Assembly (NCBI GenBank): GCA_030765065.1 | Contig: CM060990.1 | Coordinates: 415,037,198-415,101,197 of the forward strand | DNA from: Deroplatys truncata | Lineage: Eukaryota > Arthropoda > Insecta > Mantodea > Mantidae | Length of the DNA stretch: 64,000 bases | Reading direction: 5' to 3' | Shown: positions 1 through 64,000 of the stretch, piece by piece | Position numbering within the stretch: the first letter of the stretch is position 1 | Layout of the letters: the number at the start of each line of letters is the position of its first letter | Made by a program: the position numbers and the translations under genes | Notes under the pieces: model-generated | What the model was told of the DNA's origin: nothing | Databases searched by the model: none | The model's input: the letters and a program-made list of their open reading frames with translations, nothing else

Positions 1-767
1 TATGAAAAGCAAACTGTGCAGCATGCTTAGGCAAGATAATGAACATGTATATGCATGAAGAAGGAGAACCCAAGGTCATTCTCAGCGATAATGGTACCAC
101 CTTTACTGGAGGAAAGTTCATGGAAGGTTTGCGTAACGCTGGGATTAAACAATATTTTATCTCCAAATATCATGCACAGGCTAATCCAATAGAACGACAA
201 ATCAAGGAATTATCAACATGTTTGCGTATTCTGTACCATAACCAACAGAGTGGATGGTACAGCCACGTCAACCAAATCCATGAACTAATAAATTACCCAC
301 CAAACAATGTAACAGGATATCGGTCAATCGAACTACAAAAAGGACAACTGTTAAAGCAAACACTAAACCTCAGTGTACCTCTGGAAATTTCAGTAGATTA
401 CGAAACAAGAATTACTACAGAAGAAACGTATAAAAATGCAATGGATAGGATGAAAGGGAAACAGCTAAGAGGAAGGAAAACACGAGAAGCAAAACAATAA
501 AAAGGAATGGAACTTGAAACAGACGAGATGGTGTTACTAAGAACAAAACAATTATCTTATAAAGCTAATAAGTTAAAGCATAAACTCTGCACGAAATACA
601 AAGGACCATACAAGGTTACAAAGGTACTAAGTTTAAACACGTACGAGTTGTACGACGACGATGCAAAACACTTCGTTGGAGACTATCCCATCGATATGTT
701 AAAACCGTACAAACAGGAAGACAATGAGAATGGAAGCTCTAAGACGGAAAATGAGAAGAATAATTAG
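1..767 (+). mobile_element. Ty3/Gypsy-like LTR retrotransposon, 3' part of pol (integrase)
   Basis: Two adjacent coding stretches read as the end of a retroelement pol gene. The first carries the second half of a retroviral-type integrase core (a SDNGTTFTGG block, then a conserved glutamate in the NPIERQIKEL stretch). The second is a basic C-terminal domain with KYKGPYKVTKV and DMLKPYK, typical of Ty3/Gypsy integrase tails. The element enters from outside the left edge, so protease, reverse transcriptase, gag and the 5' LTR are not visible. It looks broken, with about one break in the visible part. A 3' LTR probably lies downstream but cannot be delimited without its partner. Subfamily is not determined. 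Confidence 0.8.
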
Positions 768-2360
768 ATACGTAGTAATGCACACTCATTAGTATGACTT
801 TTGTGTACTAGCAGTACGAAATATATAAAACTTTGAGCTATTGTATTATAAAGGTAATAAAAGACTCATGTAAACAGTAAATGAAGAAAACATGTGGATA
901 TCATCATTTAATGTACCAAGGAGGTATAGAGAAAAGGAAAGCTCACATAAATAACATATGTATAGAACATTGTAAATATTTCATCATAATTTGGCATTCT
1001 TGTTAGACAAAATGAGGACTATATTATCAATACAATATAAATTTGGATATGTGACAAGTTAGAAATTAAAACAATATTTGTATCACTTAACACAACAATG
1101 TATACACTCGTGAGCTGCTACCAAAATCAGTACTGACATGACTTAGGTCAATGTCAAAGACAAACCATATAGCACACGTAAAAGTGAAAGCTAATAGCAG
1201 TGCAGTGTCGTTCACACCAAGGTACTGCAATGGTGATCACTCAAAAGCAGAGCAATGCAGTTCACACAAAATAAATTGCAGTGAAATGATTGCAACCAAA
1301 AAGAATGCCACAAATACTTCCTAAGTATAGCGAGAACATACATCCTTATTAAGTATTTATAATAGGGGCATATGAAACAGTATCTACTAGTAACGCAAAG
1401 CGCTTAGCCCCTACTACAAAGCTTAAATATTTTAAGCATTGTTATTTAATTATTCACGACGAATGAAACGATATTACCATCCTACAAGAGAAATGTAATG
1501 ATTTTAAAGAGCTATGTTACGATAATATATGTATGTAAATACAATTTAAAGAAAAGCAACGCCAAAAGTATTTCGTTTTGCAGCTAGAAGACATAAGTTC
1601 CTATAAATATTGTAACAATCTGAATTCAGTATGAAAGAAGGTAACAAAATATATTCTGTGTTAGCAATGTAGTATGAACAACAATGATTAAGCTTATAGA
1701 ACATTCGATAGCAGTTTTAAAGCTAGCAAACATTTATATAAGATGTCAATAGTACAGAGCATGTTATAGACTTATACATATGATACGTTATTATAGTATC
1801 CAATGGAAGCCACGTTCTCATCGCTTAAACGTAAATAGACGCGAAGTTAAGGATTCCATTGTAAATTCACTAGTTTTTTATTTGTACCTCGCCCGCATGG
1901 TGTGTAGAAGCTACACATGATGCCGTGTGAATTATCGTAAAGAAGTGCCGAATTCCTACAGAAGTACAATCATTACCTCAGTACAACAACAAGAACACTT
2001 ATCTATCAAGTAACATAATACCTTGTGCTAATGATGCCAATAATCAATAAGAGCAGTGAGTACTTATAAAATGGTTCGAGTGCACGCAAATACTCTGGCA
2101 ATGCGACTAAGTTTATCAGTTTATACCAGTGTTATATGCGAAAGTAGCCAACAGAGTTGCAATAAATTTAATTATTCGTACTTTGAATTGTGTGTGTTAC
2201 ATTATTTACATTATTCTAAGCCGCTACACAAACTCCGACAAGAGTAAAATGCCTACTACAAAATTATAGCTACCGAAGCAATACAGACATTAACACACTA
2301 AAACATAGCAACATTTAAGTATACACACGTTAAAGCTGTATATCTGAAAACAATAAGGGT
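768..2360. other. No gene seen; probable 3' LTR area of the retroelement
   Basis: AT-rich sequence without a supported coding region. A purine-rich stretch at about 918-942 would suit a polypurine tract, which would place a 3' LTR just after it. This is only a guess, because the second LTR is not in view. Short open frames such as 2056-2247 look random. Confidence 0.3.
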
Positions 2361-2363
2361 AAT

Positions 2364-4020
2364 TTACATCAGCATCCAACAGTGATGATCTACATAACAT
2401 CTTTCAGAGGCCATCACATCAGCAGTAATTATCTCTAAGGATTTTATATAAATACAGGTATCCTTTCCAGAAGGGTACAGCGTTATAGTAGTTCTCTTCT
2501 GTAAGTTCCTTAGCACATAATTCCAACTCTGTAGAAAACTCGAAATTCTTTTGTTGTTCATTTGTACGTTTCAGAGGCTTAGCAGATTTGTATATATTCT
2601 CGTTCTTCTTGGAAAGGTGTGTTAGGTACCCCATGAGCTCAGTAGCATGATCACGATATACATTTGTATTGGATGGGAAGGCCAATTTCTAGATCTTCAA
2701 TAGACTGACTACATTTCAGATAAACATAAAAGCTCAGTGGAGAATGCTTGTGGTAGGGAGCTGCATAGGAATTTTCACGATTAGCGGAGCATGTATGGTA
2801 TAGTATGGTATCAGAATGCTTGCAATATCTGCATAGATGGCGTAAAGAAGCTTCAACCTTCTCTCCACATTTTTAAATCGAACGATAGAGTTGTTCTTTG
2901 TAGGCATAACTGCCCTTGCAATATCATGTCGGCTGAAGTTATGGTAATGTTCTTACAGCTTTTCCAGACCATTTCGCCCATAGCGATCATCAAAATGCGG
3001 CAATCAACGCTTGCATGTATATATCACTTAATTATGTTTTGTTTACTGGAATCGAAGGCGCTCCTCAAAATTCTTTGTTTATACATAATGGTGTCACCCA
3101 GTAACATCACACAGCAGTAAAAGATCACGATGGTCAGACAGTTCGGTATCAGAAATCTTTATGGGGAGTACTTCTTGCTTCTTATACATTCCTAAAGCAT
3201 TCACATACATACTGTTAAGTAAGTTTTCAAACTTACGTATTTGAGCCAAAGTCGTAGAGTGCGAAGCACATGAGAAGTCGTACTTATCTTCAAGATCCTT
3301 ATACTCGCTAATGCCTTGCGGATCCTTCTCTGCGTTTTTGGCGAGGACGCCCTTCATAAAGCGTTTGTTGTCGCCATAGTGCTGGATTTTTATACAGGGT
3401 CTCCTTGCTTCAACGTTGGCGGTAGAGGTATATAACTACTACCTTGAAGTGGATTGTATTTATTGATACGGTGTCGAACTCCTTCCACATCGAACAAGAG
3501 CCAGTTACTCCCTTTAACTTGAGATTCTTCTATTTCTGAGACGAGTTTATGAACTTTGTCAGCAACATGGCGTCTAGATGGGTTTATGGAAACACACGAT
3601 TTTCTCGTGATTTGAATGTTTCGTTACAGGTTTCTCCAATAGAGTTCACAAATCGGCCTTCAAAGACTGGATTAATTTTCACACCCTTGTGAATGGCCAG
3701 CTCTCTCTAAACGGCTTGGATTATCCGCTGCTTTTCTCCGTGCAGGTAATCATTGCTGTCTTTGGATCAATCGCATCGAATGAAATACCATTTCAAGAGT
3801 CCTTCGAATGTCCTCTCGTATATGTTCATGTCACACTCATTCATTGTTGAGAAAAGCTAGTGTCTGGTAGGCTCCATTTTGATTTTCTTCTTGGAGCTGC
3901 TTAATCCACCCACACATCTTCATGCCTTTCTCCCTAGTAGCTATCATTGAAGATTGCACTGCAATATTTACACTTGAAGACTCGTCTACAACTCATCTCA
4001 TGGCATCTCATGCCATAACC
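2364..4020 (-). pseudogene. Old Polinton-type DNA polymerase B remnant, N-terminal half
   Basis: Read on the minus strand from about 4,020 downwards, fragments match the N-terminal half of Polinton/adintovirus-like protein-primed polymerases. They include a zinc-finger-like stretch (CKYCSAIF), a GSSYIPLP block, the region leading into the exonuclease domain (LPIKISDTELSDHRDLLLL), and an E-rich linker near 2,420-2,685. The same part of the gene recurs in opposite orientation at 8,291-8,870. This is an old fossil, heavily worn, with many breaks. Family assignment rests on remembered Polinton polymerase motifs and on comparison with the better copy at 25-28.6 kb. Confidence 0.7.
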
Positions 4021-4029
4021 TCTTAGAGA

Positions 4030-6910
4030 CCTCCTTCTACATTTGCTATAGGTATATCCAGTACCGCTCCGAATGGTTTCCTGGTATGTAGCGTTCTGCA
4101 TCTCTGCACTTGATGAAATTATGTAATACTCCGTATTGAAGTGATACAGAATAATTCTTCACCTTGACTACTTCTAAGTACTCTGAAGAGCTGATTTGTC
4201 TTACAGGAGATCATGATTTCCACTAGAGCAAACTAGTACAATGAAGATATAAGCTCCTGTGAATCCTATTTATCGGGAGTTACGTACGTATAAGAAGGTT
4301 ACGAGATTTCGGATCCAATGGTGAATAGTTCTTGTGTTTTCCATTTCGACGTTAACACGCATATTTGGAGTGTTTCGAGGTTTTAAGAAGATAATTCATA
4401 TATTAAACACCATTAATACATAGGTATTAATATGTTTCCCGTTTTATATACTTTCAGTCCAATCATGTATTGAAGCTAACAATGAAACGATGATTAAATA
4501 TCTAAAACTCCGGTTTCAGGGGCATATCAATGCCTTTTTATCATTATATCACGTGATCAGAGATACAAGTAATTAATTCAGCTTTAAACTGTTACGACGA
4601 AAGCCCAGTTTTGATATATGTCATTATCTTTAGCACCTATGGTTCTATTAACCAGTTCTATATTTTATAGAATCTAAACTGAGCTAAAATGTATAGCTCT
4701 AACCAACACATTGAGATGTGTCTCATAACTCACCCTACATGATGTCACACGTAAAAATGGATAAGCTATCTCTCAAAGGCATAAATTAAATCCTCACTGT
4801 TTTTCCATAACATACAATACATAAGAAGTAAAAACAGGCAGAAAAAATAAATAAAAAGCTACAAAGATAAAAATAAAGAAAACAGGACAATCATAACCAG
4901 TAAACCACCACCATCATCACGACTGTCATCACCACCATACTATCACAATTCCCCCCATAAATATACGAGAAATAAGTTATTAAACAACGGATAAAAATAA
5001 GGAGGTAACAAGAAGGAAAGCAGGATAACCGCCCCAATAAAAACTCACATCTAGCTACACCACAAACACTATAACCCGACGCTAACGCAATAAAGTTCAT
5101 TGAACACAAGATTAAAATATACAACAAATAAAAAAGAAGGAACAGAAAACACAAAACAACAAATTACAGCACACTATCAACAAAAGTTACATCACACGCG
5201 ATGTAACCACCTATACACTTTATGTGCGGATTTAAGGTTAAAGACATGAGCATTAATGCCACACATTTCCTTCTTTATTTAATTTCATTATTATGTGTTA
5301 ATGTGATGCTATAATCCTTTTATGCCTCTACTCTTTTTCTTCTTCTGCTTCTCCTTTATCATTAGTGACTGTAAGCGGTACGCATTTACCTGAAGGAGCC
5401 TTAAACTGAGTGAAACTCCTAGATTTTCCTTAAATTCAGTGTAATATAATTTTTACGAGTTCTACGAACATTAAGCGTTTGGAGTCGAACTAAGTGATCT
5501 TTTAGCAATAAAAGTATTTAGTGATTTATATATATCCGCAATGGTTGCTAGCATTTAAGCTTTATTTCAGACGTCCAAGGCCCATGGTTTTCATGATATT
5601 TCAAATCGATCCTTCGAGATTCTAACCGGGGCCTTTAGGTATTATTATCATTAAAACAAAATTTCAAGACTAGAACATGCGTTTGCTTTTTATTCAGCCG
5701 GTTTAATTTTATTGTTTAAGAATGATATAATTTAGAATTCAATTCCATCGAATTAGTAATGGAGCCTAGGACGCTAGGAGAAAAATTATTTTCGCTATTA
5801 ATTCCCTATGTCAAATGTATTTATATACGCTCACAATAGTTAATATATTTAAAATACAGAAAACAAACTGTTCGACGTGCCCAATGAAAGCACAGGGATT
5901 CGATCCAGGGTATCCAGACTCGTATAATTTAAGAGTTTACGATTTCAGTCATATAACTGCATATTTGACATTTATTTCATCTCTGTGCCCTTAGTTATGA
6001 GAATACGCAAGTTAGGCATTAAGTGCCTAATCCAAGACTCCGGTAAATAGGTTAGTATTTACATGTCCGAGATTTTCGTTATATTGGTTCAGATTGTTGA
6101 ATACTTATCATTATTTAAGGTAAGTCTGTATTCGGACTAAGAATAATTCAGTTGAAGGAAAATTCTCCACCTCCTCAACCAGGGATAGAACCTACGATCC
6201 TTTCACAGAGACGTTATACAGAGTTATAATGAAATTTCTAGCTAAACCGTATGTAACATTAACACACAAATTCTGGTTTCAAGCTAAATAATTATAAATT
6301 CATTTTAATAGCATCAGACTTTTATACTTTATACATTGCATAAATTTAAAGCATGATCAAGTTGTGCAAAAAGCCATGGTTTGTAACCATATAAATAACT
6401 AAAGAGGAACTGAGATATGGATACTTCCATAATGAATACAAGAAAGGCACTTTATTCCCCTCCGAATTCTTACGCAGGTAAAGAACAACACGAAGAGCAA
6501 ACACATATATCCCAACCCTCATAGTGGGCAAAACTATAGTGTAACAACGTTATACTTCGCTACCGTCTCTCAATAGACGGAAGATAATAATAGTTTATTT
6601 ATGGACGCTCTTTAACTGCTGTGGTCCTTAGTGTCCCATTCTATATTGGACGTGAAAGACCGGTAAATTTGCTCAGAGACCTCTTTGCCAGGCTTGAGGT
6701 TCTTTTACGTGCCGTAAATCTACGACATGGAACCACCGCCTTTATTTCCCTTTCGAAGGAAGCCATGCTAAGGGAACTCTACACCAAAACTCATGAAATG
6801 CAATAAAGGCATATATAGCCCCCTTTAATTCTTACACAGGGATGGCGATAAAACTTTCAATGACCAACACGGTAACGTTCACGCCCACGTATACATCCAC
6901 ATACATACAA
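4030..6910. other. AT-rich stretch, no gene recognised
   Basis: No coding region, RNA gene or clear transposon end can be supported. Scattered words resembling a tRNA B box (near 5,891 and 6,180) hint at worn SINE pieces, but there is no matching A box or tail. The open frames here are short and without recognisable motifs. Confidence 0.4.
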
Positions 6911-6914
6911 TATA

Positions 6915-7985
6915 CGAGGGCGGATTGATGTGAGTGACTTTTTAACAAAAATTTTTTCCAAAAAATAAATTTTATTTCTCAACATAGTCTGCTTTCAATT
7001 CAATACACGTTGTCCAACGTTTCTCCAATGTTTGTAACCTTTTCAAAAAATACGACTTTTCGAAGACTGCAAAATATGAGGTTTTTTCTGCCATGAAGTG
7101 TTCACTGGACGTGAATTTCTTCCCAGCGAGCTAATTTTTCAGGTTTGCGAAGCGGAAGAAGTCGCTCGTGTCCAAATCTGGAGAATATGGTGGATCAGGT
7201 AGCAGTTCGTAGCCCAATTCCACATATTTTGCTGTGGCAATGGCTGACTTGTGTGCGGGTGCATTATCCTGCTGAAAGATAACTTTTCTTGTCACCAAAT
7301 GGGATCGTTTCTTTAACAATTCCATGTGAAACTGATCCAGCCTTGCGGCATAATGTGAACCTTTTTCCTTTTCCCTTTCCTTTTACCCTTTTTCAGGTAG
7401 TCGATGTCTATTACCCCATGTGAATCCCAAAAGACAGCTGCTATGATTTTTCCTGACAACAGAATGCTTAGGCTTTCTTTGGAGCAGGTTCGCCGAAAGA
7501 AATCCACTGCTTTGATTGTTGTTTGGTTTCAGGTTGATAGTAATAGATCCAAGTTTCATCAACTGTGATATAACGCCGCAAAACCTCATTTGGGTTCGCT
7601 TAAACATGTTCAAAAATCCCTGTGAAATGGTCACACGATTCCACTTGTTCTCAACCATGAGCAGTCGCGACACCCATCTTGCTGACAGATTTCTCATAAA
7701 CAGAAAATTGGTGCAGAATGTTATACAGCCGCTCACTCGAGATACTTACGGTCTTGGCTATGCCATGGATTTTCACTCGGCGGTCTTCCAACACAATATC
7801 GTGAACTTTGTTCACCATTTCTTCTGCTGTGACCACAACCGACCGTCCTGTGCGCGCGGCATCTCTTGTGCTCGAACGGCCACATCGAAATTCTGTGAAC
7901 CACTTGTGAACCATGCCATGAGATGGAGCAGAGTCCCCATAATACTTGCGCAGATATTCTTCCTTTTCCTTCACCGTCTTACCAC
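6915..7985 (-). pseudogene. mariner transposase remnant with its 3' terminal repeat
   Basis: On the minus strand, pieces cover most of a mariner transposase. The N-terminal helix-turn-helix part (KEKEEYLRKYYGDSAPSH, then SISSERLYNILH) is followed by the linker and catalytic region. The second catalytic aspartate sits in QQDNAPAHKS and the third in PPYSPDLDTSDFF. Reading shifts between frames around 7,380-7,740, and in-frame coding ends early, so it is dead. The 3' end has a plausible TIR, starting CGAGGGCGG at 6,915 after a TA. The 5' end is lost: the sequence passes directly into another element's terminal repeat near 7,985. A recently arrived but defective copy is likely. Confidence 0.85.
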
Positions 7986-7989
7986 GCGA

Positions 7990-8290
7990 ACAATTGTTGG
8001 GGTGGAAACCTTCAAAATACGATTTCTCTTAAATCATCTGCACTAGAATTCTGCAAAAAGACCATTGACATTCTAATCTACACTACCTTTATTCTGTTGA
8101 TGTAACTAGGCATTGTTCTATTTAAAATTGTATGTTGGCTCAAAAAATACACTTTCTAAGTATTATTAAAATCTGTTTATAGGCTAAATGTACAAGGCCC
8201 TGACTACTAATCAATGCTGTGAAAACTGCGCATCAATACACTTTTCACTTCCAAAATATTTTCGGTGTACGTTTTAGGTGATTCAACCTG
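7990..8290. repeat. Lone terminal inverted repeat of the long-TIR Tc1-like element
   Basis: This 300 bp matches, in the same orientation, the right TIR of the element at 41,057-42,941. It shares the stretch from TTCAAAATACGATTTCTC to the terminal GGTGATTCAACCTG, where the full element has GGTGATTCACCTG. No transposase coding accompanies it. It sits directly between the truncated mariner and the Polinton polymerase remnant, so it is either a solo end left by deletion or a broken copy into which other elements moved. Confidence 0.75.
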
Positions 8291-11130
8291 TGTATACATG
8301 CACGCGTTGCTTACCGCATTTTAATAATCGGTATGGACGAAGTGGTCTGGAAAAGCTACAAGAACATTCTACTATCTGCAGTAAAAATTATATTTCATGG
8401 ACAGTTATGCCTACGAGTGACAACTCCATCGTTTGATTTAAACATGTGGAGAGGATGTTGAGGCTTCCTTACGTTATTTTTGTAGATTTTTAAAGCATCC
8501 TTATACCATACGATACCATACTATACGCTACATGCTCTGTTAATCCTAAAACTTTCTATACAGCCCCTTATCACAAGCATTCTCCGATGAGCTTTTGTGC
8601 TTGTGCTTAGTGAATGTGTTGAAGGTCTGGAATTTGGTCTTTCTAATCAGCCCTATGTATATCGTGGTTATGATGCTGCTAAGGATCTCGTGGAATACCT
8701 AACATCCCTTGCGAAGATCGTCGAGGGTATATACAAACCTGCTAAGTCACTGAATCTTGCATATGAACTACAAAGTGTATGGAGTCTTCTACACAGTGGT
8801 ACTTCTGTGCTAAGGAACTTATAGGAACTACAAAGTATGTGACCATAATTGTATCAACGGCAAATATCGAGGAGGTCTGCATAATTTAGTTGCAAAACAC
8901 CTAAATATATGCCGGTCTTCATGTATAACCTCAGAGGATATGACTCGCATTTCATCGTTAATGGGCTTGGGTGTACAAGTGAACTAGTGGAGGTAATTTC
9001 AAACTCAGAAGGAAACTATACCTCATCCTCTAAGTATGTTGGAGGTATTAAACTCAGGTTTGTGGATACCTATCTTTTACCGCTTACCAGTCTGACTAAG
9101 CTGGTGAAAACGATATCCTGAGTCATGCAATTAGTTCAGAAAAAGGCAAGCTGAATTTAATGATCCGTAAGGAAGTATTTTCCGACGACTACTTACATAG
9201 TGGGATGTCCAACGAGATACGTCTGCCTTCGAGAGAAGCCTTCTAATGAAGAAGAAAGTAGTGATGCTGACTACTAGCATGCTGAAAATGTATGGATGCA
9301 GTTTCGCATGATAAATCTGGATAAATAAAGCGATCTCAACCTAACATTCGATTTTATTCTACTAACTTAAGACAACTCCCAATTTAAGACATTCAGAGAC
9401 CAGAACCTGAAAACGAATAAAGTGGATCCTGATCATTACTTTACCTCTTCAGCACTTACATGGGATGCCACCTACTGTACACCGGAATTGAGGTACAATT
9501 GATTCTGGATAATGATCAGCCTTTCATGGTGGAATCCGGCATAAGGAGAGGCTTATGCCAAGCTGCCCATTGTTACGCAGAAGTTCACAACATATACATG
9601 GAGACGTTCGAACCACTGAAACCACCTCAATGTATCACATATGACAACGCAAATAACCATAACAGTTGAGTGTTCTGTCACGCCCTTCTTTATATTGGAT
9701 TTGAGTGGGTTTTTCCTCGAGATTTCAATCTAGAAACATTACAAATGATGACCCTTACGTATATATATATTCAACATTATCTACATTATCTACATTCTAC
9801 AACATTATCTACATGGGTAAAGATCTTCATAAAGAAATATGAAGGAAAAATCGTCAGTTTTGACACCACATTTAACGAGAACCCAAACTTTTGGTTCATC
9901 AGGTCACTGAGAAAGACTCCTCAATCGTCACCAGGGAGTTTGCTAAACCAAAACCCAACAGTCGACATGAGCTATTGATGTTAGGAAGGTCCTAACGAAA
10001 TGTGTTCTATATCAGTAAAAGGAGCATGGAGTATTAATCTGACTCAAAATTATATTACACCTTATTGATTTCAGTTTTACAATGGTTTGTCATTTTTAAG
10101 TGTTATCAGCATTCTGACAATTCATATATATATATTAGAAGTCGATGTCGGATATCCTGCAGAGATCTACAACTCGCATAACGATCTACGGTTTCCTACC
10201 AGGCTGTATTACGCCCAAGGAGACCTCTACAGAGAATCTAATTCCTCATCTAGGACCCCGGAAGAAGTATCTAGTGCATTATATGGCCTTAAAGCAGGCT
10301 GTAAGTAATGGATTGCATCGAAGGAAAATCCATCAGCTGCTACATTTACGGCAGTCAGAATGGTTAAAACCTCATGTGGAATTTAATAACAGGTTGCGAC
10401 AACATGGAGAACTTGCATAATGGGATAGGTGTACGACTAGATGCGAGTGAGAAGAGTCGGTAAAAGTTTATTGCTAAACCTACATTCATTGGCAGTAGTA
10501 TACCTGGTCCTAACCTAGTTTCTGTGCGTACGGCCTCACGACGGAATTGTTCAGCAGGCCTATATACATCGGATGAGTGTGTTGATAATCTCTAAGACAT
10601 TAATGTACGGTTACCATTCTGATGTTTTATAGAGCTGAAAATCTGAAGCTTCTGTATATTGACACAGATTCCTTCATACAGAGAATAACAGCTAGAGATG
10701 TATACTAGGATAAGCTATGTTTTCTTGAGCACCTAGATAGATTTGATTAGCTTACAACCCATACATGTCACTCTACACAAAATACTAAAAGTACTTGGAA
10801 AATTTAGGAATGGGACTAATGGTAAAATTACCCAACGCGAATTTGGACTACGATATAATGTGCATACATTAAATATTCATGGCTATGTGATAAAAAGCAT
10901 TAAAGGTATAAAATGTGTGCCATTAAGCAGAACATCACTTTTGATAGCTATGCGGAGTGCCTTAAAAATAATGAAATAGTAAGAACATCAACTAATTTGA
11001 ACCTTTTATAACTACACATTGTCATGTCAGCACAATTGAATAAAAGTATGTTGACTCCTTACGACGATAAAGGAGTTATTGCAGAGGTCGGTATATTAGC
11101 ATGTGCATATAGACAATACATCGTTCTAAA
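8291..11130 (+). pseudogene. Old Polinton-type DNA polymerase B remnant, exonuclease and polymerase parts
   Basis: A long but badly worn polymerase runs on the plus strand. Recognisable islands in order are the exonuclease start, the linker at 8,597-8,824, MPVFMYNLRGYDSHF with GGIKLRF (exonuclease II region, 8,909-9,121), YTGIEVQLILD and GLCQAAHCYAEVHNIYM (9,460-9,600), a VGYPAEIYNSHNDL block (10,145), LKLLYIDTDSF (10,645-10,680) and a C-terminal MLTPYDDKG block near 11,050. This order is standard for Polinton pPolB. It is an old fossil with many breaks. The capsid, ATPase and integrase parts of its parent element are not seen here. Confidence 0.75.
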
Positions 11131-11685
11131 CCGTGTATAAGAGAATGAGACTTGAATCTCAAGATAATGTTTTCTTGATGATCTACAATTATAAAATGGA
11201 AGTACACACAAGTGCTGCATATACATCTAGGAGACGTCTAATGAAGAAACAGGAATAAAATGGGAAAGGTAGGTGATAACTCTGCCCCTTGGTTCATATC
11301 CTAGTGCTGGTCTCAAGTCCAGATACAGAGGACAGGCGCCTATCTTTACAATCCTTATCTAATAAACACAGATTAACTGTGTGCAAACCTAAATTAAATG
11401 ATAAGTTCGTCTTGCGCAGCCCCAAAAGTAAAGATTTAAAAACGACAAAACTGAATAACACGTTATGATATATCTTAAAAGACAAGGAAAGCTTAGTATA
11501 GACCAGTTCTATATGTCTAAGAAAGACTGCTTCCTATACATAGTTTTCCACGTGTTATATTAGAATATTGGTAAGATCATAAACGGAATCAATGTGACTG
11601 TAAACTAGAGAAATTTTTACAGAAAGTCACAACCTAGGTATAATAGGAGACAGAATCTCTATAAAACGTTACAGAATGCCTAAAT
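11131..11685. other. No gene seen
   Basis: AT-rich sequence between the polymerase remnant and the minisatellite. Nothing here can be supported as a gene or transposon end. Confidence 0.35.
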
Positions 11686-11689
11686 GTAT

Positions 11690-12200
11690 GCTAATTAGCT
11701 GTTTAAGTGTTCGAAACGCTCCTAAAAGTAGGGAAAATACCCTCATAGCACTGCGAATTACCCATAATAGTGTCCAAAATACTTACGTCAGTGTCAAAAC
11801 TGGCCATAAAACTGATCAAAATACCTATTCTCGTGCCCTAAATGTTCGCAAGTTTGTATAAAACACCTATGCAAATACCAGAATCACCCATGAAGTTAAC
11901 CCGAAATATCTGTGTTAATATATGAATTGTGCATAGAATTACCCTAAAATACCTGTGTTATTACAAGAATTACCCATAAAATTACCCCAAAGCATCTGCG
12001 TCAATACATAAATTACTCATGAAATTAACCCCAAAGTAACTGTGTTAACACATGAATTTCCCGCAAAGTTGTCCCAAAAATACGTTTGTTAATACCTCAA
12101 TTATCCTTAAATTACTCCCAAAATCACTACGTTAATACCTTTTTTAACTATGAAATTGTCTAATATACCCGTGATAACCCTTGAAGTCTTTAAGGTTGTT
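11690..12200. repeat. Degenerate minisatellite, unit about 35-45 bp
   Basis: Repeating words such as TGTTAATACC, GAATTACCCATGAAATTA and CCCCAAA recur every 35-45 bp with many substitutions. The same unit resumes at 14,525 after the piggyBac insertion and again near 15,160-15,330, so this was once one longer array. Open frames through it are by-products of the repeat. Confidence 0.75.
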
Positions 12201-12206
12201 TGCACC

Positions 12207-14524
12207 TTAACTGACTGCAGGTAAATCCATTGGACTCACCTGCAATTTTGATTTATTCATTGGTTTCTTTTAGGTATTTTTTTGGCGTAAAGCATTTCGA
12301 TTATATTTTTATTTAATGTTATATCTATTAATTATTTCGACAAATTATTATTTAGCAAATATTGTTAATATAAATACTGAAATTACACATCCTTGGGAAA
12401 TAAGTATTTTTGTTATAATTTGATGATAGGATGTCTTGGAAACCCTGTTTTCTGCTTTTTACCTTTGACATTGAATGCACACACTTTCACAACGAGAATT
12501 ATCTGCACAAGTTCTTTTCTTGTATTTATCACAATTTTGCCTTTATATTATTCTCTTCTTACAGTCGCACAGGTTACATTTCTTCGTCGTATGAGTTGCA
12601 CCAGTTTATGTTGATGGATTCTGGATTCTGTCTGGTAACATTGATCCTGTTGCCTGTAAAATTTTACGATGTAGTCGTAGTTTTGATCTTCTTTTTAGAT
12701 GTTGGCTGATGAGATTCTCAGAAAGATCAATAAGGAAGAGCCTTCGCCCGCTCTTCTCCTTGGTATTGTTCAACTGAGGTTTTGTTGTCAGCCATACCGC
12801 ATATGCTGCCACGCTACAAATATCAACGAAATTCGTCAAAAATGCTGCTGGACAGCAGTTTGGCTTTCTTTTGCAGGAGTAGGGTGTACAAGTTGATGCA
12901 GACTGTCCGCCTTGCGTTTCATTGTAGTGCAATATAATATCTGGTTTCTTCGCCTTTTCAATAACTGTCACTTGAATGATGCATGCTGCTCAGAAGAATC
13001 ACAGCCTTTCTTCTGTCCGACACATAAGATACTGGGGTAAAATGATTTGTGGAACCTGAAAGGCATGTTTCGGTTTGTCTAGTCTTTTGTGACTGAAACT
13101 GAGGGAATGAAAGGTTTGTTCTTTCTTATTGTGCCAAATAAAGTAACACCATTGTTTAATAGTTGCTTGGCAAGTTGCATATCAGTGAAGAAATTGTCAC
13201 AAGTTATATTTCTATTTGAGTTGTTATATGGTTCAACGAAAGGAAATATCACACTAGAACCAATATTTGAGGTCCTAGTGTCTCTCTTTACTCAAATAGA
13301 GAATTTCCTTCAAAGGGTAGAACATCTTTGAATCGGCAATCCAGAGTATTTTCAGGCCATGTTTGTCTGACTTTGATAGCATATATTGTCGGAAGGAACA
13401 ACGCCCCCTGAAAAGCACCAGTTGCTCATCTATAGTAAGATTTCTGCCTGGAAAACAACTTTGTAGCATTTCTGCAAATGGCTTCCCAAGCAGTACCGAT
13501 TGAAGCAAACGTGTCTTTCTTGCGGCGTTCGCTTCTTTTTCATTTGTCATCAAAGCGAAAAAAAATCAGAAGTTCCTTGAATCCGTCCCTGATCACTGTT
13601 GCACGGAATATTGGAGACCCATACTTTGGATGCCCCAATGCAGTAACACCAAGGTGATTGCATTTCATATACCCAGCTGTTAAAAGGAGTTCAATGAAGG
13701 CACACATGTCTACTTTATCACATGATTTCCAAATATTGTTTTTTAATCTGAAAACCCTCTCTGCTTTCTAGTTAATAAACTTCACGCTATCACAGAGAAT
13801 AGTGAATGATAAGAAAAGCTGAAAGCAATTTTATGTTGTGTCCATTTACGTTTGTGGTGGAAGTACAACCTTGTATAGAGGGAATTTTATAATCTTGTGC
13901 ACCATTACCTTTGAAGTAGGAGGTGAGTTTTTACTCCATTCAAATCAGTGTTTTTCTCTGTAGATTTTGATCAGGTTGAACTATAGCTGTATATCTTTCA
14001 TTCTCACTTACGCTTTCTGCATTTGTGTGTTCAATAGCGTTTTTAATATGATTATTTTACTTATATTATTCGAGGGGTTGTAACTGATGTCTTCACTATC
14101 AGAAAATAAATTGTTATCGTCACTTTCATCATCGTGTTCCCAAAGAGCAATAAGATAAGATTCTTGTCCCTTCTCAGTCAACCTTTAGACACTGCTCACA
14201 GGAAAGGTTTGACTGTAAATAAAACTGTCAGAAATGAACATAATTGCAACAGACACATTACACAAGGGAGCCAAATGTAGGAAAATGAAGGGAGATGTGT
14301 GTTCAGCAGACTCACCTCAGGCTTGCTGTTGCAGAATCAGTTTTATATAAACAACAAAGAAATTAAGTGAATAAATTCATTTTAATGTTGGAATAGGGTC
14401 CATTTTACCATTTTTTAGGAATACAGACAATCCCATCGTGATATTGTATACACAAAATGTTCTAACTAACACAATTTTAATCGCTGTGAGTCCAATGCAC
14501 ACACCTTAGGCTTTCTAAGGTTAA
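12207..14524 (-). mobile_element. piggyBac-family DNA transposon, defective
   Basis: Transposase pieces are on the minus strand. An acidic N-terminal area lies near 14,100-14,160, the central DDE domain includes FPGRNLTIDEQLVLFRGRC (13,275-13,553), CDNFFTDMQLAKQLLNNG follows near 13,160-13,210, and the C-terminal KPDIILHYNETQGG lies in 12,606-12,971. Coding jumps between frames and holds stops, so it is inactive. The ends are inferred: TTAA occurs at 12,207-12,210 and 14,521-14,524. The right end begins TTAA-CCTTAGAAAG, close to piggyBac ends, and CATTGGACTCAC recurs inverted at 12,228-12,239 and 14,486-14,497. The element sits inside the minisatellite, which resumes immediately outside. Confidence 0.8.
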
Positions 14525-15900
14525 TACCAGAATTACCCATGAAATATCCTAAAGTATCTGTGTTAATACCTGAATTAACCATCAAGTTACCCAAAATACC
14601 TGTGTTAATATCTGAATTACCCATGAAAACACCCCTAAATATTTGTGTTAATACACGAATTATTCCTAAAATTGCTCCAATGATGTGACGTACGAGCATT
14701 ATTGCGTATGTGACCTGGCGGCCCAGATCGGATATTGCACAAGAGTGGAGGGGATAAACCAGTTCTAGTATAGTGTTACCACGCCGAGTGAGCTTGGGTT
14801 TAGTCATTCAAGGCTAGTTGCTGCAAGAGGCAAGTTGTTGGTGTGTGCACGCTGCCCATACCAGCATTATGGCGTCCTCACCAACAGACAAGGAAGCAAG
14901 GAGGTAATGTAATCCCCTTTTATTAATAAATGTAGTTGCCATCCACTTTCATTTAATGTAAATTATTGTAGTAGATAGATCCCTTCCCTCATCCACACCA
15001 TGTGATAATACTTCTGTTAGGAACTTTCTAATATTTTTCATAATTTCTCTCAGCTGGGTCCCCCGTCTGACCTCGCATAATGTGAAATATTAACTTTAAG
15101 ATCCTTCGGTACTAGTCGCTCTGCCCCTCATTTAGCTAAAATGTTATAGAAGTCACGACAATATACCTGTGATAATACCAAAATCACCCATGAAATTGCC
15201 TAAATGACTGTGTTAATATATGAATTACCCATGAAATTACCCCTAAATACCTTAATTACTCCAGAAATGGCCTCAAAATAACTGTGTTAATACCAGAATT
15301 ACCCATGCAATTAACCCCAAACACGTACAAAAGAATGAAATGTCCCAAACCTGCATCAGTACAATTAATTACCTATTCCAATTTCCAAAATACCTTTGAA
15401 ATACCTGAAATTCTCCTATTCGTGTTACAAAATACTGTAAAAGCGAGTGGCAATACCTGATTCATAACCTATACTACCTTCGAAAACCCCTAAATACTCC
15501 TACATGAACCCATCAAAATGCTTGCAAAAGTGTTAACATACTTAAACATTGTTTAAATACGTTCAGAATGTTTTTAAATGAACTAAAACCTGGATCAATA
15601 CCGGATATATCAGTTCCAGTTTCCAAATACTTTCAAACTACCTCAAAAGTCCCAAAACCCTGTGCTAATACCATTAAAACACCATCCCAGTTTCCAAAAT
15701 ACAATTGAAATACATGAAATGCTCCTGCTTGTGTTCCGAAATATCCTTTAAGCCTGTAAAATAATATTAATAACTATCCCACTGCTCCAGAATACTTTCA
15801 GCATAGCAGGAAAATAGTCTAAAAGTGCGCCAAAATGATCTATAAGTGCTTTCACGAAATAGCTATAACTGTTCTAGTTCTCTAAATACCCCCTAAAATA
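14525..15900. repeat. Continuation of the minisatellite, with an unrelated 450-bp stretch inside
   Basis: Repeat words (TTAATACC, AATTACCCATGAAA) run from 14,525 to about 14,680 and again at 15,160-15,330. They fade into degenerate CCTCAAAATACC-like words by about 15,900. The interval 14,690-15,150 does not share the unit and may be another insertion. It contains a short ATG frame ending in a splice-donor-like AGGTAATG near 14,870-14,905, which I do not call a gene. Confidence 0.5.
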
Positions 15901-18510
15901 CTCCACAGGTTTGGTGAACAACGCTAAATACCTTCAAACCCAGCCTTCCCTAGCATCTCTCCTGATATTCCCTCTCACTGCTATATAAACGCATTTTCTA
16001 CCCTACAACCCGGCCTATCCTAGCATCTCTCCTCGTTTTCCCAATTTGTTCCCATGTAAACAAAATTTTCTGCGCCAGCTCCCTCCTACATACCCTACTA
16101 TCCTTTATATATGAGGAGTTAAAATGCCTATGCCTTTTTCACTCGAACTTTAAAGTGGAAGTAAACAAAACTTAATGTAACATTACACCGAGCACATGGG
16201 CAGCAACACGCGGAGGATGACGTGAACTAAGCACTGGCGAGAGGACATTGCTTCAAACGGAATGAGAATGCCGTGCATTGCGCAGCTTGGGGATTATTAG
16301 CTTTTAAACTTTTTATGTCTTACTCGTATATTTTGCGTTGCGTTCGAAACTTCTAATACATAATACTATGAGTTGACAAGTAAAAGTGCTTCCTAAATAG
16401 TTCGGTATCTGTAATTATAGCTACTGGATTAAATGTTCATAGCTTCATGTTTTATAAATCATTCATTTAATGACTAATAACTTTTGCATTAACATTTTAA
16501 GAAAATGATTAGCACTGTAGGTTAGAAAACACAACAAAAAAACAAACGCAACACAAGCAATCCGAACAACAGTTCTGTGTCAGTAACGTAAAAGTTCAAT
16601 TACTGCTAAACAACAGCTAATTCTATTCATTGTCGATTAAAGAATTTGCACAGAATTTTTGAAAGATATCTAACACAAATATATTCTTTCTATTTTCCGC
16701 GTTTGTGTTTTCCACAGTGGCAGAGTATACTTAGCCATTGCAGTCTCGAAAGCAATAACTATTTTCTCAACGCGTGGCAAAGAGTATGCGACGGCTTATC
16801 CGGGAATCGGAAACGAACTGCAGCGCCAGCGCATAACTTCTTAAACCCTCTGCTACAGCGTTAATTTAGTTATAGGTGAATCTGAACAAGCACATTTTGT
16901 TTCATAATTTTAACTGTTACAATAATGGCTTTTTTAATATGTCTACATAAGAATAACCACAGAATGTTAGATTTCAACCGAACTGTTTTATGTAGAGGAA
17001 GAGACGACATACTAGGCGGAAAAAGTTGTAGTTTGCCCACCAGCCAATGAGATGCTCTCTTGTCACGTGGTATTGTTTACAACTCCTTTAAACTTAAACT
17101 GAAAACACTTTACATTAAAACAGATTGTGTGCCGATTTATTTAAATTTTAATTTCAAAACTGCAATGAACAAAAAATTGCAACTACTCTCACTACTGTGT
17201 TAAAAATTTAAGTTTTCTTAGAAGAATCTTTGAATATAAAGAGGACAATGGGCTCACGTAAAGATGCTAGGTATTAGATTATGTTCGTATAATTCAGAGT
17301 TGTGTGTACGTATATGTATGTTTCATATGTTTTGTATCTTTCACTTATATTGTATTTCGCAATCAAGACCCTCGCCATATGCCACTGAACCTTAGCGATT
17401 TTACTGCATAAAACATACAGAATGCAAGATAACGCCTTACCCAGAGTCGAAAAGTCTAAACTCAGTTTTTAAAGTGTAAAACATTAATAAAACGATTGGA
17501 AAAGTGACTAATATGCAAAATTCGGCACAAAGAAGACGACTGTAGTATGCGAATGTTAATGCTTGCTTTTAGCGTCGTTTTATGCAATATTTTCTCATAA
17601 CTTTGTCCATAAATTAAAATCACAATCATTTAATTTGAGAATATTAACAAAAATACTTTGGGCATAGAAAACACCGCAATTATCATGTTCTCTATAAAGA
17701 CGGGGTTCTGTATATGCATATGCATAAAGGTATGTGAAGATAAATGTCAGAAGTTATATTAATTAGAATACAAAGCATACTAAAGATACGCCAAGCATAT
17801 AGCGCACCCGGAGAATAGGTTTGCTTAAAAACATAAAAAATGCCTGCTATCAATGAGTGACTAATCAGCTTATCGTATTGGAGACTATTGAGATTTTAGG
17901 AGAAGATTAATTTATGTACAAAGATATAATGTAAGGCAAAATAAATTATGAGTTGCCTTAGTATTTAAGTAACCATAAGTTATATATTTCCTAAGCTCCA
18001 AAAACAAACTTATTTTCTGACCTCAACATTTTATTTTGCATTGAAAGCATCCAGAAGGTACGTTTAAAGCTAAACAGTATCACGCGTCGAAACCTTTGAC
18101 CGAAGGCTATAGTTCCTGTTATCTGTTTAAATGTTGACAATGCAGTATTTATTTTGCACGAGTTAGCCATCACTTAAAAATCACTAACAGCAAATTCTAA
18201 TTATCCCTTAAAATCTTATGTGTAATAGCTATACGACTTTTTCTATATATTGCCGTTTTATTGCGATTCGCATTCATCTATGTAAAAGCATAATGCTTAT
18301 CTGTGTTATTACTTTAAATTTGTTAAACATTATGTATAATAGGTTTCAGTTAAGTAATAATTATTTTGTTCCACTCAAGAATCTGAAAAATACCCAGTTG
18401 TTTGTAACATAAATCACTATCCATATACCAGAGTGAGGTCAAGAGAAACGATTTGGAGTAGGGGGCCAAATTGCTATACGTCTTGAAGACTTTTTAAGCC
18501 AAACAATAAT
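15900..18510. other. No gene recognised
   Basis: AT-rich sequence without a supported coding region. A more GC-rich patch near 16,190-16,310 and a CCAAT word with CACGTG near 17,040-17,075 could belong to a promoter, but no exon follows that I can recognise. Confidence 0.35.
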
Positions 18511-18514
18511 GACA

Positions 18515-18785
18515 CGAATAGCCGAGATATTTAAGGCACGGGCTCATAAACGGGAGGTCTGTGGTTCAAATCTCACCAGGACCCTCCTTCCTGACTGAGG
18601 TTTCTCGCAGTTTTCCTCAGTCCTCATAACTGGCAAATGCCGGGGAGGCACCCTAAACTAAGGCCTAAGATGCCCTATTCCCAAGTTTTCTTTCCCAGAC
18701 ACCATTTCATTTCATGTAGCATCAGTAGAGCCCAGATGTTGGGCAAAATGCCCATACTTAACTGTTACGCTCGACCAAAACATAC

Positions 18786-18817
<32 letters not shown>
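18515..18817 (+). repeat. tRNA-derived SINE with a (TA)n tail
   Basis: A tRNA-like head is visible: an A-box-like TAGCCGAGATATTTAAGG at about 18,520 and a B box GGTTCAAATCTC at 18,563-18,574, spaced as in a tRNA gene. An unrelated body of about 200 bp follows, then a TA microsatellite at 18,788-18,817. This layout is typical of tRNA-derived SINEs. It would be transcribed by RNA polymerase III and moved by a LINE. Target duplication was not found by eye. Confidence 0.6.
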
Positions 18818-18819
<2 letters not shown>

Positions 18820-19212
18820 TAAAATTACTTAACGGCTACATTTAGCGCTGTTTCTCTTTATAAAGCTAACTCTGCTTATTTTGCAAGTTTTAGCTGATAA
18901 TGCCTATAAATACCTCTGACTTTTCTTCTAATTAACCGCATCTTATTGGAAAATGAATAGGGGAAAGTGTTGAAACGCGCACATTTTGCATCTCATGAGT
19001 TCATACATATACTACGCTATTTAAGCTTACTGACACACTAGATGCCATTATTATTATATGCTCACGAGGTTTATGTAGTAGTTCTTGTACAGGATTTTTC
19101 TAGAAGCAGTTGTCACTTCTGTTAACTATTTATTGTCACGCTTTCTGTATAAATGTATTGTTGAGCATGTGTCGTTGCATGTGAAGACAAATGTTTCGTG
19201 GAAGTGGTACGA

Positions 19213-20150
19213 AGTAGGTATAAAAGGCCAATACGGAGCCACAAACAGATGCCGAGAACTGATAAGATTCTTTGTTCTATGCCGACAAGCCGCGCCCCCT
19301 CCCTTTGAGGGCTTAGATGCCGCCTGGTCGCGCGTGCCGCTAGCCCCGCCCCCTCCCTGTGTGGGCTTACCTAATGCCGACAGGGTCTGTGTCGTCAGGT
19401 CCTACCCCCTCCCCCATGTGGTCTGGTCGCGTGCCGGTGGCCCCTCCCTCCCCTTTGTGGTCTGATTGGTTCCCTGTGGATAGGTGGGAGGGTGTGTATT
19501 GTTCCTATACGCTGGTTGCATTCCCGCCCCCTCATTGTGACTTGTCTAAATCCCCTCCATGTGATTTGTTCTCCTGCGGATAGGTGAGAGAGTGTGTATT
19601 GTTCCTATACGCCGGCGACGTCACCCCGCTCTCATAGCGTCCTGTATAAATCCCGCCCCTGGTGAGGTGTGTGGTAGGGAATGGTTTTCTCGATGCCTGC
19701 CGCCCATCGGCAAATCGTTTGAGTACATAATTGTGTCAATCAATTAGGTAATGTTCGTCCATGCATAAAACATTATTGAAAAAAAATCGGCATTTTATTA
19801 CTACTAATGTCCGCACATTGCACTTCTAAAGGGTGATGTAATGAAACGATGCTCCACGATTGATGAATACAATTAAGTATTTTTTTGATTGATTAATTGT
19901 ATATGAATTGACTCGCGCGCAACTGGTCGTCATCGTATATGTGTGATAGCATATGTATAACTATCACGCTCACGGTCTTAACCTCTCTCCGGCAACAGTC
20001 CGTCATGTAATGAAAAACCCGGCAGCCGACTTCTGTCTGGTAATAACCAGTTTCACCCCCACTCCACGACTGTGTGCGTGACGTCACTAACAAGTCTCGA
20101 TGTGTAGACTAGCCGGCTCCATTCTGTCTACGTCGATAAATCATGTTAAC
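19213..20150 (+). repeat. Left terminal inverted repeat of Polinton 1
   Basis: Matches the reverse complement of 37,911-38,946 through the stretch ending GATAAATCATGTTAA. The outer 500 bp is strikingly GC-rich (CCCGCCCCCTC words) inside an AT-rich element. It holds two copies of an internal unit built around GGATAGGTGGGAGAGTGTG, with three copies in the other TIR. The inner part carries an iterated GACTCGCGCGCAACTG motif and a TGACGTCA site at 20,079-20,086. Confidence 0.92.
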
Positions 20151-22650
20151 GATTTGATGAGATAATTGTGTCAATCAATTAGGTAAAGCGATATTGAAAA
20201 AAAGAATCAGTGTTTATATACTGCTAATGCCCGGTCATCATGCCTCTAAAGGAGTGAGGTTATTAAACACTGCTCGTGGACCAATTAAGTATTATTGATT
20301 AATGTAACTGACTTGCGCACCTGGAGCTATCTCCCCCATTTTTACCTACTAATGACATCGCATTTGAAATTAAACGCGGCTCGTCGATCGATAAAAACAA
20401 TGAAGTTTTTTTATTAATCAATTGTATATGAATTGACTCGCGCACCTGGTTGTTCTCGTATATGGAGGTGTTAAGTTGATTATTACGCTTGTATAACTAT
20501 TACGACTAATAACATTTGTTTAATTCTTCTTTTGAGCGGAGGGCTTATAAAAAATATTACATTGCTTAGACGAATTAAAAAACCGACTGAAAAGGACGGT
20601 GTAAATATCTAGAGTGAGACGTTAACACTAGAACCCTTTACGAAAAACAAGTCGCAGGCGACCGCTGTGCATCGTCTAATACAACGAAACTTAAGAAGCG
20701 GTTAAACCAGGAACGCTAGGGTTTTTCCCTGGTACTTGCTCTTAATGGCTGAGGGTTTTCACTACATTAAACATCTTAAGAGGGTTGAAGAACGCATACT
20801 GGGTTCTGTATACCCTCATTAGCGGACAATGGCAGACGTTTTTTCCCTACATTAAACATCTTAATTGGTTTCCTAAGTGCTCTGAAAAACCCCGACCCTC
20901 TGGGTAAATAACTTTCAGCGATACAATAGATTTTATTAATGATTAGCTTAATGGGTCCTGTATATCCTCATTAGCGGACAACGGCAGACGTTTCCACTAC
21001 ATTAAACATGTTAAGAGGGTTGAAGAATGCATACTAGGTCCTGTATACCCTCATCAGCGTACATTGGCAGACGTTTTAACCCTACATTAAACATCTTAAT
21101 TGGTTTCCTAAGTGCTCTGAGAAACCCCGAACCTCTGGGTAAATAACTTCTAGCGACACAATAGATTTTCTTAATGATTAGCTTAATGGCTTCCTCTGTG
21201 CAGAAATTCCATCACAAACCGTGGAAAAACCAAGCCTAGCCATGTTTTAAGCTTACTACAACAATTTTTCCCCCGATAATTAATATAAATTCTACATGAA
21301 GATTATTAATGATTAAGTTTCATAGCTCTTATTTCTTTCAATAAAATGTTGGATATGACTCTAGCGTCAGGAAAATTAAACGGTGAGAAGCAATATTTTC
21401 TACGCTGAAATTATAATTAAACGCATACTGTATAGATTCTGTACTTAAGCATTCGAATGTATGATTGCCATTATTTAAATACTCAATACAAGAATTGCAT
21501 ACATGATATCAAAAACTAAACTGATTTTTATACGGAATGTTAAACAAAGAAATATGATTTGGCGAGAGTGATATGAAGAATAAAAGTATTCAGAATTCAG
21601 ATGGTGGAAAGAATTCAACTTAAGAAATATTACATACGCTATTAAAAATAAATAAGCGTCTCACTGATCGGTGAATACTACATATGTTATTAAAAAACAA
21701 AATAAATACGGCTAACATTATAGTTAAATATTACATACGTTATTAAAAATAAATAATGGTCTCACTGAACGATGAATACAATTAAATATTTTTATTAATT
21801 AATTGTACCTAATTGCTCTGCGTAGGTCACCCATGCAAACACAGGAGAATCCTAAACCAGACAATTACAAGCCTGCTAAAGCATTTTTTTCCTGCAATAA
21901 GTAATTTAAATTCTACACGAAGATCATTAATGATTAAGTTTCATAGTATACTACCTCTTATTTCTTTTAATAAAATATTGAATATGACTCTACCGCCAGG
22001 AAAAATTAAACGGAGAAAAGCGATATTTTCTTTTTACGCTGAAATTATAATTACACGCATAGCGTTCTTACAGGAAAACTAACCCTGCTCATATAGATTA
22101 TAGGAATGGCCTCTGTTTAAAACATGTATTTTTCACGCGTAGTGTATAGATTGTCTCAGTAAGCATTCGTGACTATTACAATTATCTCCAAGTATTATTT
22201 CCTGCTCACAGGCAATCAAGTTTTATTCCATTTAAAAAAGATTGGCTTATTCTCTTAGTAAACATAGGAAGAGAACGTTTTTAAATACCCTACCTTCGAG
22301 AGATATTTTTTGAATATTCCAGCAGAGAGATCGAACCATATTTGTTTAAAAGCTTTTTTCTATAGATGAATGAAATATTTGATGAATAACAGTCTTATTT
22401 AACAGGGGTAAAAGGTGTTTAAAGGTTGTGATTATTTTGGTAATGTAACAATAATTAACAATGAATTTTAGCGGTACATGTAAAAAATAAAGTATATTTT
22501 TATTTTCTAGCGTCATATGCAGAAGCATTCCCTTAAGGAGGGATGGCGTGATGCCGGATTTCCCCATAACAGGTTTAGGCTTGCTTACGAAAGGCCCCTG
22601 TGCGAGGCTAGCATTTCCCTCTCCTTCTACTCGAAGGTTTGGAGTAGCCA
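20151..22650. repeat. Left subterminal region of Polinton 1, repeated motifs, no gene
   Basis: No supported gene. Copies of a GACTCGCGCAC/AATTAAGTATT motif continue from the TIR (about 20,270, 20,390-20,480 and 21,760-21,830). A direct duplication of period about 236 bp (20,761-20,955 and 20,997-21,188) shares CATTAAACATCTTAA and CTAAGTGCTCTGA. The AATATTACATACGTTATTAAAAAT word recurs at 21,620-21,750. Parts are homologous to 48.8-49.4 kb in the palindromic element, showing a shared left end. Confidence 0.7.
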
Positions 22651-22715
22651 ATCAAAATCGTTGTATTATATATCTTAAACCTTCCCGCATACATTTTTAT
22701 ATGGCAAAAGAACAC

Positions 22716-22835
22716 TATAAAAAGGCTGCTTCACCGGACATTCTTACAGTTTCTCAGCTGACATCAACGAGCTAAGACCTCTGCAAACATTACTCTTTCA
22801 ACGTGAAATTTCATCGAACATCATGTCTGGTAAGT
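22716..22835 (+). promoter_or_regulatory. TATA promoter, leader exon and splice donor of the pPolB unit
   Basis: TATAAAAAG at 22,716-22,724 is followed about 100 bp later by ATGTCTG (22,823-22,829) and a strong donor GTAAGT (22,830-22,835). The arrangement, with the preceding 200 bp, is repeated closely at 50,980-51,099 and 60,627-60,740 in the palindromic element, which argues that it is a functional promoter-leader module. Confidence 0.75.
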
Positions 22836-24570
22836 TGTAAAGGACACTTCATTTACTTTAAAAGTTAAATTATTACTCAGTACATTTTAACTTATATTTG
22901 TGTTCTTGTTTTTAATGTCGGGCATTTATATGTGAATAGTTGAACTTCTACTGTTAATATCTAGATGCGCGAATTTTCAAAAAAAATGTGAACAGTTTAG
23001 TTAAGTATTCATCTTGTTGAGTTATTAATATTCGGGTATTTAAATACGTGTTTTCACCAAGTGAATTATATTCCTTTCTAGAGAAAATACAATTACTTGA
23101 AAACCCTTCGAATCGAATAGTAAATGTTCTGTATAAATATTCTTCCGAGGGTAACCGACGGTAATCGATCCGCGGACTTCCTGATTGCATGCATTGGTCG
23201 AACATTCACTGTGAATGTTTCATTCCTCTCGCGCATTTATTTAGTAAATACTTTCAGTCTGTTTCCATCACGTTAAAAGAGATATTTTCCATGACTGTGT
23301 CGAGAAATACACGTGCTTTATTTGTAATAGAAATTTCTTGATTGTTAAATACAGTGACATTTCTGTATATAAGCTATTCGCAATAAAGTAAATTAAATTA
23401 ACAATATAACTTTTCTTTAAAAAAACTGAGTAAATAAATAAATAAATAAAATCTAACGCGTAAATTAATTACGTTTTCAGCATTCAGTTCTGCTAACATA
23501 GCTGAGGCTTACATCCAGCTCCAGCAGGATACCCACCGCCGGCTGCAGGATCGCTCCTCAAATACCGTAATGATTCAGGCACCCGAACACCCGGATGGTA
23601 AGCATTCTTCAGTGTTTTAAAAAAATTAATGTAACATTTCATATTGACATCTTCTAAAACATGCTATACTATTATTATTATTATTTCCAGGAAGTGGACT
23701 TTATTTTGGGATCGGTCATCCATGGACCGCTGCACCGGCACCACCAGGCTTCCAAACCTTCCTGGTGCCAAACCAACAGGGATGTGGCTCTGCCCCGTAC
23801 ATTCAGCAACACCCGAACGGTAAGAATTTACAGGCTGGTGTTTGAGCAATTGTAACTAAAGATTATTTAATAGTAGATATACAATGCCGATTCTAGCACA
23901 CAAAGACCTGCCTACGTCAGCATAGAGTTCTGGATTGTATAAGGAGATAAGGATATATTTAAGGGGAGTTTCTCACCCATATGCAGTCACATAACTCTTT
24001 CGGTCTCCCTGAATGCTATGTATTTTTCACGCATGTGTCTAAAACATGTATTTTTCACGTATAGCGTATAGATTCTTTAGAACTCTGTACTTAAACAAGC
24101 TATACTATTATTATTATTCTTATTATTTATTTTTCCAGGAAGTGGACTTTATTTCGGAGGCGACATCACTCAACATGCGACCGCTGCACCGGTACATCCA
24201 GGCTTCGCGACCGCTGCACCGCCACCCCCAGGCTTTAAGACCTTCCTGGTACCAAATCAGCAGGGGTGGGGTCCTGCCCCATACATGCAGCAAGCACCGA
24301 ACGGTAAGAATTTTTCAATATTTTATGAACTTCTTTTACACATTCTATAGTATTATTATTAATATTATTATTATTATTTCCAGGAAGTGAACTTTATTTC
24401 GGGATGTGTCAACAATCGTCCGCTGCACTGGCACTACCTGGCTTCCAAGCCTTCATGGGGCCAAATCAGCATGGTTGGGTCCCTGCCCCATACATGCAGC
24501 AACCACCGAACGGTAAGAATCCTTCAACATTTTATGAAGTTCTTTTACACATTCTATATTATTAATAATA

Positions 24571-24617
<47 letters not shown>

Positions 24618-24792
24618 TCCAGGAAGTGGACTTTATTTCTGAGGCGGGTTTGTTCATCACGCACCCTCTGCACCACACGCCTTTCCTGCAACAAATCAGC
24701 AGGGGTGGGGCCCTGCCCCATACATGCAGCAACCACTGAATGGTAAGAATCCTTCAACATTTTACGAAGTTCTTTTACGCATGCTATAGTAC

Positions 24793-24823
<31 letters not shown>

Positions 24824-25040
24824 TCCAGGAAGTGAACTTTATTTCGGGGCTGGGATCACTGAACACGCGGCCGCTGCACCTTCAGCCTTCCCTGCACCCA
24901 ATCAGCAGGGATGGGGCTCTGACATATGCGTGCAATAACAGTCGCATGGTAAGCATTCTTCAACATTTTATATAAATTAAGGTAACATGTCATATTAACA
25001 TACTTTAAAACATGCTATACTATTATTATTATTATTCCAG
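22823..25040 (+). other. Exon-like blocks with tandem exon duplication upstream of pPolB
   Basis: After the 7-base leader exon, one block (23,481-23,597) is followed by five related blocks at 23,691-23,819, 24,139-24,303, 24,384-24,512, 24,623-24,742 and 24,829-24,948. The next block, at 25,041, leads into the polymerase. Each is bounded by TTTCCAG before and GGTAAG after, has a length divisible by three, and would use the same phase. The five share GS-G/E-LYFG at the start and PNQQGWGPAPY near the end, a Pro/Gln/Ala-rich linker type. A TTA/ATT microsatellite precedes each acceptor. The cassettes clearly arose by duplication of an exon with its intron. Spliced Polinton genes are known in animals. 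Role unknown; part of a fossil gene. Confidence 0.75.
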
Positions 25041-28000
25041 GAAATGATCTGGGTGACATTGGAAGACAGCCTATGGACCTAGTAACACAGGAGTCAACAT
25101 CACAGGAGATTGATGAAGACACGACCGCTGCACCGTCCCCCTCCTCATCACTCGACACTCTGGAGGAAGTTATACACAGTGAACCATCGACCTCCGCAGT
25201 CGCAGACGATGAAACCGCTGCACCATCGACCTCCTCAGGCGCAAACGATGAAGCCGCTGCACCGTCAACCTCCTCCTCATCCGATGATGTAGAACCTATG
25301 AATGGAAAGAGAGGACCGACATCGAACGGGAGCGAGCAACTTGCATTTAAGAAAGCCAAGGTTAGTGCTAGTAATTGCCAGGGCCTGGAATGCAATACCA
25401 TCCAATCAACGTTCAAGGGACGTATTTTTAATAGTAGAATAGAAAATACATTAAAAATACTCGACCCCAGAGTCTTTTTAGATGAGTGCAAGGAGCGTAT
25501 TATTAAAGAAGCGGAAAACGTTTTGCAGAAAAGCAGGAGTGGATTAAAAATGAATTGTTCCATGGAACTTGAATATTTAATCCACAAACCTGATGAAGAG
25601 AAGTTTCTTTCCACCGGCTTTAATTCTAAGCCTGTACTGATACTTCCGTCAAGCGATCTCAATCAGATCTTCTCTTCAATTGCGGGGGATATTTTGGAAA
25701 ACATTTCTAAATTTGAGGGGGGAGCATCGTCGAAGTCCTTGTTAAAGATACTCAGCCTGGTGATGGGGTTTACACAGTACGATCCTTTGCACGCAGGTTC
25801 ATACATTGAACTACCGCAGAAAATTAGGAATAAGTACGCTGTTTTAAATATCCAGAATAAAGATAATTTCTGCTTCGCATGGTGCATGCTAGCCTCTAAA
25901 TTCCCTGCTAGTAACCATGGATATAGAACAACAGTATACCCCTTTGAAAAGCAGAATAATGGAGTATCCATTTCAGTGTTTGGTATAGAGGAGAATGACA
26001 ACATTATTCCCCTATACCAAACAGCTGAAAAGAAGCAGCATCACGCCAACCTGCTGTTTATTGAAGAGGATGAAAAGTCGCACTACTGCCTCATTAAAGA
26101 CATGTCTAGGCTTGTAAGCAGTCAAGTCACCAAACATGGGCATAGAGTGTGGGCATGCGAGGCATGTCTTAAGAGGTGTGGCACTGAGAAGGCTCTGGAA
26201 GCACATAGGTTAAGATGCGGGAAATGCCAACTGCTTAAAATGCCTCAACAGGATGAATACCTTGAATTTAAAGCATTCTCCAAAAGCGTTCCTGTACCTT
26301 TTGTTATATACGCAGACATTGAATCTGTTCTGGGCAAGGTTCACTCTTGCGAGCCTTCAAGCAACTCGAGTTGGACCCGAACCGTTTAAGAGCATGAAGC
26401 AATGTCTATTGCCTTGAAGGTGGTATGTAGGCATGACGAGGCATTGTCAAATTTCTTTCTCTTTAGAGGTCCAAATGCCATCAATTTCTGATGACGTTAT
26501 CGATGTGTATTCCAATCCTAAACTCATGGATTTAAGCCTTGAAGAGCAACAGAATTTTGATAATGCCTCTGAGTGTCATATATGCCTTGCCGCTTTTACT
26601 GTGGGCGATTTGCGCGTGAGGGATCACGCTCATGTGACAGGGGAATATCTGGGTGCTGCTCATAATAGATGCAATTTGAATAGAAAGGTCCCTAATTTCA
26701 TACTGATCTTTTTTCATTGTCTATCTAATTATGACAGCCACTTATTGATAGGACGGCTGGCATATGATAATAAGCCCGTATCGTGCATCGCTCAAAGTGG
26801 TGAAAGGTATATAGCGTTTAGCAAACGGTACAGGAACATCAGCTTCAGGTTTCTGGACAGCTTTAAGTTTCTTGACGACAAGCTGTCCAGCCTGGTTGAC
26901 ATGCTGGAGGAGAGTGACTTTAAAATAACAAGGGCAGAATATCCTGTTGATGAGCATTTTAAGCTGGCAAAGAGCAAGGGAATATTTCCATATGATTATG
27001 ATTCAAGCCTTGCCATACTCAAATAAACTTCTCTACCACCGAAGGAGGCCTTCTACAGCACACTAACTGACAACCACATTACCGACGAGGAATACAGGTA
27101 TGCTGTAAAAGTCTTGGATACCTTTAATATCCGGAATCTCGGAGAATACAGCGATCTATATCTAAAACAGATATACTGCTCTTGGCAGATATTTTCGAAA
27201 AGTTTCGAGATCTCATCCTGGGAATGTATAAACTTGACCCAACATGGTTTTATACATTACCAGGACTCGCCTTTGACGCTATGTTGAAGATAACAAAGAC
27301 AAAACTTTCCTTAATATCCGACAAGAGCATGCTGGAATCTTTCGAATCGGGAATTAGAGGTGAACTGTGCACAGTGGTGAAGGGCTACACCAAAGCTAAC
27401 CACAGATACATGTCCAACTTTGACCAGCATGCTCCTGTTAAACACCTGTCCTATTGGGACATAAACAACTTATATGGAGCTTCTATGGGGTCTGCCCTAC
27501 CGTACAAAAATCTGATATGGCTCACCAGAGAAGAAATTGACAGCCTAAACTTCGCAGAAATCAAAGAAGACTCAGAGACTGGCTATATGCTAGAGGCTGA
27601 TATCAAATACCCCGACCATATCCACGACGCCCATAACGAGCTTTCTTTCTGCCCACAGAGCGCGACACCACCGAATGGCCAATACAAGAAACTGCTTGCA
27701 ACATTATAACAGAAAAGCAAATATGTCTTGCACTACAGGGTGATGCAGCAGTGTATCGAGCAGGGGCTAACTGTGAGACATATTCACAGGGTTGTGTCCT
27801 ACGACTAGTCTAACTGGCTGAAGACATATATCGACGTCAACACCGAGAAGAGAGCCCAAGAAAAATAAAAATTCGGACAAAACCTTTGGAAAAAATGAAT
27901 AACGCTGTATATGGGAAATTTATAGAGAATGTGAGAAAATACAATGATTTCAAAATAGTTGGAACATGGGAACAGGCAAAGAAGTTGACAGCACGCAGCA

Positions 28001-28650
28001 CTTACCTACGCACCATAATTTTTTAGGAAAATCTTGTAGGAATCGAACTGGGCAGAGAGGAAGTGCATATGAACAAAGCAATCTACATAGGCCATGCAAT
28101 TTTGGACATTTCAAAATTTATCATGTATGACTTCTTTTATAATATCATGAAACCAAATTTGAAAGAGTTGCTGCTGAATTACCTGGATACAGGCTCGTTC
28201 ATTTTTGAAACGAGTTCTGATATCTATCAATTCATCAGGGAGAACCCCCAATATTTCGACACTTCAAACTTCGAAAAGGATAATGCATATGGTATTAAGA
28301 TAGCCAACAGGAAAAAGTTTGGGTTGTTCAAGAATGAATTGGGCGGCTTGGTTATGGAGGAGTATGTCGGAATAAGAGCAAAACTATACGCATACAGATA
28401 CGGAGGGCAGACAATTAAGAAAGCTAAGGGCATCACCAGGGCGGGTATGGATAAAATCGATTTCGGCCATTATTTTGAGTGCTTAAAGGACCATAGTCTA
28501 AAAATTTATTCGGTACAAAAAACATTTCGGAGTAAAAATCACAAAATTAACACCATTGAGACAAACAAATTGGCATTGAAGGGGGGTGACGATAAGAGGA
28601 AGTTGATGGAAGGAAGCTATAAGACTAGCGTGGGGCCATTATTCCATTAG
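25041..28650 (+). pseudogene. Polinton protein-primed DNA polymerase B (pPolB), broken
   Basis: Main body of the element's replicative polymerase. Order: an acidic Ser/Pro-rich leader with repeated APSTSS words (25,073-25,290), an N-terminal domain ending in the GSYIELPQKIRNKYAVLNIQ block, a zinc-finger-like CEACLKRCG...H, exonuclease motif FVIYADIES near 26,305, a second Cys/His module (CHICLAAF...RVRDHAHVTG) near 26,575, NYDSHLLIGRL, a polymerase motif in SYWDINNLYGASMG near 27,450, NNAVYGKF near 27,900, and KKAKGITR toward the end. In this family the enzyme starts synthesis from a terminal protein. It has several breaks and is a fossil. Its 3' end faces the integrase 3' end across the repeat block at 28,680-29,275. 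Confidence 0.92.
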
Positions 28651-28679
28651 ACCTGGTGATTGCTAGTGCCTAAACTTGT

Positions 28680-29275
28680 AAATATGTATATAATGTAAAT
28701 ATTGAAAGATTTCTTGTTTTTACTTTTTCAACCTGAATTTTGTATATATCCATTTAAATTCTGTATGAGGGTTTTTATGTAATAATTTTTTCCCTCTAAT
28801 GATGTTATTGTATATATTCATTTAAAGTATGTGAGGGTTTTTATATATTAATTTTCCCTCTGATAATGTTAATAGTGTACATGTTTATTTAAATTGTGTA
28901 TGAGGGTTTTTATGTAATAATTTTCCCTCTGCTTATGCTAATAGTGTATATACCAATTTAAATTGTGTATGAGGGTTTTTATGTAATAATTTTTCCCTCT
29001 AATGATGTTATTGTATATATTCATTTAAAGTATGTGAGGGTTTTTATATATTAATTTCCCTTCCGATAATATTAATAGTGTATATGTTTACTTTAAATTG
29101 TGTATGAGGGTTTTTATGTAATAATTTTTCCCGCTAATGATGTTATTGTATATATTCATTTAAAGTATGAGAGGGTTTTTATATATTAATTTCCCTTCCG
29201 ATAATGTTAATAGTGTATATATTCATTTATAGTATGTGAGGGTATTTTAAGTGCCTACATTTTTCCCTCAAAAAA
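28680..29275. repeat. Tandem AT-rich repeats between convergent genes, terminator-like
   Basis: About seven copies of a 60-85 bp unit. Each contains GAGGGTTTTTAT followed 10-15 bases later by TTTCCCTC, so a short GAGGG/CCCTC stem can form around an A/T loop. The array lies exactly between the ends of pPolB (+) and integrase (-). Such a position and composition suit a two-way transcription end or polyadenylation region. This role is inferred, not shown. Confidence 0.65.
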
Positions 29276-29405
29276 GAAAAAATATGAAGGATTTTTTAAA
29301 AAAAAATACTCATGATTTTACAACCATAAAAACTGGTCTTTATTAATTCTTCACACGTTACACTAAATCCTTTATATCAATCCATTGAGTATCTGCAAAA
29401 CCATA

Positions 29406-30278
29406 TCACTTTACAAGAACTTTGTTTCCACGTTTACGTATAACCTTTTCTACTAAATATGTGTTAGGATAGTTAGTCTTTTTTAGTTCATGTCCATAAA
29501 AGCCACCTTTTATGATTTCACCATTCCTATCCTTTAGTATGTATGTTGTAGGCTTGGTACGATTCACACGAAATACTTTGAAGATTTCAACGCTCCAGTT
29601 AGATTCATAACCCTTTTCAAAATGTCCTTTATGTTTAGATATCCTGACATAATCACCAACACTAAACTTCCTTGAAGACTTCTTCTCTCTTCGTTCTGGA
29701 TTATAGTTATACACAGTCAGAAGAAGATCGTTGTTTTTCACTTCATTAGGCTTCATGCGGATAGTTGAATGAAAGGTATCATTGTACTTTACAAGGATTC
29801 TAGGTAAAAGATCTAGCCACTTGTATGAGCCTTGGACTAAAAACTCTCGGTACATCATATTCTTCAAGGTTAGAATTAAACGTTCAACAGCCGCAGCCTT
29901 CACATTGGTATAGGTGCTGTAGTGGTTAATATTATACTTTAACATTAAACGTTTAAAGAACTTGTTATAAAATTCTTTCCCGTTGTCGCTTTGAATATTC
30001 CTGGGAGGGACATCCATTTCTTACATAATATCCTCCATAGCCTTTGCAACATTAACTCCGCCCTTATCCTTTAAAGGTTTTGCATATGACATTTTAGAGT
30101 AAAAGTTGATTGCGATCAGAATGTATTTGAAATTTTTGTTCACTCTTGCATATGGTATCATTTCAATCAAATCAATTTGTAATAAATCATTCATACCTTT
30201 GCTGATAATTTTGCGTTGTAAATAGTTCCTCCTCGCCGATCCGTGAAGCTGTCTGGCGATATTCTGTTTGACGGTCAT
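29406..30278 (-). pseudogene. Polinton integrase (retroviral-type, rve), broken
   Basis: Minus-strand coding with a retroviral integrase core. The first acidic region is in LLQIDLIEMIPYARVN, the second in NIQSDNGKEFYNKF, and the third acidic residue is in AAAVERLILTLKNMM. A C-terminal SH3/chromo-like domain follows (FSVGDYVRISKHKGHFEKGY). This enzyme inserts Polinton DNA and explains the 6-bp target duplication at the element's ends. It shows about one break. Upstream and nearly touching is the small tail-motif gene, so both may share a transcript. Confidence 0.9.
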
Positions 30279-30595
30279 GCTATAATTTTAGATGCTTTCA
30301 ACTCCCTGATAATTTCCTCAATCTCTTGAGCGTGACTATTATTACCAGCGTCCCTCGAAGCAATAAGTAACCTCAGTCTATTCACTAATGTGTTAGGATT
30401 TCTCCAGAAAACGTAGTCAACCTCCTTATCAGGCTTATGCTCCTTCCATGCCAGTTCTAGACCTGAATGTGTATTGAGCAAGGGGCGTATTATATTCTTG
30501 TATTTATAAGATTTACCAGATTTCAAGCGACCGTGTCTGGTGTAACCACTTCTATGAAGAAAAGTACTTTTCATAATCTTGGCGTACCTCTCCAA
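30275..30595 (-). CDS. Small Polinton protein with conserved LRLLIAS...NNSH tail
   Basis: About 106 residues, basic at the N-terminus (HGRLKSGKSYKYKN). It ends in a compact helical tail, LVNRLRLLIASRDAGNNSH followed by EIEEII and LKASKIIA. The same tail ends the proteins at 53,163-53,630 and 58,108-58,575 in the palindromic element. From memory, arthropod Polintons often carry a gene ending in a similar LRLLxAS...AGHTGHNNEI-type tail between fibre and integrase genes. Function unknown. Its stop overlaps the first codons of the integrase region. It looks whole as an open frame, but its start may be upstream. Confidence 0.6.
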   Translation of the reverse strand: MERYAKIMKSTFLHRSGYTRHGRLKSGKSYKYKNIIRPLLNTHSGLELAWKEHKPDKEVDYVFWRNPNTLVNRLRLLIASRDAGNNSHAQEIEEIIRELKASKIIA

Positions 30596-30599
30596 GTCT

Positions 30600-32124
30600 T
30601 CACTGGTGTATGCAGAAATCTGAGGCGTTCGCTATCAATATTTGATTATTTATAAAATGAATATCTTTATTTCCAAGCATATAACCTCCATCCTGATATC
30701 TCACACCGTACAATGTATCAATATGCTCCTTGTCTTTTGAGCGAACGTGTTGAAGGTAAGTAGAAATAATTGTAGAATCACCATCTTCATTCTTGACGGT
30801 CTTCACAGTCAACCCTCGTTGAATGTCCAAAATATCCTTGAGGGGGGCGGTTACAGGCTTCAAAGCTTTGGACATGACATGCTGAGTCTCAAACCTGAGA
30901 CCTTTTAGAGCTCTCAGTTTTTCTTTTACAGCCCTGGTATGCTCGGCTACAGACTCTTTAAGTCTTATGCTTTCACTATCAATCTTACAAATGATGTGAA
31001 AATAGACGATTACCTTCAATTTATAGTCTGCGTTCAGCTTGAGTTCTCAACGTGTCGATAGCCTTAGCTAACATCTCTATCGAAGTTCTCAGTTGCTCGG
31101 TTTCTTTCTTATGCTCCTGTGTATGTGTCTTGAATGCTTCAGCAAAGATTGCCGTACTGGCGTACTGGCTTCTGACTGATTCTTCTAGACTCGTCATTTG
31201 CTGCATATTAGATTTGTAGGCGTCCATCATCATATTTACATTTTCCTCCACTTTCTTAAGGTTATCATTACAGCAATCAGTTTTGAGAGTATTCAAAACC
31301 TCTATCTTTAACTGGCTGACTGTAGCCTCTAAATCTGAAACTCGCTTCATCGCTCACTTTTCTAAATTACTAATTTTCTGATTGCAAAGATTCTGAAGAT
31401 TTGTTTTTTCTCTATCAAGCTCCGCGGTAACTTGTTTAATAGAGTCCATTACAGAATCCACTCTGTCTTTTGTAGAGGTTGTTAGAGTATCCACTTTACT
31501 CGTAGTTTTATTCAGATTTGCTGTGATGTCTAGCAGCTTCTTACCTATTTGCATCTCGATTTCCTTTGGCAAGTACCCGTTTAACTGCTGTCGCGTCTCG
31601 TTCGATTTCCTAATGATCATAGCTCTAGCATATCTTTTATTTACAGCATCCGTATCTCCGAGAGGATCTGCTATATCAGTGATTCTCTTATTGTCGAATA
31701 TAATGATACCATTACCATCTCTCGACTGCGTGCGTGAATTGACATATCCAGTGATGAACTTTTTATTTGCAACATCGTTATCGTGAACAGGATCTAGCAA
31801 TACCTTCAATCTAACTTTATCCATCACGATGTTATTTTCCTTATCCCTGTTGAGGATATATCTTAAAATCAATTCATCGATCAGGGTCTTAGCCATAACC
31901 TCAACATTGTTAGCAGCTTGCTGAGAGAAATCGTGCATCCTAATTTCGAGAGCATCCACATAATTCTTATTGGAGGCATCATGATTATCATCAGGATCGT
32001 GAAGATTGCACAATCTCTTATTCTTGAATTGATAGTTTCCTTTGACGTCTCTATTTATGATAAAACGATCAAACACTCTTCTAACTGGCCCAGTTCTCTG
32101 AGAGCCGAACCTATCGATGCTCAT
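30600..32124 (-). pseudogene. Fibre-like coiled-coil protein with phage tail-fibre-like repeats, broken
   Basis: Near its N-terminus three copies of a motif appear: LCNLHDPDDNHDASNKNYV, VLLDPVHDNDVANKKF and ITDIADPLGDTDAVNKRY. This D-P-x(n)-DA-x-NK-x-Y pattern is familiar from trimeric tail fibres of phages and from fibre-like genes of adenovirus-related elements. Long heptad-rich stretches follow (KLLDITANLNKTTSKVDTL, then MKRVSDLEATVSQLKIEVL), consistent with a coiled-coil shaft. The C-terminal part (RYQDGGYMLGNKDIHFINN) may be a head domain. A role as a capsid spike is inferred. It shows about two breaks and lies between the ATPase and the small tail-motif gene, all on minus. Confidence 0.7.
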
Positions 32125-32161
32125 GATTAACTACGAATGATCATTTTCTTTTTTGTCGAGC

Positions 32162-32851
32162 TTAATATATATATATATCAAAACCATTTCTATATCGCCC
32201 CACATTCATGTGAAATTCAGGAACTATCACAACAAAGGGTCTTCCTTCTGATACACTCTCCCAAAAGCTCTTACATAGATCTTTAAATTCATTGTAGGTC
32301 ATGTCGGTATTTACATAATCTTCGTAAATGTGCTTTAAGTTTAAATTGTCTTGTCTGAAGAGTATTATCATGTTTGTATTATGGCGAATTAAATGTTTTG
32401 GAACTTTAGCATAGGACTATGCTAGATATACAGAGTCGACATTTCGATGTCTACCCATACTGTAAAAGGATGCTATCTTTTCCTGCTTTTCAGTGATGAC
32501 GTCATTAAATATGAAGATTGAATTTTCTTTGACTTCAGAAGGATGCAAAACATCATCTCCGTTGTCGAAGGTGTTCACTTCTATACCTTCGATGTTTCCA
32601 AGCACTTTAATTAGGTATTGGTACTTTGTTTGATAGAGAGACTTTGAATAAATATACAAATTTTCAAAACGTAGTCCATTCTCATGGAGTAGCATATTGA
32701 GTAATACGTTTGTTTTTCCTGCACTGGAGCTCCCTAAAATAAGAGCTCTGACATTAGATGGAAATAACTTGCCATGACGATCACTTCTAAAGTCACTTTC
32801 AAAGTCTAATACCTGAATAGGTAGAGAGCAGTGCTGCTTAACAAGCTCCAT
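32162..32851 (-). pseudogene. Polinton genome-packaging ATPase (FtsK/HerA-type), broken
   Basis: A Walker A motif is visible as LILGSSSAGKTNVLLNML, about 35 residues from the start. A Walker B-like SIFIFNDVI and the MGRHRNVDSVYLA block typical of Polinton/adintovirus packaging ATPases follow. The C-terminal part contains NLKHIYEDYVNTDMTYNEF. In the family this motor pumps DNA into capsids. The gene diverges from the PLA2-like gene across a short two-way promoter region. It shows about one break. Confidence 0.88.
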
Positions 32852-32885
32852 GTTAACAACTAACTTATAAAATGTATGTGCGATG

Positions 32886-32939
32886 TTTATATATTACCGG
32901 ATGTAAAGTAGTTAATGATTGAATGCAATGATATAAAAG
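32886..32939. promoter_or_regulatory. Divergent TATA boxes between ATPase and minor capsid genes
   Basis: TATATAAA on minus (32,886-32,893) lies 35 bp upstream of the ATPase ATG. TATAAAAG on plus (32,932-32,939) lies 34 bp upstream of the ATG at 32,973. The 120-bp gap therefore looks like a compact two-way promoter for packaging and capsid genes. Confidence 0.65.
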
Positions 32940-32972
32940 GGCTAATGCATGCAATTACTCGCTTAGTATATC

Positions 32973-33680
32973 ATGAGAGCTAAGAGAGGGAGTTCGTTGC
33001 AGTATAAGCGTGGCTCTGGAATTATTAATTCCATAATTACTTCGCTCCCCTTTGAAGCTCACTTACCTGGATATAGATATTGTGGGCCTGGTACTAAATT
33101 GGATAAACGTCTAAAAAGAGGAGACCCCGGAATTAACCAATTTGACGAAGCTTGCAAACAGCACGACCTCGCGTACGCTAAGAATAAGGACACCGCTTCA
33201 AGACAAATAGCGGATAAGATTCTTGCAGAGAAGGCTTGGAAACGTGTGCAGTCATCAGATTCAACTTTTGGTGAAAGGTTAGCTGCAAGGCTAGTAACTG
33301 CAATCATGAAGGGAAAGGTTGCAGTAGGAGCCGGAAAGAGGAAGAAGAAGAGAGGAGGGTTTTTACCATTGACACCAATCATTGCTGCTTTAGGCGCTGC
33401 AGCAGGCGGCGCTGCTCAGATAGCCTCTGCAGTTAATTAAAAAAAGGCTGCTGATAGGCACTTAGCAGAAGCTGCGAGGCATAACAAGGCGATGGAGACC
33501 CGAGGAAAGGGACTCCGAAAGAGAAGGTGTAAGAAGAGGAATAAAGGAGGATTCTTACCTGCAATGCTGCTGATGTCGTCTTTAACCGCTGCATCTAAAA
33601 TAGCAAGGTCCTTGAAAAAAAGAGGATCTAAAGGTTTAAAGAAGAAGTCAAAAAACGGCGGAAGAGGATTGTATATATAA
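32973..33680 (+). pseudogene. PLA2-like minor capsid protein with basic GGFLP tail, broken
   Basis: The N-terminal half has a parvovirus/adintovirus-type phospholipase A2-like domain. It contains the calcium-loop-like YRYCGPGTKLDKRL and the active-site pattern DEACKQHDLAYA (His-Asp pair in QHD). Farther on, two lysine/arginine-rich stretches are each followed by GGFLP and a small-residue-rich hydrophobic segment (IIAALGAAAGGAA, then MLLMSSLTAASKIA), reminiscent of adenovirus core/minor proteins. In the family this type of protein may help particles cross membranes. It shows about one break. It is first in the plus-strand capsid cluster and driven by the divergent promoter upstream. Confidence 0.8.
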
Positions 33681-33682
33681 CG

Positions 33683-34025
33683 GAGGAAGCCCTAAGTAAC
33701 GTAGCCATCGAATGTTATGCTAAACGTTTAAAAATTCCTTATTTTAGGGGAGTTTATATGATTGACAAACTTCCTTTAAAACCTCACTTCAAAGAGAGAA
33801 TAATTACCAATCTCGATACCTCTGATAATGCAGGAACACACTGAGTTGCTATAAGGAAAGAAGGTGATGTCTCATACTACTTTGATAGTTTCGGTAATTT
33901 GAAACCGCCTCCTGAGATTGAGAAATATCTACAAGGTGTTAAAATCACTATAATACTCAGAGATACCAGAATTTACGATTCAGTCTTCTGCGGGCACTTG
34001 TGCTTGCAATTTGTTTTATCCTAGA
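33683..34025 (+). pseudogene. Adenovirus-type cysteine protease (PRO), broken
   Basis: Short coding stretch with the signature order of adenain-like proteases. YFRGVYMIDKLP is followed by the histidine region (NLDTSDNAGTH), an acidic residue in the YYFDSFGNLKPPPEI block, and the cysteine region SVFCGHLCLQFVL at the C-terminus. In Polintons it processes capsid proteins. Length (about 110 residues) matches Polinton copies. It lies between the basic minor protein and the penton-like gene. About one break; no clear ATG at its start. Confidence 0.85.
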
Positions 34026-34043
34026 AGCTGCTAAATCGTCAAG

Positions 34044-34697
34044 ATGAGTTATACAGTTACAGTGAGTGGGTCAGACACTGTTATTTCAACGTATCTAAAC
34101 CCGCCTCTACAGCTAGGTCCTCCAGGTCATTATGAGATTGCTCTCTTGAATTTTGAAACATTCTATTCAATACCAAATGTCGATGAAAGTAATAATAGAT
34201 TTCATTATATTCATAATGGTAAACCTGAAACCATTGTCATCCCACATGGAACCTACGAGATTGCCGATATCAATGCATTTCTAAAGGATAAACTAGGATT
34301 GAATGATGAAGTCTTCTTTATAAGGCCTAAAAAGAATACAATGAAGGCTGAGATTAAATGTCCTTATACAATAGACTTTTCTAAGGCTAGATCTATTGGT
34401 TCGCTTCTAGGATTCACAGACACTAAAATAATTCCTGCTGGAGAAGCGTTTGAATCTGACGATCTTGTGTATATATTTAAAGTGAGTGTCATACGTGTGG
34501 AGTGCAGTATTGCAACAGGCTCTTTCATTGATGGTAAAAGCGAACCCTCGAACCCGATATATTTGCCGGTCATAGATACAAACTATATAGACCAGATCAC
34601 TATTCAAGTGGTAGATCAACACGGAAAGGCGATCAACTTCAGGAACGAGGTTATCACTACAAGATTCCACATAAGACGCAATGGCAATACATTTTAA
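34044..34697 (+). CDS. Penton-like minor capsid protein
   Basis: 217 residues, looks whole. It starts MSYTVTVSGSDTVISTYLNPPLQL, continues with GHYEIALLNFETFYSIPNV and an IPHGTYEIADINAFLKDKL block, and has a central LGFTDTKIIPAG. These blocks are typical of the Polinton/adintovirus minor capsid (single jelly-roll penton) gene located just before the major capsid gene. It would form capsid vertices. Its end overlaps the start of the next small frame by 17 bp. Confidence 0.82.
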   Translation: MSYTVTVSGSDTVISTYLNPPLQLGPPGHYEIALLNFETFYSIPNVDESNNRFHYIHNGKPETIVIPHGTYEIADINAFLKDKLGLNDEVFFIRPKKNTMKAEIKCPYTIDFSKARSIGSLLGFTDTKIIPAGEAFESDDLVYIFKVSVIRVECSIATGSFIDGKSEPSNPIYLPVIDTNYIDQITIQVVDQHGKAINFRNEVITTRFHIRRNGNTF

Positions 34698-34824
34698 AAG
34701 ACATCGCAAATACTATAATAGACGACGTACACCACGTTCGAAGCATACTACCTCTCCAGCTTCCGAGGAGTTAACACGTGCTAACCGCAGGTTCCTCGAG
34801 GGGTTAGGTTACAGGACGCTATAA
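34681..34824 (+). CDS. Small arginine-rich protein overlapping penton and MCP genes
   Basis: 47 residues starting MAIHFKRHRKYYNRRRTPRS. It overlaps the penton-like gene at its start, and its stop overlaps the major capsid ATG (TAATG). Very basic N-terminal half, so it may bind DNA. The tight overlaps argue for translation coupling or a real gene, but the length makes this uncertain. Confidence 0.45.
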   Translation: MAIHFKRHRKYYNRRRTPRSKHTTSPASEELTRANRRFLEGLGYRTL

Positions 34825-36035
34825 TGGACATCTTAAACGTGACAGAAGTTCCGGCCTTTGACGACAAGATCACCAAGGAGGAGGAGCATATTTTTCTTCC
34901 ATACAACACCTCCGCTCTGGATGTAAACGATTAAATTAGAATACCATGCCAAGCTGAAGATTTGTATACGCTACCTAACAAGAGTTATCTCTACATCTAA
35001 GGTGCTCTCACCAAGGTAGATGGATCCCCTACTACAGCGAAGCTCGCTAATAATGCTATAGCCTTCATGTTTGTTTTGATACGACTAGATATGAATGCTA
35101 CAACTATAGACAGAACAAGGAATCCTGGAATTACTACAACTATACGAAATTATGTGACTCTCAACCCAATGGAGTCGAATCGGCTGCTGAATGCTGGATG
35201 GGCCTATCCTGGTGAAGAAGTTGATATAGTACACGCGACGAATGGAGCTCTCAATGCTGTAGTCCCTCTCTCGATGCTCCTTGAATTTGCTGATGACCAC
35301 AAGGAGCTTATACTCAACAGCAAGTTTGAATTGATTCTCATAAGATCCAAAGATTCTAGAAACTGTGTCCTGAGTTCGAATGGAGAGGAAGCTAATGTAA
35401 AGTTAACTAGAATCGAATGGAGGATGCCTGTAATTCGTCTTTCCGATGCTGAAAGAGTTCACATTCTAAAAATTGTCAAGTCTGATAAACCTCTACACCT
35501 TGCCTTTCGATCTATGGATCTTCATACCCAGCCTGCTGTACCCCAGACAAGATCTTTCACGTGGAATGTAGCAACAACATCTAAGCTCGAGAAACCTCGC
35601 TTCATCATAGTGTGTGCGCAGACTGCAAGATTGGGTGATTATAGCAAGAACAGTTCCGAGTTTGATCACTGCAACATTACTAATTTGAATCTATTCCTCA
35701 AAAGTGAATGCTATCCCTACCATGATTTGAGCTTGGACTTTAAAAATTCAAAGTTTGCTTCACTATATGAAATGTACTGTAAATTTCAAAGTTCCTATTA
35801 TGAAAGAGATAATTATCCCCTCTTGAAGAGAAAGGATTTTCTTCACCATGCACCATTATTCGTAATAGACTGTTCTCACCAACCCGAGGAGGTTATAAAT
35901 GGAGCTGTGAACATCAGAATCGAGATTCAAGCATCTGCAAATATACCAGCCCAGACGTCACTGTACTGTCTGGTTCTACATGACAAAGTATTTACCTACA
36001 AACCTCTTTCTCACGTGATGCAAGCACTTATATAA
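34824..36035 (+). pseudogene. Polinton major capsid protein (hexon-like, double jelly-roll), broken
   Basis: Starts MDILNVTEVPAFDDKITKEE. It has ALTKVDG near the N-terminus, then TTIRNYVTLNPMESNRLLNAGW, WRMPVIRLSDAERVHILKI, KPLHLAFRSMDLH, and a C-terminal half with PRFIIVCAQTARLGDYSKN, FDHCNITNLNLFLKSECYP and PLFVIDCSHQPEEV. These blocks are characteristic of the adintovirus-type major capsid protein. Length (about 400 residues) is normal for arthropod copies. It is the last gene of the plus-strand capsid cluster. Broken, about two or three breaks, all in its first third; the rest is well preserved. Confidence 0.88.
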
Positions 36036-36039
36036 TTAT

Positions 36040-36560
36040 GCATATGTTTGGGTGAATGGTTTTTGTGAAGGAATGTACTAGGATAAGGTTATGAATAATA
36101 AATTGAATTTATATACTAAAACACTCTTTTATTGACTTTAGCATACATTTCAAGCATTTTCCTTCTCCCCCTCCTACCCCTGAAAAACTAATCCCTCCTG
36201 ACTTGCAGAAATCATGTAAAATATTCAAATGTCTTTCAATATAGGGCAATAGCCGTTTTAGGTTCCTTACACCCTCAATGTCTAAAGATATTACATTATT
36301 ATTTAAACAAGTATTTATGAAATGAATTGAATGTTCAAAAATACAATAATATTGTATGCATAAATTACATTGTCACAATATACATCACACGCAAACTTTT
36401 TTGTTTGGCGTAGGTAATCTTCAATCATTGGAATGTTTGTGGATATTATATCCCAGTCTGATTTTGTAATATAAACAAATGATTTATCACTTTCACAATT
36501 TATGTAGAGGGAGGGGATGTCCTAGTATAGTCCAATGTTTACGGAATGGGAGGGGGAGAT
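36040..36560. other. No gene seen
   Basis: AT-rich gap between the convergent major capsid and accessory genes. AATAAA-like words at about 36,090-36,105 would suit the end of the capsid transcript. A TGACGTCA site lies just inside the accessory gene side (36,563-36,570). Confidence 0.4.
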
Positions 36561-36570
36561 GCTGACGTCA

Positions 36571-37714
36571 TCAAGCGCATGTGATCGATTCTCCATGCTC
36601 CTCCAGCAAATGCAGGGTATCTTCAATGAATAAGAAGACCATAGGACCCTCGTTGAGGATCCTCCTCTTACACCTTCTCTTCTGCTTTTTCTCCCCAGTC
36701 TCGTTCTGCCTCTTCCACCGCTCCCTCCTCACATCCCTGCAACATATATTCAAAACAATGTTAAAAATAGGTTTAGTTAATGATTTCATGCGTCTGGAAG
36801 AGAAAATACATATATTAGAAAAATCCTCTCCCCTTGTCACACAAAAAGTACTATTAAAGAGTGTCATACTCACTTCACGGGTTTGCACGATTCTGTGTGT
36901 ATCTCGGGCGAGCAATCTGGAGTCGTCTGATTTATCCACTCCTGTACCCTCGTTGCTTTATCATCAGGGGTAGTAGTAATGGCGGGTTGTGGAGCGGTAT
37001 CCTCATCCATAGGCTGCGCATGGCGCTCTGAGATTGGATATTCTACTATATCGACATCGCGTCTCTCAGGATCCAGCTCCTCTATTGGCACGGGTACCTT
37101 AGGTGCAGTCATTCGCAGTCTGTAGTAATTGAATTTTAGGTTAGACACAGAGTAGCATTAGAAGCAGTAAATGAATATGTAATTTAACATTTCTTCTACT
37201 TACTCGAGTTTTCTCTTCCTGCGCTGGTAGACCACGCAGTTGTCATTTCATAGGAAGAGGGATGTCATGCGTTCATACTGGGCTGGGTTAGTACAAAGCA
37301 CAGAATGCATGTATCCGGTGCACGACTCTGTATCACATTCAGCTAGATGTTTCGAGACGAAGACATCGTCAACTTCATCGACATCGCTAAGATCCTCCAC
37401 ATCATCACCCATGCGATTTTCACTGAAAGAATAAAATAATTTCAAGTTAGATTTCATTTAGCATGCGTACAATATATTACAGAGTTATAGAAAATAAAAT
37501 GTATTACTTATACGTTCGCTCCTCGATAAACAGGAAAGCTCTCTGTACACACTTCCAGTGTAGTCATCTGATCATGATGCGATGGTTGAGTACACAATAC
37601 TGAATGCATTAAACTATTGCATGTTTCGGTATGGAAGTATACGTAGTGAAAATAATCTTCTCCGCACTCGCTCCAGTAATCATTCACATCAGATGCACGA
37701 TTATCACCAGCCAT
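36571..37714 (-). pseudogene. Multi-exon accessory gene near the right TIR, function unknown
   Basis: Four exon-like blocks on minus at about 37,514-37,714, 37,204-37,422, 36,874-37,119 and 36,571-36,736 are bounded by plausible donors (GTAAGT, GTGAGT) and acceptors. The first two are related. Both carry a Cys-rich acidic stretch and an MHSVLCT-P-----MT-L pattern (SLMHSVLCTQPSHHDQMTTL; GYMHSVLCTNPAQYERMTSL), so an exon was duplicated. The third is acidic and proline-rich. The last is basic (KKQKRRCKRR, possible nuclear signal) and ends in an IEDTLHLLEEHGES helix. Position next to the TIR resembles early regulatory genes of adenovirus-like genomes, but function is not recognised. May carry about one break. 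Confidence 0.55.
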
Positions 37715-37776
37715 TTCGATTATCACTGAACGAACACTGAAAAAACAATAAATGATCGCTCTGGCTGCCGGCGTTC

Positions 37777-37802
37777 CTTATATACTGTAGACGGTGACGT
37801 CA
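37777..37802 (-). promoter_or_regulatory. TATA box and CRE-like site of the accessory gene
   Basis: TATATAAG (minus, 37,777-37,784) lies about 65 bp upstream of the accessory ATG at 37,714. A perfect TGACGTCA palindrome (37,795-37,802), the binding word of ATF/CREB proteins, lies 10 bp farther upstream. The layout fits an inducible early-type promoter; this is inferred. Confidence 0.6.
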
Positions 37803-37910
37803 CGCGGCGGTGGAGGGGGCGGAATGCATGTTGGGACCTGATATTCACCCTCCAGGCAGAAGCCAGGTGTCTGTTTTTGAATACATAGGAAAGCCATTGG
37901 CGAGCGTGTT

Positions 37911-38946
37911 TTAACATGATTTATCGACGCAGACAGGGTGGAGCCGAGCTAGTCTACACATCGAAACTTGTTAGTGACGTCACGCACACAGCCGTGGAGT
38001 GGGGGTGAAACTTGTTATTACCAGACAGAAGTCGGCTGCCGGGTTTTTCATTACATGACGGACTGTTGCCGGAGAGGGGTTAAGACCGTGAGCGTGATAG
38101 TTATACATATGCTAGTACACATATACGACGGCGACCAGGTGCGCGCGAGTCAATTCATATACACTTAATTACATTAATCAATCAAAAATACTTAATCGTA
38201 TTCATCGATCGACGAGCCGCGTTTAATTGGTCGACGAGCAGCGTTTAATAACCTCACTCCTTTAGAGACATGATGGCCGGACATTAGCAGTATATAAACA
38301 TTGATTCTTTTTTTTCAATAACACATTACCTAATTGATTGACACAATTATGTAATCAAACGATTTGCCGATGGGCGGCAGGCATCGAGAAAACCATTCCC
38401 TACCACACACCTCACCAGGGGTGGGATTTAGACAGGACGCTATGAGAGCGGGATGACGTCGCCAGCGTATAGGAACAATAGACACTCTCCCACCTATCCG
38501 CAGGGGAACCAATCACACGGAGGGGATTTAGAGAAGTCACAATGAGGGGGGGCGGGAATGTAACCAGCGTATAGGAACAATACACACTCTCCCACCTATC
38601 CACAGGGAACCAATCAGACCACAAAGGGGAGGGAGGGTGCGCACCCAGCGTATGGAAACAATACACACTCTCCCACCTATCCACAGGGAACCAATCAGAC
38701 CACAAAGGGGAGAGAGGGGCTACCGGCACGCGACCAGACCACATGGGGGAGGGGGTAGGACCTTACGACACAGACCCTGTCGGCATTAGGTAAGCCCACA
38801 AAGGGAGGGGGCGGGGCTAGCGGCCCGCGCGACCAGGCGGCATCTAAGCCCTCAAAGGGAGGGGGCGGGGCTTGTCGGCATAGAACAAAGAATCTTATCA
38901 GTTGTCGGCATCTGTTTGTGGCTCCGTATTGGCCTTTATGTCTACT
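37911..38946 (-). repeat. Right terminal inverted repeat of Polinton 1
   Basis: Inverted partner of the left TIR. It is about 100 bp longer, mainly because an internal unit containing TATCCACAGGGAACCAATCA is present one more time (about 38,590-38,690). It ends ...TCTACT at 38,946, followed by the target duplication. A TGACGTCA site lies at 37,975-37,982, mirroring the left one. Confidence 0.92.
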
Positions 38947-39129
38947 GTGCGACAAGTGTGTTTTTTTGGCTTTTACAAATCAGTTAATCCTGAAGCGGGT
39001 GTGCCTAATAATGTTATGTGAACGGGAGTGCTGGCGCATTCGGTGGGCCACATTCAGCTGCCATTAAATTGATACATAAGTTGCTGCTAGTTCCAAATGA
39101 TTGTATTTTTTATGTTACTGTGCTTTTTT

Positions 39130-40515
39130 ACATTACAAGTCAAATTATTTTATCCATTTTCAGATAGTAAATGCCGTAAAACATTGCAGTTTAGTACACA
39201 CAATTATATACTTCTTTCCAGCGCCATTGCCCATCTCCTGGTCATACGGGACACGAGTACTTGCAGCACTTATTTTGATCCATGGTGTCCACCACTCCTT
39301 TGGTCATATTGTAGTCCAGAATTATGCGTGGTCTCTTAGTTTCCTCGTCTATGGTACTTTCATCATGCGTGGTAGATATGAGGATCAATGTTTTATTCCT
39401 TTTTGGTACATGGGATGCCATAATAATTTGTTGCTGATGTTCAAAAAGGGTTGAACCGATTTCGTGATTCTTACTTTTTAGAAACTGTTGTAAGGTTTCC
39501 TTCTTGTTGTGGCACATGATTTCAACTGCAAGTTATTTTGTTTGCTAGTAGAGACAGTCTCCATCGGTAGGTGGTGTATCAGTTATCAGTTGTCAGGTTA
39601 TGGTTTTTTCCTTTATCGGCTCTATGAATCTATGAAAAAAAATCAATTGGTTTGTTAGAAATCTGGTACGGTCCATCCGGTTGTTTCCCACAGTAAACTT
39701 CTAGAGAACTTGTATACGTCCTTGTGTCACAAAAAGCAGACACGTTTAGGCCGTATTTTGCTGGCTTATTTGGTATATATTGGAACCAGGAGCAGCTTAC
39801 TCTAAATTGTTCTAGCTTCTCATTAAAAGCACAGATTTCCCAACGTTGTAGCATTATCTGCAGTTCATTACTAAATGATTCAGAAATATTCTGATCACTG
39901 CCAGGTTATTAACTTTACGTCTGTCTTCTTGTGAATTATTTATCAGCAAACCACATGGACCTAATCAGGAAGAGGTATATTTTATAACTGATGCAGGCTC
40001 TCATAATTGGCATTCCTAAACCGTCCTTAGAATTCAATTGCATTGGGTGATTTTCTCTCTTTAGACCAGTCAAACAAAGAAGACCCAATAAAGTGTTAAT
40101 TTCACTTCACTTGTCAGTTTTGCGTCTCTTTCTCTGGAGAAGTTCACATCTGCTCTTCTTCTTTCTATGTACATGTTGGTGAACTGCACAATTTGACCGA
40201 TCATTTCAACACTGACAATACTGCTGAAAGCAGTTATTTCGTCTTCGATGCGCTGAGCTTTTCTTTAAGGCCCTGGTAACACTTTATGTTTTTTTGTGCT
40301 ATACGGGAAGCTTTTTTATTTTGCGGGCTCCCTTTGATCCATCCACTTTTATCTTTGGCAACAAAAAACTCAAATTGAGTGCTGTAATGCCTAGCAGAAC
40401 AACTGTCAAGATTGTAATCCATTCCTGAATTAGTTTCATGATCGTTGTCTTCAATGCACTCTTCTCCGTCAGAGAATTCACCGCCAAAAACGTAATTATA
40501 ATCATCTTTCACTTG
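39130..40515 (-). pseudogene. piggyBac-family transposase remnant (second copy)
   Basis: Minus-strand fragments in the correct order. An acidic N-terminal part (YVFGGEFSDGEECIEDND, 40,234-40,512) is followed by a stretch ending YIPNKPAKYGLNVSAFCDT and EVYCGKQPDGPYQ (39,630-39,854). Next comes a block with LISTTHDESTIDEETK and IILDYNMTKGVVDTMDQ (39,242-39,517), then the CCKYSC zinc-finger start. The frame shifts between blocks and much of the central DDE domain between 39,860 and 40,230 is worn, so it is inactive. It differs from the copy at 12-14.5 kb and belongs to another piggyBac lineage. Ends and TTAA duplication were not found. Confidence 0.8.
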
Positions 40516-40519
40516 GTGT

Positions 40520-41050
40520 TACAACGTTTTCCCTAAAATCAAACCATTTAGCAGGTATAAACGCTGTGCAAACATATTTTTTTAAAGAGAAATGCACCTT
40601 ATGACGTAATAAGTTAAAATTAAGAAGCAATAACGTTAATATCTACACAACAATCAGTATAAAAAAGCTTATATGACCAGGCGCGATGGCGCACGATGTG
40701 CGCCAATCGTGCAGCTCTAGATACAAACCGTAAAAGTGTCTTATCTACACGCTTGCACCTTACAATTATTAAGGCTTATTGAACAACTAAAGAGAAGGTA
40801 CAGGAAGCAATATCATTTTCAGCGCAATAATATATATACTGTTAAAAATTTTGTAACAATGGCACACTTTGTGCTCCAGCATGCCCGCTTAAGTGTGCTC
40901 GCTGGAATCACTAATGTGTGAGTTCTCATGTCTTTACGTTCAAGAGACAAAGTGTGGTACTGGATTCTTCATTTATTCTTATTTCTTAGAATTACAGTAC
41001 TAACAGCCACGGATAGCACGTCATTTCACTCGTCGCACCCGTGCCGTCCC
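40520..41050. other. No gene seen; short GC-rich hairpin
   Basis: AT-rich spacer between two transposons. A perfect short hairpin, GGCGCA-CGATG-TGCGCC, lies at about 40,687-40,703 and could be a worn transposon end. Nothing else is recognisable. Confidence 0.35.
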
Positions 41051-41056
41051 ATTATA

Positions 41057-42941
41057 CAGGGTGAATCACCTAAAACTTGCGTAGCAAATATTTCGGAAAC
41101 GTAAAGTGCTATTGATGTGCAGTTTTCACAGCATTGATTGGTAGTCAGGGGCCCGTACATTTAGCCTATAAGCAGATTTTAACAATACTGAGAAAGTGTA
41201 TTTTTGAGCAAACATACAATTTTTTAAATGGAACAATGCCTAGTTACATCAACAGAATAGAATAGGGTAAATTAGAATGTCAATGGTCTTTGTTGCAGAA
41301 TTCTAGTACAAGTGGTTTACGAGAAATCGTATTTTGAAAAGTTCCACCCCGCGAATTGTTTTTTCCCATTCAACCTTCTTAGTTGCTAGGTACGATGTTG
41401 TTATGTTTGTTTGCATTGTGTTTTCTGTTCATTGATTGCATTGCGACTTTCTGGTCAGCTAGCTTGTGACAGTTCAAGCAGTAAGTCGTGAGTGGAAGAT
41501 GGGGTTTACTAATGCGGAAAAAGCCGACATGCTCAATGGTGTGTGGAGAGTATAGGAAGAATGCATTTCGTTCCTGCACGGTGTATGCGGAAACGTATCC
41601 CAATAGACGTCAACCATCTCGGCAACTATTTATCAACCTCTTCAACCAGTTACGTGAAAGTGGTACTGTAACACCTAGAAAACGTAACAGAAACAAACAA
41701 GTGACTAGAGAAGAGGCAGAAATCAATGTTTTGGCTGCCGTTGCACCAGATCCGTAAATTAGTTCCCGCACAATCGCACGTGGAAGTGGCATAAGTCAGG
41801 CAAGTATACTGCGCATTCTCCATCGACATAGGTTCCATCCCTATCACATCTCTATCCATCAAGAGCTGAATGGAAACGATTTTGAGAATCCTGTTAACTT
41901 TTGTACATGGACATTAAGACATGATACTCCAGATTCATCATGTATCTTGTTTAAATGTTTAGTGATGAGGCAACATTTACTAATCATGGCCAGGTAAAGC
42001 GCAGAAACATGCACTATTGGTCTGTTGACAATCCCCGTTGGCTTCGTCAGGTGGAAAGTCAGCGTCCATGGAGTTTGAACGTGTGGTGTGGGATAGTGAA
42101 CCATCAGCTCATAGGCCTTTGTTCATAGAAGGAACAATGAACTTTCACAAGCATCGCAGCCTCCTGACAGACCATCCGCCACAGATGCTAGAAGACGTTC
42201 CTTTGCAGACTAGGAGGAACCTGTGGTACCAACATGATGGCTGTCCAGCCCATAGTGCGCGAAGTACTACAGCTTGTCTTAACGGATTGTTTCCAAACGT
42301 TGGATTGGAGCAAGAGTACCTGTACCTTGGCCGGCCCGTTAAGCGGATCTGACTACTTTAGACTTCTTTCTGTAGGGAAGGCTGAAAGACGCTGTCTACA
42401 AGGATGTACCAACTATACCAGGCGACATGAAACGACGTATTACTGCTGCCTGCTCTAATATTTTCGCTGAAATGCAAGAACGTGTTTCCATAGCAGACCG
42501 AAAGCGTGTATTGAAGCTGCCGGTGGTCATTTTGAACACAATCTTTAAAGGGCTATGTTCTCTTTACTTGTAAGAATCCACAGAGGTATTGTAATTCCCT
42601 TTTTTCTTCTTTCTTTAGTTTGTGCTACCACAGGTTGCACAAGTGTCAGTGCGTAAAAGTTTCAAAATAACATTTCTCGTAAGCCAGTTGCACTAGAATC
42701 CTGCAACAAACTCCACTGACATTCCAGCTTACCCTATCTTTATTCTGTTGATGTAACTAGGCATTGTTCCATTTAAAAATTGTATTTTTGCTCAAGAAAT
42801 ACACTTTCCCTGTATTATTAAAATCTGTTTATAGCCTAAATGCACAGCCCCTGACTACCAATCAATGCTGTGAAAACTGCACATCAATAGCACTTTCCAT
42901 TTCCGAAATATTTGCGGTGCAAGCTTTAGGTGATTCACCTG
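41057..42941 (+). mobile_element. Tc1/IS630-like DNA transposon with long TIRs, complete ends
   Basis: Ends can be set: CAGGGTGAATCACCTAAAAC at 41,057 after a TA, and the complementary GGTGATTCACCTG at 42,941 before a TA, so a TA target duplication is present. The TIRs are about 290 bp (41,057-41,348 and 42,650-42,941), long for this superfamily, and about 85-90 percent alike by eye. The interior holds one transposase gene. A lone copy of the TIR lies at 7,990-8,290. Confidence 0.85.
41488..42540 (+). pseudogene. Tc1/IS630-like transposase, broken
   Basis: Blocks read in order but in changing frames. An N-terminal helix-turn-helix part (AETYPNRRQPSRQLF, GTVTPRKRNRNKQVTREEAE) leads to SRTIARGSGISQASILRILH and FHPYHISIHQELNGNDF. 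The catalytic region is next (MRQHLLIMA near 41,965, aligned to the usual DEATFTNHG area). LWYQHDGCPAHSAR holds the second catalytic aspartate and LDFFLWGRLKDAVYKDVP the third acidic region. Several frameshifts and stops inactivate it. The DDE residues and host-wide occurrence of close relatives in insects support the superfamily; a finer family name is not certain. Confidence 0.8.
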
Positions 42942-42944
42942 TAT

Positions 42945-43855
42945 TTTCTGCTGCACCGGTCATTTGTGAATTGTGTGAGTGCATGTGCAGTTCATTACGG
43001 AAGAATTCATGATTGAAAACGTAAGGCAGGAAATATATTTGTATAATTTTAATGTAATTTTTGCCCTATTCTACTACGACTAGAAAGTAATAAAAGTGTG
43101 TCTCTTTTGCTAAGAAAAACAAAGTAAGTTACTTCTACGATAATCGTTGTTATTTAAGAACTATGGAGCAGAAATGACTCTTTCTCCCATTGTAATCACC
43201 TTGTAGAACGCAACCCCTAAAAGTTGATGTTTTCTCTTAATTCTATTTCGAAACTGAGGGTACACTTTTTGTATTTTCTCTTATTAGATTATGAATAAAT
43301 TAAACATCGTTTTAACTCATTCTTAAGTACATACGAAAGCGTTACTGGTCTTGATCCAGTTATTTAAACCAAGTACAAAATTTGTCAAATTTTTCTCTTT
43401 TAAACTATATTTTAATGTGCCACTTCTGTCGCTTCCTTTCCCGAATAATAAGAGCCACTACAGTATTTTCAGTGTATGCTTCAAATTTGGAAAAACTGCT
43501 GAAACCATCATCCACCTTCTATGTCTGAAATAAGTGTGAGGAGCCAAGACGTGGTAATAATATGCACACAGAGCGGGCCTCTGTTTTATACGATGCCACA
43601 TTTCGTGCATTGTCGTGGGACTAATGTGGTTTTACCTTTACTCACTCAATGATGCCTTAAGAACAGACAACGTTAAAAGTAAACCTTAATAATTTCGGAG
43701 AGAGTTTGGTATGTAAATATTCCCAACTGATATAATGGTTCAATCCTGCTTGGCAAAGCCTGTGAAACATCAATGACTGCGCAAAAAGTGTCACGTTTAA
43801 TAGCAGGTACAAGCTGTAAAACATAAATCAGCAATTTGTAAAAACAAAGATATAC
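42945..43855. other. No gene seen
   Basis: AT-rich sequence with short open frames and no recognisable motif or transposon end. Confidence 0.35.
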
Positions 43856-43859
43856 CAAA

Positions 43860-45015
43860 AGTAATTCTGATATCTTCCCACTCTATCCAAATGCCAGACA
43901 CAATTTTCAGTGGATCTCTTTAAGGCATATATTGCTGCTCTCATCTTCTTACTTAAACTAGTATCTGTAACCTTTAGGAAGTTCTTACAGAAATATAGAA
44001 AACAGGCAATCCAAAGTGAGACCACTTTGCATAAATCATGTGTAGATTTTGTTATAATGATACCATTAACAGAATTATAGAAAGAGTCGGTGGTAAAAAG
44101 ATAAGGGCTTCGGTTGATGAAAGTACCGATCCCTGTGGCCGATTCATTGCTAATGTAGTGATTGGTACTATGAACTTTGACCAATCCTCTAACTGTCTAA
44201 TATATACCTCTGCCATATAAACCAGGACCCTCTAGAATGAGAGACGGTCCTTTGTAAACAGAAATAACTAACAGTTCAACCGTGGCGCAACTATTCAACT
44301 TTGTATTAAATATATTACGGCTTGAAGGCGTAAAATACAAGGTTGTTCTTCTGTTTACTTCTGATGCTGCGGTCTATATGAAGAAAGCTACCAAGATGCT
44401 CAAAGTCTTTTACCAAAATGCTGCATGTCACGTGCCTCTACCATGCACTACATAAGAATATGAAGGGAAGTTCGCAGTCTCTTTCCAGAAGTAGATGCCT
44501 TGATTTCCATTTCCAAAAAGGTATTTCTTAACTCTTCATGCAGAACTAAGTTTTTCAAAGAAAAGTCTTACCTCCGCAACCAGCTTTAACTAAATTGGAC
44601 ACATGAATAACTGTGGCGTTGTATATTATGCAACGAATTTTGACAAGATTATAGAAGTGTTTATAACAGAGTATGTAAAGTTCACTCAGCATCAAATAAT
44701 GATAGGGAAGCAGTTGCTACTGAAAGGCATTTTGCAAAATAGCATGACTTTCATAGTTGCTCACTATGTTGTACTACCAGATGCCATCAAATATCTTGAA
44801 AAGAGAAATAAGACGTCGATAAATTCACTGGATATTGTGGACATTAATTTTCAGATATTCAAGCTGTCCCACGTGATGCAGGCCAACATGAAGGAGCTTG
44901 GAGATAATAGTGACTTTCAGCAGTTAAAATTAATAGGAAGGTTCTTAGCAGTGAAATCAATGTTTCAAATGGTATGTATCCACAAACTCCAACGCTCTTC
45001 AAGTACACTCCGATA
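43860..45015 (+). pseudogene. hAT-like (DUF659-type) transposase remnant
   Basis: Plus-strand islands match a hAT-like transposase class common in insects: FKAYIAALIFLLKLVS and FLQKYRKQAIQSETTLHKS (about 43,920-44,040), ASVDESTDPCGRFIANVVIG (44,106-44,165), TVAQLFNFVLNILRLEGVKY and LLFTSDAAVYMKKATKMLKVFY (about 44,280-44,415), then VLPDAIKYLEKRNKTSINS (44,775-44,830). The first catalytic acidic residue sits in SVDESTD. The N-terminal BED zinc finger and the C-terminal dimerisation block were not found. The frame is broken in several places, so it is inactive. A host gene derived from such a transposase is possible but unlikely given the breaks. Confidence 0.65.
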
Positions 45016-45019
45016 ACGT

Positions 45020-46780
45020 CAGTAGAAGTGTAAAGGTCGTTTTTAGTACTGAAAATGTCCTGTCTGATAGGAGGCAAAATCTAAAAGTGGGTTATTTTAA
45101 AAAACGGGATACTTTTACTATGTAAAATGAATAACCGTTATTGACTGGCAAAATGTATTGTGTATTGAAAGTGATACGGTGCGCTAATGTAATACACAAT
45201 ATTGTTCATACAGTGCTTTGGTTAGGTCTGATTATTTATGTATTAATATCCGAGTATCGGAAATGTTATTTTGATTAAATACTCCACGATTCAAATGTAT
45301 TATTTCAATTGGTAACAAGAAACATCGTATTGTCGCCTTCTGCACACTGCCGTAAATGTTTTATCATTTAATTTGACGATTTTTGTTCCTATTTTGCTTG
45401 CTCAGTTTAAGTGTTTAGTACCTTTTTGCCTGCCTATTTTTAACTTTTTATGCGATTAGCATCTGGTATTTAATCATCAGTGGCGACTTCCCGCGGTGCC
45501 GTATGCAGTAAGGACGGGCACTAAACTCTACTAAAATAGCCAAAGAATAGCGCAGTGTACAATGGGTGGAAGGGATATACATATAATTCTTTAAATCACA
45601 GAGACACCAGTGAGTTCTTTGAAAACGTTCAAAGACTTAGAAAGTATTTTCCTTGTCTTTTATATAATTTTGTTGTAGAAAAATGTTTTGGTAAAGGAGA
45701 TAATTGGCTGTACACGTTTTCCTTCGACGGAATAAGAAAATGATTTTTTGAGGTGTAGGAAACGAATGGTTTACAATAGAATGTGTGCTGAGTTTCTGAA
45801 AGTGGCTGCAGACTACGCTTACGTTACTGCAATACGGAAATTAAATTAGTTTACCTAGTTTATCTGATGCCTAAAACAGTCCTTCATGTATTTATTGAAT
45901 TTTTATATCCACAATAAAATCGGCTAAACAAAGTACACGTGTTTTTACTTTGGCTGAAGGAACAAAATCATAGGTTTTATAATTGAAAATTTTTACTTAT
46001 ACACATTTAATGTAAAAACAAACTAGGTAGATTCTATGATATACAAAAAATTTCAAAATTGAATAATTGAAAACGAATAAAATATATTAATATTATATCT
46101 ATATATAATTGGTAAACCAAATCAAATTACTATTTCATATCAGCCATTTAGAGGCACACACCGAAACAAAACCAGACAATTTATTTATACTCTTAATAAT
46201 AGAAGCTTAAATCTAATTTATATAAATTTTATTTAAACATGCAACAACAAAGCATATAGCTCGCAATATCACAAATACATAGGACTGACGAATGTCAGGT
46301 AGCACGCACCTTCAAGACTTAGTTACAATCCATTTGCTTTTGCATAAATTATTATCAATACCTACAAAATAATAACACTAGTAGGAAAATGGTTCCTCAA
46401 TCACAGATAATCCTTACTGGATTAAAAGTAAACTAATCCGCTCTCAATCCAAATTTGTTTTAGCGATTTCTATTAGTGAATAATAATTTTAAGAAGTCAT
46501 ACAGATGTGGTTTTTAATTTGGGATGCCGCTCGATTCTGGACATGTGTGAAAATGTTTTAGGGTATATGGATTAGAATTATCAATAACGTTTAAAAATAT
46601 ATACTATCTATTTTACACGGAGATGTGCCCTCCGAAATTTTTGTTCGATTCCTCATTTATATATGATTTTTTTGAAGTAAGATTAATCCGGCTGTCATTT
46701 GTAAATATCGGCCTTAATCCCTGTCGCCTGGCATGGGACAAATGGGATTGAGGTGTAATTTCATGAAGAGTCCAAATATG
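45020..46780. other. AT-rich stretch, no gene recognised
   Basis: No supported gene. A short frame at 45,555-45,743 has no recognisable motif. The sequence immediately before 46,788 is the left flank of the palindromic element, with AATTAC as its presumed target site. Confidence 0.35.
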
Positions 46781-46787
46781 TAATTAC

Positions 46788-47700
46788 AGTAGAAAATAAA
46801 TGAGAGAACGGAGCCATTAAGGATATGCCGCCATCTGATAAGCTTCTTTGATCTATGCCGCTAGCACCGCCCCCTCCCTTTGAGGCCTCACATGCCGCCC
46901 CGGTCGCGTGGCGCTAGCCCCGCCCCCTTCCCTTTGTGGCCTCACCTAATGCCGACAGTGTCTGTGCCGGCAGGTCCTCCCCCCCTCCCCCTGTGGTCAC
47001 GTGCCGGTGACCCGCCCCCCTCCCTACCCCATACGCGTACCCTCCCTCCCCTTTGTGGTTTGATTGGTTCCCTGTGGATAGGTGGGAGAGTGTGTATTGT
47101 TCCTATACGGTGACTACATTCCCGCCCCCTCATTGTGACTTGTCTAAATCCCTGCCGTGTGATTGGCTTGGGGTAGGGGATGTGCCGCTCGGGGTGAGGG
47201 GTTATATGTGAGGGTTCTCGGTGCGTGACGTTGGCGATGTGGGAATGCGATTCTCGATGCCTGCCGCACATCGGCAAATCGTTTGAGTACATAATTGCGT
47301 CAATCAATTAGGTAATGTGTGTTATTGAAAAAAAAAATAAGAATGCCCATCATATTACTACTAATGCAATTAAACGCTATTCTTCGAGCAATTAAGTATT
47401 TTTGATTGAATCGCGCGCACCTGCCCCTAAACCGTTACTTATAACCTACTATTGTCAATAAATTACACGTCTAATGAAACAAGGCTAGTCTGTCGATGAA
47501 AACAATTAAGTATTTTTGAATGATTAATTGACTCGCACGCAACTGTTCGTTATCGTATATGTGTGGTAGCATGTGTATAATTATTACGAGTAATAACATT
47601 TATTTAATTCTACTTTTGAGGGAAAATATATTTTGGATTTATAAGAATATTACAACACTTAGATGAAAGGACAGACTTGACGTAACACTCGTTATCGCGT
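46788..47700 (+). repeat. Left terminal repeat of element 2, homologous to Polinton 1 TIR
   Basis: Shares with 19,213-19,960 the order of GC-rich words: CTATGCCGCTAGCACC, CCCGCCCCCTCATTGTGAC, GATTGGTTCCCTGTGGATAG, then CTGCCGCACATCGGCAAATC and CAATCAATTAGGTAAT. The iterated GACTCGCACGCAACTGTTCG motif follows. It lies in the same orientation as the left TIR of Polinton 1. Confidence 0.85.
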
Positions 47701-48628
47701 GATAATTGCGGTGGAACACCGACCGCAACCTTCCGCTGCGAGACGTTTCACTGGAATGACTGGCTCACGGTGCTTTCAAGCGACAAGTCGACTAGCGCAC
47801 CCCCTCCACTCACGCTTCAGTTCGCTACCTACACTAGCGCGCCAAGTGGTAATATGAGTGAAACTCCAGCGAGTGTTCCCTCACAGCGCCCCTGGTGGTC
47901 ATACCCGAAAGTTGTGAATTCACCATATTTAAACTCATTATGGGTGCAAGACGGCCATCTTAACTCTATATAATTCTGCGAAATATGATTCCGGAAAAAA
48001 AATAAAGGTGAATTAACATGCGAGGTGCGTTCATGTTGGCTCCGGAGGAATTGATTATGAAATAAATAAAAAATAAATAAGACTCTCGCTGATCGATGAA
48101 TACAATTAAATATTTTTATTAATTAATGTAATTGACTCGCGCTCCTAGAGATATCTCACCCAATTATTCATCTACCATGAATATCTCACTTCTAATGAAA
48201 CGACGCAGTCTATCGATTAAAAACAATTAAGTTTTTTTTGATTGATTAATGTAATTGAATCGCGCGCAACTGTTCGTTATCGTATATGCGCGATTATTAC
48301 GAGTAATAACGTATCGATTAAAAACAATTAAGTTTTTTTTGATTGATTAATGTAATTGACTCGCGCGCAAATGTTCGTTATCGTGTATGCGCGATTATTA
48401 CGAGTAATAACGTTTGTTTAATTCTTCTTTTGAATTGAGGGTTTATAAAAAATATTACATTGCTTAGATGAATTAAAAGCCTGCATATCGGAGTACGCTC
48501 CAACTGACGTTAAAAATAAAAGCCCGCTATGTCTCTTCTCACACGAGAGAAGTAATAATTACAATTCAAAACAGGCATACCTGTAAGTAACACGCACGAA
48601 GACTTCAAATATAAATTTTATATTCGTT

Positions 48629-48907
48629 TTAAATGTTCTTTCTAAAGACGTAGCGAACTTTGAGAAATTCAACGAATTATTCACTTGCGTACACTGCTTG
48701 AAAGAAATATGGTGTACACCCCTGAAGAATGCATATGTAGACACATTAGCAGGCGACAGTTCCTTCCGCACCATTAATTATCTTCAGACGAAGGTAAAAC
48801 CATGGTCTTGTATAGAGCTCTTAGTGAACAATGACACTCGTTTCCAGTTCATTAAGCAGGCTAAGTGCTCTGAAAAACCACAGACCCTCGGGGTAAATAA
48901 CGATTAG
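48629..48907 (+). CDS. Conserved frame of about 92 residues, possible exon (left arm)
   Basis: Open frame with CVHCLKEIWCTPL and INYLQTKVKPWSCIELLV, then FQFIKQAKCSEKPQTLG, kept open in both arms. There is no ATG at its start, and a donor-like CTGTAAGT lies 40-50 bp upstream, so it may be an internal exon rather than a whole gene. Its last third (CTAAGTGCTCTGAAAAACC) is recognisable in worn, duplicated form at 20,880 and 21,115 of Polinton 1. The product is not recognised; the paired cysteines could bind metal. Confidence 0.35.
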   Translation, partial: LNVLSKDVANFEKFNELFTCVHCLKEIWCTPLKNAYVDTLAGDSSFRTINYLQTKVKPWSCIELLVNNDTRFQFIKQAKCSEKPQTLGVNND

Positions 48908-49399
48908 CGACACAAAAGATTTTCTTAAGAGCTTCCCCCGTGCAGAAATTCCATCATAGACAGTGGAAAACCAAGTCTAGACATGTTTTAAGCTTACCAC
49001 AAAAAATGTTTTCCCGATAATTAATATAATTCTACATGAAGAATATTAATGATTAAGTTTTCAATTAAACGTATACTGTATAGATTCTGTACTTAAACAT
49101 TCGATTGTATCTTTGTCATTATTTAAATACTCGCGTACAAGAAATGCAAACATGATATCAAAAAATTAAACTGATTTTTTTTCGGAATGTTAAACAAAGA
49201 AATATGATTTGGCGAGAGTAATATGAAGAATAAAAAGTATTCAGAATGATAGATATTACATACGTTATTAAAATAAATAAGGCTCTCGCTGATCGATGAA
49301 AACAATTAAATATTTTTTTATTAATTAATTGTATATGAATTGACTCGCGCATTTGCTTGCTGTCGTATGTGCATGATTATTACGACTAATAGCATTTGT

Positions 49400-50700
49400 T
49401 TAATTCTAAATAATGAAATATGGAGCCTTGCCTAAACAATCCTCGTTACTCTTAATTTATTCCATTTTAAAAAGATTGGGCTTAGTAAACATAGGACGAG
49501 TACGATTTTAAATACCCCGTCCATTCGAGAGATATTTTTCGAATATTCCAGCATGTTAATATAAACTTAATACACACACACAAAAAATTCATTTCAAGTA
49601 ATATTTGTGCGACATTAAGTATTTGCGACTGAGTTTTTACTTTCTATACTACGTATAGTAAGTAGAGGAAGTGTTGTATTCCACCCGAAAAAAATCGATA
49701 CCGAGATTTCAACGGAAATACATGTTTTGAGACCCTCTGAATCCGAAAAAAGCATGGTTGTCTGCGAGTGCGCCTGTGAAACATAACTCAGAAACGAAGA
49801 GGCGGATAAAACACCAAACTTGGAATTTAGGTTCAGTATCTTCCAGAGATGCGACACGAAGGTTTTAAAGAAAATGCCTCACACCAGACTACCCTTTACA
49901 TGGAACATTTCTCGAAAATTTTAATTTTCTCAAAAATGACTCTAACGATATTGAATAAAATATTATATGTTTAAGATATTGTAATGAGAAATTAAATGTA
50001 TATCCCGAATTTTCAGGGAATGTCACCCAAAGTATTCTTCATTCTGAACGACTTTTGCAAAACTGATAAACCATAAGAGATAGACAAAAATTTTACTACA
50101 CAAAAAAAAATGGAGATCGCGTTAAAATACATAATTTATAACATATACATTCTTGTTGATGAGTAAATCGTTTTTGAGATATTGCTTGTTATTCCCTTAA
50201 AATTTCCAATACTTATACTTTTTCTCAAATTCGTTATTCTTGTTTTTATGTTCTGGACATGCAAAGAGAATGGAATGCGGCACATAGCAATCAGCGTTAA
50301 AATAATTTGACTATCGCTTAAAACCTATCATATTCACCTTGTATCGTCATGAAAATTACCAATAACATTGACATCTCGATATCTCGATTAACATGAAGCA
50401 TATAGGGAATAAGTGTTTGTAAAAATAGTTTGTACAAGAGTAGAGAAAGTCATGTGAGTGTAACACATCAGATTTTTTGATATTGGTTTAAATTTTCAAA
50501 TACTTTTAACTTTTCTCAAATGGTAATTTGCTATTCGTTTTTCCAACGGTAATGCATAGAGAATAGAATTCTAAAGCCATCACATAGCATCAGACGTTTT
50601 TTAAACATCTGTAACGTATCTATTCACAATCGAAAGGTTGCTGGTTCGAGGACAATTATATCTACAGAAACAATACATTATTTTCACTCTGTGATTAATT
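49400..50700. other. Gene-free part of the arms
   Basis: AT-rich, with A/T-run words and no supported gene; mirrored at about 61,020-62,320. It includes CACACACACAC-like and TA-rich simple repeats. It has no clear match in Polinton 1, so it may be an insertion or a diverged segment. Confidence 0.4.
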
Positions 50701-50979
50701 TGGTAATGTAACAATAATTAACAATGAATTTTAATGGTACATGTAAAAAATAAAATATATTTTTTATTTCCTAGCGTCATACGCAGAAACATTCCCCATA
50801 AGGAACGCGGCGTGATCGAAGGATTTCCCCCATAACAGGTTTAGACGTGCTCACGAAATGCCCCTGTGCGAGGCTTGTTTTTCCCTCTCCTTCTCGAATT
50901 TTTGGAGTAGCCAATCAAAATCGTTGTATTATATATCTTAAACTTTCACTCATACATTTTTTATATCGCAAAAGAACAC

Positions 50980-51099
50980 TATAAAAAGGCTGCTTCGTCG
51001 GGAAATCTCACAGTTTCTCCGCTGAAATCAACGAGTTAAGGTCTCTGCAAACTTTTCTCATTCAAAGTGAAATTTCAACGAACATCATGTCTGGTAAGT
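50980..51099 (+). promoter_or_regulatory. TATA promoter, leader exon and donor (left arm; mirrored at 60,627-60,740)
   Basis: TATAAAAAG at 50,980-50,988, leader exon ATGTCTG at 51,087-51,093, donor GTAAGT at 51,094-51,099. The same module precedes pPolB in Polinton 1 (22,716-22,835), and about 280 bp upstream is also shared, including GTGCGAGGCT and CCAATCAAAATCG. Confidence 0.75.
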
Positions 51100-52087
51100 T
51101 GTAACAAAACACTTCATTTACTTTTAAAAGTTAAATTATTTCTCTGTACATTTAACTTATATTCGCGTTCTTGTTTTTAATGCATGGCATTTATATGCGA
51201 ATAGCTGAGCATTCTAAAAGTTAATAGCTAGACAAGTGAATTTTCTGAAATGTGAATAGTTTAGTTAAGTATTCATTTTAGGTAAGCTTATTCTACATTT
51301 AATAGCTAACTGCGCGAATTCTCAAAATGGGGACAATTTAGTTAAGTATTCACCTTGTTGAGTAATTATTATTCCAGATATTTAAATACAGAATTTCACA
51401 GAGTGAATTATATTCCTTTTTGGAGAAAATACAATTATTTGAATACCTTATTAACGTTTTTGCTTTAGAATATTACAAAAAGTCTGTTGCGCGAATCATT
51501 CGCTCTAACAAAGTAAATATCTACATTATATTAAAACATTTAAATTGAAAAATACAGTACTTAATGAACTTCATTAGTGAATCAGAACCTCAATTATATT
51601 TACACATATTATCATTTTCAGAAAAAAGTTAATAATTTTGTAACTTTCAAATAAATGAAATTTTGTTATGCAACACATTCTCTAATAAAGAATATGTTTT
51701 TTTTCTCTTCCTAATGCAGAAAGTTTGACATCTCAACTTAACACATTGGCTGAGGGTAGCATTTACCCAGCCGTTCAAAGACTACAAGATCTTCAGCCCG
51801 AGGAGCCTTATAATATAAAATCCTTAAGAAAAATCGATACTCGATACGGTGCTAGAGTCGTTGCACTTTTAGAGAATAAGCAAGTGTTTCTCCCGACAAG
51901 ATATTCAACCCTAACAAGCCAACAGTTGGAGGAAATGCCAGGGAAGTTTCAAATGGTATATCATGGAGTAGTACCAGCCGGCAAGTTTAAGACATGTAAA
52001 TTGTCTTTTCTTCCTATTAAGGTTTGTAGAAATAATTCAACTATCATTTCAAAGCTTCATTTAGAGTTACATTCGTTGAGTTTATAA
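51087..52087 (+). CDS. Small spliced gene, YxIKSLRKIDTRYG protein (left arm)
   Basis: Exon 1 is the seven bases ATGTCTG (51,087-51,093). An intron of 626 bp runs from GTAAGT to TAATGCAG, and exon 2 is 51,720-52,087. The frame continues without interruption to give about 124 residues. Conserved-looking core: LQDLQPEEPYNIKSLRKI, TRYGARVVALLENKQVFLP and EEMPGKFQMVYHGVV. I have a memory of similar small proteins scattered in insect genomes near Polintons, but no named family. The short beta-rich pattern could suit a small nucleic-acid-binding fold; that is a guess. It looks whole. It shares its leader exon with the polymerase gene of Polinton 1. Confidence 0.7.
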
Positions 52088-52094
52088 ATTCACA

Positions 52095-52430
52095 CTTCAG
52101 TAGGATAACATTTGTCTAAAGTATACATCAATATGTAAAAAAATAACGTCCAGGATGTAGTCTGAGCGAGGATCTGCAGAAAGAAGTTTAATAGTCTATT
52201 CACTGATTCTTTACCTCAAAGCAGATACCTACAGCAAGTTTCAAATAATTTCCAGCGGGATAGCACTTGTCAAAAGCATGCATCACTGTATTAAAAAAAT
52301 ATGTGTAAATAATGTCTAGATTGTACTCTGTGTGATTTCGTGCAGAAAGAAGTTTAATACCCCTTGCAATGATTCTCCACATCGAAGTATATACCTACAA
52401 GAAGCTGCAAATAATGTGAATGTGTGTGTT
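52095..52430. repeat. Worn tandem duplication of about 160 bp (mirrored at 59,290-59,630)
   Basis: Two related units share AGAAAGAAGTTTAATA, ATACCTACA and a GATAACATTTGTC/GATAGCACTTGTC word. On minus one unit stays open as IIARGIKLLSARNHTEYNLD and DKCYPAGNYLKLAVG, ending near a donor-like GGTAAAG. It could be a repeated exon of the tail-motif gene or a dead fragment. Function is not recognised. Confidence 0.45.
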
Positions 52431-52599
52431 ACAGGAATGCCCAGATGAATGTAAATGAAGAGGAAGAACGAGATAGCTTAAAACATCATAAACAGAAATG
52501 TGATAGGAACATTCTCAACACCTCCCAGTAACCTCAATCAATGAAGAATTGCAGCAGCGCGGAACATACATGGAAAAAACATCAGCGTGTGTAGAATAT

Positions 52600-52644
<45 letters not shown>

Positions 52645-53162
52645 TATGTACCCATTATTACTGCTATACCAGCCTATACAATTGATTTCATAAATAATTT
52701 CATAATTGTTTAAGGAGAATGCCTATCTTAAAAACATTGATGCTACATAAATTCTAAACAAAAAGATTATTGAACTATTACTGAAAGAGACTTGAATAAA
52801 TGGGAATCTAGAAGCCAGAACCATCTTAATATTGGGCTGTATGATATGAGGTGTATAAAAAGATTAATAAAAAAATGAGGTCTATGTAATATAAACAACA
52901 TTTATTTTTATAAACATTTTCCTATTACATTCCTATACAAAAAAACATACATATTTCCTAAAGACAAAGGTGATAGTCTAGACATTCTAAAACACACAGT
53001 TATATAATCATATACATCACACAGAAAGAGACCTGCATTATCCATAAAAAACTAAACATCTCAAGAATGTCTGGATGATGTATTTTATAAGTACAAGGTT
53101 TTGATATTTCAAAGTTCCTGTTAACCATGACTGTAATTGATTAACACAATTTCTCGATCCTG

Positions 53163-53630
53163 TCATGCTATAACTTTAGAAGCTTTCAGCTTACTTATAA
53201 TCTCCTCAATCTCTAGTGTGTGACTATTATTACCAGCATTCCTCGATGCAATTAGTAACCTCAATATATTTACTAGTCTATTTGGATTTTCAAGCGTAGA
53301 TATCACTGAATCATCATCATATGAAGATTTCATATTCTCGCGACTCCCGCTGTATCCAGATTTTTCACCATCAGTAGTCTCCAGTGAAGGACAGAGGCTT
53401 GATCCGGTATAACATCCCCCTCTATACATCTTCGGATCTTCGAGTGTAGGAGAGAGAGTCGATCCAGTATAACATGTTGCTCTATGAAGCTTAAATCTTG
53501 ACAAAGAACGATTCTTAAAAATCCGCGCGCATATACAGCATCTAATGACGTGTTTTCCTCCATGTGTAATGTATGAAAAATTGAGTTTCTCATTCGCAAG
53601 TTGCACAGATTTTCTCCGGCAGGAGCTCAT
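53163..53630 (-). CDS. Zinc-finger-like protein with the LRLLIAS tail (left arm)
   Basis: 155 residues starting MSSCRRKSVQLANEKLNF. A Cys/His module (RCCICARIFKNRSLS, then H-R-A-T-C, pattern C-x2-C-x14-H-x3-C) resembles a C2H2-type finger with a final Cys. Two related acidic-serine repeats follow (CYTGSTLSPTLED; CYTGSSLCPSLET). The tail LVNILRLLIASRNAGNNSH plus EIEEII-KLKASKVIA matches the tail of the Polinton 1 protein at 30,275-30,595. It looks whole. It is transcribed away from the palindrome centre and converges on the spliced gene. An AATAAA-type signal sits about 270 bp after the stop. Function unknown; DNA binding is likely from the finger. Confidence 0.75.
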   Translation of the reverse strand: MSSCRRKSVQLANEKLNFSYITHGGKHVIRCCICARIFKNRSLSRFKLHRATCYTGSTLSPTLEDPKMYRGGCYTGSSLCPSLETTDGEKSGYSGSRENMKSSYDDDSVISTLENPNRLVNILRLLIASRNAGNNSHTLEIEEIISKLKASKVIA

Positions 53631-53768
53631 GCTAAAACTAAAAGAAATTAAATGAATACGGGAATGCTAACGCTCGAAGGAATTAAAAGCGAATGAATGA
53701 ATTCATAACACGCAGCTATGTATATATGCAGGGTAAAGACGCCGGAGGGAATCGCGATCTACGCATAG

Positions 53769-54213
53769 CAGCGGGAAAAGGATGCTCTCTGGAAACATTT
53801 GTGGAGAAGGAGGCTCTCAACAGAACATAACGAGTGCGAGCATGAGAAAGGATGCTCTCTGGAAACATTCGTGGAAAAGGATGCTCTCAACAGAACATGG
53901 CGACTGCGAGCATGGAAAAAGGATGCTCTCTGGAAACATTCGTGGAAAAGGATGCTCTCAACAGAACATGGCGACTGCGAGCATGGAAAAAGGATGCTTT
54001 CTGGAAACATTCGTGGAAAAGGATGCTCTCAACAGAACATGGCGAATGCGAGCATGGAAAAAGGATGCTCTCTGGAAACATTCGTGGAAAAGGATGGTCT
54101 CAACAGAACATGGCGACTGCGAGCATGGAAAAAGAATGCTCTCTGGAAACATTCGTGGAAAAGGATGCTCTCAACAGAAAATGGCGACTGCGAGCATGGA
54201 AAAAGGATGCTCT
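53769..54213 (+). repeat. 71-bp tandem repeat array, left of centre
   Basis: About six and a half copies of a 71-bp unit (words GGATGCTCTCTGGAAACATT, CAACAGAACATGGCGACTGC) with few differences. Since 71 is not a multiple of three, all three frames stay open, which creates overlapping protein-like readings that are not genes. Same array in inverted orientation at 57,511-57,957. Confidence 0.9.
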
Positions 54214-57200
54214 TGTTACAAAGCCTGATCACTTTGGTACATAGCGTGATTCCTTTGTTACATATCGTGATTCCTTTGTTACATAGCGTGATTCCTTTGT
54301 TACATAGCGTGATTCCTTTGTTACATAGCGTGATCCCTTTGTTACATAGCTTGATTCCTTTGTTACATAGCGTGATCAGTTTGTTACATAGCGTGATTCC
54401 TTTGTTACATAGCGTGATTCCTTTGTTACATAGCGTGATCCCTTTGTTACATAGCTTGATCAGTTTGTTACATAGCGTGATGAGCTTGTTACATAGCTTG
54501 ATTCCTTTGTTACATAGCGTGATCAGTTTGTTTCATAGCGTGATGAGCTTGTTACAAAGCGTGATTCCTTTGTTACTTAGCGTGATCAGTTTGTTACATA
54601 GCGTGATTCCTTTTGTTACATAGCGTGATCCCTTTGTTACATAGCGTGATCCCTTTGTTGCATAGCGTGATTCCTTTGTTACATAGCTTGATTCCTTTGT
54701 TACATAGCGTGATCAGTTTGTTACATAGCGTGATGAGCTTGTTACATAGCGTGATTCCTTTGTTACATAGCGTGATCTGTTTGTTACATAGCGTGATTCC
54801 TTTGTTACATAGCGCGAACAGGTTGTTACATAGCGTGATCCCTTTGTTACATAGCGTGATGAGCTTGTTACATAGCTTGATTCCTTTGTTACATAGCGTG
54901 ATCAGTTTGTTACATAGCGTGATGAGCTTGTTACATAGCGTGATTCCTTTGTTACATAGCGTGATTCCTTTGTCACATAGCGTGATCCCTTTGTTACATA
55001 GCGTGATTCCTTTGATACATAGCCTGATCAGTTTGTTACATAGCGTGATCAGTTTGTTAAATAGCGTGATTCCTTTGTTACATAGCGTGATCCCTTTGTT
55101 ACATAGCGTGATGAGCTTGTTACATAGCTTGATTCCTTTGTTACATAGCGTGAACAGTTTGTTACATAGCGTGATGAGCTTGTTACATAGCGTGACTCCT
55201 TTGTTACATAGCGCGATTCCTTTGTTACATAGAGTGATTCCTTTGTTACATAGCGTGATTCCTTTGTTACATAGCCTGATCAGTTTGTTACATAGCGTGA
55301 TCAGTTTGTTTCATAGCGTGATTCCTTTGTTACATAGCGTGATGAGCTTGCTACATAGCGTGATCACTTTGTTACATAGCGTGATGCCTTTGTTTTATAG
55401 CGTGATTCCTTTGTTACATAGCGTCATCAGTTTGTTACATAGCGTGATTCCTTTGTTACATGGCGTGATCTGTTTGTTACATAGCGTGATTCCTTTGTTA
55501 CATAGCGTGATCCCTTTGTTACATAGCGTGATCAGTTTGTTACATAGCGTGATGAGCTTGTTACATAGCGTGATTCCTTTGTTACATAGCGTGATCTGTT
55601 TGTTACATAGCGTGATTCCTTTGTTACATAGCGTGATCCCTTTGTTACATAGCGTGATGAGCTTGTTACATAGCTTGATCAGTTTGTTACATAGCGTGAT
55701 CAGTTTGTTACATAGCGTGACCTGTTTGTTACATAGCGTGATTCCTTTGTTACATAGCGTGATTCCTTTGTTACATAGCGCGAACAGGTAGTTACATAGC
55801 GTGATTCCTTTGTTACATAGCGTGATCAGTTTGTTACATAGCGTGATGAGCTTGTTACATAGCGTGATTCCTTTGTTACATAGCGTGGATTCTTTGTTAC
55901 ATAGCGTGATTCCTTTGTTACATAGCGTGGATTCTTTGTTACATAGCGTGATCCCTTTGTTACATAGCGTGATTCCTTTGTTACATAGCCTGATCAGTTT
56001 GTTACATAGCGTGATCAGTTTGTTACATAGCGTGATTCCTTTGTTACATAGCGTGATTCCTTTGTTACATAGCGTGATGAGCTTGTTACATAGCTTGATT
56101 CCTTTGTTACATAGCGTGATCAGTTTGTTACATAGCGTGATGAGCTTGATACATAGCGTGATTCCTTTGTTACATAGCGCGATTCCTTTGTTCCATAGAG
56201 TGATTCCTTTGTTACATAGCGTGATTCCTTTGTTACATAGCCTGATCAGTTTGTTACATAGCGTGATCAGTTTGTTACATAGCGTGATTACTTTGTTACA
56301 TAGCGTGATTCCTTTGTTACATAGCGTGATGAGCTTGCTACATAGCGTGATCACTTTGTTACATAGCGTGATCCCTTTGTTACATAGCGTGATTCCTTTG
56401 TTACATAGCGTGATCAGTTTGTTACATAGCGTGATTCCTTTGTTACATAGCGTGATTCCTTTGTTACATAGCGTGATTCCTTTGTTACATAGCTTGATTC
56501 GTTTGTTACATAGCGTGATCAGATTGTTACATAGCGTGAACGGCTTGTTACATAGCGTGATTCCTTTGTTACATACCGTGATCTGTTTGTTACATAGCGT
56601 GATTCCTTTGTTACATAGCGTGATCCCTTTGTTACATAGCGTGATCAGTTTGTTACATAGCGTGATGAGCTTGTTACATAGCGTGATTCCTTTGTTACAT
56701 AGCGTGATTCCTTTGTTACATAGCGTGATTCCTTTGTTACATAGCGTGATCCCTTTTTTACATAGCTTGATGAGTTTGTTACATAGCTTGATCAGTTTGT
56801 TACATAGCGTGATCAGTTTGTTACATAGCGTGATCTGTTTGTTACATAGCGTGATTCCTTTGTTACATAGCGTGATTCCTTTGTTACATAGCGCGAACAA
56901 GTTGTTACATAGCGTGATTCCTTTGTTACATAGCGTGATCCCTTTGTTACATAGCGTGATGAGCTTGTTACATAGCTTGATTCCTTTGTTACATAGCGTG
57001 ATCTGTTTGTTACATAGCGTGATTCCTTTGTTACATAGCGTGATTCCTTTGTTACATAGCGCGAACAGGTTGTTACATAGCGTGATTCCTTTGTTACATA
57101 GCGTCATTCCTTTGTTACATAGCGTGATTCCTTTGTTACATAGCGCGAACAGGTTGTTACATAGCGTGATTCCTTTGTTACATAGCGTGATCCCTTTGTT

Positions 57201-57510
57201 ACATAGCGTGATGAGCTTGTTACATAGCTTGATTCCTTTGTTACATAGCGTGATCAGTTTGTTACATAGCGTGATGAGCTTGTTACATAGCGTGATTCCT
57301 TTGTTACATAGCGTGATTCCTTTGTTACATAGCGTGATCCCTTTGTTACATAGCGTGATTCCTTTGTCACATAGCGTGATCAGTTTGTTACATAGCGTGA
57401 TGAGCTTGGTACATAGCGTGATTCCTTTGTTACATAGCGTGATCAGTTTGTTACATAGCGTGATTCCTTTGTTACATAGCGTGATTCCTTTGTTACATAG
57501 CGTGATCAGC
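54214..57510. repeat. 21-bp tandem array at the palindrome centre, about 157 units
   Basis: Unit of 21 bp with an almost fixed half (GTTACATAGC) and a variable half (GTGATTCC, GTGATCAG, GTGATGAGC, GTGATCCC, GTGATCTG, GCGAACAGG, TTGATTCC). Variants recur in a fixed order over blocks of several units, so higher-order duplication built the array. It runs in one orientation and forms the non-symmetric spacer of the palindrome. Both strands stay open because seven-codon units (plus VIPLLHS, minus LCNKGIT) lack stops. I see no reason to call a protein. Confidence 0.92.
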
Positions 57511-57957
57511 ACGAATGTTTCCAGAGAGCATCCTTTTTCCATGCTCGCAGTCGCCATGTTCTGTTCAGAGCATCCTTTTTCACGAATGTTTCCAGAGAGC
57601 ATCCTTTTTCCATGCTCGCAGTCGCCATGTTCTGTTGAGAGCATCCTTTTCCACGAATGTTTCCAGAGAGCATCCTTTTTCCATGCTCGCAGTCGCCATG
57701 TTCTGTTGAGAGCATCCTTTTCCACGAATGTTTCCAGAGAGCATCCTTTTTCCATGCTCGCAGTCGCCATGTTCTGTTGAGAGCATCCTTTTCCACGAAT
57801 GTTTCCAGAGAGCATCCTTTTTCCATGCTCGCAGTCGCCATGTTCTGTTGAGAGCATCCTTTTCCACGAATGTTTCCGGAGAGCATCCTTTCTCATGCTC
57901 GCACTCGTTATGTTCTGTTGAGAGCCTCCTTCTCCACAAATGTTTCCAGAGAGCATC
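57511..57957 (-). repeat. 71-bp tandem repeat array, right of centre
   Basis: Inverted partner of the array at 53,769-54,213, about six copies. The innermost unit, next to the 21-bp array, differs most. Confidence 0.9.
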
Positions 57958-58107
57958 CTTTTCCCGCTGCTATGCGTAGATCGCGTTTCCCTCCGGCGTC
58001 CTTACCCTGGATATATACATAGCTGCGTGTTATGAATTCATTCATTCGCTTTTAATTCCTTCGAGCGTTAGCATTCCCGTATTCATTTAATTTCTTTTAG
58101 TTTTAGC

Positions 58108-58575
58108 ATGAGCTCCTGCCGGAGAAAATCTGTGCAACTAGCGAATGAGAAACTCAATTTTTCATACATTACACATGGAGGAAAACACGTCATTAGATGC
58201 TGTATATGCGCGCGGATTTTTAAGAATCGTTCTTTGTCAAGATTTAAGCTTCATAGAGCAACATGTTATACTGGATCGACTCTCTCTCCTACACTCGAAG
58301 ATCCGAAGATGTATAGAGGGGGATGTTATACCGGATCAAGCCTCTGTCCTTCACTGGAGACTACTGATGGTGAAAAATCTGGATACAGCGGGAGTCGCGA
58401 GAATATGAAATCTTCATATGATGATGATTCAGTGATATCTACGCTTGAAAATCCAAATAGACTAGTAAATATATTGAGGTTACTAATTGCATCGAGGAAT
58501 GCTGGTAATAATAGTCACACACAAGAGATTGAGGAGATTATAAGTAAGCTGAAAGCTTCTAAAGTTATAGCATGA
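58108..58575 (+). CDS. Zinc-finger-like protein with the LRLLIAS tail (right arm)
   Basis: Mirror copy of the left-arm gene, 155 residues, differing by one residue in the tail (HTQEIEEI here, HTLEIEEI on the left; the glutamine form agrees with the Polinton 1 relative). A TATATAC word about 95 bp upstream may be its TATA box. An AATAAA lies at about 58,831, after the stop. It looks whole. Confidence 0.75.
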   Translation: MSSCRRKSVQLANEKLNFSYITHGGKHVIRCCICARIFKNRSLSRFKLHRATCYTGSTLSPTLEDPKMYRGGCYTGSSLCPSLETTDGEKSGYSGSRENMKSSYDDDSVISTLENPNRLVNILRLLIASRNAGNNSHTQEIEEIISKLKASKVIA

Positions 58576-59632
58576 CAGGATCGAGAAATTGTGTTAATCA
58601 ATTACAGTCATGGTTAACAGGAACTTTGAAATATCAAAACCATGTACTTATAAAATACATCATCCAGACATTCTTGAGATGTTTAGTTTTTTATGGATAA
58701 TGCAGGTCTCTTTCTGTGTGATGTATATGATTATATAACTGTGTGTTTTAGAATGTCTAGACTATCACCTTTGTCTTTAGGAAATATGTATGTTTTTTGT
58801 ATAGGAATGTAATAGGAAAATGTTTATAAAAAATAAATGTTGTTTATATTACATAGACCTCATTTTTTTATTAATCTTTTTATACACCTCATATCATACA
58901 GCCCAATATTAAGATGGTTCTGGCTTCTAGATTCCCATTTATTCAAGTCTCTTTCAGTAATAGTTCAATAATCTTTTTGTTTAGATTTCATGTAGCATCA
59001 ATGTTTTTAAGATAGGCATTCTCCTTAAACAATTATGAAATTATTTATGAAATCAATGGTATAGGCTGGTATAGCAGTAATAATGGGTACATAATTTATA
59101 TATATATATATATTATTGTTATATTCTACACACGCTGATGTTTTTTCCATGTATGTTCCGCGCTGCTGCAATTCTTCATTGATTGAGGTTACTGGGAGGT
59201 GTTGAGAATGTTCCTATCACATTTCTGTTTATGATGTTTTAAGCTATCTCGTTCTTCCTCTTCATTTACATTCATCTGGGCATTCCTGTAACACACACAT
59301 TCACATTATTTGCAGCTTCTTGTAGGTATATACTTCGATGTGGAGAATCATTGCAAGGGGTATTAAACTTCTTTCTGCACGAAATCACACAGAGTACAAT
59401 CTAGACATTATTTACACATATTTTTTTAATACAGTGATGCATGCTTTTGACAAGTGCTATCCCGCTGGAAATTATTTGAAACTTGCTGTAGGTATCTGCT
59501 TTGAGGTAAAGAATCAGTGAATAGACTATTAAACTTCTTTCTGCAGATCCTCGCTCAGACTACATCCTGGACGTTATTTTTTTACATATTGATGTATACT
59601 TTAGACAAATGTTATCCTACTGAAGTGTGAAT

Positions 59633-60633
59633 TTATAAACTCAACGAATGTAACTCTAAATGAAGCTTTGAAAGGATAGTTGAATTATTTCTACAAACCT
59701 TAATAGGAAGAAAAGACAATTTACATGTCTTAAACTTGCCGGCTGGTACTACTCCATGATATACCATTTGAAACTTCCCTGGCATTTCCTCCAACTGTTG
59801 GCTTGTTAGGGTTGAATATCTTGTCGGGAGAAACACTTGCTTATTCTCTAAAAGTGCAACGACTCTAGCACCGTATCGAGTATCGATTTTTCTTAAGGAT
59901 TTTATATTATAAGGCTCCTCGGGCTGAAGATCTTGTAGTCTTTGAACGGCTGGGTAAATGCTACCCTCAGCCAATGTGTTAAGTTGAGATGTCAAACTTT
60001 CTGCATTAGGAAGAGAAAAAAAACATATTCTTTATTAGAGAATGTGTTGCATAACAAAATTTCATTTATTTGAAAGTTACAAAATTATTAACTTTTTTCT
60101 GAAAATGATAATATGTGTAAATATAATTGAGGTTCTGATTCACTAATGAAGTTCATTAAGTACTGTATTTTTCAATTTAAATGTTTTAATATAATGTAGA
60201 TATTTACTTTGTTAGAGCGAATGATTCGCGCAACAGACTTTTTGTAATATTCTAAAGCAAAAACGTTAATAAGGTATTCAAATAATTGTATTTTCTCCAA
60301 AAAGTAATGTAATTCACTCTGTGAAATTCTGTATTTAAATATCTGGAATAATAATTACTCAACAAGGTGAATACTTAACTAAATTGTCCCCATTTTGAGA
60401 ATTCGCGCAGTTAGCTATTAAATGTAGAATAAGCTTACCTAAAATGAATACTTAACTAAACTATTCACATTTCAGAAAATTCACTTGTCTAGCTATTAAC
60501 TTTTAGAATGCTCAGCTACTCGCATATAAATGCCATGCATTAAAAACAAGAACGCGAATATAAGTTAAATGTACAGAGAAATAATTTAACTTTTAAAAGT
60601 AAATGAAGTGTTTTGTTACAACTTACCAGACAT
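59633..60633 (-). CDS. Small spliced gene, YxIKSLRKIDTRYG protein (right arm)
   Basis: Mirror copy: leader exon at 60,627-60,633, exon 2 at 59,633-60,000, same splice sites, differing in one residue near the C-terminus (STILSK versus STIISK). It looks whole. Two intact copies in opposite arms suggest either recent duplication or conversion between arms. Confidence 0.7.
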
Positions 60634-62813
60634 GATGTTCGTTGAAATTTCACTTTGAATGAGAAAAGTTTGCAGAGACCTTAACTCGTTGATTTCAGCG
60701 GAGAAACTGTGAGATTTCCCGACGAAGCAGCCTTTTTATAGTGTTCTTTTGCGATATAAAAATGTATGAGTGAAAGTTTAAGATATATAATACAACGATT
60801 TTGATTGGCTACTCCAAAAATTTGAGAAGGAGAGGGAAATGCTAGCCTCGCACAGGGGCATTTCGTGAGCACGTCTAAACCTGTTATGGGGGAAATCCTT
60901 CGATCACGCCGCGTTCCTTAAGGGGAATGTTTCTGCGTATGACGCTAGGAAATAAAAAATATATTTTATTTTTTACATGTACCATTAAAATTCATTGTTA
61001 ATTATTGTTACATTACCAAATTAATCACAGAGTGAAAATAATGTATTGTTTCTGTAGATATAATTGTCCTCGAACCAGCAACCTTTCGATTGTGAATAGA
61101 TACGTTACAGATGTTTAAAAAACGTCTGATGCTATGTGATGGCTTTAGAATTCTATTCTCTATGCATTACCGTTGGAAAAACGAATAGCAAATTACCATT
61201 TGAGAAAAGTTAAAAGTATTTGAAAATTTAAACCAATATCAAAAAATCTGATGTGTTACACTCACATGACTTTCTCTACTCTTGTACAAACTATTTTTAC
61301 AAACACTTATTCCCTATATGCTTCATGTTAATCGAGATATCGAGATGTCAATGTTATTGGTAATTTTCATGACGATACAAGGTGAATATGATAGGTTTTA
61401 AGCGATAGTCAAATTATTTTAACGCTGATTGCTATGTGCCGCATTCCATTCTCTTTGCATGTCCAGAACATAAAAAAAAGAATAACGAATTTGAGAAAAG
61501 TATAAGTATTGGAAATTTTAAGGGAATAACAAGCAATATCTCAAAAACGATTTACTCATCAACAAGAATGTATATGTTATAAATTATGTATTTTAACGCG
61601 ATCTCCATTTTTTTTGTGTAGTAAAATTTTTGTCTATCTCTTATGGTTTATCAGTTTTGCAAAAGTCGTTCAGAATGAAGAATACTTTGGGTGACATTCC
61701 CTGAAAATTCGGGATATACATTTCATTTCTCATTACAATATCTTAAACATATAATATTTTATTCAATATCGTTAGAGTCATTTTTGAGAAAATTAAAATT
61801 TTCGAGAAATGTTCCATGTAAAGGGTAGTCTGGTGTGAGGCATTTTCTTTAAAACCTTCGTGTCGCATCTCTGGAAGATACTGAACCTAAATACCAAGTT
61901 TGGTGTTTTATCCGCCTCTTCGTTTCTGAGTTATGTTTCACAGGCGCACTCGCAGACAACCATGCTTTTTTTCGGATTCAGAGGGTCTCAAAACATGTAT
62001 TTACGTTGAAATCTCGGTATCGATTTTTTTCGGGTGGAATACAACACTTCCTCTACTTACTATACGTAGTATAGAAAGTAAAAACTCAGTCGCAAATACT
62101 TAATGTCGCACAAATATTACTTGAAATGAATTTTTGTGTGTGTGTGTGTATTAAGTTTATATTAACATGCTGGAATATTCGAAAAATATCTCTCGAATGG
62201 ACGGGGTATTTAAAATCGTACTCGTCCTATGTTTACTAAGCCCAATCTTTTTAAAATGGAATAAATTAAGAGTAACGAGGATTGTTTAGGCAAGGCTCCA
62301 TATTTCATTATTTAGAATTAAACAAATGCTATTAGTCGTAATAATCATGCACATACGACAGCAAGCAAATGCGCGAGTCAATTCATATACAATTAATTAA
62401 TAAAAAAATATTTAATTGTTTTCATCGATCAGCGAGAGCCTTATTTATTTTAATAACGTATGTAATATCTATCATTCTGAATACTTTTTATTCTTCATAT
62501 TACTCTCGCCAAATCATATTTCTTTGTTTAACATTCCGAAAAAAAATCAGTTTAATTTTTTGATATCATGTTTGCATTTCTTGTACGTGAGTATTTAAAT
62601 AATGACAAAGATACAATCGAATGTTTAAGTACAGAATCTATACAGTATACGTTTAATTGAAAACTTAATCATTAATATTCTTCATGTAGAATTATATTAA
62701 TTATCGGGAAAACATTTTTTGTGGTAAGCTTAAAACATGTCTAGACTTGGTTTTCCACTGTCTATGATGGAATTTCTGCACGGGGGAAGCTCTTAAGAAA
62801 ATCTTTTGTGTCG

Positions 62814-63092
62814 CTAATAGTTATTTACCCCGAGGGTCTGTGGTTTTTCAGAGCACTTAGCCTGCTTAATGAACTGGAAACGAGTGTCATTGTTCACTAA
62901 GAGCTCTATACAAGACCATGGTTTTACCTTCGTCTGAAGATAATTAATGGTGCGGAAGGGACTGTCGCCTGCTAATGTGTCTACATATGCATTCCTCAGG
63001 GGTGTACACCATATTTCTTTCAAGCAGTGTACGCAAGTGAATAATTCGTTGAATTTCTCAAAGTTCGCTACGTCTTTAGAAAGAACATTCAA
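62814..63092 (-). CDS. Conserved frame of about 92 residues, possible exon (right arm)
   Basis: Mirror copy of the frame at 48,629-48,907, differing in a few residues (for example PLRNAY versus PLKNAY, GDSPF versus GDSSF) but still open. Same uncertainties as the left copy. Confidence 0.35.
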   Translation of the reverse strand: MNVLSKDVANFEKFNELFTCVHCLKEIWCTPLRNAYVDTLAGDSPFRTINYLQTKVKPWSCIELLVNNDTRFQFIKQAKCSEKPQTLGVNNY

Positions 63093-64000
63093 AACGAATA
63101 TAAAATTTATATTGAAGTCTTCGTGCGTGTTACTTACAGGTATGCCTGTTTTGAATTGTAATTATTACTTCTCTCGTGTGAGAAGAGACATAGCGGGCTT
63201 TTATTTTTAACGTCAGTTGGAGCGTACTCCGATATGCAGGCTTTTAATTCATCTAAGCAATGTAATATTTTTTATAAACCCTCAATTCAAAAGAAGAATT
63301 AAACAAACGTTATTACTCGTAATAATCGCGCATACACGATAACGAACAGTTGCGCGCGAGTCAATTACATTAATCAATCAAAAAAAACTTAATTGTTTTT
63401 AATCGATACGTTATTACTCGTAATAATCGCGCATATACGATAACGAACAGTTGCGCGCGATTCAATTACATTAATCAATCAAAAAAAACTTAATTGTTTT
63501 TAATCGATAGACTGCGTCGTTTCATTAGAAGTGAGATATTCATGGTAGATGAATAATTGGGTGAGATATCTCTAGGAGCGCGAGTCAATTACATTAATTA
63601 ATAAAAATATTTAATTGTATTCATCGATCATCGAGAGTCTTATTTATTTTTTATTTATTTCATAATCAATTCCTCCGGAGCCAACATGAACGCACCTCGC
63701 ATGTTAATTCACCTTTATTTTTTTTCCGGAATCATATTTCGCAGGTATTATATAGAGTTAAGATGGCCGTCTTGCACCCATAATGAGTTTAAATATGGTG
63801 AATTCACAACTTTCGGGTATGACCACCAGGGGCGCTGTGAGGGAGCACTCGCTGGAGTTTCACTCATATTACCACTTGGCGCGCTAGTGTAGGTAGCGAA
63901 CTGAAGCGTGAGTGGGGGGGGGTGCGCTAGTCGACTTGTCGCTTGAAAGCACCGTGAGCCAGTCATTCCAGTGAAACGTCTCGCAGCGGAAGGTTGCGGT

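Follow-up and report, generated by a model that had tools for sequence, protein, structure and literature searches.

The right part of the window (the whole stretch of DNA analysed here, 64,000 nucleotides of contig C16 in a 4.29-Gb assembly) is occupied by an element of 18.1 kb, running from 46,788 to about 64,932, in which two inverted arms of about 7.4 kb surround a one-way 21-bp tandem array (Table 1). Its right end lies 932 bases past the window edge and was read in the flanking DNA; the mirror arrangement predicts it at 64,934. The arms were aligned (57,525-64,000 against 47,722-54,213) with 98.9% identity over 6,499 columns, and they differ by 40 substitutions per approximately 6,490 bases. 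The original prediction had proposed mirrored arms around a 3.3-kb array. These are indeed present, and because nine more loci examined show the same arrangement it is not due to chance. The Polinton-type end (AGTAG...) announced at 46,788 was confirmed as well: it matches both ends of a neighbouring full-length Polinton, whose PolB is split over several separate frames. The window copy is exceptional within its family: it has no clean 6-bp target duplication, its right terminus is altered, and an atypical 211-bp duplication of the flank is found instead.

Table 1. Features of the mirrored element and its surroundings (window positions)
Feature	Coordinates	Strand	Basis
Neighbouring full-length Polinton, helper type, not part of the mirrored element	19213..38948	+	end and gene comparisons
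Flank segment, with an exact second copy at the right end (64,932-65,142, beyond the window edge)	46576..46786	+	flank comparison
Left arm, Polinton left-end sequence with two small genes	46788..54213	+	arm alignment, end reading
Outer terminal segment common to capsid-bearing Polintons, terminus AGTAG...	46788..47400	+	TIR comparisons
120-codon frame, left copy, read as an exon	51725..52087	+	acceptor-like site upstream, by eye
155-aa gene, left copy, C2HC-like finger (motif by eye)	53163..53630	-	ORF list, comparison with Polinton ORF
71-bp tandem array, left of centre	53776..54213	+	repeat detection
Central 3.3-kb array of ~157 tandem 21-bp units, all in one direction	54213..57506	+	repeat detection
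Right arm, repeating the left arm in inverted orientation	57510..64000, on to ~64,932 outside the window	-	arm alignment, flank reading
71-bp tandem array, right of centre, inverted relative to the left one	57510..57962	-	repeat detection
155-aa gene, right copy	58108..58575	+	ORF list, mirrored position
120-codon frame, right copy	59633..59995	-	ORF list, mirrored position

Small genes and core Polinton genes

As anticipated, both small genes are present twice in the window element, in mirrored positions. The 155-aa product has a C-terminal tail in common with the product of the Polinton ORF located upstream of the integrase. The 120-codon frame has high-identity copies genome-wide and was not found in the neighbouring Polinton, so the source of the arm is accounted for in part only. 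Compared between elements, the 120-codon frame gives a dN/dS of 0.31 (162 pairs) and the finger gene one of 0.67 (128 pairs), the pairs being non-independent in both cases; these values suggest selection at most for the 120-codon frame. The 120-aa product gave zero matches in the protein collection, both small genes and the capsid protein gave zero among viral contigs, and the arm sequence gave zero among phages. In Pfam, PHROGs and PDB the small genes had no match or sub-threshold matches only, and the predicted structure of the lone 120-aa product (pLDDT 37.5) is too poor for use.

Ten core-gene pieces of the neighbouring Polinton, a set that does not comprise the protease, gave zero matches in the window element, in agreement with the predicted lack of core replication and capsid genes. 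Zero matches were also obtained in the pieces of other mirrored elements (neither the greater part of C16_190 nor the C4_90, C1_293 and C16_255 centres being among them), with one exception: the variant C14_149 keeps a 5' fragment of PolB in both arms. That fragment aside, neither the PolB and integrase pair nor the capsid and packaging genes expected of an autonomous Polinton were found in the pieces searched, the protease lying outside the test. The unread centres limit this absence and take very little from our confidence in the interpretation proposed below.

A genome-wide family with Polinton ends

A 42-base probe from a gene of the arms has 1,976 matches in the genome, against 0 for a control probe. 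Among 100 matches listed, 88 form 44 pairs in mirror order, none is paired in another order, and 12 have no partner among the matches listed. The genome contains roughly a thousand copies of the element. Nine further elements were fetched on both sides and all are mirrored. The two arms are 98.9-99.9% identical in eight of them; in the ninth, C14_149, separate blocks are alike at 99.0 and 99.6%. The same 6 bases flank the AGTAG termini in all nine (as read by eye), which gives them the 6-bp duplication and AG...CT termini of Polintons. The check named with the original prediction, whether copies at other loci have their own 6-bp target duplications, is positive at these nine; the window copy lacks a clean one. 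The 21-bp array is common to the seven centres read (7/7); in the C7_159 centre the repeat finder found a 71/72-bp array on one side only. Distances between TIR matches range from 13.9 to 22.7 kb (15 pairs) and those between probe matches from 1.3 to 12.2 kb among those listed; neither spacing gives any sign of a tight packaging limit.

The ends relate this family to full Polintons of the same genome, with which it has both terminal and subterminal sequence in common. Aligned over 558-632 columns, the TIR is 86-92% identical to those of capsid-bearing Polintons, in five out of five compared. The homology extends beyond the Polinton TIR into left-specific DNA, and includes the PolB fragment of C14_149; the arms come from a Polinton left end, as had been proposed, and each element has two such ends in mirror orientation, as in snap-back genomes. 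The outer 260 bp of the mirrored elements interleave with the ends of capsid-bearing Polintons. In a tree of ends, the mirrored elements are not a single clade set against the Polintons: we counted five changes between the two, at least three of them forced by well-supported branches, and 0% of bootstraps are compatible with a single change. Mixing is not free, because most shuffles of the labels give less clustering than the tree itself (for the mirrored elements, 1 shuffle of 500 was as low). Identity between elements is 88-97% in the outer 2.5 kb vs 95.5-99.8% further in; the inner arms are nearly clonal across elements. Within the ends themselves (11 rows, C4_90L being offset by 15 bases), approximate identities are 0.61 over the first 28 bp and 0.86 over bp 31-250.

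Capsid-bearing Polintons offer many possible helpers. All 124 scored capsid matches, the best candidates only, have 97-100% identity and no stops, and one of 40 TIR matches, C7:194,722,259, is by its coordinates the left end of a Polinton whose capsid gene lies 16.9 kb further in. The common ends strongly argue that the mirrored elements would be moved by proteins of other Polintons, as originally suggested.

Homogenised arms and a possible life cycle

Arms are homogenised within elements. The two arms of one element are sisters in nine of the nine elements tested (bootstrap 98-100). C12_94 carries a private deletion of about 116 bases in both arms, and C16_430 an identical 1-base frameshift in both. 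Termini vary among elements and are nevertheless the same, or nearly so, at the two ends of one element: in the tree of ends, 8 of 10 such pairs are resolved as sisters and 2 are unresolved.

We consider it quite probable that the mirrored element is a fold-back satellite of Polintons, mobilised in trans, in which each arm serves to recopy the other and the ends are traded with those of helpers. Its genome would consist of a Polinton left end that has lost PolB and integrase, present twice and facing itself across a spacer of tandem repeats. Full Polintons, recognising these ends, would probably provide the protein-primed PolB for replication and the integrase for insertion. Single strands could fold into a hairpin with stems of about 7.5 kb; repair or copying across this hairpin would make the arms, ends included, copies of each other, and recombination in the outer part would swap ends with helper Polintons. 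The founding event may have been a snap-back, i.e. a template switch, and packaging is possible.

Several other explanations were weighed against this satellite model. That chromosomal gene conversion after insertion alone keeps the arms alike, replication being uninvolved, seems unlikely to us. It would account for the arm differences, which are clustered in 5 of 8 elements, for the most part at a distance from the centre, and fewest towards the centre in several; in the other 3 of 8 differences are evenly spread, although with 7-19 substitutions each there is little power. Conversion would also need to reach the last bases of the element, the shared termini looking as if the ends had been copied before insertion. 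Somewhat doubtful, in our view, is an origin by head-to-head joining of two Polinton left halves (recombination or end joining) instead of a snap-back of one molecule. The end product would be indistinguishable and the 71-bp and 21-bp repeats of the centre offer homology for joining; the arms have been homogenised since. A snap-back origin, as a hypothesis, fits the data.

The last two explanations concern the structure itself. The exact flank duplication of the window copy could recall an assembly artefact, either an inverted duplication or collapsed haplotypes. We give this hardly any credence: the window arms differ by 0.6% in substitutions, and nine other loci with different flanks and 6-bp duplications have the same layout, as do the pairs found genome-wide. 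It is also very improbable that a fold-back element from a different transposon superfamily captured Polinton ends. Long, internally repeated inverted arms recall Foldback, Galileo and Tetris (for the latter, PMC4079207), but the TIR identity to all five Polintons, and the homology into left-specific DNA and, in one variant, PolB, go against a capture. Returning to the satellite model, we would tentatively extend it as follows: a germline satellite at about a thousand loci, with a self-complementary genome whose arms are rewritten at each cycle by hairpin-templated copying, would keep up with its helpers by taking over their termini (the protein-primed origin), and so track several helper lineages with a core that remains clonal, perhaps packaged in helper particles.

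Comparison with known elements

The usual view of Polintons is that of virus-like transposons sufficient to themselves. If the satellite model is true, they are burdened with defective parasites like many viruses, and the family would be a natural record of protein-primed end exchange and of the maintenance of giant palindromes. With it, trans-mobilisation of Polintons becomes open to direct tests. No mirror-image or satellite Polinton is named in the literature searched (titles and abstract starts; many subscription journals and Repbase lie outside this scope), and "non-autonomous polinton" or "nonautonomous polinton" has 0 occurrences among the matches listed. Surveys requiring integrase and PolB matches together, as in PMC8097293, would miss such elements.

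With Polinton/Maverick elements (adintovirus-like), the mirrored elements share the terminal sequence, the TIR, the 6-bp duplication, the left-end sequence and the tail of the ORF that lies just before integrase. Sizes are similar, intact vertebrate Mavericks measuring 12.7-24.6 kb, but these have TIRs of 46-1,447 bp (PMC8097293) vs inverted arms of about 7.4 kb here. The mirrored elements further differ by their tandem-array centre and by PolB, integrase, ATPase and capsid being unmatched in the pieces searched (the PolB 5' fragment of one variant aside). MITEs and other non-autonomous DNA transposons move in trans with the ends of an autonomous relative; the mirrored element differs from these by its 18 kb, its mirrored and mostly open genes, and ends common to several helper lineages. 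Its arm layout places it beside the fold-back families, and its ends match Polintons; Tetris and Galileo are not known to be Polinton-derived. Tetris (PMC4079207) and Galileo likewise have long inverted arms that contain tandem repeats, and are apparently non-autonomous. The same combination of long inverted arms and internal tandem repeats is found here.

Adenoviruses produce snap-back defective genomes, which are a mirror of one genome end and depend on a helper. Those of adeno-associated virus (PMC8235507) are likewise helper-dependent mirrors of one virus-genome end. The mirrored elements differ from such genomes in that they sit integrated at numerous loci, flanked by 6-bp duplications, and have helper-type ends and a common repeat-array centre.

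Structure and number of the mirror elements

The mirror element of the window, a fold-back element with two inverted Polinton-left-end arms, agrees in layout with the original description of inverted arms around a central tandem array. Within the window its arms align at 98.9% over 6,499 columns. They differ by 40 substitutions and by few indels, and the innermost 500-base bin, mostly 71-bp repeats, contains 11 of these substitutions. At the centre, 21-bp units repeat in one direction over 3.3 kb, accompanied by inverted 71-bp arrays. With the right end located in the DNA flanking the window, the whole element measures ~18.1 kb and each arm ~7.4 kb. The 6-bp target duplication expected at its far end was not found: comparison of both edges gave no clean one and instead an exact 211-bp direct duplication of the flank, and about three bases are gone from the right terminus. 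One way to explain these anomalies is that AATTA repeats underwent a small rearrangement later on.

Coordinates of the features (window coordinates unless stated)
Feature	Position	Remark
Mirror element	46,788 to ~64,932
Left arm, aligned part	47,722-54,213	reverse complement matches right arm
Right arm, aligned part	57,525-64,000
Left flank segment	46,576-46,786	211 bp
Its exact direct copy	64,932-65,142
Left terminus compared	46,788-46,917
Neighbouring Polinton	19,213-38,948	full-length
Left-side stretches matched by arms	within 20,498-23,105
Proline/glycine-rich units, Polinton	23,586-25,036	upstream of PolB
Proline/glycine-rich units, mirror arm	4,819-5,830 of L032
Capsid gene query	35,067-36,032
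C9 capsid gene pair	C9:40,749,702 (-); 40,764,596 (+)	~14.9 kb apart

Further copies were looked for with the TIR in the 4.29-Gb source assembly, where the window occupies C16:415,037,198-415,101,197. Of 3,518 candidates 40 were scored; 30 of the 40 match up, plus with minus, into 15 pairs spaced 14-23 kb (list read by eye) and 10 are single, one of these being, by its coordinates, the end of a capsid-gene Polinton. Both sides of nine other pairs and the left side only of a tenth were fetched. The mirrored layout recurs in all nine, each with its own 6-bp target duplication (identical 6 bases on both sides, compared by eye). Within-element arm identity is 98.9-99.9% in eight of them; the C14_149 arms align in separate blocks because the right one carries an insertion.

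A 42-base probe of the 155-aa arm gene, searched with up to 2 mismatches, gave 1,000 forward and 976 reverse matches in the genome, and the control none. Of the 100 matches listed, all mismatch-free and all on C1-C3, so that partners with mismatches fall outside, 88 form 44 pairs, minus then plus, 1.3-12.2 kb apart; no pair in any other order occurs among these 100, and 12 are without a partner among the mismatch-free matches listed. By chance, a neighbour within 15 kb is expected for ~1.4% of probe matches. As the 1,976 matches are mostly mirror-paired among those listed, mirror elements number of the order of a thousand.

Centres, small genes and arm homogenisation

The same 21-bp array, 0.8-3.5 kb long and in either chromosomal direction, was present in all seven centres read (window, C16_354, C7_159, C12_94, C4_144, C16_430 and C14_149), which points to one founder of the family. 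Inverted 71/72-bp arrays flank it in six; in C7_159 the repeat finder reported them on one side only. The survey leaves out the centres of C4_90, C1_293 (about 6 kb) and C16_255.

Each arm of the window mirror carries one copy of each of two small genes. The 120-codon frame is without stops in 150/150 scored matches, a scoring biased towards intact copies. Of 19 other arm pieces, 17 also have it without stops, and the remaining two are C14_149 pieces without the frame. In 15 of the 19 the 155-aa gene, with a C2HC-like finger (motif read by eye), has its full length and no stops; the exceptions are both C16_430 copies, frameshifted, and two C14_149 pieces (one partial match, one none). The central piece of C14_149 carries matches to this gene on both sides.

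Within an element each arm is recopied from the other, a homogenisation shown by the following observations. In a tree of a 2.5-kb inner segment, the two arms of the same element are sisters in 9/9 elements (C16_190 contributes one arm only; C14_149 was excluded because its arm differs). The same ~116 bases are gone from both C12_94 arms and present in seven other two-arm elements, the C16_190 left arm and the window copy. Both C16_430 copies of the 155-aa gene share one single-base frameshift. Within-element substitutions (7-65 per 6.9-7.9 kb, eight elements) are significantly clustered in five of the eight, mostly away from the centre. Replication, a hairpin or the chromosome are candidate places for this homogenisation.

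Polinton ancestry and likely exchange of ends

The arms match both TIRs of the neighbouring Polinton, whose flanks, GTACGA/GTGCGA, form a 6-bp duplication with one mismatch (read by eye). They also match stretches of its left side, and these have no match to its right side among the matches listed. The end of the 155-aa gene is a sequence occurring upstream of this Polinton's integrase. At the corresponding place Polinton L061 has an ORF sharing 65 residues with that gene (61.5%); in Polinton L051, where an insertion breaks this stretch, no match was found. Between the capsid gene and integrase of L051 sits an inserted fragment that we take to be a mariner-like transposase.

Ten Polinton core-gene pieces found no match in the window mirror, in agreement with the original description of it as having no core replication or capsid genes, nor in the fetched pieces L021-L045, with one exception. 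C14_149 matches PolB residues 2-213 at 66%, in both arms and in the position that the 120-codon frame takes elsewhere; that frame is without match in the C14_149 pieces searched. Of all the evidence, this variant points most clearly to the arm having been a Polinton left half. Proline/glycine-rich exon-like repeated units with splice-like borders were seen in the Polinton; similar units occur in one mirror arm, and no frame seen in the window mirror contains them.

Putative helpers, i.e. capsid-bearing Polintons, are abundant. All 124 scored capsid matches, which rank highest among 11,370 initial candidates genome-wide (not a count of genes), are stop-free and 97-100% identical, which suggests a large, recent Polinton expansion. 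Two capsid genes on C9 lie in opposite orientation and could be either two adjacent Polintons or a mirror form retaining capsid genes.

The TIR of 5/5 fetched capsid-bearing Polintons matches the mirror TIR at 86-92%. Thirteen helper right ends were fetched; the criterion used gave a terminus in eight and none in five. A tree was built from the outermost 260 bp of 21 mirror and 10 Polinton ends. Of 10 pairs of ends from one element, 8 come out as sisters and two lack resolution. Mirrors fall in several groups among Polintons; the label changes 5 times, and well-supported branches force at least 3 of these changes. Even so, labels are more clustered than shuffled ones (5 changes versus a mean of 8.5; for mirrors, 1/500 shuffles reached so low a value), a clustering that near-copies would produce. 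Mirrors resemble one another less in their outer 2.5 kb, at 88-97% identity, than further in, at 95.5-99.8% (C1_293 against eight), and homology with Polintons extends inward past the outer 2.5 kb. On these comparisons, the outer parts of mirrors have likely been swapped with the putative helper pool, and the core would be nearly clonal.

At the termini (window, L022, L024, L026, L046-L058), the first ~28 bases differ strongly between elements and are the same or nearly so at both ends of any one of them. Pairing is possible between bases ~24-35 and ~91-102, which apparently co-vary (read by eye), and an inverted AGTAG is visible on the inner strand in some mirror and Polinton termini.

Comparison with described elements

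Among the titles and abstract openings listed in the literature searched, none describes a mirror-image Polinton. The vertebrate Maverick survey began from joint integrase and PolB matches (PMC8097293); its intact elements show 6-bp duplications, and their TIRs range from 46 to 1,447 bp with a mean of 402 (PMC8097293). Snap-back defective genomes are reported for AAV (PMC8235507).
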